Source: Sporodiniella umbellata (Eukaryota; Mucoromycota; Mucoromycetes; Mucorales; Rhizopodaceae). From it: 64,000 nt of DNA. The number at the start of each line of letters is the position of its first letter. Within the stretch, counting starts at the first letter, position 1. Location: NCBI GenBank assembly GCA_025677835.1, contig JAIXMR010000027.1, forward strand, positions 124,001-188,000, given 5' to 3'. A model generated the notes under the pieces. That model saw only the letters and a list, made by a program, of their open reading frames with translations. It was not told the origin of the DNA and did no database searches. Positions 1 through 64,000 of the stretch are shown here, piece by piece. The translations under genes were made by a program, and so were the position numbers.

Positions 1-109
1 TGATTGTAGCAATCGATTTTGTCTTTTGCTGGTTTTTCTTGATATACAAACTTTTTTTTTTTTAAAAAGTGATAGAACGCTTGATACAAACACATTTTGT
101 TTTTTTAAG

Positions 110-253
110 GGTTCCTTACCGATACTAAAAGTGTCAGCTTTGGATCCACTGCCAGTAGACAATCGACATGTTAGTGTCCTGTTGGTCATATGCGCCCAAC
201 CTTTACAAAAGGACTCCATAGAAAGCAGATATAGACATAAACAAGTTTCATAA
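110..253 (+). CDS. Possible 3'-terminal exon of a gene starting left of the window
   Basis: An open frame follows a plausible acceptor (TTTTTTAAG at 101-109) and runs 47 codons to a TAA at 251-253. The amino-acid composition looks protein-like rather than homopolymer-derived. The reading frame enters from a T-rich stretch resembling an intron, and no start codon or family is visible. I do not recognise the product. It may be the last exon of an upstream gene or a chance open frame. Confidence 0.3.
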   Translation, partial: GSLPILKVSALDPLPVDNRHVSVLLVICAQPLQKDSIESRYRHKQVS

Positions 254-708
254 TCGCGTTTAGTGTTTATGTATTTATTTCATTAATTTTAAATGACGTT
301 TAATTAAGGAGTTATAAAAACATGAAAGAAAATCTCTCTCCTCACTACTGACTCTTTTAATTTTATTACGGAAAGTTATTTGTTCCCTTCTATGGGGAGA
401 AATACATATAAACATACACACACATACATACACACACAATGCTCCCTCGATTGCCTTGAGGAGCTGAAACCTACAAAATACATATATATATGTATATATC
501 TATCTATCGGTGAATCGCCTCTAGAGTTAATATGCCTATATTGACAGCTCTCCTGTGTTCACCCCTGAGCCATCCGATTTGCGCTCTCTTCCGTGTACTC
601 TTTCAAAATGAGATAATCATGATGATCTTTTGTCCACCAAAATATTGATGTAGGTCTATGTATAGTGTCGTCAGGTTTTTAATTCGGACTCCCATCAATA
701 TGAATGGA

Positions 709-739
<31 letters not shown>

Positions 740-1037
740 CAAAACTCTATCTTGTAAATAGCCCAGTAACCTGACTTTTGGCTCTAAACCAGACTGGAGT
801 CTATCTTGATCTAGATTTTGAAACGTGCTTTTGTCACCAGCAGTGTATCTATCGTTACTCATTGAATCTCTTAGTTCTTAGCACAGCACTCTGACAAGCT
901 TTTGTCGTATACATATAGACACAGCCATACAGAGATAGACTCGTTTTTCACAACAACTTCTCTGAAATGGGTTGAGGGATTTAAAACTGACGTGGGCACT
1001 TTTCTTTTTTTTTTTTTTTTTTTTTTTTTTTGCCAAA
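254..1037. other. Intergenic, no gene seen
   Basis: AT-rich spacer with CA/TA microsatellite-like stretches (about 410-510) and two long poly-T runs (about 711-739 and 1003-1031). The second run ends seven bases before the ATG of the next gene, so it lies in its 5' leader. No coding exon or RNA gene could be supported. Confidence 0.5.
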
Positions 1038-1663
1038 ATGACTCTCGGGTTGCTGTCAAGACCTTTAGACTTGATATACTTTATTTATTTCGCTACTCAT
1101 ATTCCAACCACCGTGCTTATAGATTTTCAAGCGTTTTGCCCAACACAATATGTCCCTCAAGTCTTGCTAGATCTCTCCACTTTTTACAAAACAACATACA
1201 AGGATCCCCTCATGGGAAGTACAGAGCCTCTTTATTGGTTTTTAAGTTTTATTGCAGTTGAATTGCTTATTCAGCTACCTTTCTTTTTTGTTGCTTGCTA
1301 TGGACTAATGAAAGGTACAGAAAATCAAAAAGTTTACTTTCTAATGCTGCCCCATAGACTCCAAGTATATACGACTACCACTTGCAGGTATATAGACCAT
1401 ACATGTGCCCATTGGATAGATTTCACTAAATAAAATCCCCTCAAGTTTACGCGGCTCATGTCACCACAACAGTATTGCCTACACTTGCTGAAGTTATGTT
1501 GAATCCAAAGCACCAACTTGCTAAGCAGGAACGTTGGACCTTGTTTGCATTTTACTTTCCTTATTTCATCTTGCCATTGATCATGCTGTTCGATTCCTAT
1601 ACTCAAGTCAACCAACTCATCTCAAGTTCTCAACAAACAAAAAAAGCCTTGAAATCTCAGTAA
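1038..1663 (+). CDS. TMEM97/EXPERA-domain membrane protein (sigma-2 receptor-like)
   Basis: Spliced model: exons 1038-1314, 1358-1387 and 1446-1663, giving 174 residues. The product matches the EXPERA/TMEM97 family: an N-terminal TM segment around FATHIP, a conserved FYKTTYKDPLM stretch, a second TM ending FFFVACYGLMK, then IRLPLAVYAAHVTTTVLPTL and a last TM ending LPLIMLFDSY. Family members are four-TM ER proteins linked to sterol binding and trafficking; the yeast relative is Ema19/YLR050C. The central exon is only 30 nt, but it is needed to restore the conserved IRLP segment and both junctions are phase 1. Each intron has a branch-like CTAAT or CACTAAAT. The start is the first ATG after a poly-T tract. 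Identification is from motif recall and is fairly sure. Confidence 0.8.
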
Positions 1664-1702
1664 CCTTCAAATAAAATGTCTCTCACCCAGGCGAAGAAGT
1701 TT

Positions 1703-1736
<34 letters not shown>

Positions 1737-1844
1737 GGATTCAGTACAACGCCTCAAGACAAAAGAGAATCAAGCGTGTTACACTTTTGATTGCTTTTTT
1801 TTCTTTTTTCTCTTTATTTACTTGAAAGTTTCAATCTAAAAAGA

Positions 1845-2747
1845 ATGGCCAAGATACTGATTACAAATAGAGGAGACATTGCTATTTGCGTTATAGCAGC
1901 TGCTTGGTTATCCTACCGTAGCTCTTTCGATTTGTGATCAACACATTGTCAAAGAACGACAGAAACTATAAAGATAAATTCTTTTAAAAAAGCATCGGAT
2001 GTCATTAAAGTAGCTAAAAGGTAACATCTTTTTAAAAAATGATAAACGTATACACACGCACATACATCGATATCTATGCGTTTTCTTTCTAAAAGCATGT
2101 GTCTCTGTTACTGCCATTCATCCTGGCTATGGCTTTTTGTCCGAATCTTCTGAACTTGCTGATGCATGTACTCAATCTGGATTGACATTCATCGGTCCTT
2201 CAGCTTCATGAACAAGCTAGAGGCTCGAGAAGTGACCGTGAAAGCAGGGCTGCCGCTGATTCCTGGTACCTTTCAATCCTCCTCTAGTGACATGGGCCCA
2301 TTTGCTCAGCACCATGACTACCCAATCCTGTTGAAAGCAAGAGATGGTGGATGAAGAAGAGAAATACGCAGCGTTGGAAACAAGCAAGAGATTCTAGAGG
2401 CTTTCACTCGTTGTAAAAATGAGTCCATCTTGGCTGAACTCGCTGTACCACATGCAAGGCACATTGAGGTTCAGATCGTCGGGGATCGTCACGGAAACTG
2501 TATTTATTGGTTAGAAAGGGACGGTTCGATTCAAAAAAGATATCAAAAGGTATTTGAAGGTAAAAGCCATCAGATCAAGTCAAACATTTATGTTCTTCAG
2601 TAAATACTTTATTGGATAAAGGTAATCTAGTCATTGAACTGAAATCCAATAAAAGTAAGCTTTGAAATCCACATTGGTTCCTTGTTTTTTTTTTGTAGAA
2701 ATAGATGTTTGGGTTTGCTTTTTATTAATAAGGTTGGACTGCTGCTA

Positions 2748-2780
<33 letters not shown>

Positions 2781-2965
2781 AGTTTTCGTATTTTCTTCGT
2801 CCCTTTCTTTCACTCCCATAGGACGAATGGCATGACCATCGGGTACTCTAGGCTCCTCGCCCAAAATAACTATTAAAGAAGCAGGTTGACATGGGTCGAT
2901 GGATCCAATGTTGTGCTTTACCTCTCTTATAAAGAATCCAAGAAGTGGCCACTACAAATGGAGCT
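1845..2965 (+). pseudogene. Decayed biotin-carboxylase-domain gene
   Basis: Pieces of a biotin carboxylase/carbamoyl-phosphate-synthase-like ATP-grasp enzyme occur in the right order but in different frames with stops between them. The ATG at 1845 starts MAKILITNRGDIAI (family: ILIANRGEIA). [16 protein letters not shown] lies near 2110-2160, AREVTVKAGLPLIPGT near 2220-2270, and HIEVQIVGDRHGN followed by ERDGSIQKRYQKV near 2463-2552. A WVDGSNVVL-like remnant lies near 2895-2920. Functional relatives load carboxyl groups on biotin (pyruvate, acyl-CoA or urea carboxylases). No intact frame joins the parts and poly-T runs interrupt them, so I call it a pseudogene. The exact subfamily is unresolved, and remnants may extend to about 3.6 kb. 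Confidence 0.75.
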
Positions 2966-3820
2966 GAAACAATAATCGTTGCTAATCTTTTTTCCTTTAA
3001 TATTGAAAGGACCTAAACAAAAAAAAAAAAAAAAAAGAGATACCTTAAGCCTGCTGGAGATAACTTTCTAGACATGTGCAAAAGACGATTGAAAAAAGTT
3101 TTTTTTTTTTTTTTTTGAGACTTATTTTGCAGGCGCTTTTTTCAGAGACTTGTTTTGCAGGTACTTTTTCGTGAGACTTACTTTGAAGATTTCTGACCAA
3201 TCATGAAAGCCCTAGTATCTGTATCATGGTTTGGCTAGAAGACTCGTTAAAACTTTCTTGGTTTTTTGATTCTGCATTTTTTTTTTTTTTTTTTTTTTTG
3301 TGTTGTGGTAATAGCAGTTCTGAAATTTGGTTGCCACTTGTGCGAAAACATGCTAAAGAAAGCGAATCTTCGTAGACATTAAAAGCTTGTACATGACATT
3401 GCTCTTCCAGCAGGCAAACAAAAAGAAACAATTAAGGCAAATGCTATTCATTTCAACCATCAATTCAGTTATCCTTCCTGCCTGGAAACTTTTGAATCAC
3501 TTGAAGACCAAGATATTCATTTGGAGAGCCACATCTTCACATAAGAACGCGCATCATTAATATCCATATCAACGGTGCTCAAAACATGTTTCCTGTTGAT
3601 TTTTATAACAGCGTTTTGGATATGCCAAACGAAGGCACCCACAAACCCCATAGACGAATCAGTGCCAATAATTAATCCACGTTTGCCTCATTATCTAGTT
3701 TCGAAGCCCATTACAACAATAACACAAAAGCCAATATTATTATTATTATTATTATTATTTTTAATTTGGCCAAAGCACCTGCAAAACAAGTTTATTATTT
3801 ATTTTAACTATTAATTTTAT
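2966..3820. other. Intergenic or continuing relic
   Basis: This stretch contains several poly-A/T runs, a short 28-bp tandem repeat (listed separately), an ATT microsatellite near 3734-3760 and one open frame at 3575-3814 whose product I do not recognise. It may hold further remnants of the biotin-carboxylase gene, but I could not match them to the family. Confidence 0.35.
3117..3190. repeat. 28-bp tandem repeat, about 2.6 copies
   Basis: Units starting GAGACTTATTTTGCAG (3117), GAGACTTGTTTTGCAG (3145) and GAGACTTACTTTGAAG (3173, partial) follow one another with a 28-bp period and a few substitutions. The array lies in non-coding sequence. Confidence 0.7.
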
Positions 3821-4709
3821 TTAACCTCTAACATATTTGATCTTTTGCTTTTTCTGTTTGGCTGGAGGTGTTTGAGGTCCTGGTGCGCCTCCAGGGCTTA
3901 AAGGATTAAAGTTCATATCAGACAAAGCAGGCAATCCCTGTGCTTTTCTTTGTTTGTCTACTTCCTCTAATGTAATAAGGGGAGATGCATAGGTGTCGGG
4001 TACCTTTGTTTCTTTTTGAACACTAGGCATAATCTCGGCAATGGCTGCAAATAGTTGTTTGCGGCTAGTCAGTTTGGTGTTCAAGTAACGCCTTTCTGGC
4101 GTTTTTAATTGTACTCTAACACGTCCTACATTAGCCCAGTCTTTGGGATGGCATTTATTCTAAAATAATCGAGTTAGTAGCCTTTTTCTCGTCATTGCAA
4201 AGTCATCTACCTCATAAACTACAGATAAGCCTAATCGTTGTACAGCCACAGCCATATGATAGGCATGTGGTTCGTTTACTGATTTCTCTTTGGAAATCTT
4301 TCTTCCCTGTTGTGTAGACTTGCTTGAGTCAATATAACATGGATAGACTGTCACCCAGCTTTTTTTTTTTTTTTGGAGGGTAAAGTTATAGAAAGTTTAA
4401 CACGCTGCAATATACTGTCAAAGCTTCTTTTTTTTTTTTTTCTATTTGTTACTCTTTATATTGTTCTGGACGTAATCTGACAACACCTTGTGGTCCAGTG
4501 GCTACAGAAATGTGTTCTTTTTTTGGTTCAGAAGGTTGGAAATTGGAAGACATGCCCTGCATCATTTTTTGTAATCCTGCCATGTCGGGTGTTCCAGCTG
4601 AGGAAGATTCAGGAAGTGGGAAATCCATGTTATCGATATCCATGTCATCTTCTTCATCCAAAAAGACAGGATTCTTTTGTGTTTCTTTCAATTTCTTTAA
4701 CATAGACAT
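3821..4709 (-). CDS. SRP19: Signal recognition particle 19 kDa subunit (SRP19/Sec65)
   Basis: Three exons on the minus strand: 4709-4453, 4358-4211 and 4159-3821, giving 247 residues. The SRP19 core starts at the exon 1/2 junction: DWVTVYPCYID, then GRKISKEKSVNEPHAYHM, and after intron 2 GRVRVQLKTPERR and TSRKQLFAAIAEIMP. The protein binds the S domain of SRP RNA and prepares it for SRP54 in ER targeting. The family core is about 140 residues. Here an acidic/methionine-rich N-terminal arm of about 85 residues precedes it and a Lys/Pro-rich tail follows, as in fungal Sec65. Splice phases are 2 and 0 and all sites are GT-AG. It is divergent from TFB3, with start codons about 170 bp apart. Confidence 0.92.
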
Positions 4710-4879
4710 TTTCGGCTATAAACAAATAGGTAAAGTATTGAAAAAAAAAAAAAACAAAAAAAAACTGAAAATTCGTGACTCCAACTACTGGTTTTGTCTC
4801 TATTTTTTTTTTTTCGGGTTCTGGAAAACGAATAAGTTCATACACCTTTTTTTTTTTTTCTAAAAAAGAATTCAATCTA

Positions 4880-6220
4880 ATGGCCAATACTTTAAGAAGC
4901 CAAACGCTTACTATTGGAAAAACTGGCTCTTCTGTTGTATCATTTCAAGTAAGAAGCTTGGAACTAAAGAGTACCAAGAGAGAGAGACTTAGTTTCTTTT
5001 TTTGTGTATTTGTTTTTGGTTAGGAAGAAGATGCGCAGTGCCCTGTATGCAAAAGTGATAAATATTTGACACCCAATCTCAAATTGCTAGTATCGCCATG
5101 TTTTCATAAAATGTAAACTTTTTTGTAGTCGAATAGAAAAGTACTCAATAGAGTTACTAAGACGTTATATTGCCCTATAGGTGTGAATCATGTATTGACC
5201 GATTGTTCAGTCATGGTCCTGCACCCTGTCCTATTTGTCAACAGGTGTTGAGAAAGAATCAGTTCATGTCACAGATCTTTGAGGATCTTGCTGTAGAGAA
5301 AGAAGTCCGTATTAGAAAAAGAGTAGCCAAAGTGTAAATAGGTGTAGCATTTCCCTAAAGTAGTGTGATATGACTAATGCTTATAGATATTTAGGTTTAA
5401 TAAGAGATCTGAGGATTTTCCGAGTTCGAGGGCTTACAACGACTTTTTAGAGATGGTGGAAGATATGAGTAATAAGAAAGATAAAGGGGCTTTTCCGGTG
5501 CTTTTGTTTTTTAATCACAACCTTCTATTTATATAGCGTTCAACCTAATGAACGAGGTGGATGTGGCGGAAACCGAGGCACGAATTGCAGCCTATGAAAT
5601 GGAAAATAAGGATAGTATTGCAGCCAATCAGGCCAAGAATATGACAGAGCAAAGATTTAGAACATACCAATCTGAATTGGAACAACAAGAAAAAGAACAC
5701 AAAAGAGAAGAATACATGAATCAGTTGGAAGAGGAAAGAAAGACGAAAGAACAAGAGAAGGCTGATCTGATTGCTGAGCTCGCCTCTACCAATAAATCGG
5801 CTGCAGCAATTCTTCAGGCTCGACAAGGAGCGCTCAAAAGACCTTCTTCTAACAACAAATCTAACGGAGATATGAACTCACGGCTGTCTATGCCCTCTTG
5901 GATCACAACAGCTATAGACAATGACGCGGAAATGAGAGATTTGGAAGCAAAGAACTTTGATCCTTTTTCTTTGCAGTACGAATATACCACTGGATTCACC
6001 GTTCAAACAAATTATGTCGATCCGTAAGCGTCTTTGTTTTTAATCATTGCTCCAAAACGAACAAAATACTCATCTATCTTGTTTTCCTCTCTTAAATAGA
6101 TCTGTTGATTATATAAATACTAGTAAACAGACGAGAGCAGGCGGATATCAAGCAAAGTTTGCTCACCAAAGAGCCCTGACATCCGCTTTTACTGGATTGT
6201 TATGTAAACCAATTGAATAA
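4880..6220 (+). CDS. TFB3: TFIIH/CAK assembly subunit TFB3 (MAT1)
   Basis: Six exons: 4880-4948, 5024-5112, 5181-5333, 5395-5468, 5537-6023 and 6100-6220, giving 330 residues (yeast Tfb3 is 321). An N-terminal C3HC4 RING starts at CPVCKSDKYL and continues CFHKMCESC and PCPICQQ. The MAT1 central domain follows (LRKNQF, VEKEVRIRKRV, FPSSRAYNDFLEMVEDM, FNLMNEVDVAETEARI), then a Glu/Lys-rich coiled coil and a C-terminal CDK-activating segment. Tfb3 bridges the Cdk7/cyclin H kinase to core TFIIH in transcription initiation and repair. For intron 3 I chose the acceptor at 5393-5394 rather than an upstream TAG, because only this restores the conserved FNKRSEDFPSSRAYNDF. All phases close. Confidence 0.93.
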
Positions 6221-6288
6221 AATGTAAATAGACTACTTTTGCTTTGCTGTACAGTAAACAACTCTTTTTTTGGAAGGTTTATTGTGTA

Positions 6289-6327
<39 letters not shown>

Positions 6328-8625
6328 AGTCTGGACTTCGACAGGGACGCCTTAAAAGTTATCCTTCTACTAATCGTGTTGCTATAAGACTTTTTTCTCG
6401 GAATAGTGAATATCTCTTACATCATTCGTTCTGTAAAAGTATATATCGCCGCTTCTTAAGCAAAAACTCTTTCAACAACCCTTAGATTTACTGTTGTCAT
6501 CGGGGAGACTGTTCCGATTTGTCTGACTTTATTCAAAACAATATACATAGGAAAATATATACTCTTAGCTTTATTTTATTAAGCCGACTTCAAATAAAAG
6601 ATATTCAAAAGAGGACATTGTTTATTAACAAAAAAGAAAGCTGTAGTTACAAAGCGTATGCCAAAACAGCCCTCTTTTTTGCCTTTGAAAAAAATCGGCG
6701 TATATTCGGAAACGTTCCGTTCTTAGATGACAGTGTTGTTTATTTATCTTTTTTTTTTTTTTTTCTTTTTGACCCCCTCATCTGACAAAATAAAAACCGA
6801 GAAAGTCATCGTACCGTTTTTGTTATTGCTGTTGAAAAATGTGTGTCACATCTAATCAAAGTCGGCTACATGATAGGAGTCCATTACGTTATACTCTATA
6901 GTAAGAATCCTGTAGTGCTAATAAACTGGTTTTTAAATAGACGGAAAATCCAGCTCTTTATGTTGGTACGATATAATGTAGGATCATTCGTGTTTTATAC
7001 TTTTTCAAACACTATAGATACAAGTCATATTTGTTGTTGTTTTTTAATTAAATCTTTGAGCAAATCAGAACTTAATAATTGATTTATATAGTAAAACGGA
7101 TGATTCTAGCCTGGTTATATAGAAAAGATTATAGGAGTAACCTGCACATCTTAAAGCGGAAGATGGTTTTATAAGAGTGAATATATATATAGTCTCGCCA
7201 TCTTTTTATCTTGCTTTCCATTTAACTTGCTATTTATAAAAAAAGAGATGAGCGTAGTAAGTCGGCAGCTTTATTTTTCAAGTATTATTTAGAACGTTTT
7301 CTCTAGAAAAAAATGTATGTCAACTGACACTCAGTTAATTCAGTGACAGTTCGTTGTTATTATTTGCAAGAATTTGTGATTTTAAAAAAAAAAATAGTGT
7401 TTATATTTAGTAAAATAAAAAAGCTATGAAGCGGACTGGGATCTTTTTACTTTGCTTACGAGTAATGTGTGTTCTATCTGGTAAGCTGTATCAGATTTTT
7501 TTTATGAGGATCTTTGTAATCGATCAACAAGTAAAAGCATACGTGTGTTTCCCTTTTAATAAAACCGATATATATGGCATTTTTTAATAGTATATACTGC
7601 AGAAGTATGCTGAGTAATATAGATTAGGTACGTATAGACTAGATAGACGATAGGCTCTCTGTACAAAAAAAAAAAGTGATGTAACCCAAACTGTCTAAAT
7701 TTCAAGCTGAGTTAAATGTAGTGAAAATCAAAGATTATTTGCTTTTGTTCACGTTGCTGGTAATCTTCAAGTAGATGAATAAAATTAAAAAAAAATTTGG
7801 TCTTGATAATTTCTTGTTTTTTTTAAAGAAGACGGATTTTTCCTGAAGAGAATCTGGAAGAAAATTAAAGAAAAGGAGGGGGAGGGATAGTAATAGACAA
7901 TCTCCTCTTTAAAAGAAAAAAAAATAGTGAGCTAGACCTGTCAAGACTCTATTTGTCAAAAATGTATAAATGGATGAAAGCAAGAGACTGGGTGGAGCCA
8001 CAACGTACTACATAGAATAAACGCGTTCTATTTTTTTTTTAGAGTCATTAGATAAATTCAGAGGGTTCCTTTTTTTCTGACTTGGCAATTGGCAGAAGAG
8101 GCTAAATAACCCATGGTATTAGCTCTTAGGGGGGATAAAGCAATGAGTGCCGTTTCTGATGGCCTTTCCTATTTGATTAAGGCTTTCTCTCCAAAAAATC
8201 TCTGGGTATTTCTTTGGCTTTATTCCTCGTTTTTGAGAAATGGAAAAACATAAATAAATGAACGCCTTTAATCCGTAGCCTGAAAATGGTTGCACACATT
8301 GACACTGTGTTACTGTAACAGTCAACTGAAATGTTCACACAAACACACGCACACATACACAAGGCTTCCTTTTTTTTTTTTGGTTTTACTCAAAGGCAAC
8401 TAGTCTGTAGATATAATTTTTGGAATTGAAAACAAATAAAGTAGATCCGTTTAAAGAAATTGCTACACAGATATAAAGGGCTTTTTCTTGCACACGCAAA
8501 AAAGAATTTTTTTTCGGGGATGCTTCCGATTTTTCCGCCAGTTAATAACTAATCCCACTTTTTTTTTTTTTTTTTTTCCTTTTTTCTGTTTTTCTTTTTC
8601 CTTTTTACATTTATTTATACCACCA
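6221..8625. other. Gene-poor intergenic region, about 2.4 kb
   Basis: AT-rich sequence with poly-A/T runs (about 6294-6326 and 6750-6764). A stop-free stretch without ATG at about 6330-6487, following a good acceptor (AAACAG), has a basic/serine composition like a mitochondrial presequence, but I cannot extend it. Longer chance ORFs at 6519-6785 and 6843-7082 match no family I know. Nothing here is supported as a gene. Confidence 0.45.
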
Positions 8626-9672
8626 ATGGAAAGCTTTCAAAAATTCGCCAAAAAAGAAAGTTTTGTGTTAGAAAAAGGGTAAGTAATAATAAAGATACAA
8701 AGAGCACACGTTTTCTAATGAAATACCAAAGCTATAAAAAGGCCACCAAAAAACTAAGTCAGTTATTTCAAATACCCAAAGAAGAGAAAAAGGGCCTATT
8801 TGCCAAAATGTTAAAAAAAATGAAGCCTTCTGCCAAAAGTATATAAACAAATTAGGCAAAATTTTGGGAGACAAAAAGTACTAATAAAATGATTTTGTTT
8901 AGCCTCTGCACAGTCAAATAGAGACATGTCAAAAAACGATAATAAACTATGCACTCCTGCAACTAATATTCCTATTCATCAGCATATATTGAATGATCAG
9001 CATACAACACCATTATCTCAAATCAAACATACACAAAGCCAGCATTCCATATTACCATCTTCTCAAATGAACAAATCATCTTCTAGCATCACAAAACAAC
9101 AGTCATATTATAAAAGCAATTCTGCATCAAAACCCCTTCCCATTTTTCCTTTTGAAAAGGAAAAAGACCAAACAGAATGGGTATCATTACTGTTCAACAG
9201 TCATCTATTCAAGCCGTCTGAATCCAATCAATTAGCCTGCGATGTCACTTTACCCAGTCAGGAATTTAAACCAAATCAGCCTTATAGACTAGGAAAATTG
9301 AGCGAGCCTCCTATTTCTAATAATCTACAGCCAACATGCCGTTCCATCAAACCAAGCGGTCCAAATAACTCTTTTGACGAACAGCACCCGGGTCGGATAA
9401 CGCCTGTACCTAAAGAACGTGATGAAGTTCAAGAAAAACTTGCCATTGCTGCTGCAAAAAGAAACGCAATAAAACAAGCTCGATTGAAAGAACAAATGGA
9501 CTTGGCTTGGTTAGAAACAGTTGAAATGATGAGGGACGTTCAGAGATCTCATTCAAACCTGAGTAATGGTTTGCTATACCAAAAATTAAGAATGAATGCT
9601 GGGTCTCCAGAGTCTAGTAAAGGTCATGCGCAACCTACTATTGTTCAACAGCCAGATATACTAATATGGTAA
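8626..9672 (+). CDS. Uncharacterised Ser/Gln-rich protein, 309 residues
   Basis: Three exons: 8626-8678, 8732-8838 and 8903-9672. Only this arrangement keeps the frame: phase 2 at the first junction (GG plus C) and phase 1 at the second (A plus CC). The first intron has a CTAATG branch. The N-terminus is short and basic (MESFQKFAKKESF, then GYKKATKKLSQLF and KKGLFAKMLKKMKP). The large last exon encodes a low-complexity, mostly disordered region and then a predicted helical stretch near the end (KERDEVQEKLAIAAAKRNAI). I do not recognise a domain. GPI1 follows about 160 bp downstream on the same strand. The basic N-terminus and helix could be a binding module, but that is a guess. Confidence 0.6.
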
Positions 9673-9834
9673 AAAAAAAAAAACGAGAAGGGGGAGAGGA
9701 AGGGGGCCCTCTTTTCTCATATCATTTCATTTCCACGTTTATATCTCCTCCCTTCCCACATCCCCTTATTAATTCTCAGTGCCAAAATAATAAACTCCCC
9801 GCACATACATTTTTTTTTTTTTCGAATGTTGTAA

Positions 9835-12709
9835 ATGGCGGCCCAAGATGCCCTAAAGATATTTTGGCCCTCCCATCTATGTTCACCTCAATGTCTACAG
9901 GGATTTCTCATTGGCTGGTACAACGCTTCCAATTCCCTTTGCGTAGCTTCTGTTGTACCTAATGTCAATGTCAAAGTAAGACTTTGCCCTATAAAACCTT
10001 ATATCTATAGTACTCACCAAAAAAAAAAAAAACTCAGTTTGAAGAACTACATTATTTTCTAAATGAAGCCAAGGCCTCAGGAGAGCATTTCGATCACATC
10101 AACAAAGTATGCAACGTTTCACCTCGAATACTCGGCTATTTAAATGTAGAAGGTCAAAACAAACTTTCTTGCACGATTCAAGGTTTACATCAGTCAGCTT
10201 TAAAGCCTTTTTTTTCTTTTACTTTTTTAATTGACAGCTTCATCTTTCGATACTTATTATTTGGAAACGCTATTATTAGAACAAACAATCTGGATACACG
10301 TTACAATCAACACGCACTATATACCTGTACTACTGTAAGCTCATTCTATATATATTCAGAGAAAAAAAGAGAGATCTGACAATGATTTGCAACTAGATCT
10401 GTACATATAAACAACACACGATCTACCAGCAATAATTATCAAGTCATATTTTATGAGCAACCCAATCCGAGAGGTTTACAATTTCTCTCTTTAAATCCTC
10501 TTGAACTAGACATCACTAGCTCTGTATGCATTCCAGAAAACTGTACTTACAGCCAACCGTTAGCATCTATCGTCCAATGTAGTCAACAGCTTAATAACGA
10601 ACAACAAGCTCAGTCCCACGCGGATTTAGATATAGTGCTGATTCAGGTCCGTATTTTTACATATTTTTTTTCTTTCTAAACAGCATCAATAGATCAATTC
10701 GTCTTATTTTTTGGAACACGGTGTGAATCAATTACCGTTTAAATATAAACATAGCCATGCCTCAGACCGTGTCATATTAGATTTCTTTTTTCGCGTTTTT
10801 TCTTTCCTATGGAATGGATTTGCTAGATACTTGTTTACGTTACCCAGATGGTGTATAGGGTATCATATTCGAACGCTTGTGGTGCGATGTGCTGTCTCTC
10901 TCTTTTTCTTGGTGCTTGCCTTGGCTGAAGTCACTTTGCAAACCTTGAATATACGTCTACCCCCTTTTATCTTGAATGGGGTGGCCTTGAAGGACCTATT
11001 TGCTGCAGGCCAACAAATCGATTTAAGATTACAACAGCTTTTTTTTTGGCCAAGGCAGTATATGATGCTCAGAAAACAAAATTGGGCAAACACAGCCAAA
11101 GCAAGAGCACACTATATAAGGTTGAAAAAAATCATACCGATAAATTTTATCTAACATACACACACTCTTTTTTATAGCTTTTATAATAGTATGTGGTTGG
11201 TAGCAAATGATATAATCATTGGCCTGGCTGTAGGTTCGTTTTTGATGGCCAATAAATACATTATGGCCAAAAACCTTCATGAAGTATTACATGTAGATAT
11301 ACATTTATATATGTATACAATCTTTGTTGGCTAAAACCTTTATTGAATTTAGAAATATACTGTCAAGTCTTTAGAATCTATGGTTCTATGGTTTCTTGAA
11401 TCCCCTGCTGGTTTAAAGCTCAATAGTGAATTAGCAAACTTTTTAAGTGAACTTTTTCTTTGGCTTCTTCAACTATGGACTCTTTGCCCTCAAGCTGTTG
11501 AACCCTATACGCCTCTGATCATTCATGCCATTGGGCTCTCTGGAGTGTTCGGTGTAACAATGATGGTGTCCCTGTCTTCCGATTTTCTGGCATGCATGAC
11601 ACTACATATTTACTGCTTTTATATAGTGGCTGCAAGGATTTTTAACTGGCAGCTCAATATCCTTTACTCTTTATTTAATTTATTCCGCGGAAAGAAAAGG
11701 AATGTGTTAAGAAACAGAATCGACTCCTGTGACTATGATCTCGATCAGTTACTTTTAGGCACAAGTCTCTTTACACTCTTGACTTTTTTATTCCCTACAG
11801 TCTTTATCTATTACTTGACATTTGCATTAGTAAGATACCAAAAAAAAAAAAAAAGAAAGTTTTCTTGTGCCTTTAATCTTTACGGAAAACAACTAGGGCC
11901 GAGTAGGAGTTATATTTCTGCAGGCTGTTATGGAAACTATTTTGGCTTTTTTTAATCATTTTCCTCTATTCGCCATCATGCTTAGAATAAAAGATCCGCG
12001 TCGATTACCAGGTAGTTTTTTTTTTATATAAAAAAAATAGCCAAAGACACTTATTCGTTTTTCTCATTTAAAATCATTGAATAAGGTGGGCTTCGATTTG
12101 ATGTGTTTGATCATGATTCTTTTGCTTCTAAACATCGTAGTTTGCTTCAAACGTTACTGTCAAAACAAAAGAAAAAACATAGCCGATCTAAGCACGGAAA
12201 GAAAGTATCAAAAAAGCGCGTGACATTTGATCTACAAGAAGCCTCTAAAGCTTCTTCTGCAAAATCGAGTTTTGGCTTTGGAACTTATCTTCGAATGAAG
12301 GTAATATTGACATTGATCAGCGAAAAGGAGGGAGAAGATTTTTTTTTAATGATTTATGAGTAGAATATACCGATTTCAATGAGCGCTATTTTTTTTCAGT
12401 ATATGTTATTGTGGAAAAGGCTAAGTGCACATTATTTTTCTGCTTATGTTTGTACTTGTTTACTGTTTGGTGAGCCTATTAAGCCAACACCAAAACTGCA
12501 GGTAAGAATAAGATGTCTAAAAAATCATGCACCAAAAATCCTGACTCAATTTTTTTTTAAAGTACCCAATGCTACCAGATACACGGTAAGACTAAGGGGC
12601 TAGTTTATTAAATTAATTAACTTTTTGTTTGTTTGTTTAAAGTCCTTCGCTTAAATTTTTATGGCAAACCTTCAAGTCAAACATTTTTGAAGAAAAAAAA
12701 AAAGAATAG
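9835..12709 (+). CDS. GPI1: GPI-GlcNAc transferase subunit Gpi1 (PIG-Q)
   Basis: Twelve exons: 9835-9975, 10038-10182, 10238-10334, 10397-10646, 10693-11120, 11178-11292, 11353-11829, 11897-12011, 12086-12300, 12400-12501, 12563-12585 and 12643-12709, giving 724 residues. The family core is clear: FYNSMWLVANDIIIGLAVG, then SPAGLKLNSELANFL followed by SELFLWLLQLW, then several membrane helices and the LFGEPIKPTPKLQ tail region. Gpi1 stabilises the ER complex that adds GlcNAc to phosphatidylinositol, the first step of GPI anchor synthesis. The GPI pathway supplies cell-wall mannoproteins. All exon phases close and exon 11 is only 23 nt. Intron 1 carries a poly-A run just before its acceptor. 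The start is the first ATG in frame, eleven residues before HLCSPQCLQGF. Confidence 0.92.
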
Positions 12710-14383
12710 TGCTTTTCGTAACAAGAATTACACAGCGCATCGTTCAGTGTATTTCTTTCTAATCTATACGTCCATAAACACACACACACATAATCCTGTT
12801 TTTCCTATTATTTTTATTATATATAAGAAATAAAGCTATATAGCACAAATAATTGACCATTGCAACTGAATTTTTGCAAGCGTCATGTACTGCTACTACA
12901 GAATTCGGGAAAAGCTGTATCTTTCAAGTTGCACTACTTTTTTGTATATCTGAAAAAGGGTCTCAAATAAGTATCACGTATAGGGCATATGTTTTATTCT
13001 GAAAAAAAGCTTGCAAATAACTAATAGCGTTTTATGTCTACCATTTCAATATTACGATGAAAATAAACATCAATTTTACCTAGTTCCAGGGACGGTTTTT
13101 GTTTTGCAGATTGTGCACTCCCACTATGACACAAAGGATCTGCCCTCATAGTTCTATCTTACCTGCTAAATGTACCTAAACGAGTGTAGGAAAACGCTTC
13201 AAACCAAAGAAAATGCATGGTTAGTTTTGCTTAAAAAAAAAAAGAGGAAAATATGGAAAAAGAGACGAGTATTGTCAAACATGTATGTTTGGCTAACGTA
13301 CCGCTCTTAGCCGCACTTCTTGCATGCAGGCTTTAATACATATAATAACTGGTATTAATTTAAAGCATGTTTGAGTGATCATAGTATACTTGTTGCCTTG
13401 ACAGGTGTGTTTGTCAAAACACAATAGTATCTCATTATTTTCGTTGCTTGGATGAAGCCAATGTTTACTCAATATTCGAATTGTTCCAAATATAATGTAA
13501 TTATTCTTCAACGCACAAGCATGTGTTTGTCAGGTGGTTAAATATTGTGTTTTGTCTTATGTTTCTTATCAAGGCCCTGTAAGACCAATGTCTGTTTTTA
13601 TAATTTTGAAAGAGTTAGTGTTTTATTCAAGTATATCAACATTAGGAATTGTTAATATTTAGGAAACTGATAGAGCTGTCGGATCATATAAACATAAACC
13701 AATCAACGCGCTTCAAACACCAAAAGCTACGCTTAACAACTCTACAACCATACCCTTTTACTAAGAGCGAGCCATTCAATAGGCAAAGAAAATTTCTATT
13801 ATAGACTCCTCCTAGCTATTGGAAATCATACGTAGCCCTATTCAGCTAGCTTTCGAGGCTTCTCTTTTTGGAGTAACTGAATGCAAAGCCAAATAAATCT
13901 ATTCTACTTGTCGTAAATACATTATAGCTGTAGGCTTCATTTTCTTTACAATTTGTTTCTGAAATTTGGGATTTTTCACTATGTATTCACCTTATATATT
14001 AAACATATATCTAAGCTCTTGTACGTTTAGCTTTTTTCCTACTAGATGGACAAAGCGGCAGATAATACAGAATTAATCATAACTGTTCGATTTCAAGTTT
14101 TCCAGCGCAAACCGAACATGGCAATAGCGGCTTACGACTGCAATATTCAGAACGCACTACATAACAGTAATGGCACCTTTAAATATTTAGCCCACATTCA
14201 CAAGCTCACAAATAGAAACATCTAGTGTTTAGAGATAGACTTTGTTTATTTTGTACTTTTAAATTATAGTGACAGTAGTATTATTTTTTGTTTCACTTAC
14301 TTACACCAAACTTCAACTCTATAGATATCCAAATCACACAAAACAGAAAACCTACAGAATCATAACACCAGCTTTTTAGCTAC
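12710..14383. other. Intergenic, about 1.7 kb, nothing recognised
   Basis: The 3' flanks of GPI1 (plus) and CDC7 (minus) converge here. The sequence is AT-rich. The only ORF above 60 codons (13293-13511, minus) has no recognisable features and is probably chance. Confidence 0.5.
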
Positions 14384-17300
14384 CTACTGAAAAAGCGGAT
14401 GACTGAGTGCATCGTTTGCAGAGATACGCTCAGTATCTATTAGTTTCAAACACTGGCTCATAAGATCTAATGCCAGCAGATAATCTTTTTTTGGCCATCT
14501 GTTTATATTTTTTTCATTAAATTCTCTACATAGACTATCAAAGTCTGTTTGCTTTTCAAGTCTGCTTTCAATGTTGGTTTTTATATTGCGGCCTACAAAA
14601 GCGTTAACATATACACCTTTTTCGAGATCAAGACTTACCGTAAAACTTTCCAAATTTGCATACTTCTTCTGTTCCGAACAAGGACATCAACTCCAAGATA
14701 CCATCGGCGACATCATCTGGCTTGAAGAAAGGAAAAATGCCGGTTAAAAAGCTAATCATAATGACACCGACAGCCCAAATATCCATTGCTATTGTAAAGT
14801 GAGTACTCCTTTTTTGTTATAGCTGACATATTACCGGTAGTTTGTCGTGGTGAATTTAAGTAAATTTCAGGTGCTCTATATGCTTTTGTTCCTGAGCGGT
14901 CTACTTGAATTGGTGTGCTATAGGTAAAAATTAAGCCACCTCTTTTTTTTTTTCTGAAGTCCTTTGTTTCTTAGCTAGCATTACCGTCGATCATGTTTGA
15001 AATAGCCGTGAGGTTCGCCCTCATAGCTTCTATATGGAGACTTGGCGGTTTTCTGTTTATCTTTTTGTAGAACGATGTCTTCGTTTATAAATCTCTGCGA
15101 AAGAGAAGAGTTTTCTGTTATGACTTTATGCTTTTTACGGCTTTTGTGAACCATATGCTACTTACTTGTGCTAATCCAAAGTCACCAATATAACCTTGCT
15201 TTGTTTTGTTATCATATAGGAAGTTTGCAGGTTTAATATCTCGATGAATGATTCCTTTTGAGTGTATATGCTTTAAGCCAGTCAAAAGCTGATACACATA
15301 GCACTTGAAGTCTTTAAAAGACATCTTTTCATACATATCCTAAAAACAAATATAAAATAAGAAGTTTAATCGCGGTTCAGTGCAATTACCTCAAGCGGCT
15401 CATGTTCTACTATGGGGAAGACAAGTAAAGTTACATCATCTTTTCTTAGAGCGTTGAATAGGGAGATTATTGAAGGTTTGCCACTAAAAAAAAAAAAGAA
15501 ATGTAAGTACAACTGGTTTTAAAAAGAAATTCCTAATTTCATACTCTAATGCTCGGAGGCAAGATATCTCATTGGCTATTCTCTGAGGCGAGCTTATACC
15601 ATGGATCATTTTAATAGCCACAATAGTCCGCAGGTTTGGACCAAGTGAATCATAAGCTTTATATACCTTGCTAAAGGTTCCTAATAAAGTCTTAGTAACA
15701 AAGAAAAAAAGCAAGTAGTCAACCTTTGCCTATTCTATCAAGTAAGCGGTAGCGCTTTTTCAGTTCGGGAAAGTCTCTGATAATACGGTCAATTTCTTTC
15801 TGAACTGATAAACTACATGGCTTTGTTGTTTTGCTATCGTTACTCAAACCTTCCGGTGTTTGAGCAAGAGGATCAGCTGGAAAATCCAGCTTTTCAGTAT
15901 TGGAAAGGCCGGCTATCTGGCTATCAAAGGAGTCCGTTCTTTTAGTAGCCGTAGGAGATTCAGTGATCAGAACAACAGGAGATGATTTGACCGCTTCATT
16001 ATAACTAGAGAGTTCTATTGATTTGGGTTCATCAGGATGATCTGTCAAATCTGTAGTGCTAACAAAATCATTCATTTGAGGGATAGACGACGATTTGGGG
16101 TTTTGTTGAGTTGAAAAGAAACAACCAAGCTCAGTAACATTGACAGAGTCATCTAATCCTGGAACAGGTGAGTCGAAGATATCAATATCGCCAAAGGGCC
16201 CATTTTCTTGAGAAGCAAGAAAAGATTTGTTTAAATTGCTAGAGCTAGCAGGGTCTTCCTCTTGAAGGCTGACAGACGGTTTGGTTAGCCTAGTATTATT
16301 GGATAGTTCCACTGCTTGTTGAGGAAAAAGAGGTAAGGGTGGCTGAACTTTCTCAGTAATGTTGGGTAATTCAGCAATCTCTTCATTGAAAGGAAGAGAT
16401 TTCCTATCTTTAAAGCTTTTTGTGTATGGTCCTACGTTTTGATCCAAAAATCTAGGCTCAAGGCTAACAACCTTTCTTAAAGCAGACTCTTCATGCTTGC
16501 GTTTTATAGCACTAGGAACCTTTTTTTGGACTCTAGAGGTGTTAGCCATAAGTTTATGGCTTCTGGAGTTTATATTCAGCTTTGGAGTAGAAATTTCTGG
16601 AGGAAAAAAGCCAGCTGGCTCAGTGGTGTTGACAGAATTCTTTGTTTGAGGGGTATCACAAAAGAGCCCACTTTCTTGGGGAGCACGAGAATATTTGTTC
16701 AGATTATTAAAATCATCAAATTTTTCCTCTTGAAGGCTGACAGACGGTTTGGTTAGCCTAGTATTATTGGATAGTTCCACTGCTTGTTGAGGAAAAAGAG
16801 GTAAGGGTGGCTGAACTTTCTCAGTAATGTTGGGTAATTCAGCAATCTCTTCATTGAAAGGAAGAGATTTCCTATCTTTAAAGCTTTTTGTGTATGGTCC
16901 TACGTTTTGATCCAAAAATCTAGGCTCAAGGCTAACAACCTTTCTTAAAGCAGACTCTTCATGCTTGCGTTTTATAGCACTAGGAACCTTTTTTTGGACT
17001 CTAGAGGTGTTAGCCATAAGTTTATGGCTTCTGGAGTTTATATTCAGCTTTGGAGTAGAAATTTCTGGAGGAAAAAAGCCAGCTGGCTCAGTGGTGTTGA
17101 CAGAATTCTTTGTTTGAGGGGTATCACAAAAGAGCCCACTTTCTTGGGGAGCACGAGAATATTTGTTCAGATTATTAAAATCATCAAATTTTTCCTCTTG
17201 AAGGCTGACAGACGGTTTGGTTAGCCTAGTATTATTGGATAGTTCCACTGCTTGTTGAGGAAAAAGAGGTAAGGGTGGCTGAACTTTCTCAGTAATGTTG

Positions 17301-18421
17301 GGTAATTCAGCAATCTCTTCATTGAAAGGAAGAGATTTCCTATCTTTAAAGCTTTTTGTGTATGGTCCTACGTTTTGATCCAAAAATCTAGGCTCAAGGC
17401 TAACAACCTTTCTTAAAGCAGACTCTTCATGCTTGCGTTTTATAGCACTAGGAACCTTTTTTTGGACTCTAGAGGTGTTAGCCATAAGTTTATGACTTCT
17501 AGAGCTCACTATTGGTTTTTCAGTAGTGACTTCGTTCATTGTACAGTCTCGATTCTCTGTAGTAATACAATAATAAACAAAGAGTAAGTGTTTTGGGTTT
17601 GAACAGTTTTTGCAAGTCTATACTCTCAATCTAGTCCGTGCGCAGATTGTATTTTTTAAACACCATCGCCCACCCTTATGAGTAAAATAAAACAGAGATA
17701 TATTACCTGGTAACAAGAAGGCATATTGGTCGTCTGAAAAGCCTTCAAAAGACAGAGGGTCGTTGTTTTCTTTTCCAACAAATTGGTCTTGAGTAGTGAA
17801 AGAATTGTACATAGAGTTTACCAATTCTTGAGTGTTGAATTCCGTTTGAAAAGAATTTTGATTTGATACACTAAATTTAGGGAATCCAGAATTTTCGTTT
17901 TGTGTGTATCGATCCGTATTTTGAGCTGTTCCTAAAGGCATTGCTTGTGGAAGCAAATTAGGATTTGTGTTATAAGGAAGGCTATAGCCGTCGGAGGGTG
18001 AATGTGGTGGTATAATAGTAGCAGCAGCAGGTTGCAGCCAGTTGGGTTCACTAAGTTCATGAGGATAACCAGACATTTGGAAATTGTTTGTTTGAGATAA
18101 GAAAGAGCTTTGGTATTGGTTTTGAAGTTGGCTCTGACCCTGGCTCTGACAGTGATCAACATTTGCGGCGTTCGCATTCGTAAATTGCCCAAAAGGATGT
18201 AAGTGATGTAACCACAGGTTTCTTGATATATCAGAAGTTTCGCTTTCTGTAATAAAAGTATAAGGCTCTTCATTGCCCAAGTGGGAGCCAACTATAGGTT
18301 GCACTGTGGGATTAGCTTCAGACAAGACATGAGCAGATGACTGATCATCAAAGGGGTGGAACAAAAAGTTATCAGAGGGTAACTCTTGTGTGCTAAAAAA
18401 AGAGTGAGGTATAAAATTCAT
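14384..18421 (-). CDS. CDC7: CDC7-like (Dbf4-dependent) protein kinase with giant N-terminal extension
   Basis: Nine exons: 18421-17707, 17556-15724, 15680-15545, 15483-15390, 15339-15166, 15094-14985, 14917-14835, 14788-14639 and 14592-14384, giving 1167 residues. The kinase domain starts near residue 845: [21 protein letters not shown] (glycine loop), VAIKMI (lysine), [21 protein letters not shown], then [13 protein letters not shown] and [10 protein letters not shown]. The [11 protein letters not shown] signature and the APE context point to Cdc7, which phosphorylates Mcm2-7 to fire replication origins. The extension of about 840 residues is Gln/Asn/Ser-rich; yeast Cdc7 totals 507 residues. 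It contains a 156-residue unit repeated 2.65 times, in the same ORF as the glycine loop, so the fusion is not an assembly guess. Exon 1 joins exon 2 in phase 1. Confidence 0.85.
16256..17499 (-). repeat. 468-bp tandem repeat in CDC7 exon 2 (2.65 copies)
   Basis: Sequence from 16256 recurs at 16724 and again at 17192, a constant 468-bp (156-codon) step. The array ends near 17499. The translated copies look identical over their shared length, including [19 protein letters not shown] and KPSVSLQEE. Because 468 is a multiple of three the reading frame is preserved. Two complete linker segments and three copies of the main block are present. Near-perfect identity implies recent expansion or ongoing homogenisation. 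Confidence 0.95.
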
Positions 18422-18821
18422 ATTATTGTTTCAAGCGTCAAGCTCAGGTGTTTTGGAACAATTATTTTTCAATATGGAAAAGAAAAAAGTGTACTCCTCT
18501 TTTTTTGTTGTTCCTAAAGCTTCTGACGGAGTCTCAAAAATGGCGTCTTGGAAAAAGTGTTTTAGTTACGCGACATTGTGCACTATTTTCCCATTTTAAG
18601 CTAAAGATTACTTAAAAAATTAAGAATTCAAGCAAATGTACATAAAAATGTTGTGCGAAGCGCGTTTTATGAAAAAAAATTCGTAGTATTACAAAACAAA
18701 AATAAAACAAAGCAAACCAAAAAAAACTAGGCGACTAAAAAATAAAAAGCAGAAAAGCATAAAAAAAAATCGTATGCTTAGATCAGATATTCACAGTGCA
18801 CAAGTATCAAAGCAGGGTTTC
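18422..18821. other. CDC7 upstream region
   Basis: AT-rich leader and promoter area of CDC7 with several poly-A stretches. No ORF or clear TATA motif could be assigned. It ends at the left edge of the 832-bp duplicated block. Confidence 0.4.
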
Positions 18822-19653
18822 TTAAAATAGAAGTGCGCAAGCTGTTTGCTTCTCAAATAGATTTAATTAGGTATTTCATTTCGAGTGATCGTTTCAGGGC
18901 CTGGTCCCTTTTATTTCTGTGTTTTAATCTTATAGCATTGCACAAATGCGCGTTCAAGTATCGATCGTAGCCATAGTATCTTTGACTTCCTTTCCTCAGC
19001 GTTTTAGGAAAAAAAACCCTTAGAATAGACTGCCCCTTACCTGTAGTTGTATGTTTCGATAAACCTGTACTGTTTTACAGCCACATGCTAGTCCCATTAC
19101 CCACAAGCCAGCTAGCGGGCTTATAACCTTTGTTTTAAGCTAATTTTATCCCAGAGTGCTGAAGTATAATTTTTTCTCTCAACCAAAAAGTCACTACATG
19201 TCTAGGATTATCCGGTTTTGTGAGGCCGATGCTCACCAAGTTGCAAAAAAGGAGTAAGTCAACGTAATTGAGTCAGAAAACGATACAAAAGCTCGAATTA
19301 AGCCAAGTGTATGGATTAAATAAAAAAGAAACTAGGCTGACTATGAATAAAATAGAGAAACAAATACCTGTCCAGATACTGAAAGAATATGATCTACAGA
19401 GCAGTTGACATATAAAGCCGAAGCTAAGTTGTTGAAATTTTTAGCCGTCTGATGCAAAAAAAAACCGGTATAATAGTATTGTTATCCAACAAAAAAAAAA
19501 CCACATATCCGGTAACAGCGATATTAGAGCGTTTTTTTAGTTTATAAAAACCATGAAAGCGCAAAATAATAAACACCTTGCTTTTAGCTTTTAGCCTATC
19601 TTACAAATTAAATGCGCTGTTATTAAAACAAACAATGACTACTAAAACTGAAG
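18822..19653. repeat. 832-bp duplicated block, copy 1
   Basis: This segment is repeated in direct orientation at 28540-29371 (constant offset 9718). Reading both copies side by side I find differences only in the terminal bases. It contains no long ORF. No terminal inverted repeats, TG...CA ends or target-site duplications are evident, which argues against a solo LTR or MITE. The copy lies between CDC7 and a decayed PNG1 copy. Confidence 0.95.
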
Positions 19654-19734
19654 AAAAACAATTGATCTCTACTATTAATCGATAATTTTTTGCCAAAAGT
19701 AAAACTAAGAAAAAGCGAGAGAATTCTTTTCTTT

Positions 19735-20400
19735 TCTTTTTTAAACGAATGTCACTCTATGTAGTATCACTCAAAACTCAATTTCTCTTTGAGCTCAGTG
19801 TTGCAGCAACATATCCTTAGTGTAGGCGGAAGGTAAAAAATGGCAGTATTTGAGTATAAAAGCACCTTCCAGTTAGTAAACAATAAAAAATGTTCTATAA
19901 GAATAGAAAAAATACACACTAAGTATAATTTCTAGAGACTTTGCAAAAAAAAACCCACAGCTAATATTTTCTTAAAGTTAAGCAATAGCTACATTTGTTT
20001 AACGTTGACACGTTTTAATAACCGCACTGCTGTTACTTAAGTAGTGCATTCGTTATCTTTTTTATCTGTTTTTGTTTTAGAAATCGAGTCTCTGTACTTG
20101 TAACACGTATACATAAAAAAAATATTTTATTGATTTGTTCCATCTATATTAGAGGAACAGATCTGGCTTAAAATGTTGTGCATATTTGCCCTGCTCTAAA
20201 AGACTAGCTTTATCGATACAGACAAGAAAAACAAAATGGAGAGAAAATATTTATGATAAGTGGATCAAGCTATCTTAAAAGTTTTTGGTAATTTTTCCCA
20301 CTATTTATATCTGAACAACAGAAAAAAACAGCAATACTAAAAAAATTGCTGGAAACAAAGAGATCACTGCGAAAAGTGGCCAGTACAAAAAAAAAAAGAT
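19735..20400 (+). pseudogene. Decayed copy of the PNG1 5' half
   Basis: Stretches align in order with PNG1 exons 1-4 at 29485-30173. GTAGTATCACTCA near 19760 matches the start of exon 1. AATACACACTAAGTATAAT near 19910 matches the start of exon 2. AGAGGAACA near 20152 and GCCCTGCTCTAAAA near 20189 match exon 3. GAAACAAAGAG followed by AGTGGCC near 20354-20380 matches exon 4. Many substitutions, stops and lost splice sites exclude function. It begins less than 100 bp after copy 1 of the 832-bp block, as the intact gene does after copy 2. Similarity fades after the poly-A run near 20390. Confidence 0.75.
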
Positions 20401-20681
20401 GGACTTATTCTTCTTTCCTCTTTAATCTAACGTGGCCGGATGTACGGTGAGAATAATTATTGGGTTAGTAAACTCAATGAATTCTTTATTCATATAAATC
20501 CCTTCGCTTAAGTGTATTTGAAATGCAGTATTTTATTCATAGATAGTAGATGAGTGAAATAGCAATAAAGAGGGGCAAAGGAAAGGCGTAAGCCGTTTTG
20601 TTTTTTCAAATGCTTAAGCGCTTAGAAACACTACCTAGTTATATATATATATAAACAAGGGTAAAATAACTACTGATATTT

Positions 20682-21911
20682 TCAAGCTTGGTCTTTAGTA
20701 CCTTTTTTTGTTTCCTCTAGTTCCGTTACTTTGCTTAACAAACGATCACGTACTTGGTGTGCCTCAAAAAGCTTTGCTTTGAGCTGATCTACAACTTCAC
20801 TAACACTACCTATCTTTTCCTTCATTGACTTTATTTCTTTTTCATGATCAGCGATAGATCTTTCTGCGAGCTAATACGAAAAGGAAGTTATACATAAATA
20901 CCAATCAGCGTGTCAATAGTGTACTTACATCTAGTTTTGAAGTAAGTTCATTTTGTTTGGACTCAGCATCCTTAAACTTGTTAGACGATCTTTCAATATT
21001 TTCCTAGCAATCAGCAAATGCGTGAGAACACAGTAAAAAATAAACCAGAAAAAGAGATTATTTTTTTTTGGTTTTTCTCACCTTTAGTTTGTCGTTTTCA
21101 ATACTTATTTTTTCCAATTCAGACTGAGCTAGGTCGAGTCTTCTTTTGTTGTCGCTTACTTCAATTTCCTTAGTCGCAAGCCGTCGAGAGTAGTTCAAAT
21201 TGTTGTCTTCTAGTCTTTGGTATTCTATTCGCTGTTGTGCGTGGAGCTCCTCAATATTGTTTATGTGCTGTCGCTCCAAGCTCTGTAGAATATAAGAAAT
21301 AAGTTACTAAAGCTACTGATAGCAGAAATAGCAAATAAATATCACAAAATCTACTACATACTTGAAGGTCTGTTCTTAATTCTTTGACTTGTTCTAAAAC
21401 TGCTTTTTCCTGAGATTCTTTATCCTCTTTAATAATTTCCAACTCTGTTTTGAAACCTCGCAGCTCACTCACTTTTTTTTTAAAAAAGATATTAGCTACT
21501 TCTCTATTTTTTTTTTTTTCTTACGAGTCTTCAAACTTAATTTGTACATTTCAGTGATGTCTGACACTTTTCCCTAATTTAGTAGTAAGGTAAGTACCAA
21601 ATCATTTTCATTAATCAGAAAAAAAAAGCAACACAATTTACTCTTAGATCCCATGCCGGCCTTTGTTTTAAACTACTTGATGCTGTATGGTAAGACTTTG
21701 CTAAAGTAGGTGGTGGATCGGCTGTCTGTTTTTTTCGTAAAGGCTTTGTCGGATTTGTTGCTGTTTTTGTGGTTTTTTGGGCACTTCGAATGGCATTTGC
21801 TCGAGCTTGAGAGGCTTTTGTGTTGGTAATAGGGAGACGGCGAACTTTTTTGATTTCTGTACGCTCAGAAGAAACTGAAGCTACGCGTTTTTTGGGTAAA
21901 TTGTCAACCAT
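20682..21911 (-). CDS. Kinesin-14-like tail/stalk protein lacking a motor domain
   Basis: Six exons: 21911-21642, 21573-21525, 21471-21362, 21282-21082, 21003-20929 and 20870-20682, giving 297 residues with all phases closing. The N-terminus is basic and Ser/Thr-rich. It is followed by KQRPAWDLRGKVSDITEMY, which resembles the RPAWD(x)KG motif I recall just before the stalk of fungal kinesin-14 (KlpA/Kar3-type) proteins. The rest is a continuous coiled coil of about 200 residues ending at a TGA after TELEETKKGTKDQA. In kinesin-14 the motor (neck, then IRVFCRVRP) should start at about this point, but none is visible down to the neighbouring PNG1 relic. It may be a truncated kinesin-14 or a separate spindle coiled-coil protein. 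It is intact as an ORF, so it could make a motor-less protein. Confidence 0.6.
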
Positions 21912-23401
21912 GTTGTGTATTCAAAATGTTAAGAATAAAGAAAATTAAATAAAACTGTGCTTTGACTTCGTTCTTTTTTTTTTTTTTTTGAAAACATGCT
22001 GATCTTCAATTTTTTGTAGGCAGCATACAAGTTGCAATAATTACTGATGTAAGCCAAAGTAGAGTGGTTACAAAGTAGCTGACCATTATGACTAAAGACA
22101 GTTTGTAGAATCAAACAAGCTCAACAGCGTTATCTTGGAGCTGTGGTTTTTTTCTCATATACTTTTAAGCATCGTATCATCTTAACGAAACACCGTAAAA
22201 GCCGCTTTAAACAAATGTTGCTTTTGACAAATAAATTAAAACGCCAGATTGACGCGAGGCTTTTTCTTTCGTACAAAAAACCCAGAAAAATCATTTATTA
22301 TCTGAATCTCAGGTAGTTTTTTGTTTTACTTTGCTTGATTCTAAAGCAGTTTTTTTAATATAGTATATGTGTAATGTAATGCTTCATTGTTGAGCGCACA
22401 ATTAAAAAACTAAAAACAACACATGGATATTGAATAGAAAAGCGAAAAAAACAGTAATATTTTTTATGCATAATGGTTTATAACCCACATTTCAAAGTTT
22501 ATACGGTTCTTAGACAGTCTAATACCTGTTTATTACACACTTTGAAGCATTCAGCTTTTTTGCCTCCCGATTTCTAATCTCAAGCTCAGCCTCACAGGCT
22601 AGTTTTGTGCTAAAGATCATATTAAGACGAACGGAGATGTTATTAGGGGACTTGGAAAAAATAACTAGAGATGTATTGTTTGCAACAATTACAAGCCAAG
22701 GCAGTAAGTGATTAAAAATAAAACAATAGTTAGTTTTATTTAAGATAAGGGTAGAGCGAATTAGAAAAGATATGAAAGAAACGAGTTTATTAAATGGAGC
22801 CCATAGCAGACTCCTAAACTGTTCATTTCGAAGCAGTAGTTGGGGTAAAACATCTAATAAATGTTGGAACTATATGACACACTTTCTTAAAAGTAAACGA
22901 TGATGTCGCGTTTGTCACTTATCAACAATTCTATCGGTACTGTGTATATTGGAAAGAGTACAAAAGACATTTCTGAGCAGATACAAAACAGCAGAAAAGC
23001 ATAACAGTTCTACCAAGTTCCTGGTAGACGGTTCCTTAACTTCAATATGCGTACTCTCAATAATACATGATCATTACAATTGTTTACTGTATTTTAATTT
23101 AGCTTCGTAAATCAACTATAAAAGTGTATGAATATCAAATTGGTCACCAAAGAAACACATTCTAATTTTGAGAGTCTCAAGAGCTTTTACATTATCTTTC
23201 TTATTTCTTTTTGAAAACTAAAACATCACGTACAGCCTTTTTAATCTTTTTAAAAAAAAAGTACCGTCTCAACAATTTTTTTGTGTTTTTCTGTCTAGCG
23301 TTTGTTTAAAACTTGTGGGAGCACTTCCTTTTCAGCTTTCTCCCATTAAGCTGCTGCTTGATTTAGGTGGAGTACCTGGTATCGTTGCAGATGTTACTTC
23401 T
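21912..23401. other. Gene desert with coding-like scraps
   Basis: AT-rich. A short minus-strand open segment at about 22520-22620 follows a good acceptor and reads KLACEAELEIRNREAKKLN. Another minus-strand scrap near 23340-23420 reads FEEVTSATIPGTPPKSSSS. These look like remains of coding sequence, but no family is evident and no continuous model can be made. Confidence 0.35.
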
Positions 23402-23600
23402 TCAAAAGTTGTTCTCATTCTCAATAGTAAGGTTAACACAGTAGTAGGCGTTGTCTGAATTTAATATTTGCAATACATCAGAAATTGCCAGCCTTTCCAA
23501 CGTACAAATGCCACATATGAAACAATCTACTGCCTCTTTATTTTCAACAGTACTCATTACTTGTAGTTCATTTTGAAGATCTGACTCAAACTCAATACAA
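23402..23600 (-). pseudogene. Orphan coding-like fragment, 66 codons
   Basis: A stop-free minus-strand frame reads CIEFESDLQNELQVMSTVEN and continues with DCFICGICTLERLAISDV and a TGA at 23404-23402. Composition and a CxxC pair suggest a real former exon. The flanking sequence (22.5-23.4 kb) holds other scraps in different frames, so this is probably a decayed gene. No family recognised. Confidence 0.3.
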
Positions 23601-23739
23601 GCTTATCTCACTGAAATAAAAAAGGAGATATATTTAACCTACTTCCGTATCCAAATATTTTTAAAAGCAAAGTGAAATACCCTAACTGGCTTTGTTTATT
23701 GTACTATTCAAATCTTTAATATCGCTAAACCGCAATTGT

Positions 23740-24480
23740 CTTGACTTTTTTTTTCAACGCTGCCCAAAGTTGCTCAATTAGGCTGAGTTTAGGTGAAAAT
23801 TCGGAAAGATGCATACCTCTATATCTCCTCATTTTAACCACTTAAATATGGGAGCAAAAACAGAGGTACTATTTGCGAAGATATAAAAGTAGTTATTGTG
23901 GGTAGCTTGTATATTTCTTTAAATAAACCGAAAACAAATCGCTCGTAATAGTCAGTAGTCATCTTCTTAGCAGGTTTCTTTTGAGTCGTTCCTTATTTTT
24001 TTCTTTTAATACTAATATCAGTTTTTTTTGTATATTTGAGGAGCTCTCTTGTGACAACACATTTGCTTGGGTAAGTTTTTTTTTGTTTTAAGAGCAAAAC
24101 CAATCCCGTAGCAACGCTCATTTCGAATACCAGCGGCATTTTTATGGATTTGTTGAAGAGTGTTTATTTTGGTAGTCGAGCTACATTTGTGTAGAATAAA
24201 ATCAACAACAGATTTTTTTTAACTGAGTTCTTTATAAGTCTCAATCAACCTGAAAACTACATCATTTTTGGTTGCCTGAGCGTTCCCTTCAAAAAGCTCA
24301 AAAAGTTCTATGCGCACTTTTCTTGTAATTCGTTTTCCTTATAATTAACTTTGTTGGCTTCTTTTTTCCTAATTACTCCTATTTGTATTTTTCTTTGGTT
24401 TCCCCCAATCTTACGCACTACGCGTGTTAATCTATCGCTTAATCCCAGCATGGAAAGCTTTTGATAATCTTATTTTGTTG
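23740..24480 (-). mobile_element. Relic of a Tc1/mariner-type transposase
   Basis: On the minus strand, about 23910-23745 reads in pieces NNYFYIFANSTSVFAPIFKW, then HLSEFSPKLSLIEQLWAALK and KKVKT. This resembles the DDE-domain C-terminus of Tc1/mariner transposases (MDNA..., then LPxYSPxLNPIExxW). Frameshifts and stops break the frame. Upstream fragments such as TRVVRKIGG near 24410 may belong to it. No terminal inverted repeats could be identified, so the limits are approximate. It is inactive. Confidence 0.6.
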
Positions 24481-25353
24481 AAATAATGTAAAAATGCTCT
24501 TTGCTTTTTCTGGTTATATGATATACTGTCTTATTTTTATATATTTTCTCGACTATCTCTTTTGCTTTATCAAATAACTATGAAAGAATCTTTTCTAATG
24601 GCTTTTGAAGTTTCTAATACTGATTTGACTTCATTAAAAACACACTGCTGAAAGCAACAAAGTATCCCTTCCAATCCATCACCAATAAAAAAACGCGCTT
24701 TTTTTCAACAGAAAAACAATGATGTGGCGTTTGCTCAAATGCAATAAAAATAAAGTTATTAGCTGCATGTAATCTTTTTTCTAGAAAAAAAATGCAAGAT
24801 GTAAAACGATCAACTGGATTTTCTTCATAGCTACTACAACAATACATTAGATTTCCTTTGCTTACATATATGCTTTTATTCAAACTTATCGTAGAGTTGC
24901 ACAGCCTCTTTTTCAAAGAAAAATTACCAAAAGAGTTATGTTCTCCGTATGGTACAACTATCTAAGCAATTCATCTGAAACTGTCTTTTGTAGCGACCTT
25001 TAACGAAAAGAAGACTTTGAAGATTTTGGGGTGACACATTAAGCTCAGCTAAAGTCAGCCAAACATTGACCAAATCCAAAAATAAAAGAGAAAAATAGAG
25101 CCACTGCGCGCTATCTCACTATTCTTTTTGTTTTGTTTTGTTTTTAAAGTATAAACAAAGAAGTTTTAGGGATTTAGGGTTTGGATCTGAGCAATGTTTA
25201 TTTTTGTTGCCTCAAAACGTCATTGTTGCTTCAGGTCAAACTTACAGAATTTCCAATTTTGAGTCTTGTGACTCGGGCTTTGAGTATAGGTGTAACCCGA
25301 AGCCAGAGATCTCAAAGTCCTCAGCCTTACATTTGATCTGATTGATCGGTATA
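24481..25353. other. Intergenic, no supported gene
   Basis: AT-rich sequence. Two ORFs, 24614-24916 (minus) and 25138-25341 (plus), show no domain or codon pattern I can recognise and are not called. Confidence 0.4.
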
Positions 25354-25361
25354 TATATAAA
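25354..25361 (+). promoter_or_regulatory. Probable TATA box of the M13 peptidase gene
   Basis: TATATAAA lies 84 bp upstream of the ATG at 25438, within an otherwise ordinary leader. Confidence 0.4.
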
Positions 25362-25437
25362 GAGCATCATGAGAGCGGTACTTTTTCTTTTATCTTTATT
25401 TTATATTTTTATAAGACAACGCGCTATTAATTAAAAT

Positions 25438-27953
25438 ATGCCTGGGGGTGTTCTTCAATACTTAGCTAATCAAAATCATTTGCTGAGCCGTGCACCTAGT
25501 GTTTGTTCTACTCAAGCATGTCAAACAGCTGCAAGATCTGTTTTGGATTCTATAGACTTCAATATAGATCCATGTGATGACTTCTATCAATACACCTGCG
25601 GTGCTTGGATCAACCATACATCTATACCAGACCCTTTTCCAGGTATTTACTTTTTATTTTCGAGGATATCATTACACGTATAAAGTACATCAGAGATATA
25701 CTAATATAACTACAGCCATTGGTACTTTAATTAATGTATCAATTGCAAACGTTGAGGTACTTAAAGCAGTAATGTCAGGTTCATATGAAGATTTGCTGGC
25801 ATCTTACGATAACAGCTCTGGTATGCTTGATAATGCCCAGATAAACGAAGATAAGGCAAACTTTCAGAAAATGAAAACTCTATATAGCTCATGTATCAAC
25901 CAAGAAGAAGTAAACAAACTTGGTCCTACACCTGTATATCCTTATGTATCTAAGCTCCTTTCCTTGGCCACTAATGGAAGCTATTTCAATCTTAATTCTA
26001 CCAATGTAATGACAGAGTCCCTAATTAATGTATTACAGCATGGCGTTGATAGCTTAGTAAATTTGGCTGTGTCGATAGACGATAAAGAATCTGACAAGCA
26101 CACACTTACCCTCTTCCAGTCAGAGTTGACTTTGACTGCCGACAAATACAAATCTGGTTCACCTGCTGTCAGACAATTTCGACAAGGGTTAGGCCCAATA
26201 CTTTCAAGATTTTTAGGCAACGGCACAAGCCAAGAACCTAATCCATATCTTCAACAACTACAAGGAAACCATATCAAACCTCTTGGTTCCAGCGAAATCG
26301 AGTCCATGGTTAACAGATTTATTGAGTTTGAGTTCAAAGTTGCTAATATTACAATTGACGAGTACGTACAGCTTTTATTTATTCATTTATCTCATATATT
26401 AATTTTTTTTAAAAGTGACGATTTGGAAGAACCCAAAAAAACAACTTTGTCCGAACTTGATCAACAATACCCTATTGCAAACTGGACGCAGATCGCTCAA
26501 TACTTTGGACCTCAGAACATTTCTGGGTCCGATAGAGTAGATGTGCAGGCACCACCTTTTATGGAACGTCTCACTAGCTGGCTTATGAGCGGAGAAGTCC
26601 CTCTTCAGACACTTCAAGAATATTTTTCCATCAAGATGATTTTGTCAGATATTCCTCAGCTTGATCAAACAACCAGGGTTTTGTACAATACCACAATTGC
26701 AAACGTTACTGGAGGAACGCTTACTAATTCCTCTCGAGAAAATTTCTGTGTCGGAGAAACGCGGTCGTATTTTGGACAATTATCGGGCCGCTATTTTGTA
26801 ATGAAGGCTTTCGGTGGTGAACCACAGCGAACAAAAACTTCTCACCTAATAGACGATATTCTATCTACTTGGATTGGCCGCTTAAAAAACAACACATGGT
26901 TAGATGAAGAGACTCTGGGTCGTGCCATCGAAAAAGTATTTGCGAAAAAACTATATGCATAAAAAGACTAATCTCTATAAATTGTAGGCGCAACATATTA
27001 CATCTCAGTTGGCATATAGCATCGGAAGTCTAGATATACGTTCTCCCGTATCCTTATCCAATTATTACTCTACTTTTCAAGTCAAGGAGAACGATTATTA
27101 CGGCAATACGCAATCTGTCTATAATTCCAAATACAGACAGCAGTGGGACAGACTTGGAAAGAAGCCAAACAAAGATAACTGGGATGGTTTGTCAGAGCCT
27201 AGTGAGCTTAATGCCTTTTATGTCCCAATCTTTAATGAAGTGAGTCTAACACCTATTAAAAGAAACATATTTTCTAATTCAATCTTTGCAAAATTTGAAA
27301 TAGATTATCGTCCCTGCTGGAATTCTTCAATACCCTCTTTTCCATGCTGAACTCCCTGAGTACTTTACCTATGGTGGTATTGGAAGTATAATTGGCCATG
27401 AAATCTCCGTAAGTATACACTCATACTTTTGAATATTATTCAAATCTAATGTCTGGGTTAGCATGCTTTTGATAACAACGGTCGCCTTTATGATAGCAAT
27501 GGATTCAAAGCAAATTGGTGGACAAATAAGAGTTCAGAGGCTTTTGAAGAAAAGGCTGAGTGTTTTGTTAATCAATACAGTAACTCTACTGCACAGAAGT
27601 TTGGCAATGAAACACTTCATGTTGATGGCCTTCAAACTTTGGGCGAAAATCTGTCAGATAATGGCGGTATAAGAGCCGCTTATCAAGCACTCTTTTCAAA
27701 AAATAGAGAACAGGCTGCTTTGCCTGGATTAGAGAAATTTTCTGCAGAACAAATGTTTTTTATTAGTAATGCCAGAACTTGGTGTTCAAAATCAACAACT
27801 GCATTTGCCATAAATCAACTCGAAACAGACGAGCACTCACCCGATAAATGGAGAGTAAATTTGGTAATGCAAAACTTTGAGAAGTTTTCTGAAGCTTTTC
27901 AATGTCAATCGGGGCGTCTTATGAATCCTATCAAAAAATGTAACATGTGGTAA
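25438..27953 (+). CDS. M13-family zinc metallopeptidase (neprilysin/ECE-like)
   Basis: Six exons: 25438-25642, 25716-26361, 26416-26935, 26988-27239, 27304-27408 and 27462-27953, giving 739 residues. The family N-terminus is present (CQTAARSVLDSIDFNIDPC, DDFYQYTCGAWI). The zinc motif HEISH lies at about residues 573-577 and is split by intron 5, and GENLSDNGG supplies the third zinc ligand near residue 638. The chain ends in a CxW (CNMW), as is usual for M13. The enzymes cleave extracellular peptides and the many N-glycosylation sequons agree with a secretory location. No signal peptide or anchor follows this ATG. An in-frame hydrophobic ORF begins at 25369 but meets a TAA at 25432, six bases before the ATG. 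Intron 2 is 54 nt and could be read through. Confidence 0.88.
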
Positions 27954-28539
27954 ACAATTAAGCCTACATATTTAACTGTAAAATAAAAACACCTTAAAAC
28001 AATAAATACTTTAAAAAGAACACAGCTGTTCTCTCTTTCTTTTTATCTTGTTCACATTAACATATATCAACTACAGCGTTAATTATAGTTTTTTCATGCT
28101 AATTATCAGTGATGTCAGTAAACATTTCTGAACTCAAACAACCAGACTACTCTGTAGTATTTCAGTACTCTTATTTTAAGTTGAATGTGTGTGCAGCGCG
28201 GTCCCCTAAAAAAAATAGGACTGAATAGTCTATGATGTGTATACTTTAAAATATAAAAACCAACGCGAAAAAACTTTGGAAACAATTTTGTTGAAACAAA
28301 AGGAAGAGCCACTATTGCTACCAAATCGACACCATTGAGTTTATTGCCCCCGAAGAAAGCTTACTAGTGCCTTTTTTTAGAGCCCCATACCTAGACTCAA
28401 TAACCTATCCATTATATTGTCATTTATGGATTGTATTCAGTATCAGAAATAAAGTTTGAAGAGCATTTTTTATCTTTTGGTAGAACAGTGTCTTCGCTTA
28501 TAAATCTCTACGAAAACAAAAAGCTTTAAATGGAGCCCT
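27954..28539. other. Intergenic spacer
   Basis: 3' flank of the peptidase gene and AT-rich sequence. Apart from a short CDC7-like fragment near 28470-28516 (listed separately), nothing is recognised. Confidence 0.4.
28470..28516 (-). pseudogene. Fragment resembling CDC7 exon 6
   Basis: About 41 of 47 bases match 15057-15103, the start of CDC7 exon 6 with its acceptor (shared GTAGAAC, TGTCTTCG and TTATAAATCTCT). It ends about 24 bp before copy 2 of the 832-bp block and has the same orientation relative to that block as CDC7 has to copy 1. This suggests that a CDC7 copy once stood here and was deleted. Confidence 0.6.
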
Positions 28540-29371
28540 TTAAGATAGAAGTGCGCAAGCTGTTTGCTTCTCAAATAGATTTAATTAGGTATTTCATTTC
28601 GAGTGATCGTTTCAGGGCCTGGTCCCTTTTATTTCTGTGTTTTAATCTTATAGCATTGCACAAATGCGCGTTCAAGTATCGATCGTAGCCATAGTATCTT
28701 TGACTTCCTTTCCTCAGCGTTTTAGGAAAAAAAACCCTTAGAATAGACTGCCCCTTACCTGTAGTTGTATGTTTCGATAAACCTGTACTGTTTTACAGCC
28801 ACATGCTAGTCCCATTACCCACAAGCCAGCTAGCGGGCTTATAACCTTTGTTTTAAGCTAATTTTATCCCAGAGTGCTGAAGTATAATTTTTTCTCTCAA
28901 CCAAAAAGTCACTACATGTCTAGGATTATCCGGTTTTGTGAGGCCGATGCTCACCAAGTTGCAAAAAAGGAGTAAGTCAACGTAATTGAGTCAGAAAACG
29001 ATACAAAAGCTCGAATTAAGCCAAGTGTATGGATTAAATAAAAAAGAAACTAGGCTGACTATGAATAAAATAGAGAAACAAATACCTGTCCAGATACTGA
29101 AAGAATATGATCTACAGAGCAGTTGACATATAAAGCCGAAGCTAAGTTGTTGAAATTTTTAGCCGTCTGATGCAAAAAAAAACCGGTATAATAGTATTGT
29201 TATCCAACAAAAAAAAAACCACATATCCGGTAACAGCGATATTAGAGCGTTTTTTTAGTTTATAAAAACCATGAAAGCGCAAAATAATAAACACCTTGCT
29301 TTTAGCTTTTAGCCTATCTTACAAATTAAATGCGCTGTTATTAAAACAAACAATGATTACTAAAACCGAAG
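28540..29371. repeat. 832-bp duplicated block, copy 2
   Basis: Direct repeat of 18822-19653. It ends 113 bp before the PNG1 start codon, so it probably includes the PNG1 promoter. Apart from three or four bases at the ends I see no difference between the copies. Confidence 0.95.
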
Positions 29372-29484
29372 TCAGCCCCGGTTAAGAATCAACATGTTTT
29401 ACAACAGTTGAAAAATGTACTGTAAATAAAAAAGTGTATCAAAATACTTTTTCGTTTTCTGTTTATTTTAATTTAATTTTTCAA

Positions 29485-30172
29485 ATGGATGATATTATCT
29501 ATAGTATCACTCAGCAATTCCTTTCTTCGCTGAAAACCCGCACCCAGTATCGAAATAAAAGATTCTTAGAACGAGTGGAAAGCCAAGGGAAGACAGTCTT
29601 TAAATATGAAGATCCCTCTTTGTTGGTAAATATTATTGATAACAAACAGCAATAAACGTGCAAACAAACAACAAACGGAAAAACAGGAATACACACTGGA
29701 TATAATACCTTTACAAACGTTTTATGAGGAAGCCAGCCCCGAACCTTCTCTTGACGACAATGTTGTTAAACAATTACTAAAATGGTTCAAGAATGACTTC
29801 TTTACATGGGTTAACAACCCACCTTGTGAATATTGTATTCAGGTGAGTCCACTATTTTCTTTTTTGTTTTGAAAGTTGGGTCTTTATACTTTGCATTACA
29901 ATACATGTAGGGAGAAACGAAATTTCATTCAGTTGTCCCACCTACATCAGAGGAGCAAAGACATGCTGCTTTTACGGTGGAATGCTATGTGTGTTTGGCC
30001 TGCTCTAAAAAAACTCGGTTTCCTCGATACAAGTAAACAAAGAGATAATTTTTAGGCCATATGGCTCAAATGTTTTTAACGCATACATATATACACAAAT
30101 ACTTGAAAAAAAAAACAGTGATCCAAAAAAGCTGTTAGAAACAAAGAGAGGTCGCTGTGGAGAGTGGGCCAA

Positions 30173-30206
<34 letters not shown>

Positions 30207-31642
30207 CAACACAACATACTAAAAGTTTACAGTGTTTTACACTTTGTTGTAGAGCAATTGGAGCAGAGGCTCGGCTTGTACATGATTCGACTGATCATGT
30301 GTGGACTGAAGTCTATTCTGAATTTGAACAAAGATGGATACACTGCGATTCGTGCGAAGAGGCTTGGGACAAAGTACGTTTTTATTCGGGCAAACGTTAG
30401 TTTTTTAACTGCTCGCTTAAATTTAGCCTTTGCTCTATAGTCTGGGCTGGAACAAAAAGTTGAGTTATTGTATAGCTTACTCAAATATAGAAGCGATAGA
30501 TGTCACAAAAAGATATGTACAGGACTGGAACGAGGTTTTGAAAAGACGTGACCAGATAAGTGAGAGAGAGCTCGATTTAGTAAGCGAAAAAAAGGGGGTA
30601 ATGGTATTGCAGATATTTACAAACAAAAAGTTTTTAGACGATTTGACAAATAAATACCAGAAACTATTCAGTTATGAAAAAAAAAGAGAAATCAATCGAA
30701 AAAGAATTAAAGAGTTGATTGAACTTCAAGAGTCATGTCAAAAGAGAATGGTAAAAAACGGTGAACTTCTTGGAAGACAAAGTGGTAAAAGGCATAAAGT
30801 AATCTGTAAAACAGATGAAACTGAAAAACAATACTTAAACAAGGATCCACTAAATGGCGATCTATGCGCGGCGAGTTAGGAACTTCTGTGAATACAGGTA
30901 ATATACAATATAAAGACAAACCTATTGAAGTTTTATGTTAAAAGAATCGCAATCATTGGGTGTGTTCAATTTGCTCGGCTCCAGTACACAAACAAACAAA
31001 AATATCGTTCGTTTAACAGAAAGTAAAATATCGCAAGTCGGAGCTGTTTATCACCCACAGTCTATAAATTTTCACGACGTCAAGGGTGTCGAAATAGAGT
31101 TCGCTATACGAATCACAGGTCAAGGAGCGGATGGTATGGCATTCGTTGTCCAGGCATCACATAAAGACGCTTTAGGGGAAGGAGGGTGTGAGCTGGGGTA
31201 TGGCGGTATAAAGAATAGCATAGCAGTCGAGTTTGACACTTATCAAAGGTACTTTTTTTTTATTGGAAATTTGTGGACTAATATCCATATTTTAAGTTTG
31301 GATAGATGTACAGATCCTTCGTCCAATCATATTAGCATCCACGCCCGACAGCCACCTTACCCTAATTCTGCTCATCATGACTATTCATTAGCCTGTAATA
31401 GCCTGATACCAACTTTGGCTTCTGGAAAGTGGATAGAAGTAAAAGTACAGATGGATAAGGAACATATACAAGTTGGCTTGCTACAAAACAATCAATATAC
31501 TTCAATTTTGAACGTGGAGCTTGATGTAATGAGCTATCTTAATAACTCCAAAGAGGCATGGGTAGGCTTTACTGCTAGTACTGGAGGGTTAGCGCAAACG
31601 CACGAGATTCAATGGAACCAACTGATTGTTCATTATAAATAA
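29485..31642 (+). CDS. PNG1: Cytosolic peptide:N-glycanase fused to a C-terminal L-type lectin domain
   Basis: Nine exons: 29485-29625, 29687-29842, 29911-30032, 30119-30173, 30233-30373, 30427-30784, 30844-30897, 30945-31248 and 31297-31642, giving 558 residues. The N-terminal 340 residues are a PNGase/transglutaminase core: [18 protein letters not shown], two CxxC zinc pairs (CEYC, CLAC), RGRCGEWAN with the nucleophile Cys153, DHVW with His180 and IHCDSCE with Asp197. The 27- and 17-residue spacings equal those of yeast Png1. The enzyme removes N-glycans from misfolded glycoproteins in ER-associated degradation. From about residue 345 an L-type lectin fold follows ([31 protein letters not shown]) with the usual Ca/Mn ligands visible. 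Animal NGLY1 has a glycan-binding PAW domain at this end; the lectin may do the same job (inference). Confidence 0.9.
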
Positions 31643-31716
31643 ACCTTTATTTCTCCTGAGCGCCCCTGTTTTACTGTACTTACACATTTCCCCTGAACAC
31701 CTACTCCCTTTGTGCA

Positions 31717-31724
31717 TATAAATA
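31717..31724 (+). promoter_or_regulatory. TATA box of the DUF7137-type gene
   Basis: TATAAATA lies 80 bp upstream of the ATG at 31797 and is followed by a C/T-rich leader. Confidence 0.5.
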
Positions 31725-31796
31725 TAAGGAGTCGGGCTTGTACTTTCAATTTCTTTTTTCTTTTCCTTCTTTTCTACTCATAATCAAGACAGAAAA

Positions 31797-32788
31797 ATGA
31801 AAAACTATATAGCATTCACTTTATTACTTTTGTTTTTCATTTGTACAAAAGCCAGTCAAGTGAAATACATAAAAAGAGGTAAAAAAAAAAATACCTAAGT
31901 TCGATATATATACCAACAGCCAACGAATTTTTTTGTAACTGTAGCTGATGAGCCAGGTAAAAAAAAAAAAAAAAAAAGGATAAAAAAAAAAAAGAAATAA
32001 TGATTTGTGATAAAGTAGCTCAGGCATCAGCTCTACCGTCAAGTCAACAGCAACAACCTACACCTTCTGGAACCGCCGTTATAACAGCATCAAGCGCGAT
32101 GCCAAATACAGCATCCGTGTCGATGTCTAACAGCACACAAACGAATGTAACACAAACACCTAATAATGCGAACCCTTTTGCAGGCAAGCCTACGTTTGCC
32201 TCATTTTCGAACGATATCCCGCCTGCTTATCTCACATGGAAAAAGCCCATCCCTAATCAGACCTTTCCTCCTTTATACAAAATTGGTGTATCCAATATTA
32301 CTTTCGAATGGACCGTAGACCCCAATATACTCAAAGTACAACCAGCTAATTTAACAGTTGCACTGGCCAACCCTCAAAAACAAACGTTTACAGCTGCCAT
32401 TGTACCTGGCACTGCCACTTCTGCCCATTGGGACCTAGCCCGTATGCCTGCTGGGTCGCCTTTAATGGTAGGATACTATACAGTCTGGGTCTACGACCAA
32501 AGAGGGCCAAAAGCCTTTCCAAGCCCAGGATGGCTCATGCCTGACTCTCGATTGGTTGTAGCCATGTATTCAACAGAAGCTTATGTAGGCCGAACGGATT
32601 GTGAGTATTACTTGTTTAAAACTTAAAATTTGATTTTTTTCTGACAACGTTTTGCATTAGCTATGTTTTGTCCGACATGTTACTTAGGCAGTGGTAGCTC
32701 CATTCGCCAAGCAATTGGCCCGCTATTAATTGCTTTTGGTATAGCCGCCCTAACTTCAGTCATCATGCTTTCGTCAATCTTAACCTAA
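31797..32788 (+). CDS. Secreted/anchored DUF7137-type protein
   Basis: Four exons: 31797-31878, 31945-31956, 31995-32600 and 32661-32788, giving 275 residues. An N-terminal signal peptide (MKNYIAFTLLLLLFFICTKA) is followed by a Ser/Thr/Gln-rich linker. Then comes a beta-sandwich-like domain (PPAYLTWKKPIPNQTFPPLY, NITFEWTVDP, PGWLMPDSRLVVAMY) that I recall as the fungal DUF7137. A C-terminal hydrophobic segment (IGPLLIAFGIAALTSVIML) could be a TM or GPI-attachment signal. It probably lies at the cell surface, role unknown. Exon 2 is only 12 nt and phase 1 is kept on both sides. Introns 1 and 2 each run from the GT straight into a poly-A tract. Family assignment is from memory. Confidence 0.75.
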
Positions 32789-33948
32789 TCATCATATACT
32801 TTTTTTTTTTTTTTTTTTACAGAATACCATAAAAAAAGTTTGTGCACTTGCCTATCTATGTATGTGTAGGCCTACAAAATAAAAAGAACAAAAAAAGTTT
32901 ACTTAAGCCTAAAGTCGATTCTGGCTCCCAAGAAAGGAATAAGGGTTTTTAATGCTTTATATATTTCATACGAAAAGTTTGCATACCACATTATATTAAA
33001 GATTAGGGAACTTTAATGCATGGTTAGCCAGCGGTGTGTGTCTGTGTTGATTTTGGGTTCAGTATAGTTTTTAAATAGAAGGTTGCTACACTTTTGTAAT
33101 TGCTTTTTGCTTCAATAAAAGGCAAATATCAAGGTTATGTTATTGTGTTAATGGGTTTAACAAAAGTAAGCTTTTTCGTTCAGCATTTTTTTTTTTTTTT
33201 TTTTTTTTGAGTTTTTGTCTGTATTAGGTAAACTGGATAAATCGATATTTTTTATTTCAATAAGCCTTTACTCTTTCTTTGTTTTACAAACTATACAGTA
33301 TATCTTTGACTATCCATAATTACTTAATCCGTTACCTTCCTATTGACAGCTAAACTCCCGATTCCTTATTGAATGAAGAGCTCGGTAAACAATAGCTATC
33401 TCACAAAACTCTACTAATTAATCAAATTATGGGATAATAAACAATTTCAGTAGTCTTAATTGATATTTTGAATCCTGAGAAGGAGCTATGGCTTCGAATG
33501 ACTGTAAACAATTTTAAAGCCAAGACCTGTTTTCTGTAGAAATTAAGTTAATGAACATAGATGTGCATGGGCGATAGTAGCTAAGTCTAAAGCCATATTT
33601 TTTCTCTGTTTTGTAGCAGTATGGATCACATAAAAGATAGATAACTGTAAAATTAATGAGGCTGAACGTGATGCGCTTGTTAATCAATCACGCTGTTCAT
33701 CGATTAAAAAAAAAATTAGGCGTGCATTTAACAGCACACTTGATGAAATCCTACACGCTACAGACGATTACAGTAAGTTGCGGCTGTTATACCAGCATAA
33801 GGTTGACTTGGTAGCTTGTTTTATAGCGCTAAACGCTTTTTTTTTTATTTTTTATTTTATTTCGAATAGTGTTTTGACAATCGATTTGCGGCTACTTGGT
33901 TATTTTCAACTGGCCTGTTCTTACCAGGTCATAGTCAAGCTTTATTAG
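32789..33948. other. Intergenic, about 1.2 kb
   Basis: Contains poly-T runs (about 32800-32818 and 33186-33208). A plus-strand open stretch at about 33655-33840 has a protein-like composition (DALVNQSRCSSIKKKIRRAF) and follows a usable acceptor, but it has no start or family. Otherwise nothing is seen. Confidence 0.35.
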
Positions 33949-36900
33949 TTAGTTTAAAATATCAATTGACTCGTTCGAAGGGCGTCGCCCAATGACACAC
34001 GATCCCTGACCTGGAGGAAGGGTTTGGGTTATGGCGGTGCTTTGTGATGAAGGGGGTGTTTCGGATGGGCCATGCGTTGGCTGTTCGTTTTCAGTTTTTG
34101 GAGAGGCTGCTTTTTTTACTCGCGGTTTTCTGCCTTTCTTGGTCGGTAAGCTTAGAAACTTAGAAAGCAGGACTTGGGATTGTTGGATTTGCTTATCCCA
34201 TACCCCTTGATGGCTTTTTGCAAATTCTGTATTTGAAGGCACACCAGAAACATATTGGCAAACTAAGCCACTTTTCTCTGGTGGCATATTGTTGAGCATT
34301 TTCACTGAGTGATCTCTCAAGTTTTCATGCACTACAGGCTTGTTTTGTATTGGCAGCTCATAAGGTGTATTACTTTTATCAACAGTCTCTTGCAACAAAG
34401 TTGTTGGTGCTATAGTTTGAGCGGTAATCGTAGAACTGTTGACCGACTGTGCACTATTGGGAACTGGTATCTGAAGACCTTTGCCTATTCTTAAAAGTTT
34501 GGGCTCATTGTATTCTTTCCATCTCCAAAACTGGGAAAGTACGATGGCAATGTTCTGGTCGAATGCTTTAGTAAATAGTGCCAAAATAGTATTATGGATT
34601 TGCTGATTCTTCATCTGTTCCAAATCGTTTGATATTAAAATATGAAATTTTTGATTCAGCTTCGTAACCATCTGGTTGACTCCTTGCAAAACAAATTTGT
34701 CGTAAAGTATTTTTGAAGTATTAGTTCTACCACAGTCAATCAAATACATCTGAACCGTTTCACAGTGTTTTTCAAAAACACTCGCCATGTTTTCCTTCAG
34801 AGTCTTGGATAGTTCCGCAATTCTTTTTGTTAGCGCTTCTCTTTGAAAAGTTTCTATCAAAGTCTTTTGTGTGCCTTTTGTACTTTGTACAGATGGCGCA
34901 TTTTGCTTCATTTGCATTTTCTCCGTGGCCTTTATATTTTGTGTGTTGTATATGTTTGCCTCGCTATTTTGTTCATCGTCATCAAGTACATTGATGGGTG
35001 ACTGACTACTACCTGGTATAATAACCTTGGATGGAAGCTCGAGTGTTGCTGGGGGCGTATCCATTTGAGACCGCATAGACGTTGAGTTTGGTTGGTCGCT
35101 ACTGTCAAATGCTGTACCTGTCAAAAACTCATGATTTTGTGGTATGACTACTGACGTTTGTTGTTCACTCAAACTATTGGGTTTTTCTTTTTTCTTATCC
35201 CCATTTAACAACTGGCTCTGTAGTTTACAGTGTCAGTAAGACAAAAAAAAAAAAAAAAAAATACCTCTGCAGATCTTTTAAGAGATGGCGATAGTGTTTT
35301 CGTTGTTGTTTCTTGGGCCAAGTTAAGATTGGCGTTATTATGCGAAATATCAGTATCAGCTGCTACAGGTGTTTTGGGTATTAGGAGTCCGGATTGCTTG
35401 GAGTTTACTAAGCGCTCTAAATCCTGTCTACTATAATCTATTCCACGACAAGAGCCATTCCCTACAGCTAGACTAAATGCTTGTTTTGCAGAGGGAAACG
35501 TGTTTTTAAACCGATAAGCTTCAGTTGGTATACTTTGGCCCATGCGGTAAGCACATCCAACGGGTTGTGGGTCTTCTGAATGATCGTCCCAAAATATCGT
35601 AGTGTCTGCCCTAGCCAAGTAAACGTCCGCATTACTCGAGAACAAAGCAACTTGTATTTTTGAATCGACACTATTGAATCTATCTAGATTTTGATCAAGT
35701 GTGCTCGCTTTAGATATACAAACAAATTGAATACCCACAAAAGACAAAAAATTGGCAATCATATCTAGCATGGCTGTCAATGAGCAAACGATAACAATTT
35801 TGTGATTTTTTTCTTTCAATATAGGTAACATTCTGGCTAAAAGTGCTAGTTTCCCAGAGTCTCGTATCATTTCTGCGTACAAATCCACAGAAGGCGCTTT
35901 ATGTCTTTCTACACCTTCTATCAAGTAAGGATGATTGAGCAGCTTGTTAAAAAATACATTCTTGTCTTTTTCCTCGACATGAATTGCTTTTCTTGCGAGT
36001 TTTTTGCAAATTTCAATTTGCAGTGGTGTCAAAGACACCGGGATAACTGTTTCCTGTTTTGTGGGTATTGCATTCAAGACGTCTTGTTTAGTTCTCTGTA
36101 TCAGCTTAGCTATAAAGGGGTTTTCTATAGGTAACAAAGGATGTCCGCCATATACAGGTGGGTCGCTAGATACATATCTATCCCATAGGATCAAAGTGTC
36201 TCGTCGATAATCTTTTGTTTGTTCAAGACAGGCTTGGTGGTTTTTGGTCAGTTCTGGCGGTACGTCGATAATTAAAGTTGCCCAAGAAAGATTCTTGAGC
36301 TCCTGTGCTTTTTGAGCATACTCAAACGCAAGCACAATTACATTAAATTCCGGTTCACCATTTTTACCAAACATCTCGTGTCTCAAGGCAAGTTTCCAGC
36401 TGTCGTTGTCATTAAAGCAAGGTACGCAAACTAGATCGCTGGCCCATCGTTCTAGTTTTAGAATCCAGCCAGGGATGGCTTTGTTAGGAACAACTAGGAG
36501 AGAGGGGCCGGTGCCAAACTTTTTGGACAAAACGTTCATAAATGCAATGGCTTGAAATTTTTTTCCCAGCCCTGCCTCATCAAATACAACACAAGAAGCT
36601 TTTTGATGCCAAAACCATAGAAGGTAGCTGTATAAAAAAACGAAAAAAAAAAAAGTTTGGTTACTTGATTACACGAAGATGGTACTTGGTGCAAACATAC
36701 TTGAGTCTTTCTATATGATGTTTTGTCAGTTGGAAACCATGCTTGGAGTCTTCTTGTGTTTGTATAGGGCAGAAGAGATTTTGTCGAAGCCTTTGTAGGT
36801 CTTTATCGTTTAAAGCTTTGGGCGGCTTAAAATACTCTTTTTTTCTTCGGTAAAGAGCCTTTATATATCCTCCATAAACTTCTGAGTTGTCTTTCGAAGG

Positions 36901-38564
36901 CGGTGTATCCCAAAAAGCTAATGGCTAAATAAGAAAGTGTTTCACTTTTTTTTTTTTTTTTTTTACCATCTTTGTACTCCATCAATGGATAGACTACAAA
37001 AATTTCCGTGATATTGTTTCCCTTCTGTCGGACATCCAAGATTCTGTCGGGTATAACATATTTGGAAGGGAAAAGCTCTTTATTGGTAGAAGCTGATGTG
37101 TCTTGGTTTGCTAAGAAGATAGACAATACGTCAGGGTATTTGGTCTCTATTAATTTCAAGTCGATCCAGTCGAGCTGACGATAAGACCTATTTTTCCACT
37201 TTACAAGAAGTTCAGTTTTTTCGCGAGTTCTATGGGACAGTATGGTATCAAGAGAGTAACTCTTGAATGCTATACAACCAGGGCATTCTTCTTTGACTCT
37301 GCATGTTGTACTAAACACCCCCGTACAAGTGATGCATCGAAACACAGGATCATCATAGTTTATTGCATCTGTCTCACTACACATGCGGCACATAAACGAG
37401 GTTAAATTAAAAGATTGTCGATCTTTCCGGCACGCTTTGTGGCAAGCAAAAGAGCATCCCAAACAGAAGAGAAAATCGGAATGTGTTAAGGATGTGTTGT
37501 TTTGGGTTTCGTCGGGATAGAGCTCTTGGTGACACTCAAAGCAGATACGAGAGTGTAGCTTTATACAATCTAGGGGTATAGTTGATTGATTCACCATGGA
37601 TTTTTGATCAGATTTTTTGTTGGTGATAGCATAAAAGGCACTGTTAGTGGAAGGCTGAGAAAGTCGAATTCGCCCTAAAGAAACGGCTTGAGGGGAAGTA
37701 GTAGGAACAGCAGTGTTAAGTGATATAGATCGTTTCTCAGTAGGCATGCCGCTGTTATTGTTGTTGTTTGATATTCCAATTTGAAGAGACGCGCTATCTT
37801 TCATGTTTTCTGAGGATATAGGAGTATTCCAGGGGTTGGCTTTGTCGGTGCTCTTTTTTGAAAGAGGCTCTGCGCTAGTGTTATAGGATTGGTTCTGAGA
37901 TGCCGCAAGCGATTTGCTGGACGATGCGTTGGTCGATTCATGAGGTGAGATTCTAGAGGATGATTTAAAGCTAGAATGAGGTTCTGGCGTCGATAAAGCT
38001 AGACCTGAAATAGGTAATTGAGAAGGAGTATTTGGAAAAACCGTGTTTGAAACGCTACTTTTTAGTGGTTGTGTTTTCTTTGTGCTTTTAGTTTTTGAAG
38101 CTGCAGAGTGAAGGTGTTTGTTTGTTGATTTTGCAAGTGAATTATGACTTGTTTTTTTCTGGGTGTTGGCAAGTTTTTTATTTTCAGAATTTTTAAATGC
38201 TTCCAATTCGAAATCTTCAATGAGTTGGTAGTACCTTTTTCTTAAGCGATTGGCCGGGATCTATTTGAAGTTAAGCATTAAAGGGTTTTTATTTGTATTT
38301 GTGTCGATTTTCAGGGGATTTGACACTTACCAAAGCTGTTTGATCATTCCAAAACTGCACATTGTAGAAAACGCTGCCTATGGCAGACGTTTCACGATTT
38401 AAAATCTGTTTGACAGAGGCTTTAAAGTACCATTTTTGCTTGCTAATTTTTTTGATAGGTCTGTATTTAGCAAGTAGATCCTTTTATGTAGGGTAATTAA
38501 TGATGACGCAGAAAACAAATCAAAGCAAACTTACCTTTTCAGATATTTTATGATACTCTGTCAT
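33949..38564 (-). CDS. CHD/Mit1-like chromatin protein with degenerate SNF2 ATPase
   Basis: Six exons: 38564-38535, 38480-38331, 38260-36967, 36917-36701, 36627-35265 and 35217-33949, giving 1440 residues. Order: an N-terminal tudor/chromo-like module (residues about 10-75), a disordered Ser-rich linker, PHD-type zinc clusters starting RICFECHQELYP (about 299-395), a chromodomain-like stretch (LLVKWKNRSYRQLDWIDL), the SNF2/helicase region (about 565-900) and a low-complexity tail with helices. The layout recalls CHD/Mi-2 proteins such as fission yeast Mit1 of the SHREC silencing complex. Walker A reads DEAGLGKKFQ, where active enzymes have GLGKT. The DExH box is replaced by IIDVPPEL. Motif III (LTGTP) is not recognisable. 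Motif VI survives as YRMGQ. It is therefore probably not an active translocase. It is divergent from the chitin synthase gene. The acceptor of intron 3 was placed at 36918-36919 to keep the frame. Confidence 0.8.
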
Positions 38565-38746
38565 GAATAGCCTTTGAATCCAGCAGAAAAAAATAAAATA
38601 AAAAAAATTTAAGGAAAAAACCAAAAAAAACCAAAAAAAATTACAGAACAATGCAGTGCAATAGCCGGCCAATAATAGCCCTGACTGAGACTATTATTGT
38701 GTAACTAAAAATCAAAGGTTCTAGGTCAGAGATGCAAATATAACTT

Positions 38747-38777
<31 letters not shown>

Positions 38778-39063
38778 TTTTTTCAGTCAGTCAGTCAACC
38801 ACCCTCTGCCCCAGAGCTTAAGCTGGACCAAAAAAGTAGATGTGTTTATAAAAATAGAGTCGAGAGAACCAGTGCGATTCCCCGCCCCCTTTGGGTAATA
38901 ACGATAAAAAGGCTTAAAAAGATATTTTTAAATTGTCAATGGTCGCACCAAAAATATTTAAGGAGTTTTTATTTTGAAAGTTTTTATATATTTTTTAATT
39001 TTTCAGTATTTTTTATTCTTTTTTTGTTTTTGTTTTCTCTTTTCTTTCCTTTAGTAACTGAGG
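38565..39063. promoter_or_regulatory. Divergent promoter region of the CHD-like and chitin synthase genes
   Basis: About 500 bp separate the two start codons. The region holds A-tracts, an inverted poly-T/poly-A stretch near 38743-38785 and a CAGT tandem (CAGTCAGTCAGTCA near 38785). No classical TATA position could be fixed. Confidence 0.4.
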
Positions 39064-42000
39064 ATGCAAGACGATACACGTATAGATTTACTCAGTTTAC
39101 TGGGTTCGTCTTCGTCGGCACCCACAGAAGATAACATTACTTATCTCCTGCAAAGTCGATTTAAACGTAATCAGCCCTACACCCGGCTGGGGCATTCTAC
39201 TTTGATTGTCGTCAACCCCTATCAACCTTTGGAAATCCTGAACGATGTGACATTAAATACCTACGCAGATATTGGCTATAGAAACATTGCAGAAAACAAA
39301 ATATTTATGCAGCCTCATGTATACGACCTTGCTGCCCGAGTCTACTTTCATATGCGAAGAACAGGAGAAGATCAGAGCATTATATTAAGGTAAGCAATCA
39401 CAGGTCGGGGTTGTTGAGAAGAACCCGGAAAGTTAAATTATTTTTATTTGGAAAGTCATTAAAATTTTTATTTTTATTTTTTTCAAAAGTGGCATTACCG
39501 GCTCTGGTAAGAGTACGACCCGCACACATCTGCTCAACCAATTACTGCTATTATCCACCCACTCCAAGAAAGAAAACAAGCTTGGTTTGCAGATCAAAAA
39601 TGCGCAGGTGATCCTAGAGGCCTTTGGTCATGCGAAAACAACACAGAACAACTCAGCCTCCAAGTTTGGGTCATTCCAAGAACTTCAATTTTCTGAAAGA
39701 GGACGCATTCTGGGCATAAAGACATTAACCTATGCATTTGACAAGTCACGTATGACAGAGATACCCAAGGATGAACGTACATTCAATGTCTTTTATTCTC
39801 TTTTGGCTGGTACGAGCGTGGATGAACAGACGGCGCTGCACATCAATTTCGCTCCCGACTCATTTCATTATCTTTCTCAATCCAAAATTATTCGACAGCC
39901 TGAGGACGAGATGGCCTTTGGGGAGCTCAAGAGCGCACTCAAAGTGTTTGGGTTCAAAGCCAAGCAAGTAACACAGATATTTCAACTTCTTTCCACCATT
40001 CTGCATATCGGCAACATCCAGTTCCAAAACGACGGCGACTCGCTACAACAGGAGGCCTGTGTGGTCCGCAACAGAGAAACGCTAGAGGTGGTTGCTGTCA
40101 TGCTGGGTGTCTCGCCTTCCAAACTGGAGCAATCTCTGACATACAAACTAAGGCTGATTCGCAAAGAACTCTGTACCATGTTTCTGGACACACAAGGGGC
40201 AGCCGAACAGAGAGATGCGTTGGCTAGAGCCCTGTACCATGTGCTCTTCTTATGGATTGTGGAGTCGGTGAATAACAAGCTGTGTTACAGTACTGAGCCC
40301 GCGAACTTTGTGGGCATTCTGGACCAATTTGGGTTTCAGAATTTCAAATCAAATGGGTTTGAAGTGTTCTGTGCCAACTTTGCCAACGAACGGGTACATC
40401 AGTTTATGGTAGATCAGCGATTCAACACACAAGATGGGCTGAATGCACTTATGCTTAGAGACGGAGTGCCTTTACCTTTGATTAGCACCGTCGATAACTC
40501 AGCGTGTCTTGAACTGTTAGTGGGCAACGAAAGAGAGCATAACAACACCCGTGGCAAGAGCAAGTCCTCTGCTGCCCTGGGTTTGACAGGTATCGTGGGT
40601 ATCCTGGACCGTGACTGTGCCAAATATCAAACAGGAGCCACGGATGCTACTAACGCCAACTTTTTGAGCAATCTCCAGCGCACACACGGCACGCATGGCT
40701 CGTTTTCCAAGTCTGCCCATGCCTACTCATTTGGCATCAACCATTTCTCGGGTACAGTTCATTACACTGTTGACTCATTCCTGGAAAAGAATCTGGACGA
40801 TCTCTCGCCCGATTTTGTCAGTCTTTTGCGCGACAATAGCACCAATACATTCGTTTCTAATCTGTTTGAGAGCACAGCCATGGCTACCGAATCCCACCCC
40901 AAGGATGACCGAACGATTGTCAAAGCCCAGCTGTCTTCGAAACCGATGCGAGCACCGAGTATGAAGAAGCCCAACAAACGCCGTGACGAGGATGAAGATC
41001 CTAGTAAACAAAAAGCGATCCGCGACGCTGAAGACGCTTACCAGAACATGCAAGTGACGACCGTCATGGACCAGATCTATATGACCATGCGTGACCTGTT
41101 TTATTCCATGGCTGAGACCCGCATCTACCAGATTATCCATCTCCGGCCCAACGATACCCAGACACCCGACAGTTTTGACCTTAAACGCATCAAGGCTCAA
41201 ATCCGTGCCTTCCTCCTGCCCGATCTCACCTTACGTGCCTCGGTCGAGTACGCCAACTACTTGACCTTTAACGAATTCCTTGTGCGTTACGAACGTCTGG
41301 TCGGCTCTCTCCAGATCGATCCTTCTAAACCCGAACGCGATCAGGTTCAGGACGTGCGAGCTATCATGAACTGGGCTGAGCCTCAAGCCTGTTTAGGTCA
41401 TGAAATGATCTGGCTGGCTTACGATACCTGGAAAGACCTTGAAGACGGCCTTCGTGCAGCCGAAAAAGAACTTAGAGAACGCGCCAAAGAAGTCAAACAA
41501 CCCCTGGATTCTCCCTCAATGGCTGGCTACTATCAAGAAAATCAAGACCGTCTGTTACCTCATATGACTTATGCCGATCCTATGGGCTTTGAAGACGGGG
41601 CTAGTTATGCAGATAGCGAAGACGGTCTCAAACGTGATATGGAAGGAAGTCAATGGGGCGAAGAATCAGAATGGGGGGGCATGAAGATTGCTGAAGGGTA
41701 AAGTATTCTTTATATATGTATATTTAGAGTGGCTGTACTCAACTGAAAATCTAGTTTTGGACCCAACATGGATATGAGTAAAATGGTGGAAGATTATCAG
41801 CCACCGCAATACGAGTCTGTGGAAGAAGTGCCTATTACACGCCTTCGTATCTGGTGGGTTCGTTTTGTTTGGCTGATGACCTGGTGGATTCCTACACCCT
41901 TCTTACGGTGGTTTGGCAAGATGAAGCGTGAGGATGTCCAGATGGCTTGGCGAGAGAAAGTGACGCTCTGTATTATTATCCTGTTATTCTCTGGGTTGAT

Positions 42001-44911
42001 TATTTTTATTATCGTCGGTTTGGGCGAGGTCATGTGCCCAGGCACAAAATACATGTACTCGACTGCCAATGTGAAAGCGCACTCGACTGTGGACGATATG
42101 TACATGAGTGTCCGTGGGGTGGTGTACGACATGACCAAGTTTTCAAAGCAACAACACGGCACGACTGGCTATGTGGCTAGTCAGGATCTGATGTTACAAC
42201 TTGCAGGCTTAGATGTCTCTGCCTCCATCCCTCCTCCTCTAACCGTAGCTTGTGCCGGACTAGTGACAGCCAACACGATCCAGATCATGCCCAATATATC
42301 GACGACGATGGCCAGCTTTGTTCACTACTCAGGAGCTCAAACCACTTTGCCGACCTCTGCACGACTTTCTGATCCTGAGTGGTATTGGAATTGGTTCCTA
42401 CCTTCGTTAAACATGTACAAGAAGGGCAAGGTCGTGGTTCCAATCAAGGATCTTGCAGCAGACTACAACGGCTGGTCCCGCTTGGCATTAGGCATTAACG
42501 GCAGAGTGTACGATATCACGGACTACAAGACCACGGCCGATACCTATCATATGTCGGACAGCACCTATCACTTTCTGAACCCAGTAATCGAAGAGATCTT
42601 TACCCGTTTCAGTGGCACGGACGCCACCGAGCAATGGAATCAGTACAAAGGCAGCATGACGCCAGAGCAACAAGCCCAGAACATGGCTTGTCTTGATAAT
42701 TTCTTCTATGTTGGTGATGTGGACTTGCGAGAGAGCGCGAAATGTATGTTTACAAACTACTTTTTGTTGGCCTGTGCCATTCTGATGGCGGCTGTGACCG
42801 TTATCAAGTTTTTGGCTGCGCTACAGTTTGGTAGTGCACCTACACCGGAAGACCATGACAAGTTTGTGATCTGTCAGGTACCGTGCTATACGGAAGACGA
42901 AGAATCGCTTCGAAAGACAATTGACTCCTTGACCGTGATGAACTACGATGACAAACGCAAGTTGCTGTTTATTATTGCCGATGGTATGATTATGGGTAGT
43001 GGTAACGACCGACCGACGCCTCGAATCGTATTGGATGTCTTGGGATATGACACCAAGAACGATCCAGAGCCATTGATGTTCAAGTCGATTGGTGAAGGCT
43101 CAAAGCAACTGAATTACGGCAAGGTTTACTCTGGTCTGTATGAATGCGAAGGTCACGTGGTGCCTTATGTAGTGGTAGTCAAAGTAGGTAAAGCCTCAGA
43201 ACGCGCTAAGCCTGGCAATCGTGGTAAGCGAGATTCGCAGATGATCTGTATGCAGTTCTTGAACAAGGTGCACTTTGACAGCGAAATGACACCCTTGGAG
43301 CTCGAAATGTATCACCAGATCAAGAACGTGATTGGCGTCAATCCTTCGTTTTACGAGTACGTGTTGATGGTGGATTCTGATACTGAAGTGTTTCCAGACG
43401 CGCTGAACCATATGATTTCTTGCATGCTTCACGATGGACGTATCATCGGTCTCTGTGGCGAAACAAAGGTGGGTAACGAAAACGATTCATGGACGACGAT
43501 GATCCAAGTGTACGAATATTACATTTCCCATCATTTGGCCAAAGCGTTCGAATCCTTATTTGGCTCCGTAACGTGTTTGCCTGGTTGCTTCTGTATGTAC
43601 CGTATCCGTACACCTATCAAGAACGAGCCGCTCATCATTTCACCCAAAGTGATCCACGATTACTCTGACACTCATGTTGACACCCTGCACAAGAAGAACT
43701 TGCTCCATCTGGGTGAGGATCGTTATCTGACCACGTTAATGATGAAGCATTTCCCCCAACACAAGATGAAGTTCACCCCGCACGCTTTCTGTCGTACGGT
43801 GGCTCCTGACCGCTGGCCTGTCTTGCTCTCCCAACGTCGTCGCTGGATTAACTCTACCATCCATAACTTGCTCGAGGTCGTACTACTGCCCGACCTCTGC
43901 GGTTTCTGCTGTTTCTCAATGCGATTTATCGTGCTGGTGGATTTGATTGGTACACTGAGTTTACCTGTGTCCGTGGTCTACTTGGTATATCTGATTTACG
44001 TGATCGCGTCCGGTTCAGGGCCTATTCCTATCCTGGCCTTGGCTATGTTGGCAGGTGTTTACGGTCTACAGGTACTGCTGTTTGTACTGAAGCGTCAATG
44101 GCAACATATCGGATGGATGTTCTTCTATATCCTTGCTATCCCTGTCTTTTCCTTCTTTTTGCCCATTTACTCGTTCTGGCACTTTGACGATTTCTCATGG
44201 GGTAATACGCGTGTGGTCGTAGGAGATAACCAACAAAAGAAGATCATTGTTGCGGACGATGAAACGTTTGACGAAAAGATGATTCCTTTGAAGAAATGGA
44301 GCGTGTATGAACAAGAACTATGGGAGATGGGATCCACTGGCAGTAAAGAGACCAAACTAACCGGACATACCTATAAGAGCCATCAAACCTATGGTTCAAA
44401 GAACGCCTCAGCCTATTACAATACCAACACCCACGGTGGCAGTCAAGCAGGCGATTATGATTACTATCGCGACTCCAGCCCTTACGAACACCAACGCCAG
44501 TCAAGGTCTGGAGGCTATACAGGCTCAGTGATGGGTGGATCCGAGTATGGAGCAGCGGCTACGCAAGATTTCATGATGACTGCGCCCATGATACGACCCC
44601 CTCACGCTATGTCCGTACATAGTTATGGACCGGAATATCAAGACATGACCTACGATATGCCGATGCGACCTACCAGCCAGTTCTCTATTCCGATGTCACA
44701 AGGCGGCATGCAACCCATGTTACCTCCCGGTTTCCCTACCGATGATGAAATTCTTTCTGAAATCAAAAATATTCTTCAAACCGCCAATCTGATGAGTATC
44801 ACTAAAAAACAAGTCCGAGAACAATTGACTGCCTTCTTTGGCTTTGACATGACTCCCAAGAAAGAGTTTATTAATTCTAGCATCGAATACATCTTACAAG
44901 GTCAACTTTAA
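39064..44911 (+). CDS. Chitin synthase with N-terminal myosin motor (class V/VII type)
   Basis: Three exons: 39064-39389, 39490-41697 and 41755-44911, giving 1896 residues. The N-terminal 840 residues form a myosin-like motor with the P-loop SGITGSGKST (about residue 109) split by intron 1 and a conserved SASKFGSFQELQFSERGRI. Then come two TM segments, a cytochrome-b5-like domain (VRGVVYDMTKF), more TMs and the chitin synthase GT2 core with GEDRYLTTLMMKHFP and the signature QRRRWINST (about residue 1543). A cluster of TMs and a DEK-type C-terminal domain close the chain. These enzymes polymerise GlcNAc at the plasma membrane and the motor domain helps localise them at growing tips. The TAA at 41699-41701 is not a gene end: a GT-AG intron with matching phase 2 joins motor and synthase. 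Codon use is visibly more GC-rich than in neighbouring genes. Confidence 0.95.
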
Positions 44912-45640
44912 AAGCAAAACAAATACATACACAATTCCCTTCAACCCCCTCTTTTTTTTTTTTTTTTCATGACATTTTCTATATACACACAATGCACACT
45001 TCACAAACAAAAATCTGTAAAACAAAAAAATACACACAACAAATAAAGAAAAAAAAAAATAAAGGCATTTCTTTACTTCACTACGTGCACAGACAACTTG
45101 ACCCTATATGTATGTCATGGGGCTTGTTTCCTTTATTCTGTCTTTTCGTTTTAAGTTTGATCACTCATTATCATTCTTTGACAGTGTGTATCATCTGTTT
45201 AAGTGAGCGTATAAGACATCATCTACAAAACAACAACCAATAAAAAAAGAGGGTGATCGCTCTCTTTACTGATATTTTTCTTTACCTCTTTATACGACCT
45301 GTGTTTTGTTTATCCTCTTTTCTAGGCGTATTGTTTTTTATTTATGACTTTACTGAGAAATAAAAAAGTTTAAGCACAGTCTGTTTACTTTGCCACAAAA
45401 ATTGTGTAAAATCATGTGGGACTTTAACCCAAGTTTCACATATACACAGTGGCATCATTCCCACTTGTTGATAAGGTTTTTTTTTTCCTTTTGGGACAAA
45501 AGTTTGTTGTTCTGTGTCTGCTTATTTATTCTCAATTTCTTTTTTACAATCTCTTTACTTTTTCTTTTTTTTTTTTTTTTTACTTGATAGAAAGATGGTA
45601 AAAGAAAATGGTCAATGATTGAGTTGTATTGATAACAGAG
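44912..45640. other. Intergenic, no gene seen
   Basis: 3' flank of the chitin synthase gene with T-rich and CA-rich stretches and poly-T runs near 44951-44967 and 45567-45581. The ORFs at 44992-45243 and 45390-45587 are low complexity and not called. Confidence 0.45.
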
Positions 45641-45648
45641 TATAAATA
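45641..45648 (+). promoter_or_regulatory. TATA box
   Basis: TATAAATA lies 45 bp upstream of the ATG at 45686. Confidence 0.45.
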
Positions 45649-45685
45649 GAAAACAGTCAATAAATCTTGTAATGGTACTGAAGAG

Positions 45686-46243
45686 ATGGAACTAGAAGGA
45701 GAGCAAGAAACGATGGATAGGATCTCAGGCCTTTTATCTGAGTTGATACATGAAGCCAGTGAAGCCGTTCAGGATAGAAAAAAAGGTAGCCAAAAGCGAC
45801 GAAAGAGTGTATGTAAAGAGAAGGCAGTAAGCAGTAGACCGCGAAGAACGAGTCTACAGCCTTCAACACGCCGCAGTGTAAGCTACCCACCTTATCGCCA
45901 TCGTCGTGCATCCTGTCCTTTGGTAACTACACATCATATAACGCGTCATCGAGAAAGCCCCAAGCGATCGATCCGTTCCCTTACGCAAAAGAGTGGCACA
46001 GGATTCCCACTATTTGTGCTTATCGCTCCTTTGTTACATATACCCCAGTCTCTGTTGACATTCTGGCTTGATTTCTGTCATACTCAATGGATACACCCTC
46101 ATCTTCAGTGGGTCACTATGGTTTTCTGGGCTTGTGCTCTTACTGTCACTAACCTAATGGTCGATCAAGCCGTCATTCGCCAACCCGAACGTTGGCAACC
46201 TCCTCCAAACCATTACCCTGCTCTCCTACCAGGTTCCTATTAA
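45686..46243 (+). CDS. Uncharacterised basic protein with two C-terminal TM segments, 185 residues
   Basis: A single uninterrupted exon with balanced composition in an AT-rich area and a TATA box just upstream. The first 15-20 residues are acidic (MELEGEQETMDRISGLLSEL), followed by an Arg/Ser/His-rich region of about 90 residues (RRTSLQPSTRRSVSY). Two hydrophobic segments follow (FPLFVLIAPLLHIPQSLLTF and VTMVFWACALTVTNLM), then a short Pro-rich tail. I recognise no family. Its shape suggests a small membrane protein with a cytosolic, possibly phosphorylated head. The start is the first ATG of the frame. Confidence 0.65.
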   Translation: MELEGEQETMDRISGLLSELIHEASEAVQDRKKGSQKRRKSVCKEKAVSSRPRRTSLQPSTRRSVSYPPYRHRRASCPLVTTHHITRHRESPKRSIRSLTQKSGTGFPLFVLIAPLLHIPQSLLTFWLDFCHTQWIHPHLQWVTMVFWACALTVTNLMVDQAVIRQPERWQPPPNHYPALLPGSY

Positions 46244-48185
46244 GCCCTCCTCTTTTTTGTTATGACTATCTATGAACTTCATTATTTTACCTTTATACAT
46301 ACATACACGCACACACGCACACATATATATATATCTACTTATTCACTTGCTCTTTTATATATATCTTTACTTAACCGCAATATATTTCAAATACCTCTTG
46401 TTCTACTTTAAACAAGAAAAAAAAAACATCTCATACAGTCAAACTTGGCGTTTTCATGAAAACTAATAGACCCAATGACAAAAATAAATGACAGAGTTTG
46501 AAAAATAAGATGCTAAACGCTCAATTTTTATGGTCTCATAAATCCTAACTTTAATATATCAATTAAACAGAACCTCCGTAAACTGCTCTGTAATAAATAT
46601 CATGTATTAAAAAGCACCTAGTAAACCATATTATACACAGGTGTAACTTAGCATCCAAAGATGACACCAAGTCTATCTTGAAGATTTTTTTCTCGAATAA
46701 GAAGACATACCTTTAACTTGTAACTGTTTTCAATGATGACAACGAGAAAGTATATACTTTTTTTTAGCGTGATTTTTTGAAATGAGTCGCTTCCAGCAAC
46801 ATGTGATTGGTAAGAGTTGATGGACGGCCGCCGTGGGTATTACAACTTGGAATATGCTCAAAGCTTGATACGATTGTGTTCTATTAAGCAATAAATAAGA
46901 AAGCCAACAGAATATGTTTGACTTTGCCCATAGATACCTATATCTGTTTGAGTCAATTTTTGCTACGAGAACCACGGGAATGAGATGCTGTCCGATGAGT
47001 CGGTGTTTCTGTGCCTTATACCAAGATTTGACTTAACCGCAGTCTAATCTTGGATCTGGTTCAGCACTGTACACAACATGAGTTGACGCATCCGGTCATA
47101 CCATAATAGCTTTGCCATTGCTACTGATAAATGTTCTGAGGGGTTAAGTAAAAAAATTACTAGCTGAGACCAGCAGCATCTTTATGAATTCCAAGTACCA
47201 TTGCAAAAGGATATGCTTGTCGATGCTTTCAAACAGGAAGACAAGAGCAACTCAAAGATTCTTGGAGACCTGCTTTGTCTCTTGGGGTTCAGTCTTTGAT
47301 GACAAATCGAAAAAAGAGCTACTATCGTATCTGTCTCCCATCAACACTCGGTTCTATGTCTAAACGGACGCCATAAAAACTATGGTTGTACTCAACATTC
47401 AGTAACCCGTAGCTTTGTGTTCACCTCGCACCTGTAAACACACCATAACAACGGTTGAAATTAATTTGCACGTTCTATATTAGCTTCATGGCCTATGCTT
47501 AAAAACATATAGAGAGGCTCAAACGAACATTAAATAGACACCATCTAATTTTTAGAATCTTGTTACTTCAGCAATGCACCTTTCTTCTCGGGCAAAGTCG
47601 CTGTATAATTTATTTGCACTTGATTGTTAGAAGGGGCAGTCTCAATACTATTCTCGGGGTATTTGACACTTAAGTTAGCCCACTGATTAGTGATTGAATT
47701 AAAGGATGCAATGAGATCATTGACTTGTTGCAACATCCTCCATCAGATTGGAAACATTCAGTCTTCCTCTTTAAAAAAAAAATAAAGCCCTTCACCGTTA
47801 GAAACTGTCTTAAGTTGGAAGAAAAACAACAAAGTTCAATTTTAAAAGAACTTGAAGGTGTTGAGTTTTCACTACCAACGCTCAAAGCTCAATAGCCCTT
47901 AATCAAAATGGCAGTGAAAATCGAACTTGTAACGTTTCATTTTTGTCATTTAGCTCATTAGTTTGTGAAAGCGTCAATATCCATAGCTCTGGCTATATCA
48001 CAAAATGCTATGCCATTTTTTTAGTCTTTTAGTTTATGCAGACTGTCAACTGATGTTTTTAATAACAATTCTCACAAAAAAAAAAAAGTCATACAACGTT
48101 TTCAGTCTGTCACATGGAAAGGAGTATAAATACATGAGAAAGTTAAGCAAAGAAAAAAAGCTCTTCTTTAGTTGATCTATTGCCA
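46244..48185. other. Gene-free region, about 1.9 kb
   Basis: The first 200 bp are T-rich with CA and TA microsatellite stretches. From about 46.6 to 47.9 kb base composition is more even and short coding-like scraps occur in several frames on both strands, as in an old transposon or gene relic. No family could be recognised and no model is supported. Confidence 0.4.
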
Positions 48186-48857
48186 ATGAATTTTGAATCT
48201 CTATTTTATCCGCTTTTGCCTTTCTTTCGTAAGTAATACCAATAAAACAATCTTTTTGCAAAGGAAAGCTGATTTTTAAAATATAAAAACAAGGAAAACC
48301 AAAAAAGACAAATCAAAGCCTTTGTACGGTGAATCAAGAACCAACTAAGAAAACGTTGGATGGTCCTGCTGAATGTTTGCCACCTTACACATGCTCTATC
48401 AACAAGATTGGCGTATATAATGTAAAACTGGAGACCAATGCAAAGGGGAAAAAGGCATGGTCAAGACCTTGGAAGTAAGTACAAAAGATAAGGCGGATGG
48501 GGATATGCGCATTTCCTTTTTGATTTTATTAAGAAATTAAAATGTAATAGACAAGTCTATTTCGAATTAAGAGGAACTATGTTTAAACTATACGAAGTCA
48601 GGAAACGATCTTCAAGGTATTACTATACACCCAGTCTGGCTTTTTATCAGCAATACGAGTATGTACCCTTATGGACGTTATCCCTGGTGGATCTTGAGAT
48701 CAGTTGGGCCAAAGAATACAAAAAGAAACCAAACGTACTAAGACTCAAATGGGGTCAATACCAATGTTTGATGGAAATTCAAACCAAAGCAGATCTTTAT
48801 TCTTGGATAGAAAAAATCATGGCTGCTAAGCGCATTGCAGTAGATATCGATGCCTAA
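48186..48857 (+). CDS. Small PH-domain protein
   Basis: Three exons: 48186-48228, 48294-48474 and 48551-48857, giving 176 residues. Phases 1 and 2 close and intron donors are GTAAGT. After a short hydrophobic/basic N-terminus (MNFESLFYPLLPFFRKPKKT) the chain resembles a PH domain: LPPYTCSINKIGVYNVKLE, RPWKQVYFELRGTMFKLYEV, PNVLRLKWGQYQCLMEIQ and a terminal helix DLYSWIEKIMAAKRIAV. PH domains bind phosphoinositides or proteins at membranes. No other domain is present. The first exon is less certain than the rest because it depends on one intron chosen to avoid a stop. Histone H1 copy 1 follows on the same strand. Confidence 0.65.
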
Positions 48858-49144
48858 AACCATTCATATTCGCTATGCAATTGTATATCTCTGTTTATCC
48901 CCACCCCTTTCTCCTTTTCTTTTTCTCCTATCTGATTCTTTTGTACATAATAAATCAAAACAAAGACCTTAACGCACGCACACACATACATACAGAGAGA
49001 AAGAGAGAGACTCACATAACACAAACACCGAAAAAGGAAGAAATGCATACAAGGTTTTTTTAAAAAAAAAGAAAAAAGAAAAAAAAACCAATTTTTTTCC
49101 CTTTTTTTCTTTTCTATAAATTTTTTTTTTTATTAAAATATAAA

Positions 49145-50191
49145 ATGGTTGCCAACAAAACTGTCAACGCGACTCCTATCAAAAAAGCTGCAAGCCATCC
49201 CACTGTAAATAACTCTAAAAAAAGGCTCCTAGAGAACATTGATTAACCACTTTACTTTTTTTATACAAATAGTATGAAGCAATGATCATCAGTAAAAAAA
49301 AAAAAAAAAAAAGGATTATTTTTTTTTCTAAAATTTTTCTCAAAAATAGCTGCCATCAATGATTTAAAAGAACGTCAAGGAAGTTCTCGTTTGGCCGTCA
49401 AGAAATATATTTTGGCCAATAATGAAGTTACAGCAGGTTCTCATTTCGATAGCCAAATTGCTGCTGCTATTAAACGTGGTGTAGCCAAAAACGTCTTTTC
49501 GCTTCCCAAGGGCATGTCAGGTACCATCAAATTAGTTAAACCTGAAAAGAAATCAGAGAAAAAGGCAGAAAAAAAGACAGTGGTCAAAAAGACAGCCGAG
49601 AAGAAGGTAGAAAAGAAATCTGCAGAAAAGAAAAAGTCTGTGGAGAAAAAGGTAGAAGAAGTAGAAGAAAAGAAGGAGGAAAAGAACAAGCCAACGGAAA
49701 AGAAAGCGGCTAAAAAGATTGTCGAGAAAAAAGAAGAAAAGAAGCCAGTGGAAAAGAAAAAGGCAGTTGAAAAAAAGGTGGAACAAAAGGTCGATCAAAA
49801 GAAGACTCTCAAAAAAGCAGACGTTAAAAAAGTGGAAAAGAGATCTTCTACTCGTAAGGCTTCTGTTGTCGCTACCCCAGCTGCCAAACCTGCTACCAGA
49901 AAAGCTGCTACCAAGAAAGAAGCTATAAAGAAAGAAGCTACAAAGAGAGAGGCTGCCAAGAAGATGGTTGAGACCAAGAAAGAAACCCTCAAAAAGGTCG
50001 AAACCGCTGCTCCCAAAAAATCTGCTCTTAAGAAAGCTGAGACTCCCAAGAAGGCTGTTGCTGTAAAGAAAACTGCTGCTTCTAAGAAACCTGCTACTAA
50101 AAAGACTACCGAAAAGGCCAATGTCAAAGCACCTAGCAAGCTTACAAAAAGACAATCTGCTATGAAAGCCGCTTCTGCTTCTACTGCTTAA
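49145..50191 (+). CDS. Histone H1, copy 1
   Basis: Three exons: 49145-49204, 49273-49291 and 49350-50191, giving 306 residues. A short N-terminal arm leads into a winged-helix linker-histone domain: HPTYEAMIISTAINDLKERQ, then GSSRLAVKKYILANN and AAAIKRGVAKNVFSLPKG. A very long Lys/Ala/Glu tail follows (about 200 residues rich in EKK and KKA repeats). Linker histones bind the nucleosome dyad and compact chromatin. The second exon is only 19 nt and the following intron begins GT-A(n). A paralogue lies about 5 kb downstream with the same microexon. The antisense frames here are artefacts of the Lys-rich tail. Confidence 0.92.
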
Positions 50192-50262
50192 GAAAATACA
50201 AAGACATCAACACACAAATACAGAATCACACAATTAAAATACAATATCAATGAAAACATTTG

Positions 50263-50298
<36 letters not shown>

Positions 50299-52266
50299 GG
50301 CGATAGCAATACCTTTTGCGTTTGTTTTGTGTTTTACTGAAAGTATTTTCCAGTCTACTCTTTTCTACCTACGTTTTTCTTTTACCTGCGAAACCAGTTC
50401 AGAATGACTTTACTGAGATGAGAAGCACATAGAAAAAAGAAGCTTGGTTCGAAATAAAATATGCGTTCTAACTTATAAGAGTTTATTTCTTTATCATATT
50501 CAGTTAAAGCTCTTGAGTGCCTCAGCAACTGAAACAGTTGATCGTACAGCTCAAAATAAGAGCCAAAAGAGATGTCTAGTTAGAATGAATACGACAAGAA
50601 AAACAAACAAAACTGATAGGAAACCTTTGCAAATACAAACCGAGTATAAAAAATCGTTTGATTAACCTCAAATGCAATCTGACTGAAAAACGTCGCCAGA
50701 AAAGAAAAAACGCGTAAGGGCACAATAGAGAACAGGACAAAACTGATGTAAATTATCTCAAATGTTGTGTTTTTGTCAGTAAAGTGGAGCTCACTTTAAA
50801 TGTATAGGGCCCTACGGCATGCTCAAGCAAAGGTACTCCAACAGTAGTAGTGCTTCAACGGCAAGGACAATTTTGCATACCGTACGAGGTACAGTATCGA
50901 CGTGAGGTGCTACAAACTTGGAAATCAGAGACACAAGAGTTTCCAAGAGAATAGAGGTTGAAAAAAAAAGCAGAAACTGAAAGGATATCATCTGCAGAGC
51001 TGTAACAGATCATTATATGCTTTTGGCTCATAAAACTGCTTATTATGGATAAAACTTCTACTATGACATTGTTTTAGATGACACACTGACTCACACTTCT
51101 AATAAGATTAAGAGGATTGTTATTAATACAGATCACTGGTGTATATACTTTCACTCATATTCGCTAGAGTTCTGTTTTGTACTAAGGAGGAAAGTCCAGT
51201 TTATTTAGTTAAACAAGATAAAGAAATTGAAATCAGAAATGGTTGAGTCGTTAAAATACATTAAACCAGACGTTTTTTTTTTTTTTTAGAAATACACCAC
51301 ATCATTCTGTTAATGATTTTTAAAAAGGGACCACATTGTGAACCTTTTTGAGCAATGATAATAAAAAACGCATTGACAAATTAATTGGAACAAACGTTAT
51401 TCGTTTATGGAAAAAAATGTTGTAAATAATATAAATATGTAACAACGATTACAAAGTTAAAATAATGAATACCGCTTTTTACAAGTCTCGGCATTTTGTT
51501 CTTAATTCAAAATTTGATACCAAATGCTTAATTTATTAAATACTCAAAATGGCTAACATCATTCAGAAAGGCATCGCGGCTAAACAGAATATCTCTAAAA
51601 ATAGTACTGCTACATAATAGAAGAAATTTTTAGGGGAATTCAATAGGAGGCCGTTGTACAGTCGTCTTTGGAGTTTTGAAGACACACAAAGAAGGAAGCC
51701 ATTTATGAATCTAAAAAAGTAACTTGGACAGGTCATATTTGAAACATAAAAGAGCATTAGTGACATAAAGCACTTGGAATTGTTCTTCTAAAAAAAAATG
51801 CCACCTCTCGTATAACTGAGTAAACACTGTCCAAGATACACGATTTCATTAAGGAGTATAGAGTATATTAGACTTGAAAACGCGCAGTCTTAAAGGAGGC
51901 GTTGAAATAAGCATTTTGGAAGGTAATTAACGACCAAGTCTGCTCTGAAAAAGTAAGCTATTTGGGGACTTAGAATAACGAAACAAAATTATGAAATGAA
52001 ATATAGACGTGAATTCTAAAGATTACATGCTTATCAACACAAAAGATGAAAAACTGAGGTGCCATTATAGAGAGCTTGGGTTTTTACGTATTTACCAAAC
52101 ACCAAACACCAAAAAAAACACCAGTATAGCATAAAATGTTTTTTGGCATTTGTTACTTTGGATATCGGTCCTTTTTGCTTTTTAGCTTTTTGGCTTTCCT
52201 CTACCGTCTGAGGGTAATATATAGTCCTATCTGCCGTCTACAACTTAAGTCGTGTGACAATAAGTC
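50192..52266. other. Gene-free region, about 2.1 kb
   Basis: AT-rich, with a poly-T run of about 28 near 50271-50298 in the 3' flank of histone H1. ORFs such as 50444-50665 (plus) and 51563-51766 (minus) show no recognisable features. Confidence 0.45.
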
Positions 52267-52464
52267 ATGCTTCCTGGTAAGATGTTCAAGAAAGAAAAAA
52301 GTATAAAGTATAGCGATAGACTAGCACGTTATGTACCACCAGGTAATTACTCTAAAAGCCCCACTACACCAAGAGATATTACAACGGATGAAAACTTTAC
52401 GGACTTATGTAATCGCACTGGAAAAACACAGATTAAAAGGATGAATAAGTTAGAGGGACCATGA
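52267..52464 (+). CDS. Possible small protein, 65 residues
   Basis: A single-exon frame starting MLPGKMFKKEKSIKYSDRLA and ending in a basic tail (KTQIKRMNKLEGP). Composition is plausible for a basic protein, but there is no family match and no clear promoter. A GTAATT inside the frame at 52343 could even be a donor. It could equally be a chance ORF. Confidence 0.25.
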   Translation: MLPGKMFKKEKSIKYSDRLARYVPPGNYSKSPTTPRDITTDENFTDLCNRTGKTQIKRMNKLEGP

Positions 52465-53196
52465 TAAAATATACGAGGAATTTGTTTGGGTCATCTTTAT
52501 TGACGCTTTTAGTATCTACAATCAAAAAGCTTCAATTTATTAATTGTTGATTACGCATCTTTATCGACTGATCTGGACAATATATTACTTTTAATGAGGC
52601 TTGCTTTTATGTTGTATTTATTTATCAATGGACACACACACGCACACTAAATGGCCCAATCCCTCATAGAAATTACAGATTTCTGAAATATACTGCTTTT
52701 CAAAAAATAGGAAAGTACCTAAAAAGTGATCTTCTTAAAACGCCGGAGTAATTGGTATCATCTGGCTGCCAAAGTAAGCTTTTTTAAACGTTAGACTAAA
52801 CACTGCGCTTTAAGACAGAATTCTTTTTTATACATACTCCTCAGCTCCTTTCATCGCGGTATCGATTTGAGGATAGATAGAGTCACGATCTAGAATTATT
52901 TACGTCTTCTGGTACAGAGGCAAGGTCATGCATGTTTCAATCTTGGAAAGACCACTTTTCTTTTCCCATTCCAAAGCCTCACCTAAAACCTTACTTTAGC
53001 CAGCTCTTCAAACTCTTTCCGAGCCGGTTTTGCGGTCAGAAGAAAAATGTAGTTTGGAAAGAACAATTTCCAATCCTTTGAGATTCTTGGATTCGGTAAC
53101 TTATAATTTAATTCTCCGCTTGTTATAAAACCGTCCTTCGTTTAAAAAATCCGTCAATTGACGTTGGCGGCGCTATCTAGCGTTTTTATCCTAAAG
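52465..53196. other. Intergenic spacer upstream of RIB7
   Basis: AT-rich with no ORF of note. It contains the presumed RIB7 promoter but no motif that I can define. Confidence 0.4.
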
Positions 53197-54108
53197 ATGT
53201 ATAAAACAGCCAAAGAATTCTTGGATCCTATATTTAGCCAAATTAAGATTCTAAAAGATCGACCTTTTGTCACTTTAACGTTTGCTCAGAGCTTGGATGG
53301 AAAGATTGCTAAACAAGGTCAACAGGTTCTTTTGAGTGGTCAAGAAAGTATGGCTATGACTCATAGGTAACGTAATCTCTTTATCAAAAAGAAGTCTCTA
53401 AAGAAGAAATAGACTTCGTGTGCTTCATGATGGTATTCTCATAGGCATTGGAACTGCTCTTATAGATAATCCTCAATTGAATGGTAACCATCTATCTTTG
53501 TGCTTCTCCTTTTTTTTTTTTTTCTAAACAGATTTTATTTTGGCTGTTGCTTCTCTTCCTCCTCTTTAAAAAGCGAGATACTTGTCGCCAGAAGATCTAG
53601 TATCGTTCAGCCAACCACAACCGATTATATTAGATCCGTTTCTTAAGTTGCCCACAGATTGTCGATTACTGGAAAATTATCGATCAAAAAAAGGAAAGCA
53701 GCCTTGGCTTATTGCTTTCAAATCAGAAGAAAATGAAATCAAAGCACCTCATCTAGAAAAGGCAGGGGCCAAAATTCATTGGCTTAATAAACCAAAAACA
53801 AGTATGATTGGCAATATTTGAAAAAAAGGGATGTATACCAATTATGTTGTCTAGACCATATTTGTTACCGACATCTTTATGCCTTATTGAAAACTTTGGG
53901 TATTCAAACGCTAATGATTGAAGGAGGTGCTAAGGTGATTCAATCCTGTTTGAAAAATCAAGCTTACGACCAGCTCATTATTACCACCGCTCCTTTCTGG
54001 ATTGGATCGGAAGGAATAAATGCTGTTCTGGATGGGCAAAAAGGATTGAAGCAAATACGGTACCAACAGATGGGTGACGATATCGTTCTTTCTGCTTCTT
54101 GTTCTTAA
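53197..54108 (+). CDS. RIB7: 2,5-diamino-6-ribosylamino-pyrimidinone phosphate reductase (riboflavin synthesis)
   Basis: Four exons: 53197-53366, 53413-53483, 53574-53801 and 53855-54108, giving 240 residues (yeast Rib7 is 244). Family motifs: RPFVTLTFAQSLDGKIA at the N-terminus, THRLRVLHDGILIGIGTALI with DNPQLN, QPQPIILDPFLKLP, then LLKTLGIQTLMIEGGAKVI and the C-terminal FWIGSEGINAVLDG. It reduces the ribosylamino group to ribitylamino with NADPH in the fungal riboflavin pathway. Intron 3 (GTATGA...TTGTCTAG, 53 nt) explains an apparent frameshift near 53.8 kb. For intron 2 I used the acceptor at 53572-53573, because it restores the conserved ARYLSPEDL right after DNPQLN. All phases close. 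Confidence 0.9.
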
Positions 54109-55261
54109 AAAGAATTGTCACATAACACTTTCTTAGCTACATATTAATTAAAAAAACTAAATGTATAGTCCGTTGCAGTCTAATTATGTGAGGTTACATT
54201 GCTCAAAAAAAGGAGGCTTGCCATATCTTTTAGAATAGAGGAACTATCCTCATCAAGCTGAATGAAGCCGCTAAATACACAGGAATCAAATGAGATACTC
54301 TTGATAATGGACTTTGGGGGCCTCTCCCCCATATTGGGCAGCTATGGCTCTGAAAAAAAAATGCTACGTCTACTATTATCATAGTTACTGACGCTTTAGT
54401 TTGTCTACTTGGCCCCCTTTTTTTATATATTTTGTTGTTAGCCAAATAACGCCATTTTTTTTTTAAGAAAACCTCTATTCTTACGTTTGAAATAAATCGC
54501 TTTAGGGTTATGAAAAAACGATACTGTGTATATGATCGATCATTTTAGAGCAGTTCTAGTACCATAATCCAAGTTAGACTTTTCATATCTCAAGATATAC
54601 GGTTTTGTGCGAATGTAATATATGACCGTATTGTTTTTGTCTATTTTCTTTTGAGTTATGTCGAATTTTTTGAATACGTCATCCACAGACAAACTTCTTT
54701 TTGTCTCTCTTTTAAGTACTCTCATGGTATCGGCAGATAATGAAGGTGTCTATGCAGTTCGCATTGTTGTCAAAACATTCAATAATATGGGCATGTGGTT
54801 TGACCGAAGTAACGAAATTAGCGTTGTCTACTTTAACGTTAGCTTCTCTTATGGGTGTCACTAGTCGGGAAGTGTGTATTAACAGTCTCTAGAGTCTTTC
54901 GTGTTCGTTTGATATTTCCTCTAAAGACTTCATCAAAGCACGATATTTTTAACTATTGATTAGTGGGTTTATCTGAAACGAGGATGTTTATTAGGACTGA
55001 ATTATCTTTCTGGTGCCATTTTGTTTTGCAAAGAGACCAAAAAAACCAAAACAATAGCTTATACTGTTTTCTCTTTTCTATCTATACAGTGAAGCATATA
55101 ATCTGTATGCTAGTGAGGGTATAAACTTTTGATTAATGCAGCTACTTTCTTCTCTCTTTGCCTTTTTTTAATCTAAAAAGAGCAACCAAATAAATAATGA
55201 TAAATAAAATTATTTTTCCCTTTTTCTTCTTATTTTCTGTATTTTGTTCAATTTGTTCAAA
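54109..55261. other. Intergenic, about 1.15 kb
   Basis: AT-rich. A minus-strand frame at 54540-54725 (61 residues, ending YEKSNLDYGTRTALK) is protein-like but has no recognisable domain. Adjacent fragments in another frame suggest an old relic. No gene is supported. Confidence 0.4.
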
Positions 55262-56057
55262 ATGGTGGCTATAGACGTGAAAAGCATCAAAAAAACTCCT
55301 AATCATCCCACAGTAAGTTTTTATCAGAAGGATCTTTTAATGTGTCATTTCTTTAACTTCTATAATTAATTTCATTTGTTTAGTATGAAGCTATGATTAT
55401 TAGTAAATGAAATTGTAGATTTAAAAAACGATCAAACCTTTTAATTTTTTCGAAATAGCTGCAATCAATGAACTGAAAGAACGTCAAGGAAGTTCACGTG
55501 TAGCCATCAAGAAATACATTTTGGCAAATAATGAAGTAACAGCAGGCTCCCATTTTGATAGTCAAATTGCTGCTGCTATTAAACGAGGCGTAGCAAAAGA
55601 GATCTTTCGTCTTCCCAAAGGTACATTTATATTATCAGAGACCTATTTTTAATAAACAAAAGGTATGTCGGGTACAATCAAGTTGGTCAAACCAGCAAAG
55701 GAATCCACAGAGAAAAAAAAGACGGATGAGAAAAAACCAGTGCAAAAGAAGTCATCTGAAAAGACTAAGAAACCAGAAAAGAAAATAACCACAACGGACA
55801 AGAAGCTGGCCTCTAAGACTAAAAAGAAACAGGCATCATCAAAGCCCATTTTAAAAACAGCTGATAAAAAGGCATCGTCTACTAAAAAAATCTCGGAGAA
55901 AACCACCAACAAGTCTGGCGTTAGTAGCTCATCTCGAAAAACGACGCCCAAGAAACCTACAGCCAAAAAGACGACTGAAAAGGCAAACCTTAAAGCCCCT
56001 ACAAAGCCTACAAAGAGACAAAAGGCTATGAAGGCTGCCTCTGCATCCACAGCATGA
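55262..56057 (+). CDS. Histone H1, copy 2
   Basis: Four exons: 55262-55312, 55384-55402, 55459-55620 and 55663-56057, giving 208 residues. The globular domain is nearly the same as in copy 1: HPTYEAMIIS, AINELKERQGSSRVAIKKYI, and KRGVAKEIFRLPKGMSGTIK. The Lys-rich tail is about 100 residues shorter and less repetitive, but ends the same way (ATM/KAASASTA type). The 19-nt exon 2 and the introns around it are in the same positions as in copy 1. Copy 2 has an extra intron after LPK. The genes clearly arose by duplication. It converges with SEC7. Confidence 0.92.
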
Positions 56058-56103
56058 TAAATAAAACAGTAGGTGAAGCCTTTATTAAGAAATAAAAGTA
56101 TAT

Positions 56104-56122
56104 TTGTGTGTGTATATGTGGG

Positions 56123-56181
<59 letters not shown>

Positions 56182-56191
56182 AGGTTTAAAT

Positions 56192-56236
<45 letters not shown>
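56104..56236. repeat. GT and GA microsatellites between convergent genes
   Basis: A GT run from about 56127 to 56176, with imperfect GT repeats from 56104, is followed by a GA run (about 56201-56235). Both lie between the histone H1 stop (56057) and the SEC7 stop (56296), in the shared 3' flanking region. Confidence 0.9.
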
Positions 56237-56237
<1 letters not shown>

Positions 56238-56295
56238 CTGGTGGAAAAGGAAGGTGAGGAGGAGGGCAGGGAGGATAGGGATTTTGTTTTATTTT

Positions 56296-59200
56296 CTATA
56301 CTTTTGTAATATGATAAGACTTTCCAATACGAATTAATAAAATACGGAGTGCTATACGAATCTCAGACAGCAAGTTCTCTTGACCTAGCAGTTCTACTGA
56401 GGGTAAATAGAATTGCGGTACATGTCTTAAGAACTATATACAAACAGCAGATTAACAAACACATCTCCAAAGAATATGTATGTATGGCACTTACATCTTC
56501 ATCTTGCAACTGAGCCAAGCCTGTCAATATATTTACAACAACAGGTGTCCAAGCAGCAATATTTTTGGGCTTTGTTTCATGGTCAAGCTCGGCATACAAC
56601 ACAAATATTTCGTTGCAAAGTCTGGAATAGTAAAAAAAAAAAAAAAATAGTTAGTTTGATGAAATCCTTCTGCTTTGTTTGTTCTATTACGGTATTAGAA
56701 TAGCTTCAATCTCTTCTTTTTGGCTATCTCGGTCGTCAATGTTTTCCAAATTAGCGTACATTCTCATCAACACAGACACATAGCAGCCTCCACTTGATGT
56801 CTCTTGCTTTAGTAAATTAGGCAACTGCTTCATAAAGCCTATGGTTTTATGGGAATATTAATATGGAACTATTGTTTTGATCACACGCATTACCAAAACG
56901 GAATAAGGCCATTCTTAAGTCGTTGTTCATATTGAACTTTTTAGCGAAATGAAAAGATTTTCCAAGACATCCCATAAGCTCCATAAGATGAGAAGCCGGA
57001 TAAGCACAGTAGACAACATCTTTGGCCAACAGGTCGTTTACAGTTTGAATCAACATCAGCTGAAGTACACATTTCACAATGACTTGCTGGAAGTTTGTTT
57101 GTCGTTCTTCACTCACTTCTGCACTTGCAACCACATCTTGGCCTTCTCCGCTTTGAGCTAAATAAAAAGGAACTTTCAGTTTCAAAAAAAAAAAAAAAAA
57201 AAAAAAAGAAGCCTGGTTATGCTTTACCTCCTGAGGATAACTTTTTCACTTTTTCTATTAAGTCTGCTGTATCTTCAAATAGACCAGAAGCAGTAGTGTT
57301 TTCAAACAAAGTCTTGAAATTCTCAGTGACCAAATTCCAACACGTTTCATCGAATTTTTCTACATTCGAACGGATATACTCATCCAAACATTCACAGCCA
57401 ATATGGGCCAATGTGTCATTATCTATCGTATTCCTTTAGTTTATCACTGTTACCTTTTTGATCCTAGTGAGATTTTTTTTTACCTTGGGTTATACATAAA
57501 CTAAACAGATGCAAGACATGTTCCATCATTTCTCTCATGTTTTCGAAATAAAAGGTGTAGAGGCTGACCACATTACGCAAGGCTTCGATGAGTGTGGTCG
57601 AAAGCCAAACACTGTAGTCTTCGGCCGACATCTGTCGCCTTCCGCCTACTTCATTTTTAAGGTCCTCAAAGAGTGGAAACACGATTTGACGCGAGACAGT
57701 GGTCCAAAACTCGGGCGTAAAGGAGGATCCGTGTGCTTTCAGGGTATCAAACAGATACTCAAGAGCTCGCTTACGTACCTCGACGTCATCACTTTGCATC
57801 ACTACCTCTCTCAAACCATAGAGAACCGCAAACCAAAACTTGATCAAAAAGTCTTCTCGGTTGGCTTGACTGGTACCTTCAGCCGTTTCTAAAGGCGCAT
57901 TAGCCATCTCGAGCATACGAGGGATTGTGCCCTTGATCATATCCAATGCAGGTAAACTGATTTTTTGAAACTTTTTGTTCTTGGAGAATTCCACCAGACA
58001 GGAAATGTAGTCAGGAAAGGTGCTATTGGCCACAATGGCCTCAAAGCGTTCTTGAGTGACACTTCGAATAATATCAAACGTCATGTGCACAATCGATTCC
58101 GAGGTCTCACAGGCACCAATCGCAAACACGGCCAACATGGTCTTCCAAGCTGACCGTAAGTGATGCGGACGAGCCTGGATCATCTGCGAAAGACAGCGGA
58201 GGACCATGTCTTTGATGGCTACATCTGGGTTGTTGGCCAACACTTCGCGGAAAGGCATCAAGAAATCCTTTTGAAATTTAAAGTGTGGGAGTTCTTCTTT
58301 CTCCAAGAACTTCATGGCCAGCTGACGAAGTGAGTCCAGAGCAAAGAAAGCCACATTAAAGTTCGATTGACATCCGACTTTGTTGTAGTAAGCCCCCAGG
58401 ATGGCCCAGATATTAGACCATTCCATACGGATACGGTTCATGTTGTAGTATGATATCTCTACTAGTTTTTGTAGACTGTACATTCGAGGGTGTTCCATAT
58501 GGGCTGAGGAAACAATTTCCTCCCAAGAGGCTTCACACAAAGCACGCACAAAATCAACAATGGCATCCTACAGATTTTTTTTTTTTTTTTTTTTTTTTGA
58601 AAAAAGTGAGTTGTTTTTTGTATGTATCTACGAGTGACTTACTCCATTTAAGTTGACAGTCGATGTAAAAAGTCGGTCAACGGCCACAACAAGTGATTGA
58701 GAAGAACTGGCTGTAGTCACCTCTTCTGTTAGTGAAAGCTGTGTGTTATTTCTTCCAGAGCTAAGCATGCGGTTGCGACTACCGATAGAAGACGTACGGC
58801 GTCCGATATCGACAGAGGCATGTCGTTTGTTGTTAACAGCATCTATGGTATGTCCTGCATCCAATCCGCTGGTGATTAGCTGGAAGCGTTCCAGTTGACT
58901 CACAGTCGACAAAATATCTTTCCAAGAACCTTTAAGATAGTTACCGTCCACAGCCGCTACCTCGAGCAGGGTTCGGATAACCTCCACGTTCTTTGGTTTC
59001 ATCTCATTTAGGTTGGTCAGGAACGTAAACTTAGTAAGGGTAGTCACAAAGGCGTCTCTTTGGAGATCAACATCTTCAGATTGTACAGTGTGGAACAAAC
59101 AAATGATACGAATGGCATGTTTGAAGCCTTCCAGACACAGGTGGATCGTATCCAAATCATCAGATTCTTGGAGTGGGGCAGAAACGCCAGCTAAAAAAGC

Positions 59201-62200
59201 CATCCATGCAATCTCAAACATAGGACGAATGTGCTCCACATGAGAAGCAGAGTAAAATGTGATTGTGTCATTCTCACTTCCGTAACGACGGCTCGTTAGC
59301 ACGCTACGAAACAAAGCTTCTGTTTTGGTGCCCATCTCTTCAACAGCTGCTTGGTATGCATCCCGACGTACATCACGGGTAAATCCTGCGTTGACGAGTG
59401 CACTCTGAATACCGGTCATACCAAGTATGCTGTTATTGACAAGCAGAGCAGCATCGTTGGAAGCTTCCACTTCGTCTTTCATTTTAATCTCGTCGTTTTG
59501 TATTTCTTCATACGTCTTTTCTAAAAACTCTCGAGGTAAATCCTCACCGCCGTCCACACCTCGGTTATTTTTCACAAAGTCTTCAAGTGTCATACGTCGT
59601 TTCACTTGAGGGCTATGCTGATCCGTATTGAGCATAATCACTGAAAATGCAAGTACATACGCAGTTTCTAAATCACAGCAATCGTTTCAGTACACATCAT
59701 ATATATATATATATATATGTCTGGTGGTAGAGTAGTGTTTACCTGCAGAAGCAAAAGCGTTGGGGTTGCCGTGAACATATCTTTCAGCAAATTTAAGCAT
59801 AAATCGATCAATCTTTTGACTTTCACCAGGTAGTCTAAATGTTTGAAGGAATGAACGAAGAGCAGCTGTCAACGTTTTTCCTGAAAAATCCATCTCATCA
59901 ACAAATGCGTGCATGATAGCCACGTTCTCTGCATCACTATAGATTTTTTTGTTTTTTTAATTTTTTTTTTTTTTTTTTTTTTTTTTTTGGTTGGACCAAA
60001 GTTTAACTTGCTTTTCTTACTGTTCGCCAAGGTATTCACCAATCGCTGTCTTATTCAAAGATTCCGTGTTTAATAAAAACAAAGCGATATTTCGAGGGTT
60101 GGTTTTATCCAAGAATCCTTGTTCACATAAATGGGCGATTCCTTTCGATGGCTTCCAGTTGAACCGACGTACACTTTCCTCCAAGAGCTGTTTACGATGT
60201 TTTGAATTTTCGAATGTTTCGGGATCATCGAGACGTGAAGAGCTATTGTTATTGCTAAGGGCAGCCGACGATCCGTTGGGAGAAGAAAGATGTTCAGAAA
60301 TCGGTCCAGGTTGATCTTCACTTTCTCGTGGTGTGCTTTCTTCCTTTTTGATCCCTGCTGTTATACTTACCGAGTTGTTGGTATACCAACCCACTAACGA
60401 GCGAAGGACAGCTACAAGACACTCTAGTGATTTGAATCGCAAAACAGACTCGGGCATAACTGTCGTTTGGCTTTGTTTATCACTATGTAAAATGGTGGCG
60501 GTGGTCAAAGAGGGTGGAATCACTACAGAGTGAGAATGGATGTTTTGATGCAAGGCTCCCCCGTCGTTACTACGATGCTCGTATTCTTTGCCGTTGGGTA
60601 CTTGGTTTTGGTGAGATGTAGTTGTTTTCGAAAGCACATGGACAAGACGCTCGTATATATTGTCTCGAGATACACCATCGCAATCGTAATTGATGTAGAT
60701 ATCAACCAATGTCTGGGGATCTTCTGTAATTTTCAGCAATCCTTTCAAAAGAGAAAATCGCTGTCGGTTGGAAGAGTTGCGCATTTCCAAAATCTTTAGT
60801 ACAATCTCTTTAAAGAATATTTCAATCTCATTCTTTAGGTAGACACGCAATCCTTGAACCACAATCCAAAGAATTTCATGAGTGATATCAAACACCTGCG
60901 GAACAACAGAAAACGCATTTCGTCCTAAACTAGGACAGAGGTACTGCTTGACTTCAAGAATGAACGGGTTTAATATCTGTCCGTTAGGCTCGGGTATTGC
61001 TGTTGAGAAGAAAACCTGGTTAGAGGTAAAGACATCCATATGAGACATCATGATGGTGAGAATTAGATGAAGGGAAAGTAGTTTTGAGCGCATAGAATAG
61101 GATCTCATATCGTTTCCCCTAGAATGTTTGTATGTTAGATGAGAGTCTAAGCAAAAATTGCATCTTACCATTCGGATTGAATTGATTTTTTGGATAGTTT
61201 GCATAGAGCTCTAAAAACCAAGATAGCATCCTTTATATAAAGATCTGCCTCTGTTTCTGAATCTTCCTTTTGAATCCCCTCGTTTTCGAATGATCCTCTA
61301 TTATCGGAAGACCTACATTGTTGTTTAGTAATACTCCCTCCCCCCCCCCTTTTTTTTTTTTTTGGCTTACTCTGATGAATTGTTATCAACATCTTTCACT
61401 TGGGAGCTGGAGCCAGCAACCATAGTGCTTGGGCCTGCCCCGTTAGAATGCATCTCATGACTGTCTTCCTCATCCTCTTGAAATACGTTTTCAGTATCTT
61501 TCATAATATCCTGATAGTTGTCTTTATTTTTCCCACTAGGCAGTTTGTGACCCATTTCAGTTCTCGCCTTATTTGCCTCTACGATAATCTGTTGCTGATA
61601 ATCTTCTGTCTGGGCCTCATCTGGCTTAATCTCTTCTTCTTCCCCCATCCCTTCCTCTTGGCTTTGTTCTGTTTCTTTCTCTTGAGACAGCGGCAAGTTT
61701 GGGTTTTGCTTGACCCTTCTGAAAATATGATCGACCATTTGGGTCATTGTTATTTGGGCCATATTTTGATTGTCGTTGTTTCGAGACAATAAGAAGATAT
61801 TGTAGGTAGTTCGGACAGCTTTCAAAAGGGTGGATAGATGAAGTGGGGTGCTAGTGGAATAAACAGCGTCCAAGAGTGCTTTGATGATCTGCAACTGAAC
61901 TTTTTTGTCTGTTTCTTCGCCTATGAAACAGTCACAGATACCATCCACCACCTTTTCCATCACTTGTGTCTGTGCCACATCATCTTCCATATCTGCTACG
62001 TAGTTGTAGGTAATAAATTTACCAAGACAATCCAACGATACCGTCATTAGATTAGCTGAGCGGGTATCAATCGCTCCCTGGAGTGCAATCAAAATAATGG
62101 AGGATCTTGTAAAAGTTTAAAATTTACGTACCTGGCTATTTTACTATCTTTTTTCTTACCGAGTCTGACCCTCAGGCGCGGGTTCATTATTTTTAAGCAT

Positions 62201-62408
62201 GTCTACAATAAAGAATCAGTGACAGTGTTCTCTTTGCATTTTTCCCTTTTTTTTTTTTTTTTTTACTCAAAGCTGAATTCACAGACTCCTTTAAAGACTT
62301 GTTTTTTCGAGCCTCCTTGGTATTTGAAATTTTCTCGAGAGCATTTATGACAAATACATTGCTAGAAGCAACAGAAGAAGTTCTTGGCGATGAAGTGACT
62401 GAGGACAT
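56296..62408 (-). CDS. SEC7: Sec7/BIG-type Arf guanine nucleotide exchange factor
   Basis: Thirteen exons: 62408-62267, 62202-62160, 62105-61371, 61312-61169, 61118-60021, 59936-59743, 59667-58643, 58567-57484, 57422-57228, 57157-56894, 56838-56691, 56621-56495 and 56433-56296, giving 1778 residues. Order: N-terminal DCB, an acidic linker (GEEEEIKPDEAQTEDYQQQ), HUS, then the Sec7 catalytic domain (about residues 660-840) with the glutamate finger in FRLPGESQKIDRFMLKFAER, and the HDS1-4 helical repeats to the C-terminal FLRHVPQFYLPSVELLGQ. It activates Arf1 at the trans-Golgi for vesicle formation. The acceptor of intron 6 at 59669-59668 is fixed by the conserved TAYVLA(Y/F)SVIMLNTDQH. Every exon phase closes. 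Introns 1 and 8 start with GT-A(n). Confidence 0.95.
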
Positions 62409-62630
62409 TCTCTCTGTTTTTTTTTTTCTTTCTTTCTTAGAAACGTTTTTCTTCTAACGAGTTGTCAACAAAAAGGTGAAAAAGAAAAAGAAAAAAAAAA
62501 TGAAATATTCAACAAGCTAACAATAAACGAAGAGAAAGAGAGAAAGAGAGAGGGGATTGGCAGTACACAAATAACTTGTATTTGATTTCCGCTGATAAAT
62601 TTATTAAAAAAAAAAATTGTGTCCGATTGT

Positions 62631-64000
62631 TTACTGGTGTGTTTGATTGTATTTTTCTAATCTTTCGGCAAGTTTTTTGAATCTGTAGTTGCCACCTGTG
62701 CTTTTAGAAAGAGCTTCAGTCTCGAGCCATTTCAAGTTTTGAAGATCTTTCTCTTTCTTTGCCAAGTTAATAGCTCCTATCACGTTAGTGGCAATTACAC
62801 CTAGATTTAATGACTGCTCTGTATATGTACGCAATACGTCAAAGACGAGGGATAGGTTTTGAGTATCTAAAAGAGATCCAAGATAGACATTAATGAAATT
62901 AATGTCTGTACTGTTATAGGGTCCACTGGGGAAAGGAATCACAGGCGAGCCTTCTCGTGCAGGAATAGGGATTAATCCTTGTTGTTCAAACCTTGCCATA
63001 GTGTATTGGTTGAACAATCTTCGTATGGCTTTGTGATCATTTTCCACAGCATACTTTGACAATAAGGCCTCCCAGATATCTCTGTTGTATTCAATACCCA
63101 GCTCTTTAATTTCTCGAACGATTTTGTTGGAACTCAAGCCTCGAATCAGTACCGAGGCTCGTAAGAGTATAGCGTAAACTCTGGAGCCGTTCGCATCAAG
63201 CCATTTTGGATTGTTTTTGATCTCTTTCTTCATCTTTTTCTGTATATGTTCTATGGTTATTTCTGCCTCTTGTGTCAATTGACCAGTGACGCAACAGTTT
63301 AGAATCGCACAGTTCAGACCCACATCTATTTTTCTGACATCTTTAAAGTCAGTCAACATATCTGCTTTCACTTGACGAACGGCAAATTTGGATTGCTCAG
63401 CATCCAGAGCGCACAACTCAAAGACCCGTTGGTACATTGCTCTGTCAGGGCGAATTCCGTGACGTCTCAAGGTGTACCATCGGCTATTGAAGGCATCAAA
63501 GAGACCAGCAGCAGCTATACAAGTCAACATAGTGCGAAACGTCACTGCATCATGAGGAACACGAGCTTCAAGCATGATTTTCTCAATTTCGAATATGCGA
63601 GGGTCAAGCGATGTTCTACGAAAGTTTGTGGTTGACAGAAGTGCAGTGGATTTGTAGTAGTCAAAGATGTATTTTTCCCACACAGGAGGAACGCAAGCAC
63701 GGAAGAGAGAATGAAACGTTTCAATCTGGTTCACTTTGATGCCTTCGCCTTTCATTCGAGCCAACAATTTCAATACTGCATCTAGCTTTTTGGTGTGGCC
63801 TTCGCTACCAAACTGTCGCGTGAGAGAGTAACCGTGTAAAAGAATTTGATAGGTTACGTTGTTGGGCTTGATGTCATTTTTAGGCATATAAGTAGTCAAA
63901 AACGCTTCGGCATCTTCCATGGGATATTTTTTGGGGTCTAGTCTGTTATTGCAAGCCATATATTCCAAAACGGTATTACATTCGACTATATCCATTGGTA
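62631..64000 (-). CDS. Pentatricopeptide-repeat (PPR) protein, 5' end beyond the window
   Basis: One open frame of at least 454 codons runs off the right edge; the ATG at 63995 may be internal. Helical repeats of about 35 residues are visible: NNVTYQILLHGYSLTRQFG, VNQIETFHSLFRACVPP, PHDAVTFRTMLTCIAAAGLF and RPDRAMYQRVFELCALD. Such proteins bind organellar RNA, usually in fungal mitochondria, for processing or translation. The targeting sequence would be in the missing N-terminus, so location is an inference. The stop codon (62633-62631) lies about 220 bp downstream of the SEC7 start on the same strand. The exact orthologue cannot be named. Confidence 0.8.
   Translation of the reverse strand, partial: PMDIVECNTVLEYMACNNRLDPKKYPMEDAEAFLTTYMPKNDIKPNNVTYQILLHGYSLTRQFGSEGHTKKLDAVLKLLARMKGEGIKVNQIETFHSLFRACVPPVWEKYIFDYYKSTALLSTTNFRRTSLDPRIFEIEKIMLEARVPHDAVTFRTMLTCIAAAGLFDAFNSRWYTLRRHGIRPDRAMYQRVFELCALDAEQSKFAVRQVKADMLTDFKDVRKIDVGLNCAILNCCVTGQLTQEAEITIEHIQKKMKKEIKNNPKWLDANGSRVYAILLRASVLIRGLSSNKIVREIKELGIEYNRDIWEALLSKYAVENDHKAIRRLFNQYTMARFEQQGLIPIPAREGSPVIPFPSGPYNSTDINFINVYLGSLLDTQNLSLVFDVLRTYTEQSLNLGVIATNVIGAINLAKKEKDLQNLKWLETEALSKSTGGNYRFKKLAERLEKYNQTHQ

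What the first reader, a model, noticed from the sequence alone, without database searches (positions are those of the whole stretch)
18822..30173. Duplicated CDC7-spacer-PNG1 segment with complementary decay
Seen directly: an 832-bp non-coding block occurs twice in direct orientation (18822-19653 and 28540-29371, offset 9718) with essentially no internal differences. Copy 1 has an intact CDC7 gene on its left and a decayed PNG1 copy on its right. Copy 2 has a short CDC7-like fragment on its left and intact PNG1 on its right. Inference: an old segmental duplication in which each copy lost the opposite gene, with the spacer later homogenised or kept under constraint. The paradox is that non-coding DNA is identical while the neighbouring coding copy is heavily decayed.
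Basis: partly seen in the sequence, partly recalled or inferred. Interest (0 to 1): 0.75.

Follow-up and report, generated by a model that had tools for sequence, protein, structure and literature searches.

The report
Homogenised spacer between reciprocally lost genes
In the fungus Sporodiniella umbellata an old duplication of two neighbouring genes has decayed so that each copy kept a different gene, while the stretch between them is identical in both copies, most likely because one copy was recently overwritten by the other; it is a clean example of a known kind of event.

Summary
The window is from Sporodiniella umbellata (Mucorales, Rhizopodaceae). The 832-bp block occurs twice with 3 differences; its core, 18827-19638, is 812 bp without a difference. 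Copy 1 lies between an intact CDC7-family kinase gene and the decayed 5' half of PNG1 (72% over 637 sites). Copy 2 lies between a 59-bp relic of an internal CDC7 exon and intact PNG1. Best explanation: old duplication, reciprocal gene loss, then recent non-reciprocal overwriting of one spacer by the other (interlocus gene conversion or a like copy-paste repair). Constraint is unlikely, because each copy also keeps letter-perfect the part of the spacer that faces its dead gene. Not shown: direction, number of events, exact mechanism. Against a textbook conversion: the right flank is only 72% identical, below the 80% usually needed. An assembly error cannot be excluded without reads. The CDC7 here looks like a fast-evolving paralog, and CDC7-PNG1 adjacency may be peculiar to this lineage. 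Known kind of event, modest interest.

The parts
14384..18421 (-). CDC7-family protein kinase gene, intact frame over introns; start codon at 18421 is the longest reading, 17539 is possible
   Evidence: exons joined; best solved relative is Cdc7, 7p5z_1, E 6.9e-34; 100% to P0141 of S. umbellata over 92% of the typed query
16186..17504 (-). 156-codon (468-bp) unit repeated about 2.7 times inside the CDC7 N-terminal part, 93-97% alike
18822..19653 (.). block copy 1, within the divergent intergenic region between CDC7 and the PNG1 relic
19724..20398 (+). decayed 5' half of PNG1
   Evidence: 72.2% of 637 sites, z 41.8; 35 gaps against PNG1, differences 53/160, 46/160, 53/161 at codon positions 1-3
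20682..21911 (-). gene for a coiled-coil protein conserved in Mucorales, no Pfam family above cut-off
   Evidence: P0121, 94%
25438..27953 (+). peptidase M13 (neprilysin-like) gene, between the two block copies
   Evidence: Pfam PF05649 E 1e-47 and PF01431 E 3.9e-44
28469..28527 (-). 59-bp relic of an internal CDC7 exon, 12 bp left of block copy 2
   Evidence: 83% to 15056-15114
28540..29371 (.). block copy 2, ends 114 bp before the PNG1 start codon (copy 1: 95 bp before the equivalent place)
29485..31642 (+). PNG1 (peptide:N-glycanase) gene; the L-type lectin ORF 30929-31642 is probably its 3' part, as in related fungi
   Evidence: 2f4m E 4e-58; P0001-P0003 carry both domains

Best explanation
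A segment holding a CDC7-family kinase gene and PNG1 head to head was duplicated long ago in the lineage of Sporodiniella. One copy lost PNG1 (5' half still visible), the other lost CDC7 (59 bp still visible), so the two together keep one working gene of each (shown by sequence; order of events inferred). The shared intergenic spacer was later overwritten in one copy by the other, non-reciprocally, by interlocus gene conversion or an equivalent repair that copies from a near template (inferred). The left edge of the tract is the end of homology, where copy 2 lacks 3.7 kb; the right edge falls about 100 bp before PNG1 (shown). Direction, and whether it was one late event or repeated homogenisation, is not resolved.
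For: 812 of 812 identical in the core (95% upper bound on divergence 0.37%) against 29.8% raw divergence (JC 0.38) in the adjoining PNG1/relic pair. Step-like edge: 50-bp bins hold 49-50 identical through 19621, then 33 of 42 and 30 of 50. A third copy on C51 shows what the same spacer looks like without homogenisation: 69.6% of 704 sites, z 27.5, beside a CDC7 relic at 71.0% of 1113 sites. The block sits at the same place relative to PNG1 in both copies (95 and 114 bp), which a random insertion would not give. The block does not code: its longest stop-to-stop frame is 73 codons, reached by 169 of 500 shuffles, and the frame is broken on C51.
Against: The right flank is 72% identical; a review says conversion mainly occurs above 80% identity, rarely below (PMC3924818, passages), so a single late event between copies already that diverged would be unusual. 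The stretch 19654-19748 against 29372-29484 does not align above chance (z 0.6), so right-hand homology next to the block is thin. 812 bp is longer than the mean tract of 200-500 bp quoted for yeast in the same passages. No reads and no second strain were available.
Confidence: 0.72

Rival explanations
1. Fresh copy-insertion: the block beside PNG1 (or beside CDC7) is not a converted old spacer but a new local copy placed by template switching in repair, with microhomology at its ends.
For: Left border of copy 2 has only a few matching bases. The same contig holds another recent local copy, a 1309-bp inverted pair 99.9% alike at C119:89680-90988 and 92493-93801, with no homology beyond its arms.
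Against: The block has the same position relative to PNG1 and its relic in both copies, and a CDC7 relic lies beside copy 2; an insertion would have to hit the equivalent place by chance.
Confidence: 0.1
2. Purifying selection on a shared divergent promoter has kept both blocks identical since the duplication.
For: Each block still lies before one working gene; the C51 copy, with no working CDC7, is free to decay.
Against: 0 of 812 differences, A-runs included, with no lapse towards the end that faces the dead gene in either copy; the adjoining CDC7 leader outside the block is 74.5% of 106 sites to C51, much like the block.
Confidence: 0.06
3. Assembly error: the 832-bp repeat was longer than the reads, and flanks were joined wrongly, for instance a true CDC7-block-PNG1 plus a separate segment.
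For: An exact repeat is where assemblers cross over; no reads or coverage were available.
Against: Three differences near the ends fix each copy to its own flank; both copies lie inside one 232-kb contig with unique flanks. Swapping the joins at two direct repeats would leave the 9.7-kb middle as a circle, for which nothing speaks.
Confidence: 0.09

Closest known systems
Interlocus (ectopic) gene conversion between duplicates, as reviewed in PMC3924818 and PMC3924837 (passages seen)
   Same: High-identity tract inside diverged duplicates, step edges, neighbouring copies on one chromosome.
   Different: The tract is intergenic, its flanks are below the usual identity, and the coding neighbours on either side were lost reciprocally.
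Reciprocal gene loss after duplication (recalled; the term was searched, listing only)
   Same: Each copy keeps the gene that the other lost.
   Different: Here the two losses flank one shared spacer, so that each surviving gene keeps its own copy of what was a common upstream region.
Primate colour-vision genes with low divergence in introns and a peak of divergence in exon 5 (PMC3924837, passage)
   Same: Non-coding DNA homogenised while nearby coding DNA differs.
   Different: There selection keeps two working genes apart; here the diverged neighbour is a dead copy.

Membership tests
Interlocus gene conversion | Paralogous copies that predate the identical tract | tested here: met
   PNG1 relic 72.2% of 637, CDC7 relic 83% of 59
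Interlocus gene conversion | Tract of near identity with abrupt change to diverged homologous flank | tested here: met
   50-bp bins; met on the right side; on the left homology simply ends
Interlocus gene conversion | Tract younger than the duplication by an outside copy | tested here: met
   C51 spacer 69.6% of 704
Interlocus gene conversion | Flank identity above about 80% | tested here: not met
   72%; the review calls this usual, not absolute
Interlocus gene conversion | Shared polymorphism or variation between strains | not testable with these tools
   one assembly only
Transposable element or LTR pair | Dispersed copies in unrelated contexts | tested here: not met
   2 copies plus one diverged copy, next to CDC7 or PNG1 sequence in all 3
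Ultraconserved regulatory element | Identity across species | not testable with these tools
   no DNA of relatives of this fungus was held (one search says no relatives here)
Structured RNA gene | Match to an Rfam family | tested here: not met
   0 matches at gathering scores in the window

The most novel reading that the evidence does not exclude
The spacer is a self-sustaining island: because conversion depends on local identity, it has stayed homogenised since the duplication while both flanks fell below the threshold and escaped. The locus then holds two interchangeable copies of one divergent promoter, each serving one gene, and recombination between them can delete the 9.7-kb middle and restore a single CDC7-spacer-PNG1 pair.
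Probability: 0.15. Interest if true: 0.55.

Novelty: new member of a known kind. Interest (0 to 1): 0.33.

Why it matters
It shows within 11 kb how a head-to-head gene pair can be split by duplication and reciprocal loss, and it gives a natural pair for asking how identity-dependent conversion keeps a non-coding tract alike next to decayed sequence. If the island reading were true, it would be a simple case in which the limit of homology needed for conversion could be read from sequence.

Tried and rejected
Protein-coding reading of the block: the 73-aa minus-strand frame has no PDB match up to E 1, is no longer than chance, and is broken on C51. Rfam: no match in the window; tRNA: none (bacterial code setting). 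Mobile element: rejected, see membership test. RIP-like mutation of the PNG1 relic: changes from PNG1 to the relic are 79 GC-to-AT and 59 AT-to-GC, ts/tv 1.13, no strong one-way bias. Kinesin reading of the coiled-coil gene, my first guess from memory: dropped. PNG1 relic on C51: not found (z 0.5); similarity of C51 to copy 1 right of the block is inconclusive (z 2.1). Large segmental or genome duplication between C51 and C119: the convincing homology is confined to window about 15.1-19.6 and 20.8-21.8 kb; the other rows are weak pieces carried by summed statistics and were set aside. A duplicate of the M13 interval elsewhere in the window: only weak matches, best E 7.6e-4 over 72 columns. The even codon-position divergence of the relic (33, 29, 33%) gave no date: equal values say no coding constraint on the relic, but a larger share at position 3 would have been expected if PNG1 itself had changed much. 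Papers: searches gave listings; none of the titles or abstract starts seen describes this locus. Passages were seen of PMC3924818 and PMC3924837 only.

Full report
Source. The window is bases 124001-188000 of contig C119 (232,372 bp) of an unnamed 25.9-Mb genome in 198 contigs. Two proteins named Sporodiniella umbellata, P0121 and P0141, come from a contig of exactly that length, and a third, P0147, from one of 187,884 bp, the length of C135. The window is therefore S. umbellata, Mucorales, Rhizopodaceae.

The block. 18822-19653 and 28540-29371 differ at 3 of 832 positions: 18826, 19639 and 19649. Between the first and second of these, 812 of 812 are identical, which puts the divergence below 0.37% at 95%. 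In the whole genome the search found these two and one weak match, on C51. In 50-bp bins the identity is 49-50 of 50 through 19621, 33 of 42 in the next bin, 30 of 50 in the one after, and 26-40 of 36-50 from there on.

Right flanks. Copy 2 is followed by PNG1, first codon at 29485, with frames that join over short introns; the best solved relatives are peptide:N-glycanases (2f4m, E 4e-58). The nearest listed relative is from Rhizopus stolonifer, 65%. Several listed Mucorales proteins, P0001 to P0003 among them, carry an L-type lectin domain behind the PNG1 part, so the lectin frame at 30929-31642 is probably the end of the same gene. Copy 1 is followed by a relic: 19724-20398 against 29463-30189 is 72.2% over 637 ungapped sites, z 41.8, with 35 gaps, and differences spread evenly over codon positions, 53/160, 46/160 and 53/161. 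Nothing of the 3' half is left there (z -0.8). The bases between block and gene, 19654-19748 and 29372-29484, do not align above chance (z 0.6), though they are of like length.

Left flanks. Copy 1 is preceded by a CDC7-family gene on the minus strand with an open frame over its introns and the best solved match to Cdc7 (7p5z_1, E 6.9e-34). The kinase motifs read by eye (VAIK, HRDIKP, DFG, APE; motif names recalled) are present. Copy 2 is preceded, 12 bp away, by 59 bp that match an internal exon of that gene at 83%. The copy 2 lineage thus lacks what corresponds to 15115-18821.

The third copy. On C51, minus strand, about 14.4-18.7 kb, lie in order a piece of the coiled-coil gene (window 20779-21762), CDC7 (15141-18494) and the spacer (18740-19612), in pieces of about 57-73% with gaps counted. 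The frames there are short, 85 codons at most in the stretch examined, so CDC7 is dead there. Over ungapped sites the spacer is 69.6% of 704 (z 27.5) and CDC7 71.0% of 1113 (z 138, 20 shuffles). No PNG1 sequence was found on that side (z 0.5). The order is permuted with respect to the window (coiled-coil before CDC7), as a tandem array or a circular intermediate would give; this is inference.

What follows. The PNG1 pair, the CDC7 pair and the spacer pair with C51 all stand near 70%, while the two window spacers stand at 100%. The simplest history is an old duplication, loss of PNG1 in one copy and CDC7 in the other, and a recent overwriting of one spacer by the other. The left edge is where copy 2 runs out of homology. 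Against constraint: in copy 1 the PNG1-side end, and in copy 2 the CDC7-side end, serve dead genes, yet are as perfect as the rest. The C51 copy does not decide this alone, since a relic is free to decay. Against a textbook conversion: the review consulted says that conversion mainly occurs above 80% identity, and that mean tracts in yeast are 200-500 bp (PMC3924818, passages). Either the event was a rare one between diverged copies, or the spacer was kept alike by repeated events while the flanks drifted out of reach. I cannot separate these.

Base rate. In about 275 kb of this genome that I held (C119 1-194000, most of C51, 20 kb of C135, 10 kb of C114) a self-comparison at 80% identity or more and 100 bp or more gave 5 rows: the block, two rows from the CDC7 internal repeat, a 1309-bp inverted pair at 99.9%, and one 106-bp match at 81%. 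Recent local copying is thus not unique to the block here; the inverted pair has no homology beyond its arms.

CDC7 and its neighbour. A tree of 15 proteins puts the C135 protein of S. umbellata with R. microsporus (support 94/94, just under the tool's mark) and the window protein on a branch of 1.04 against 0.34; only 3 of 12 inner branches are well supported. A third CDC7-like stretch is on C114. The window gene is thus probably a divergent paralog and need not be the essential CDC7. In R. stolonifer PNG1 (P0001) and the coiled-coil protein (P0125) are on contigs of equal length, 4,789,830 bp, while its CDC7 hits are on others.

Consequence. Recombination between the two direct copies would remove 9,718 bp and leave CDC7-spacer-PNG1, at the cost of the coiled-coil and M13 genes. 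This is a prediction, not an observation.

Literature. Seven searches listed no title or abstract start that describes this locus; the library is partial, and only passages of two reviews were looked at.

Noticed in passing
16186-17504: The CDC7-family gene carries a 156-residue unit about 2.7 times, 93-97% alike in DNA; the C51 relic aligns as a single unit.
   Followed up: partly
L038 and L039 (G000:C119:89680-90988 and 92493-93801): Inverted pair of 1309 bp, 99.9% identical, arms 1.5 kb apart, no homology beyond the arms; the first 321 bp occur only there in the genome search.
   Followed up: partly
L004 (G000:C51, about 14.4-18.7 kb): Relic of coiled-coil gene, CDC7 and spacer in an order that is permuted against the window, which hints at a tandem array or a circular intermediate.
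   Followed up: partly
20682-21911: Coiled-coil protein conserved in Mucorales without a Pfam family above cut-off; 20 database hits, 19 besides the fungus's own.
   Followed up: partly
29485-31642: Peptide:N-glycanase joined to an L-type lectin domain, seen in several Mucorales hits.
   Followed up: no
39752-44911: A myosin-head frame (39752-41701) directly before a class II-type chitin synthase frame with cytochrome b5 and DEK_C domains (41768-44911).
   Followed up: no
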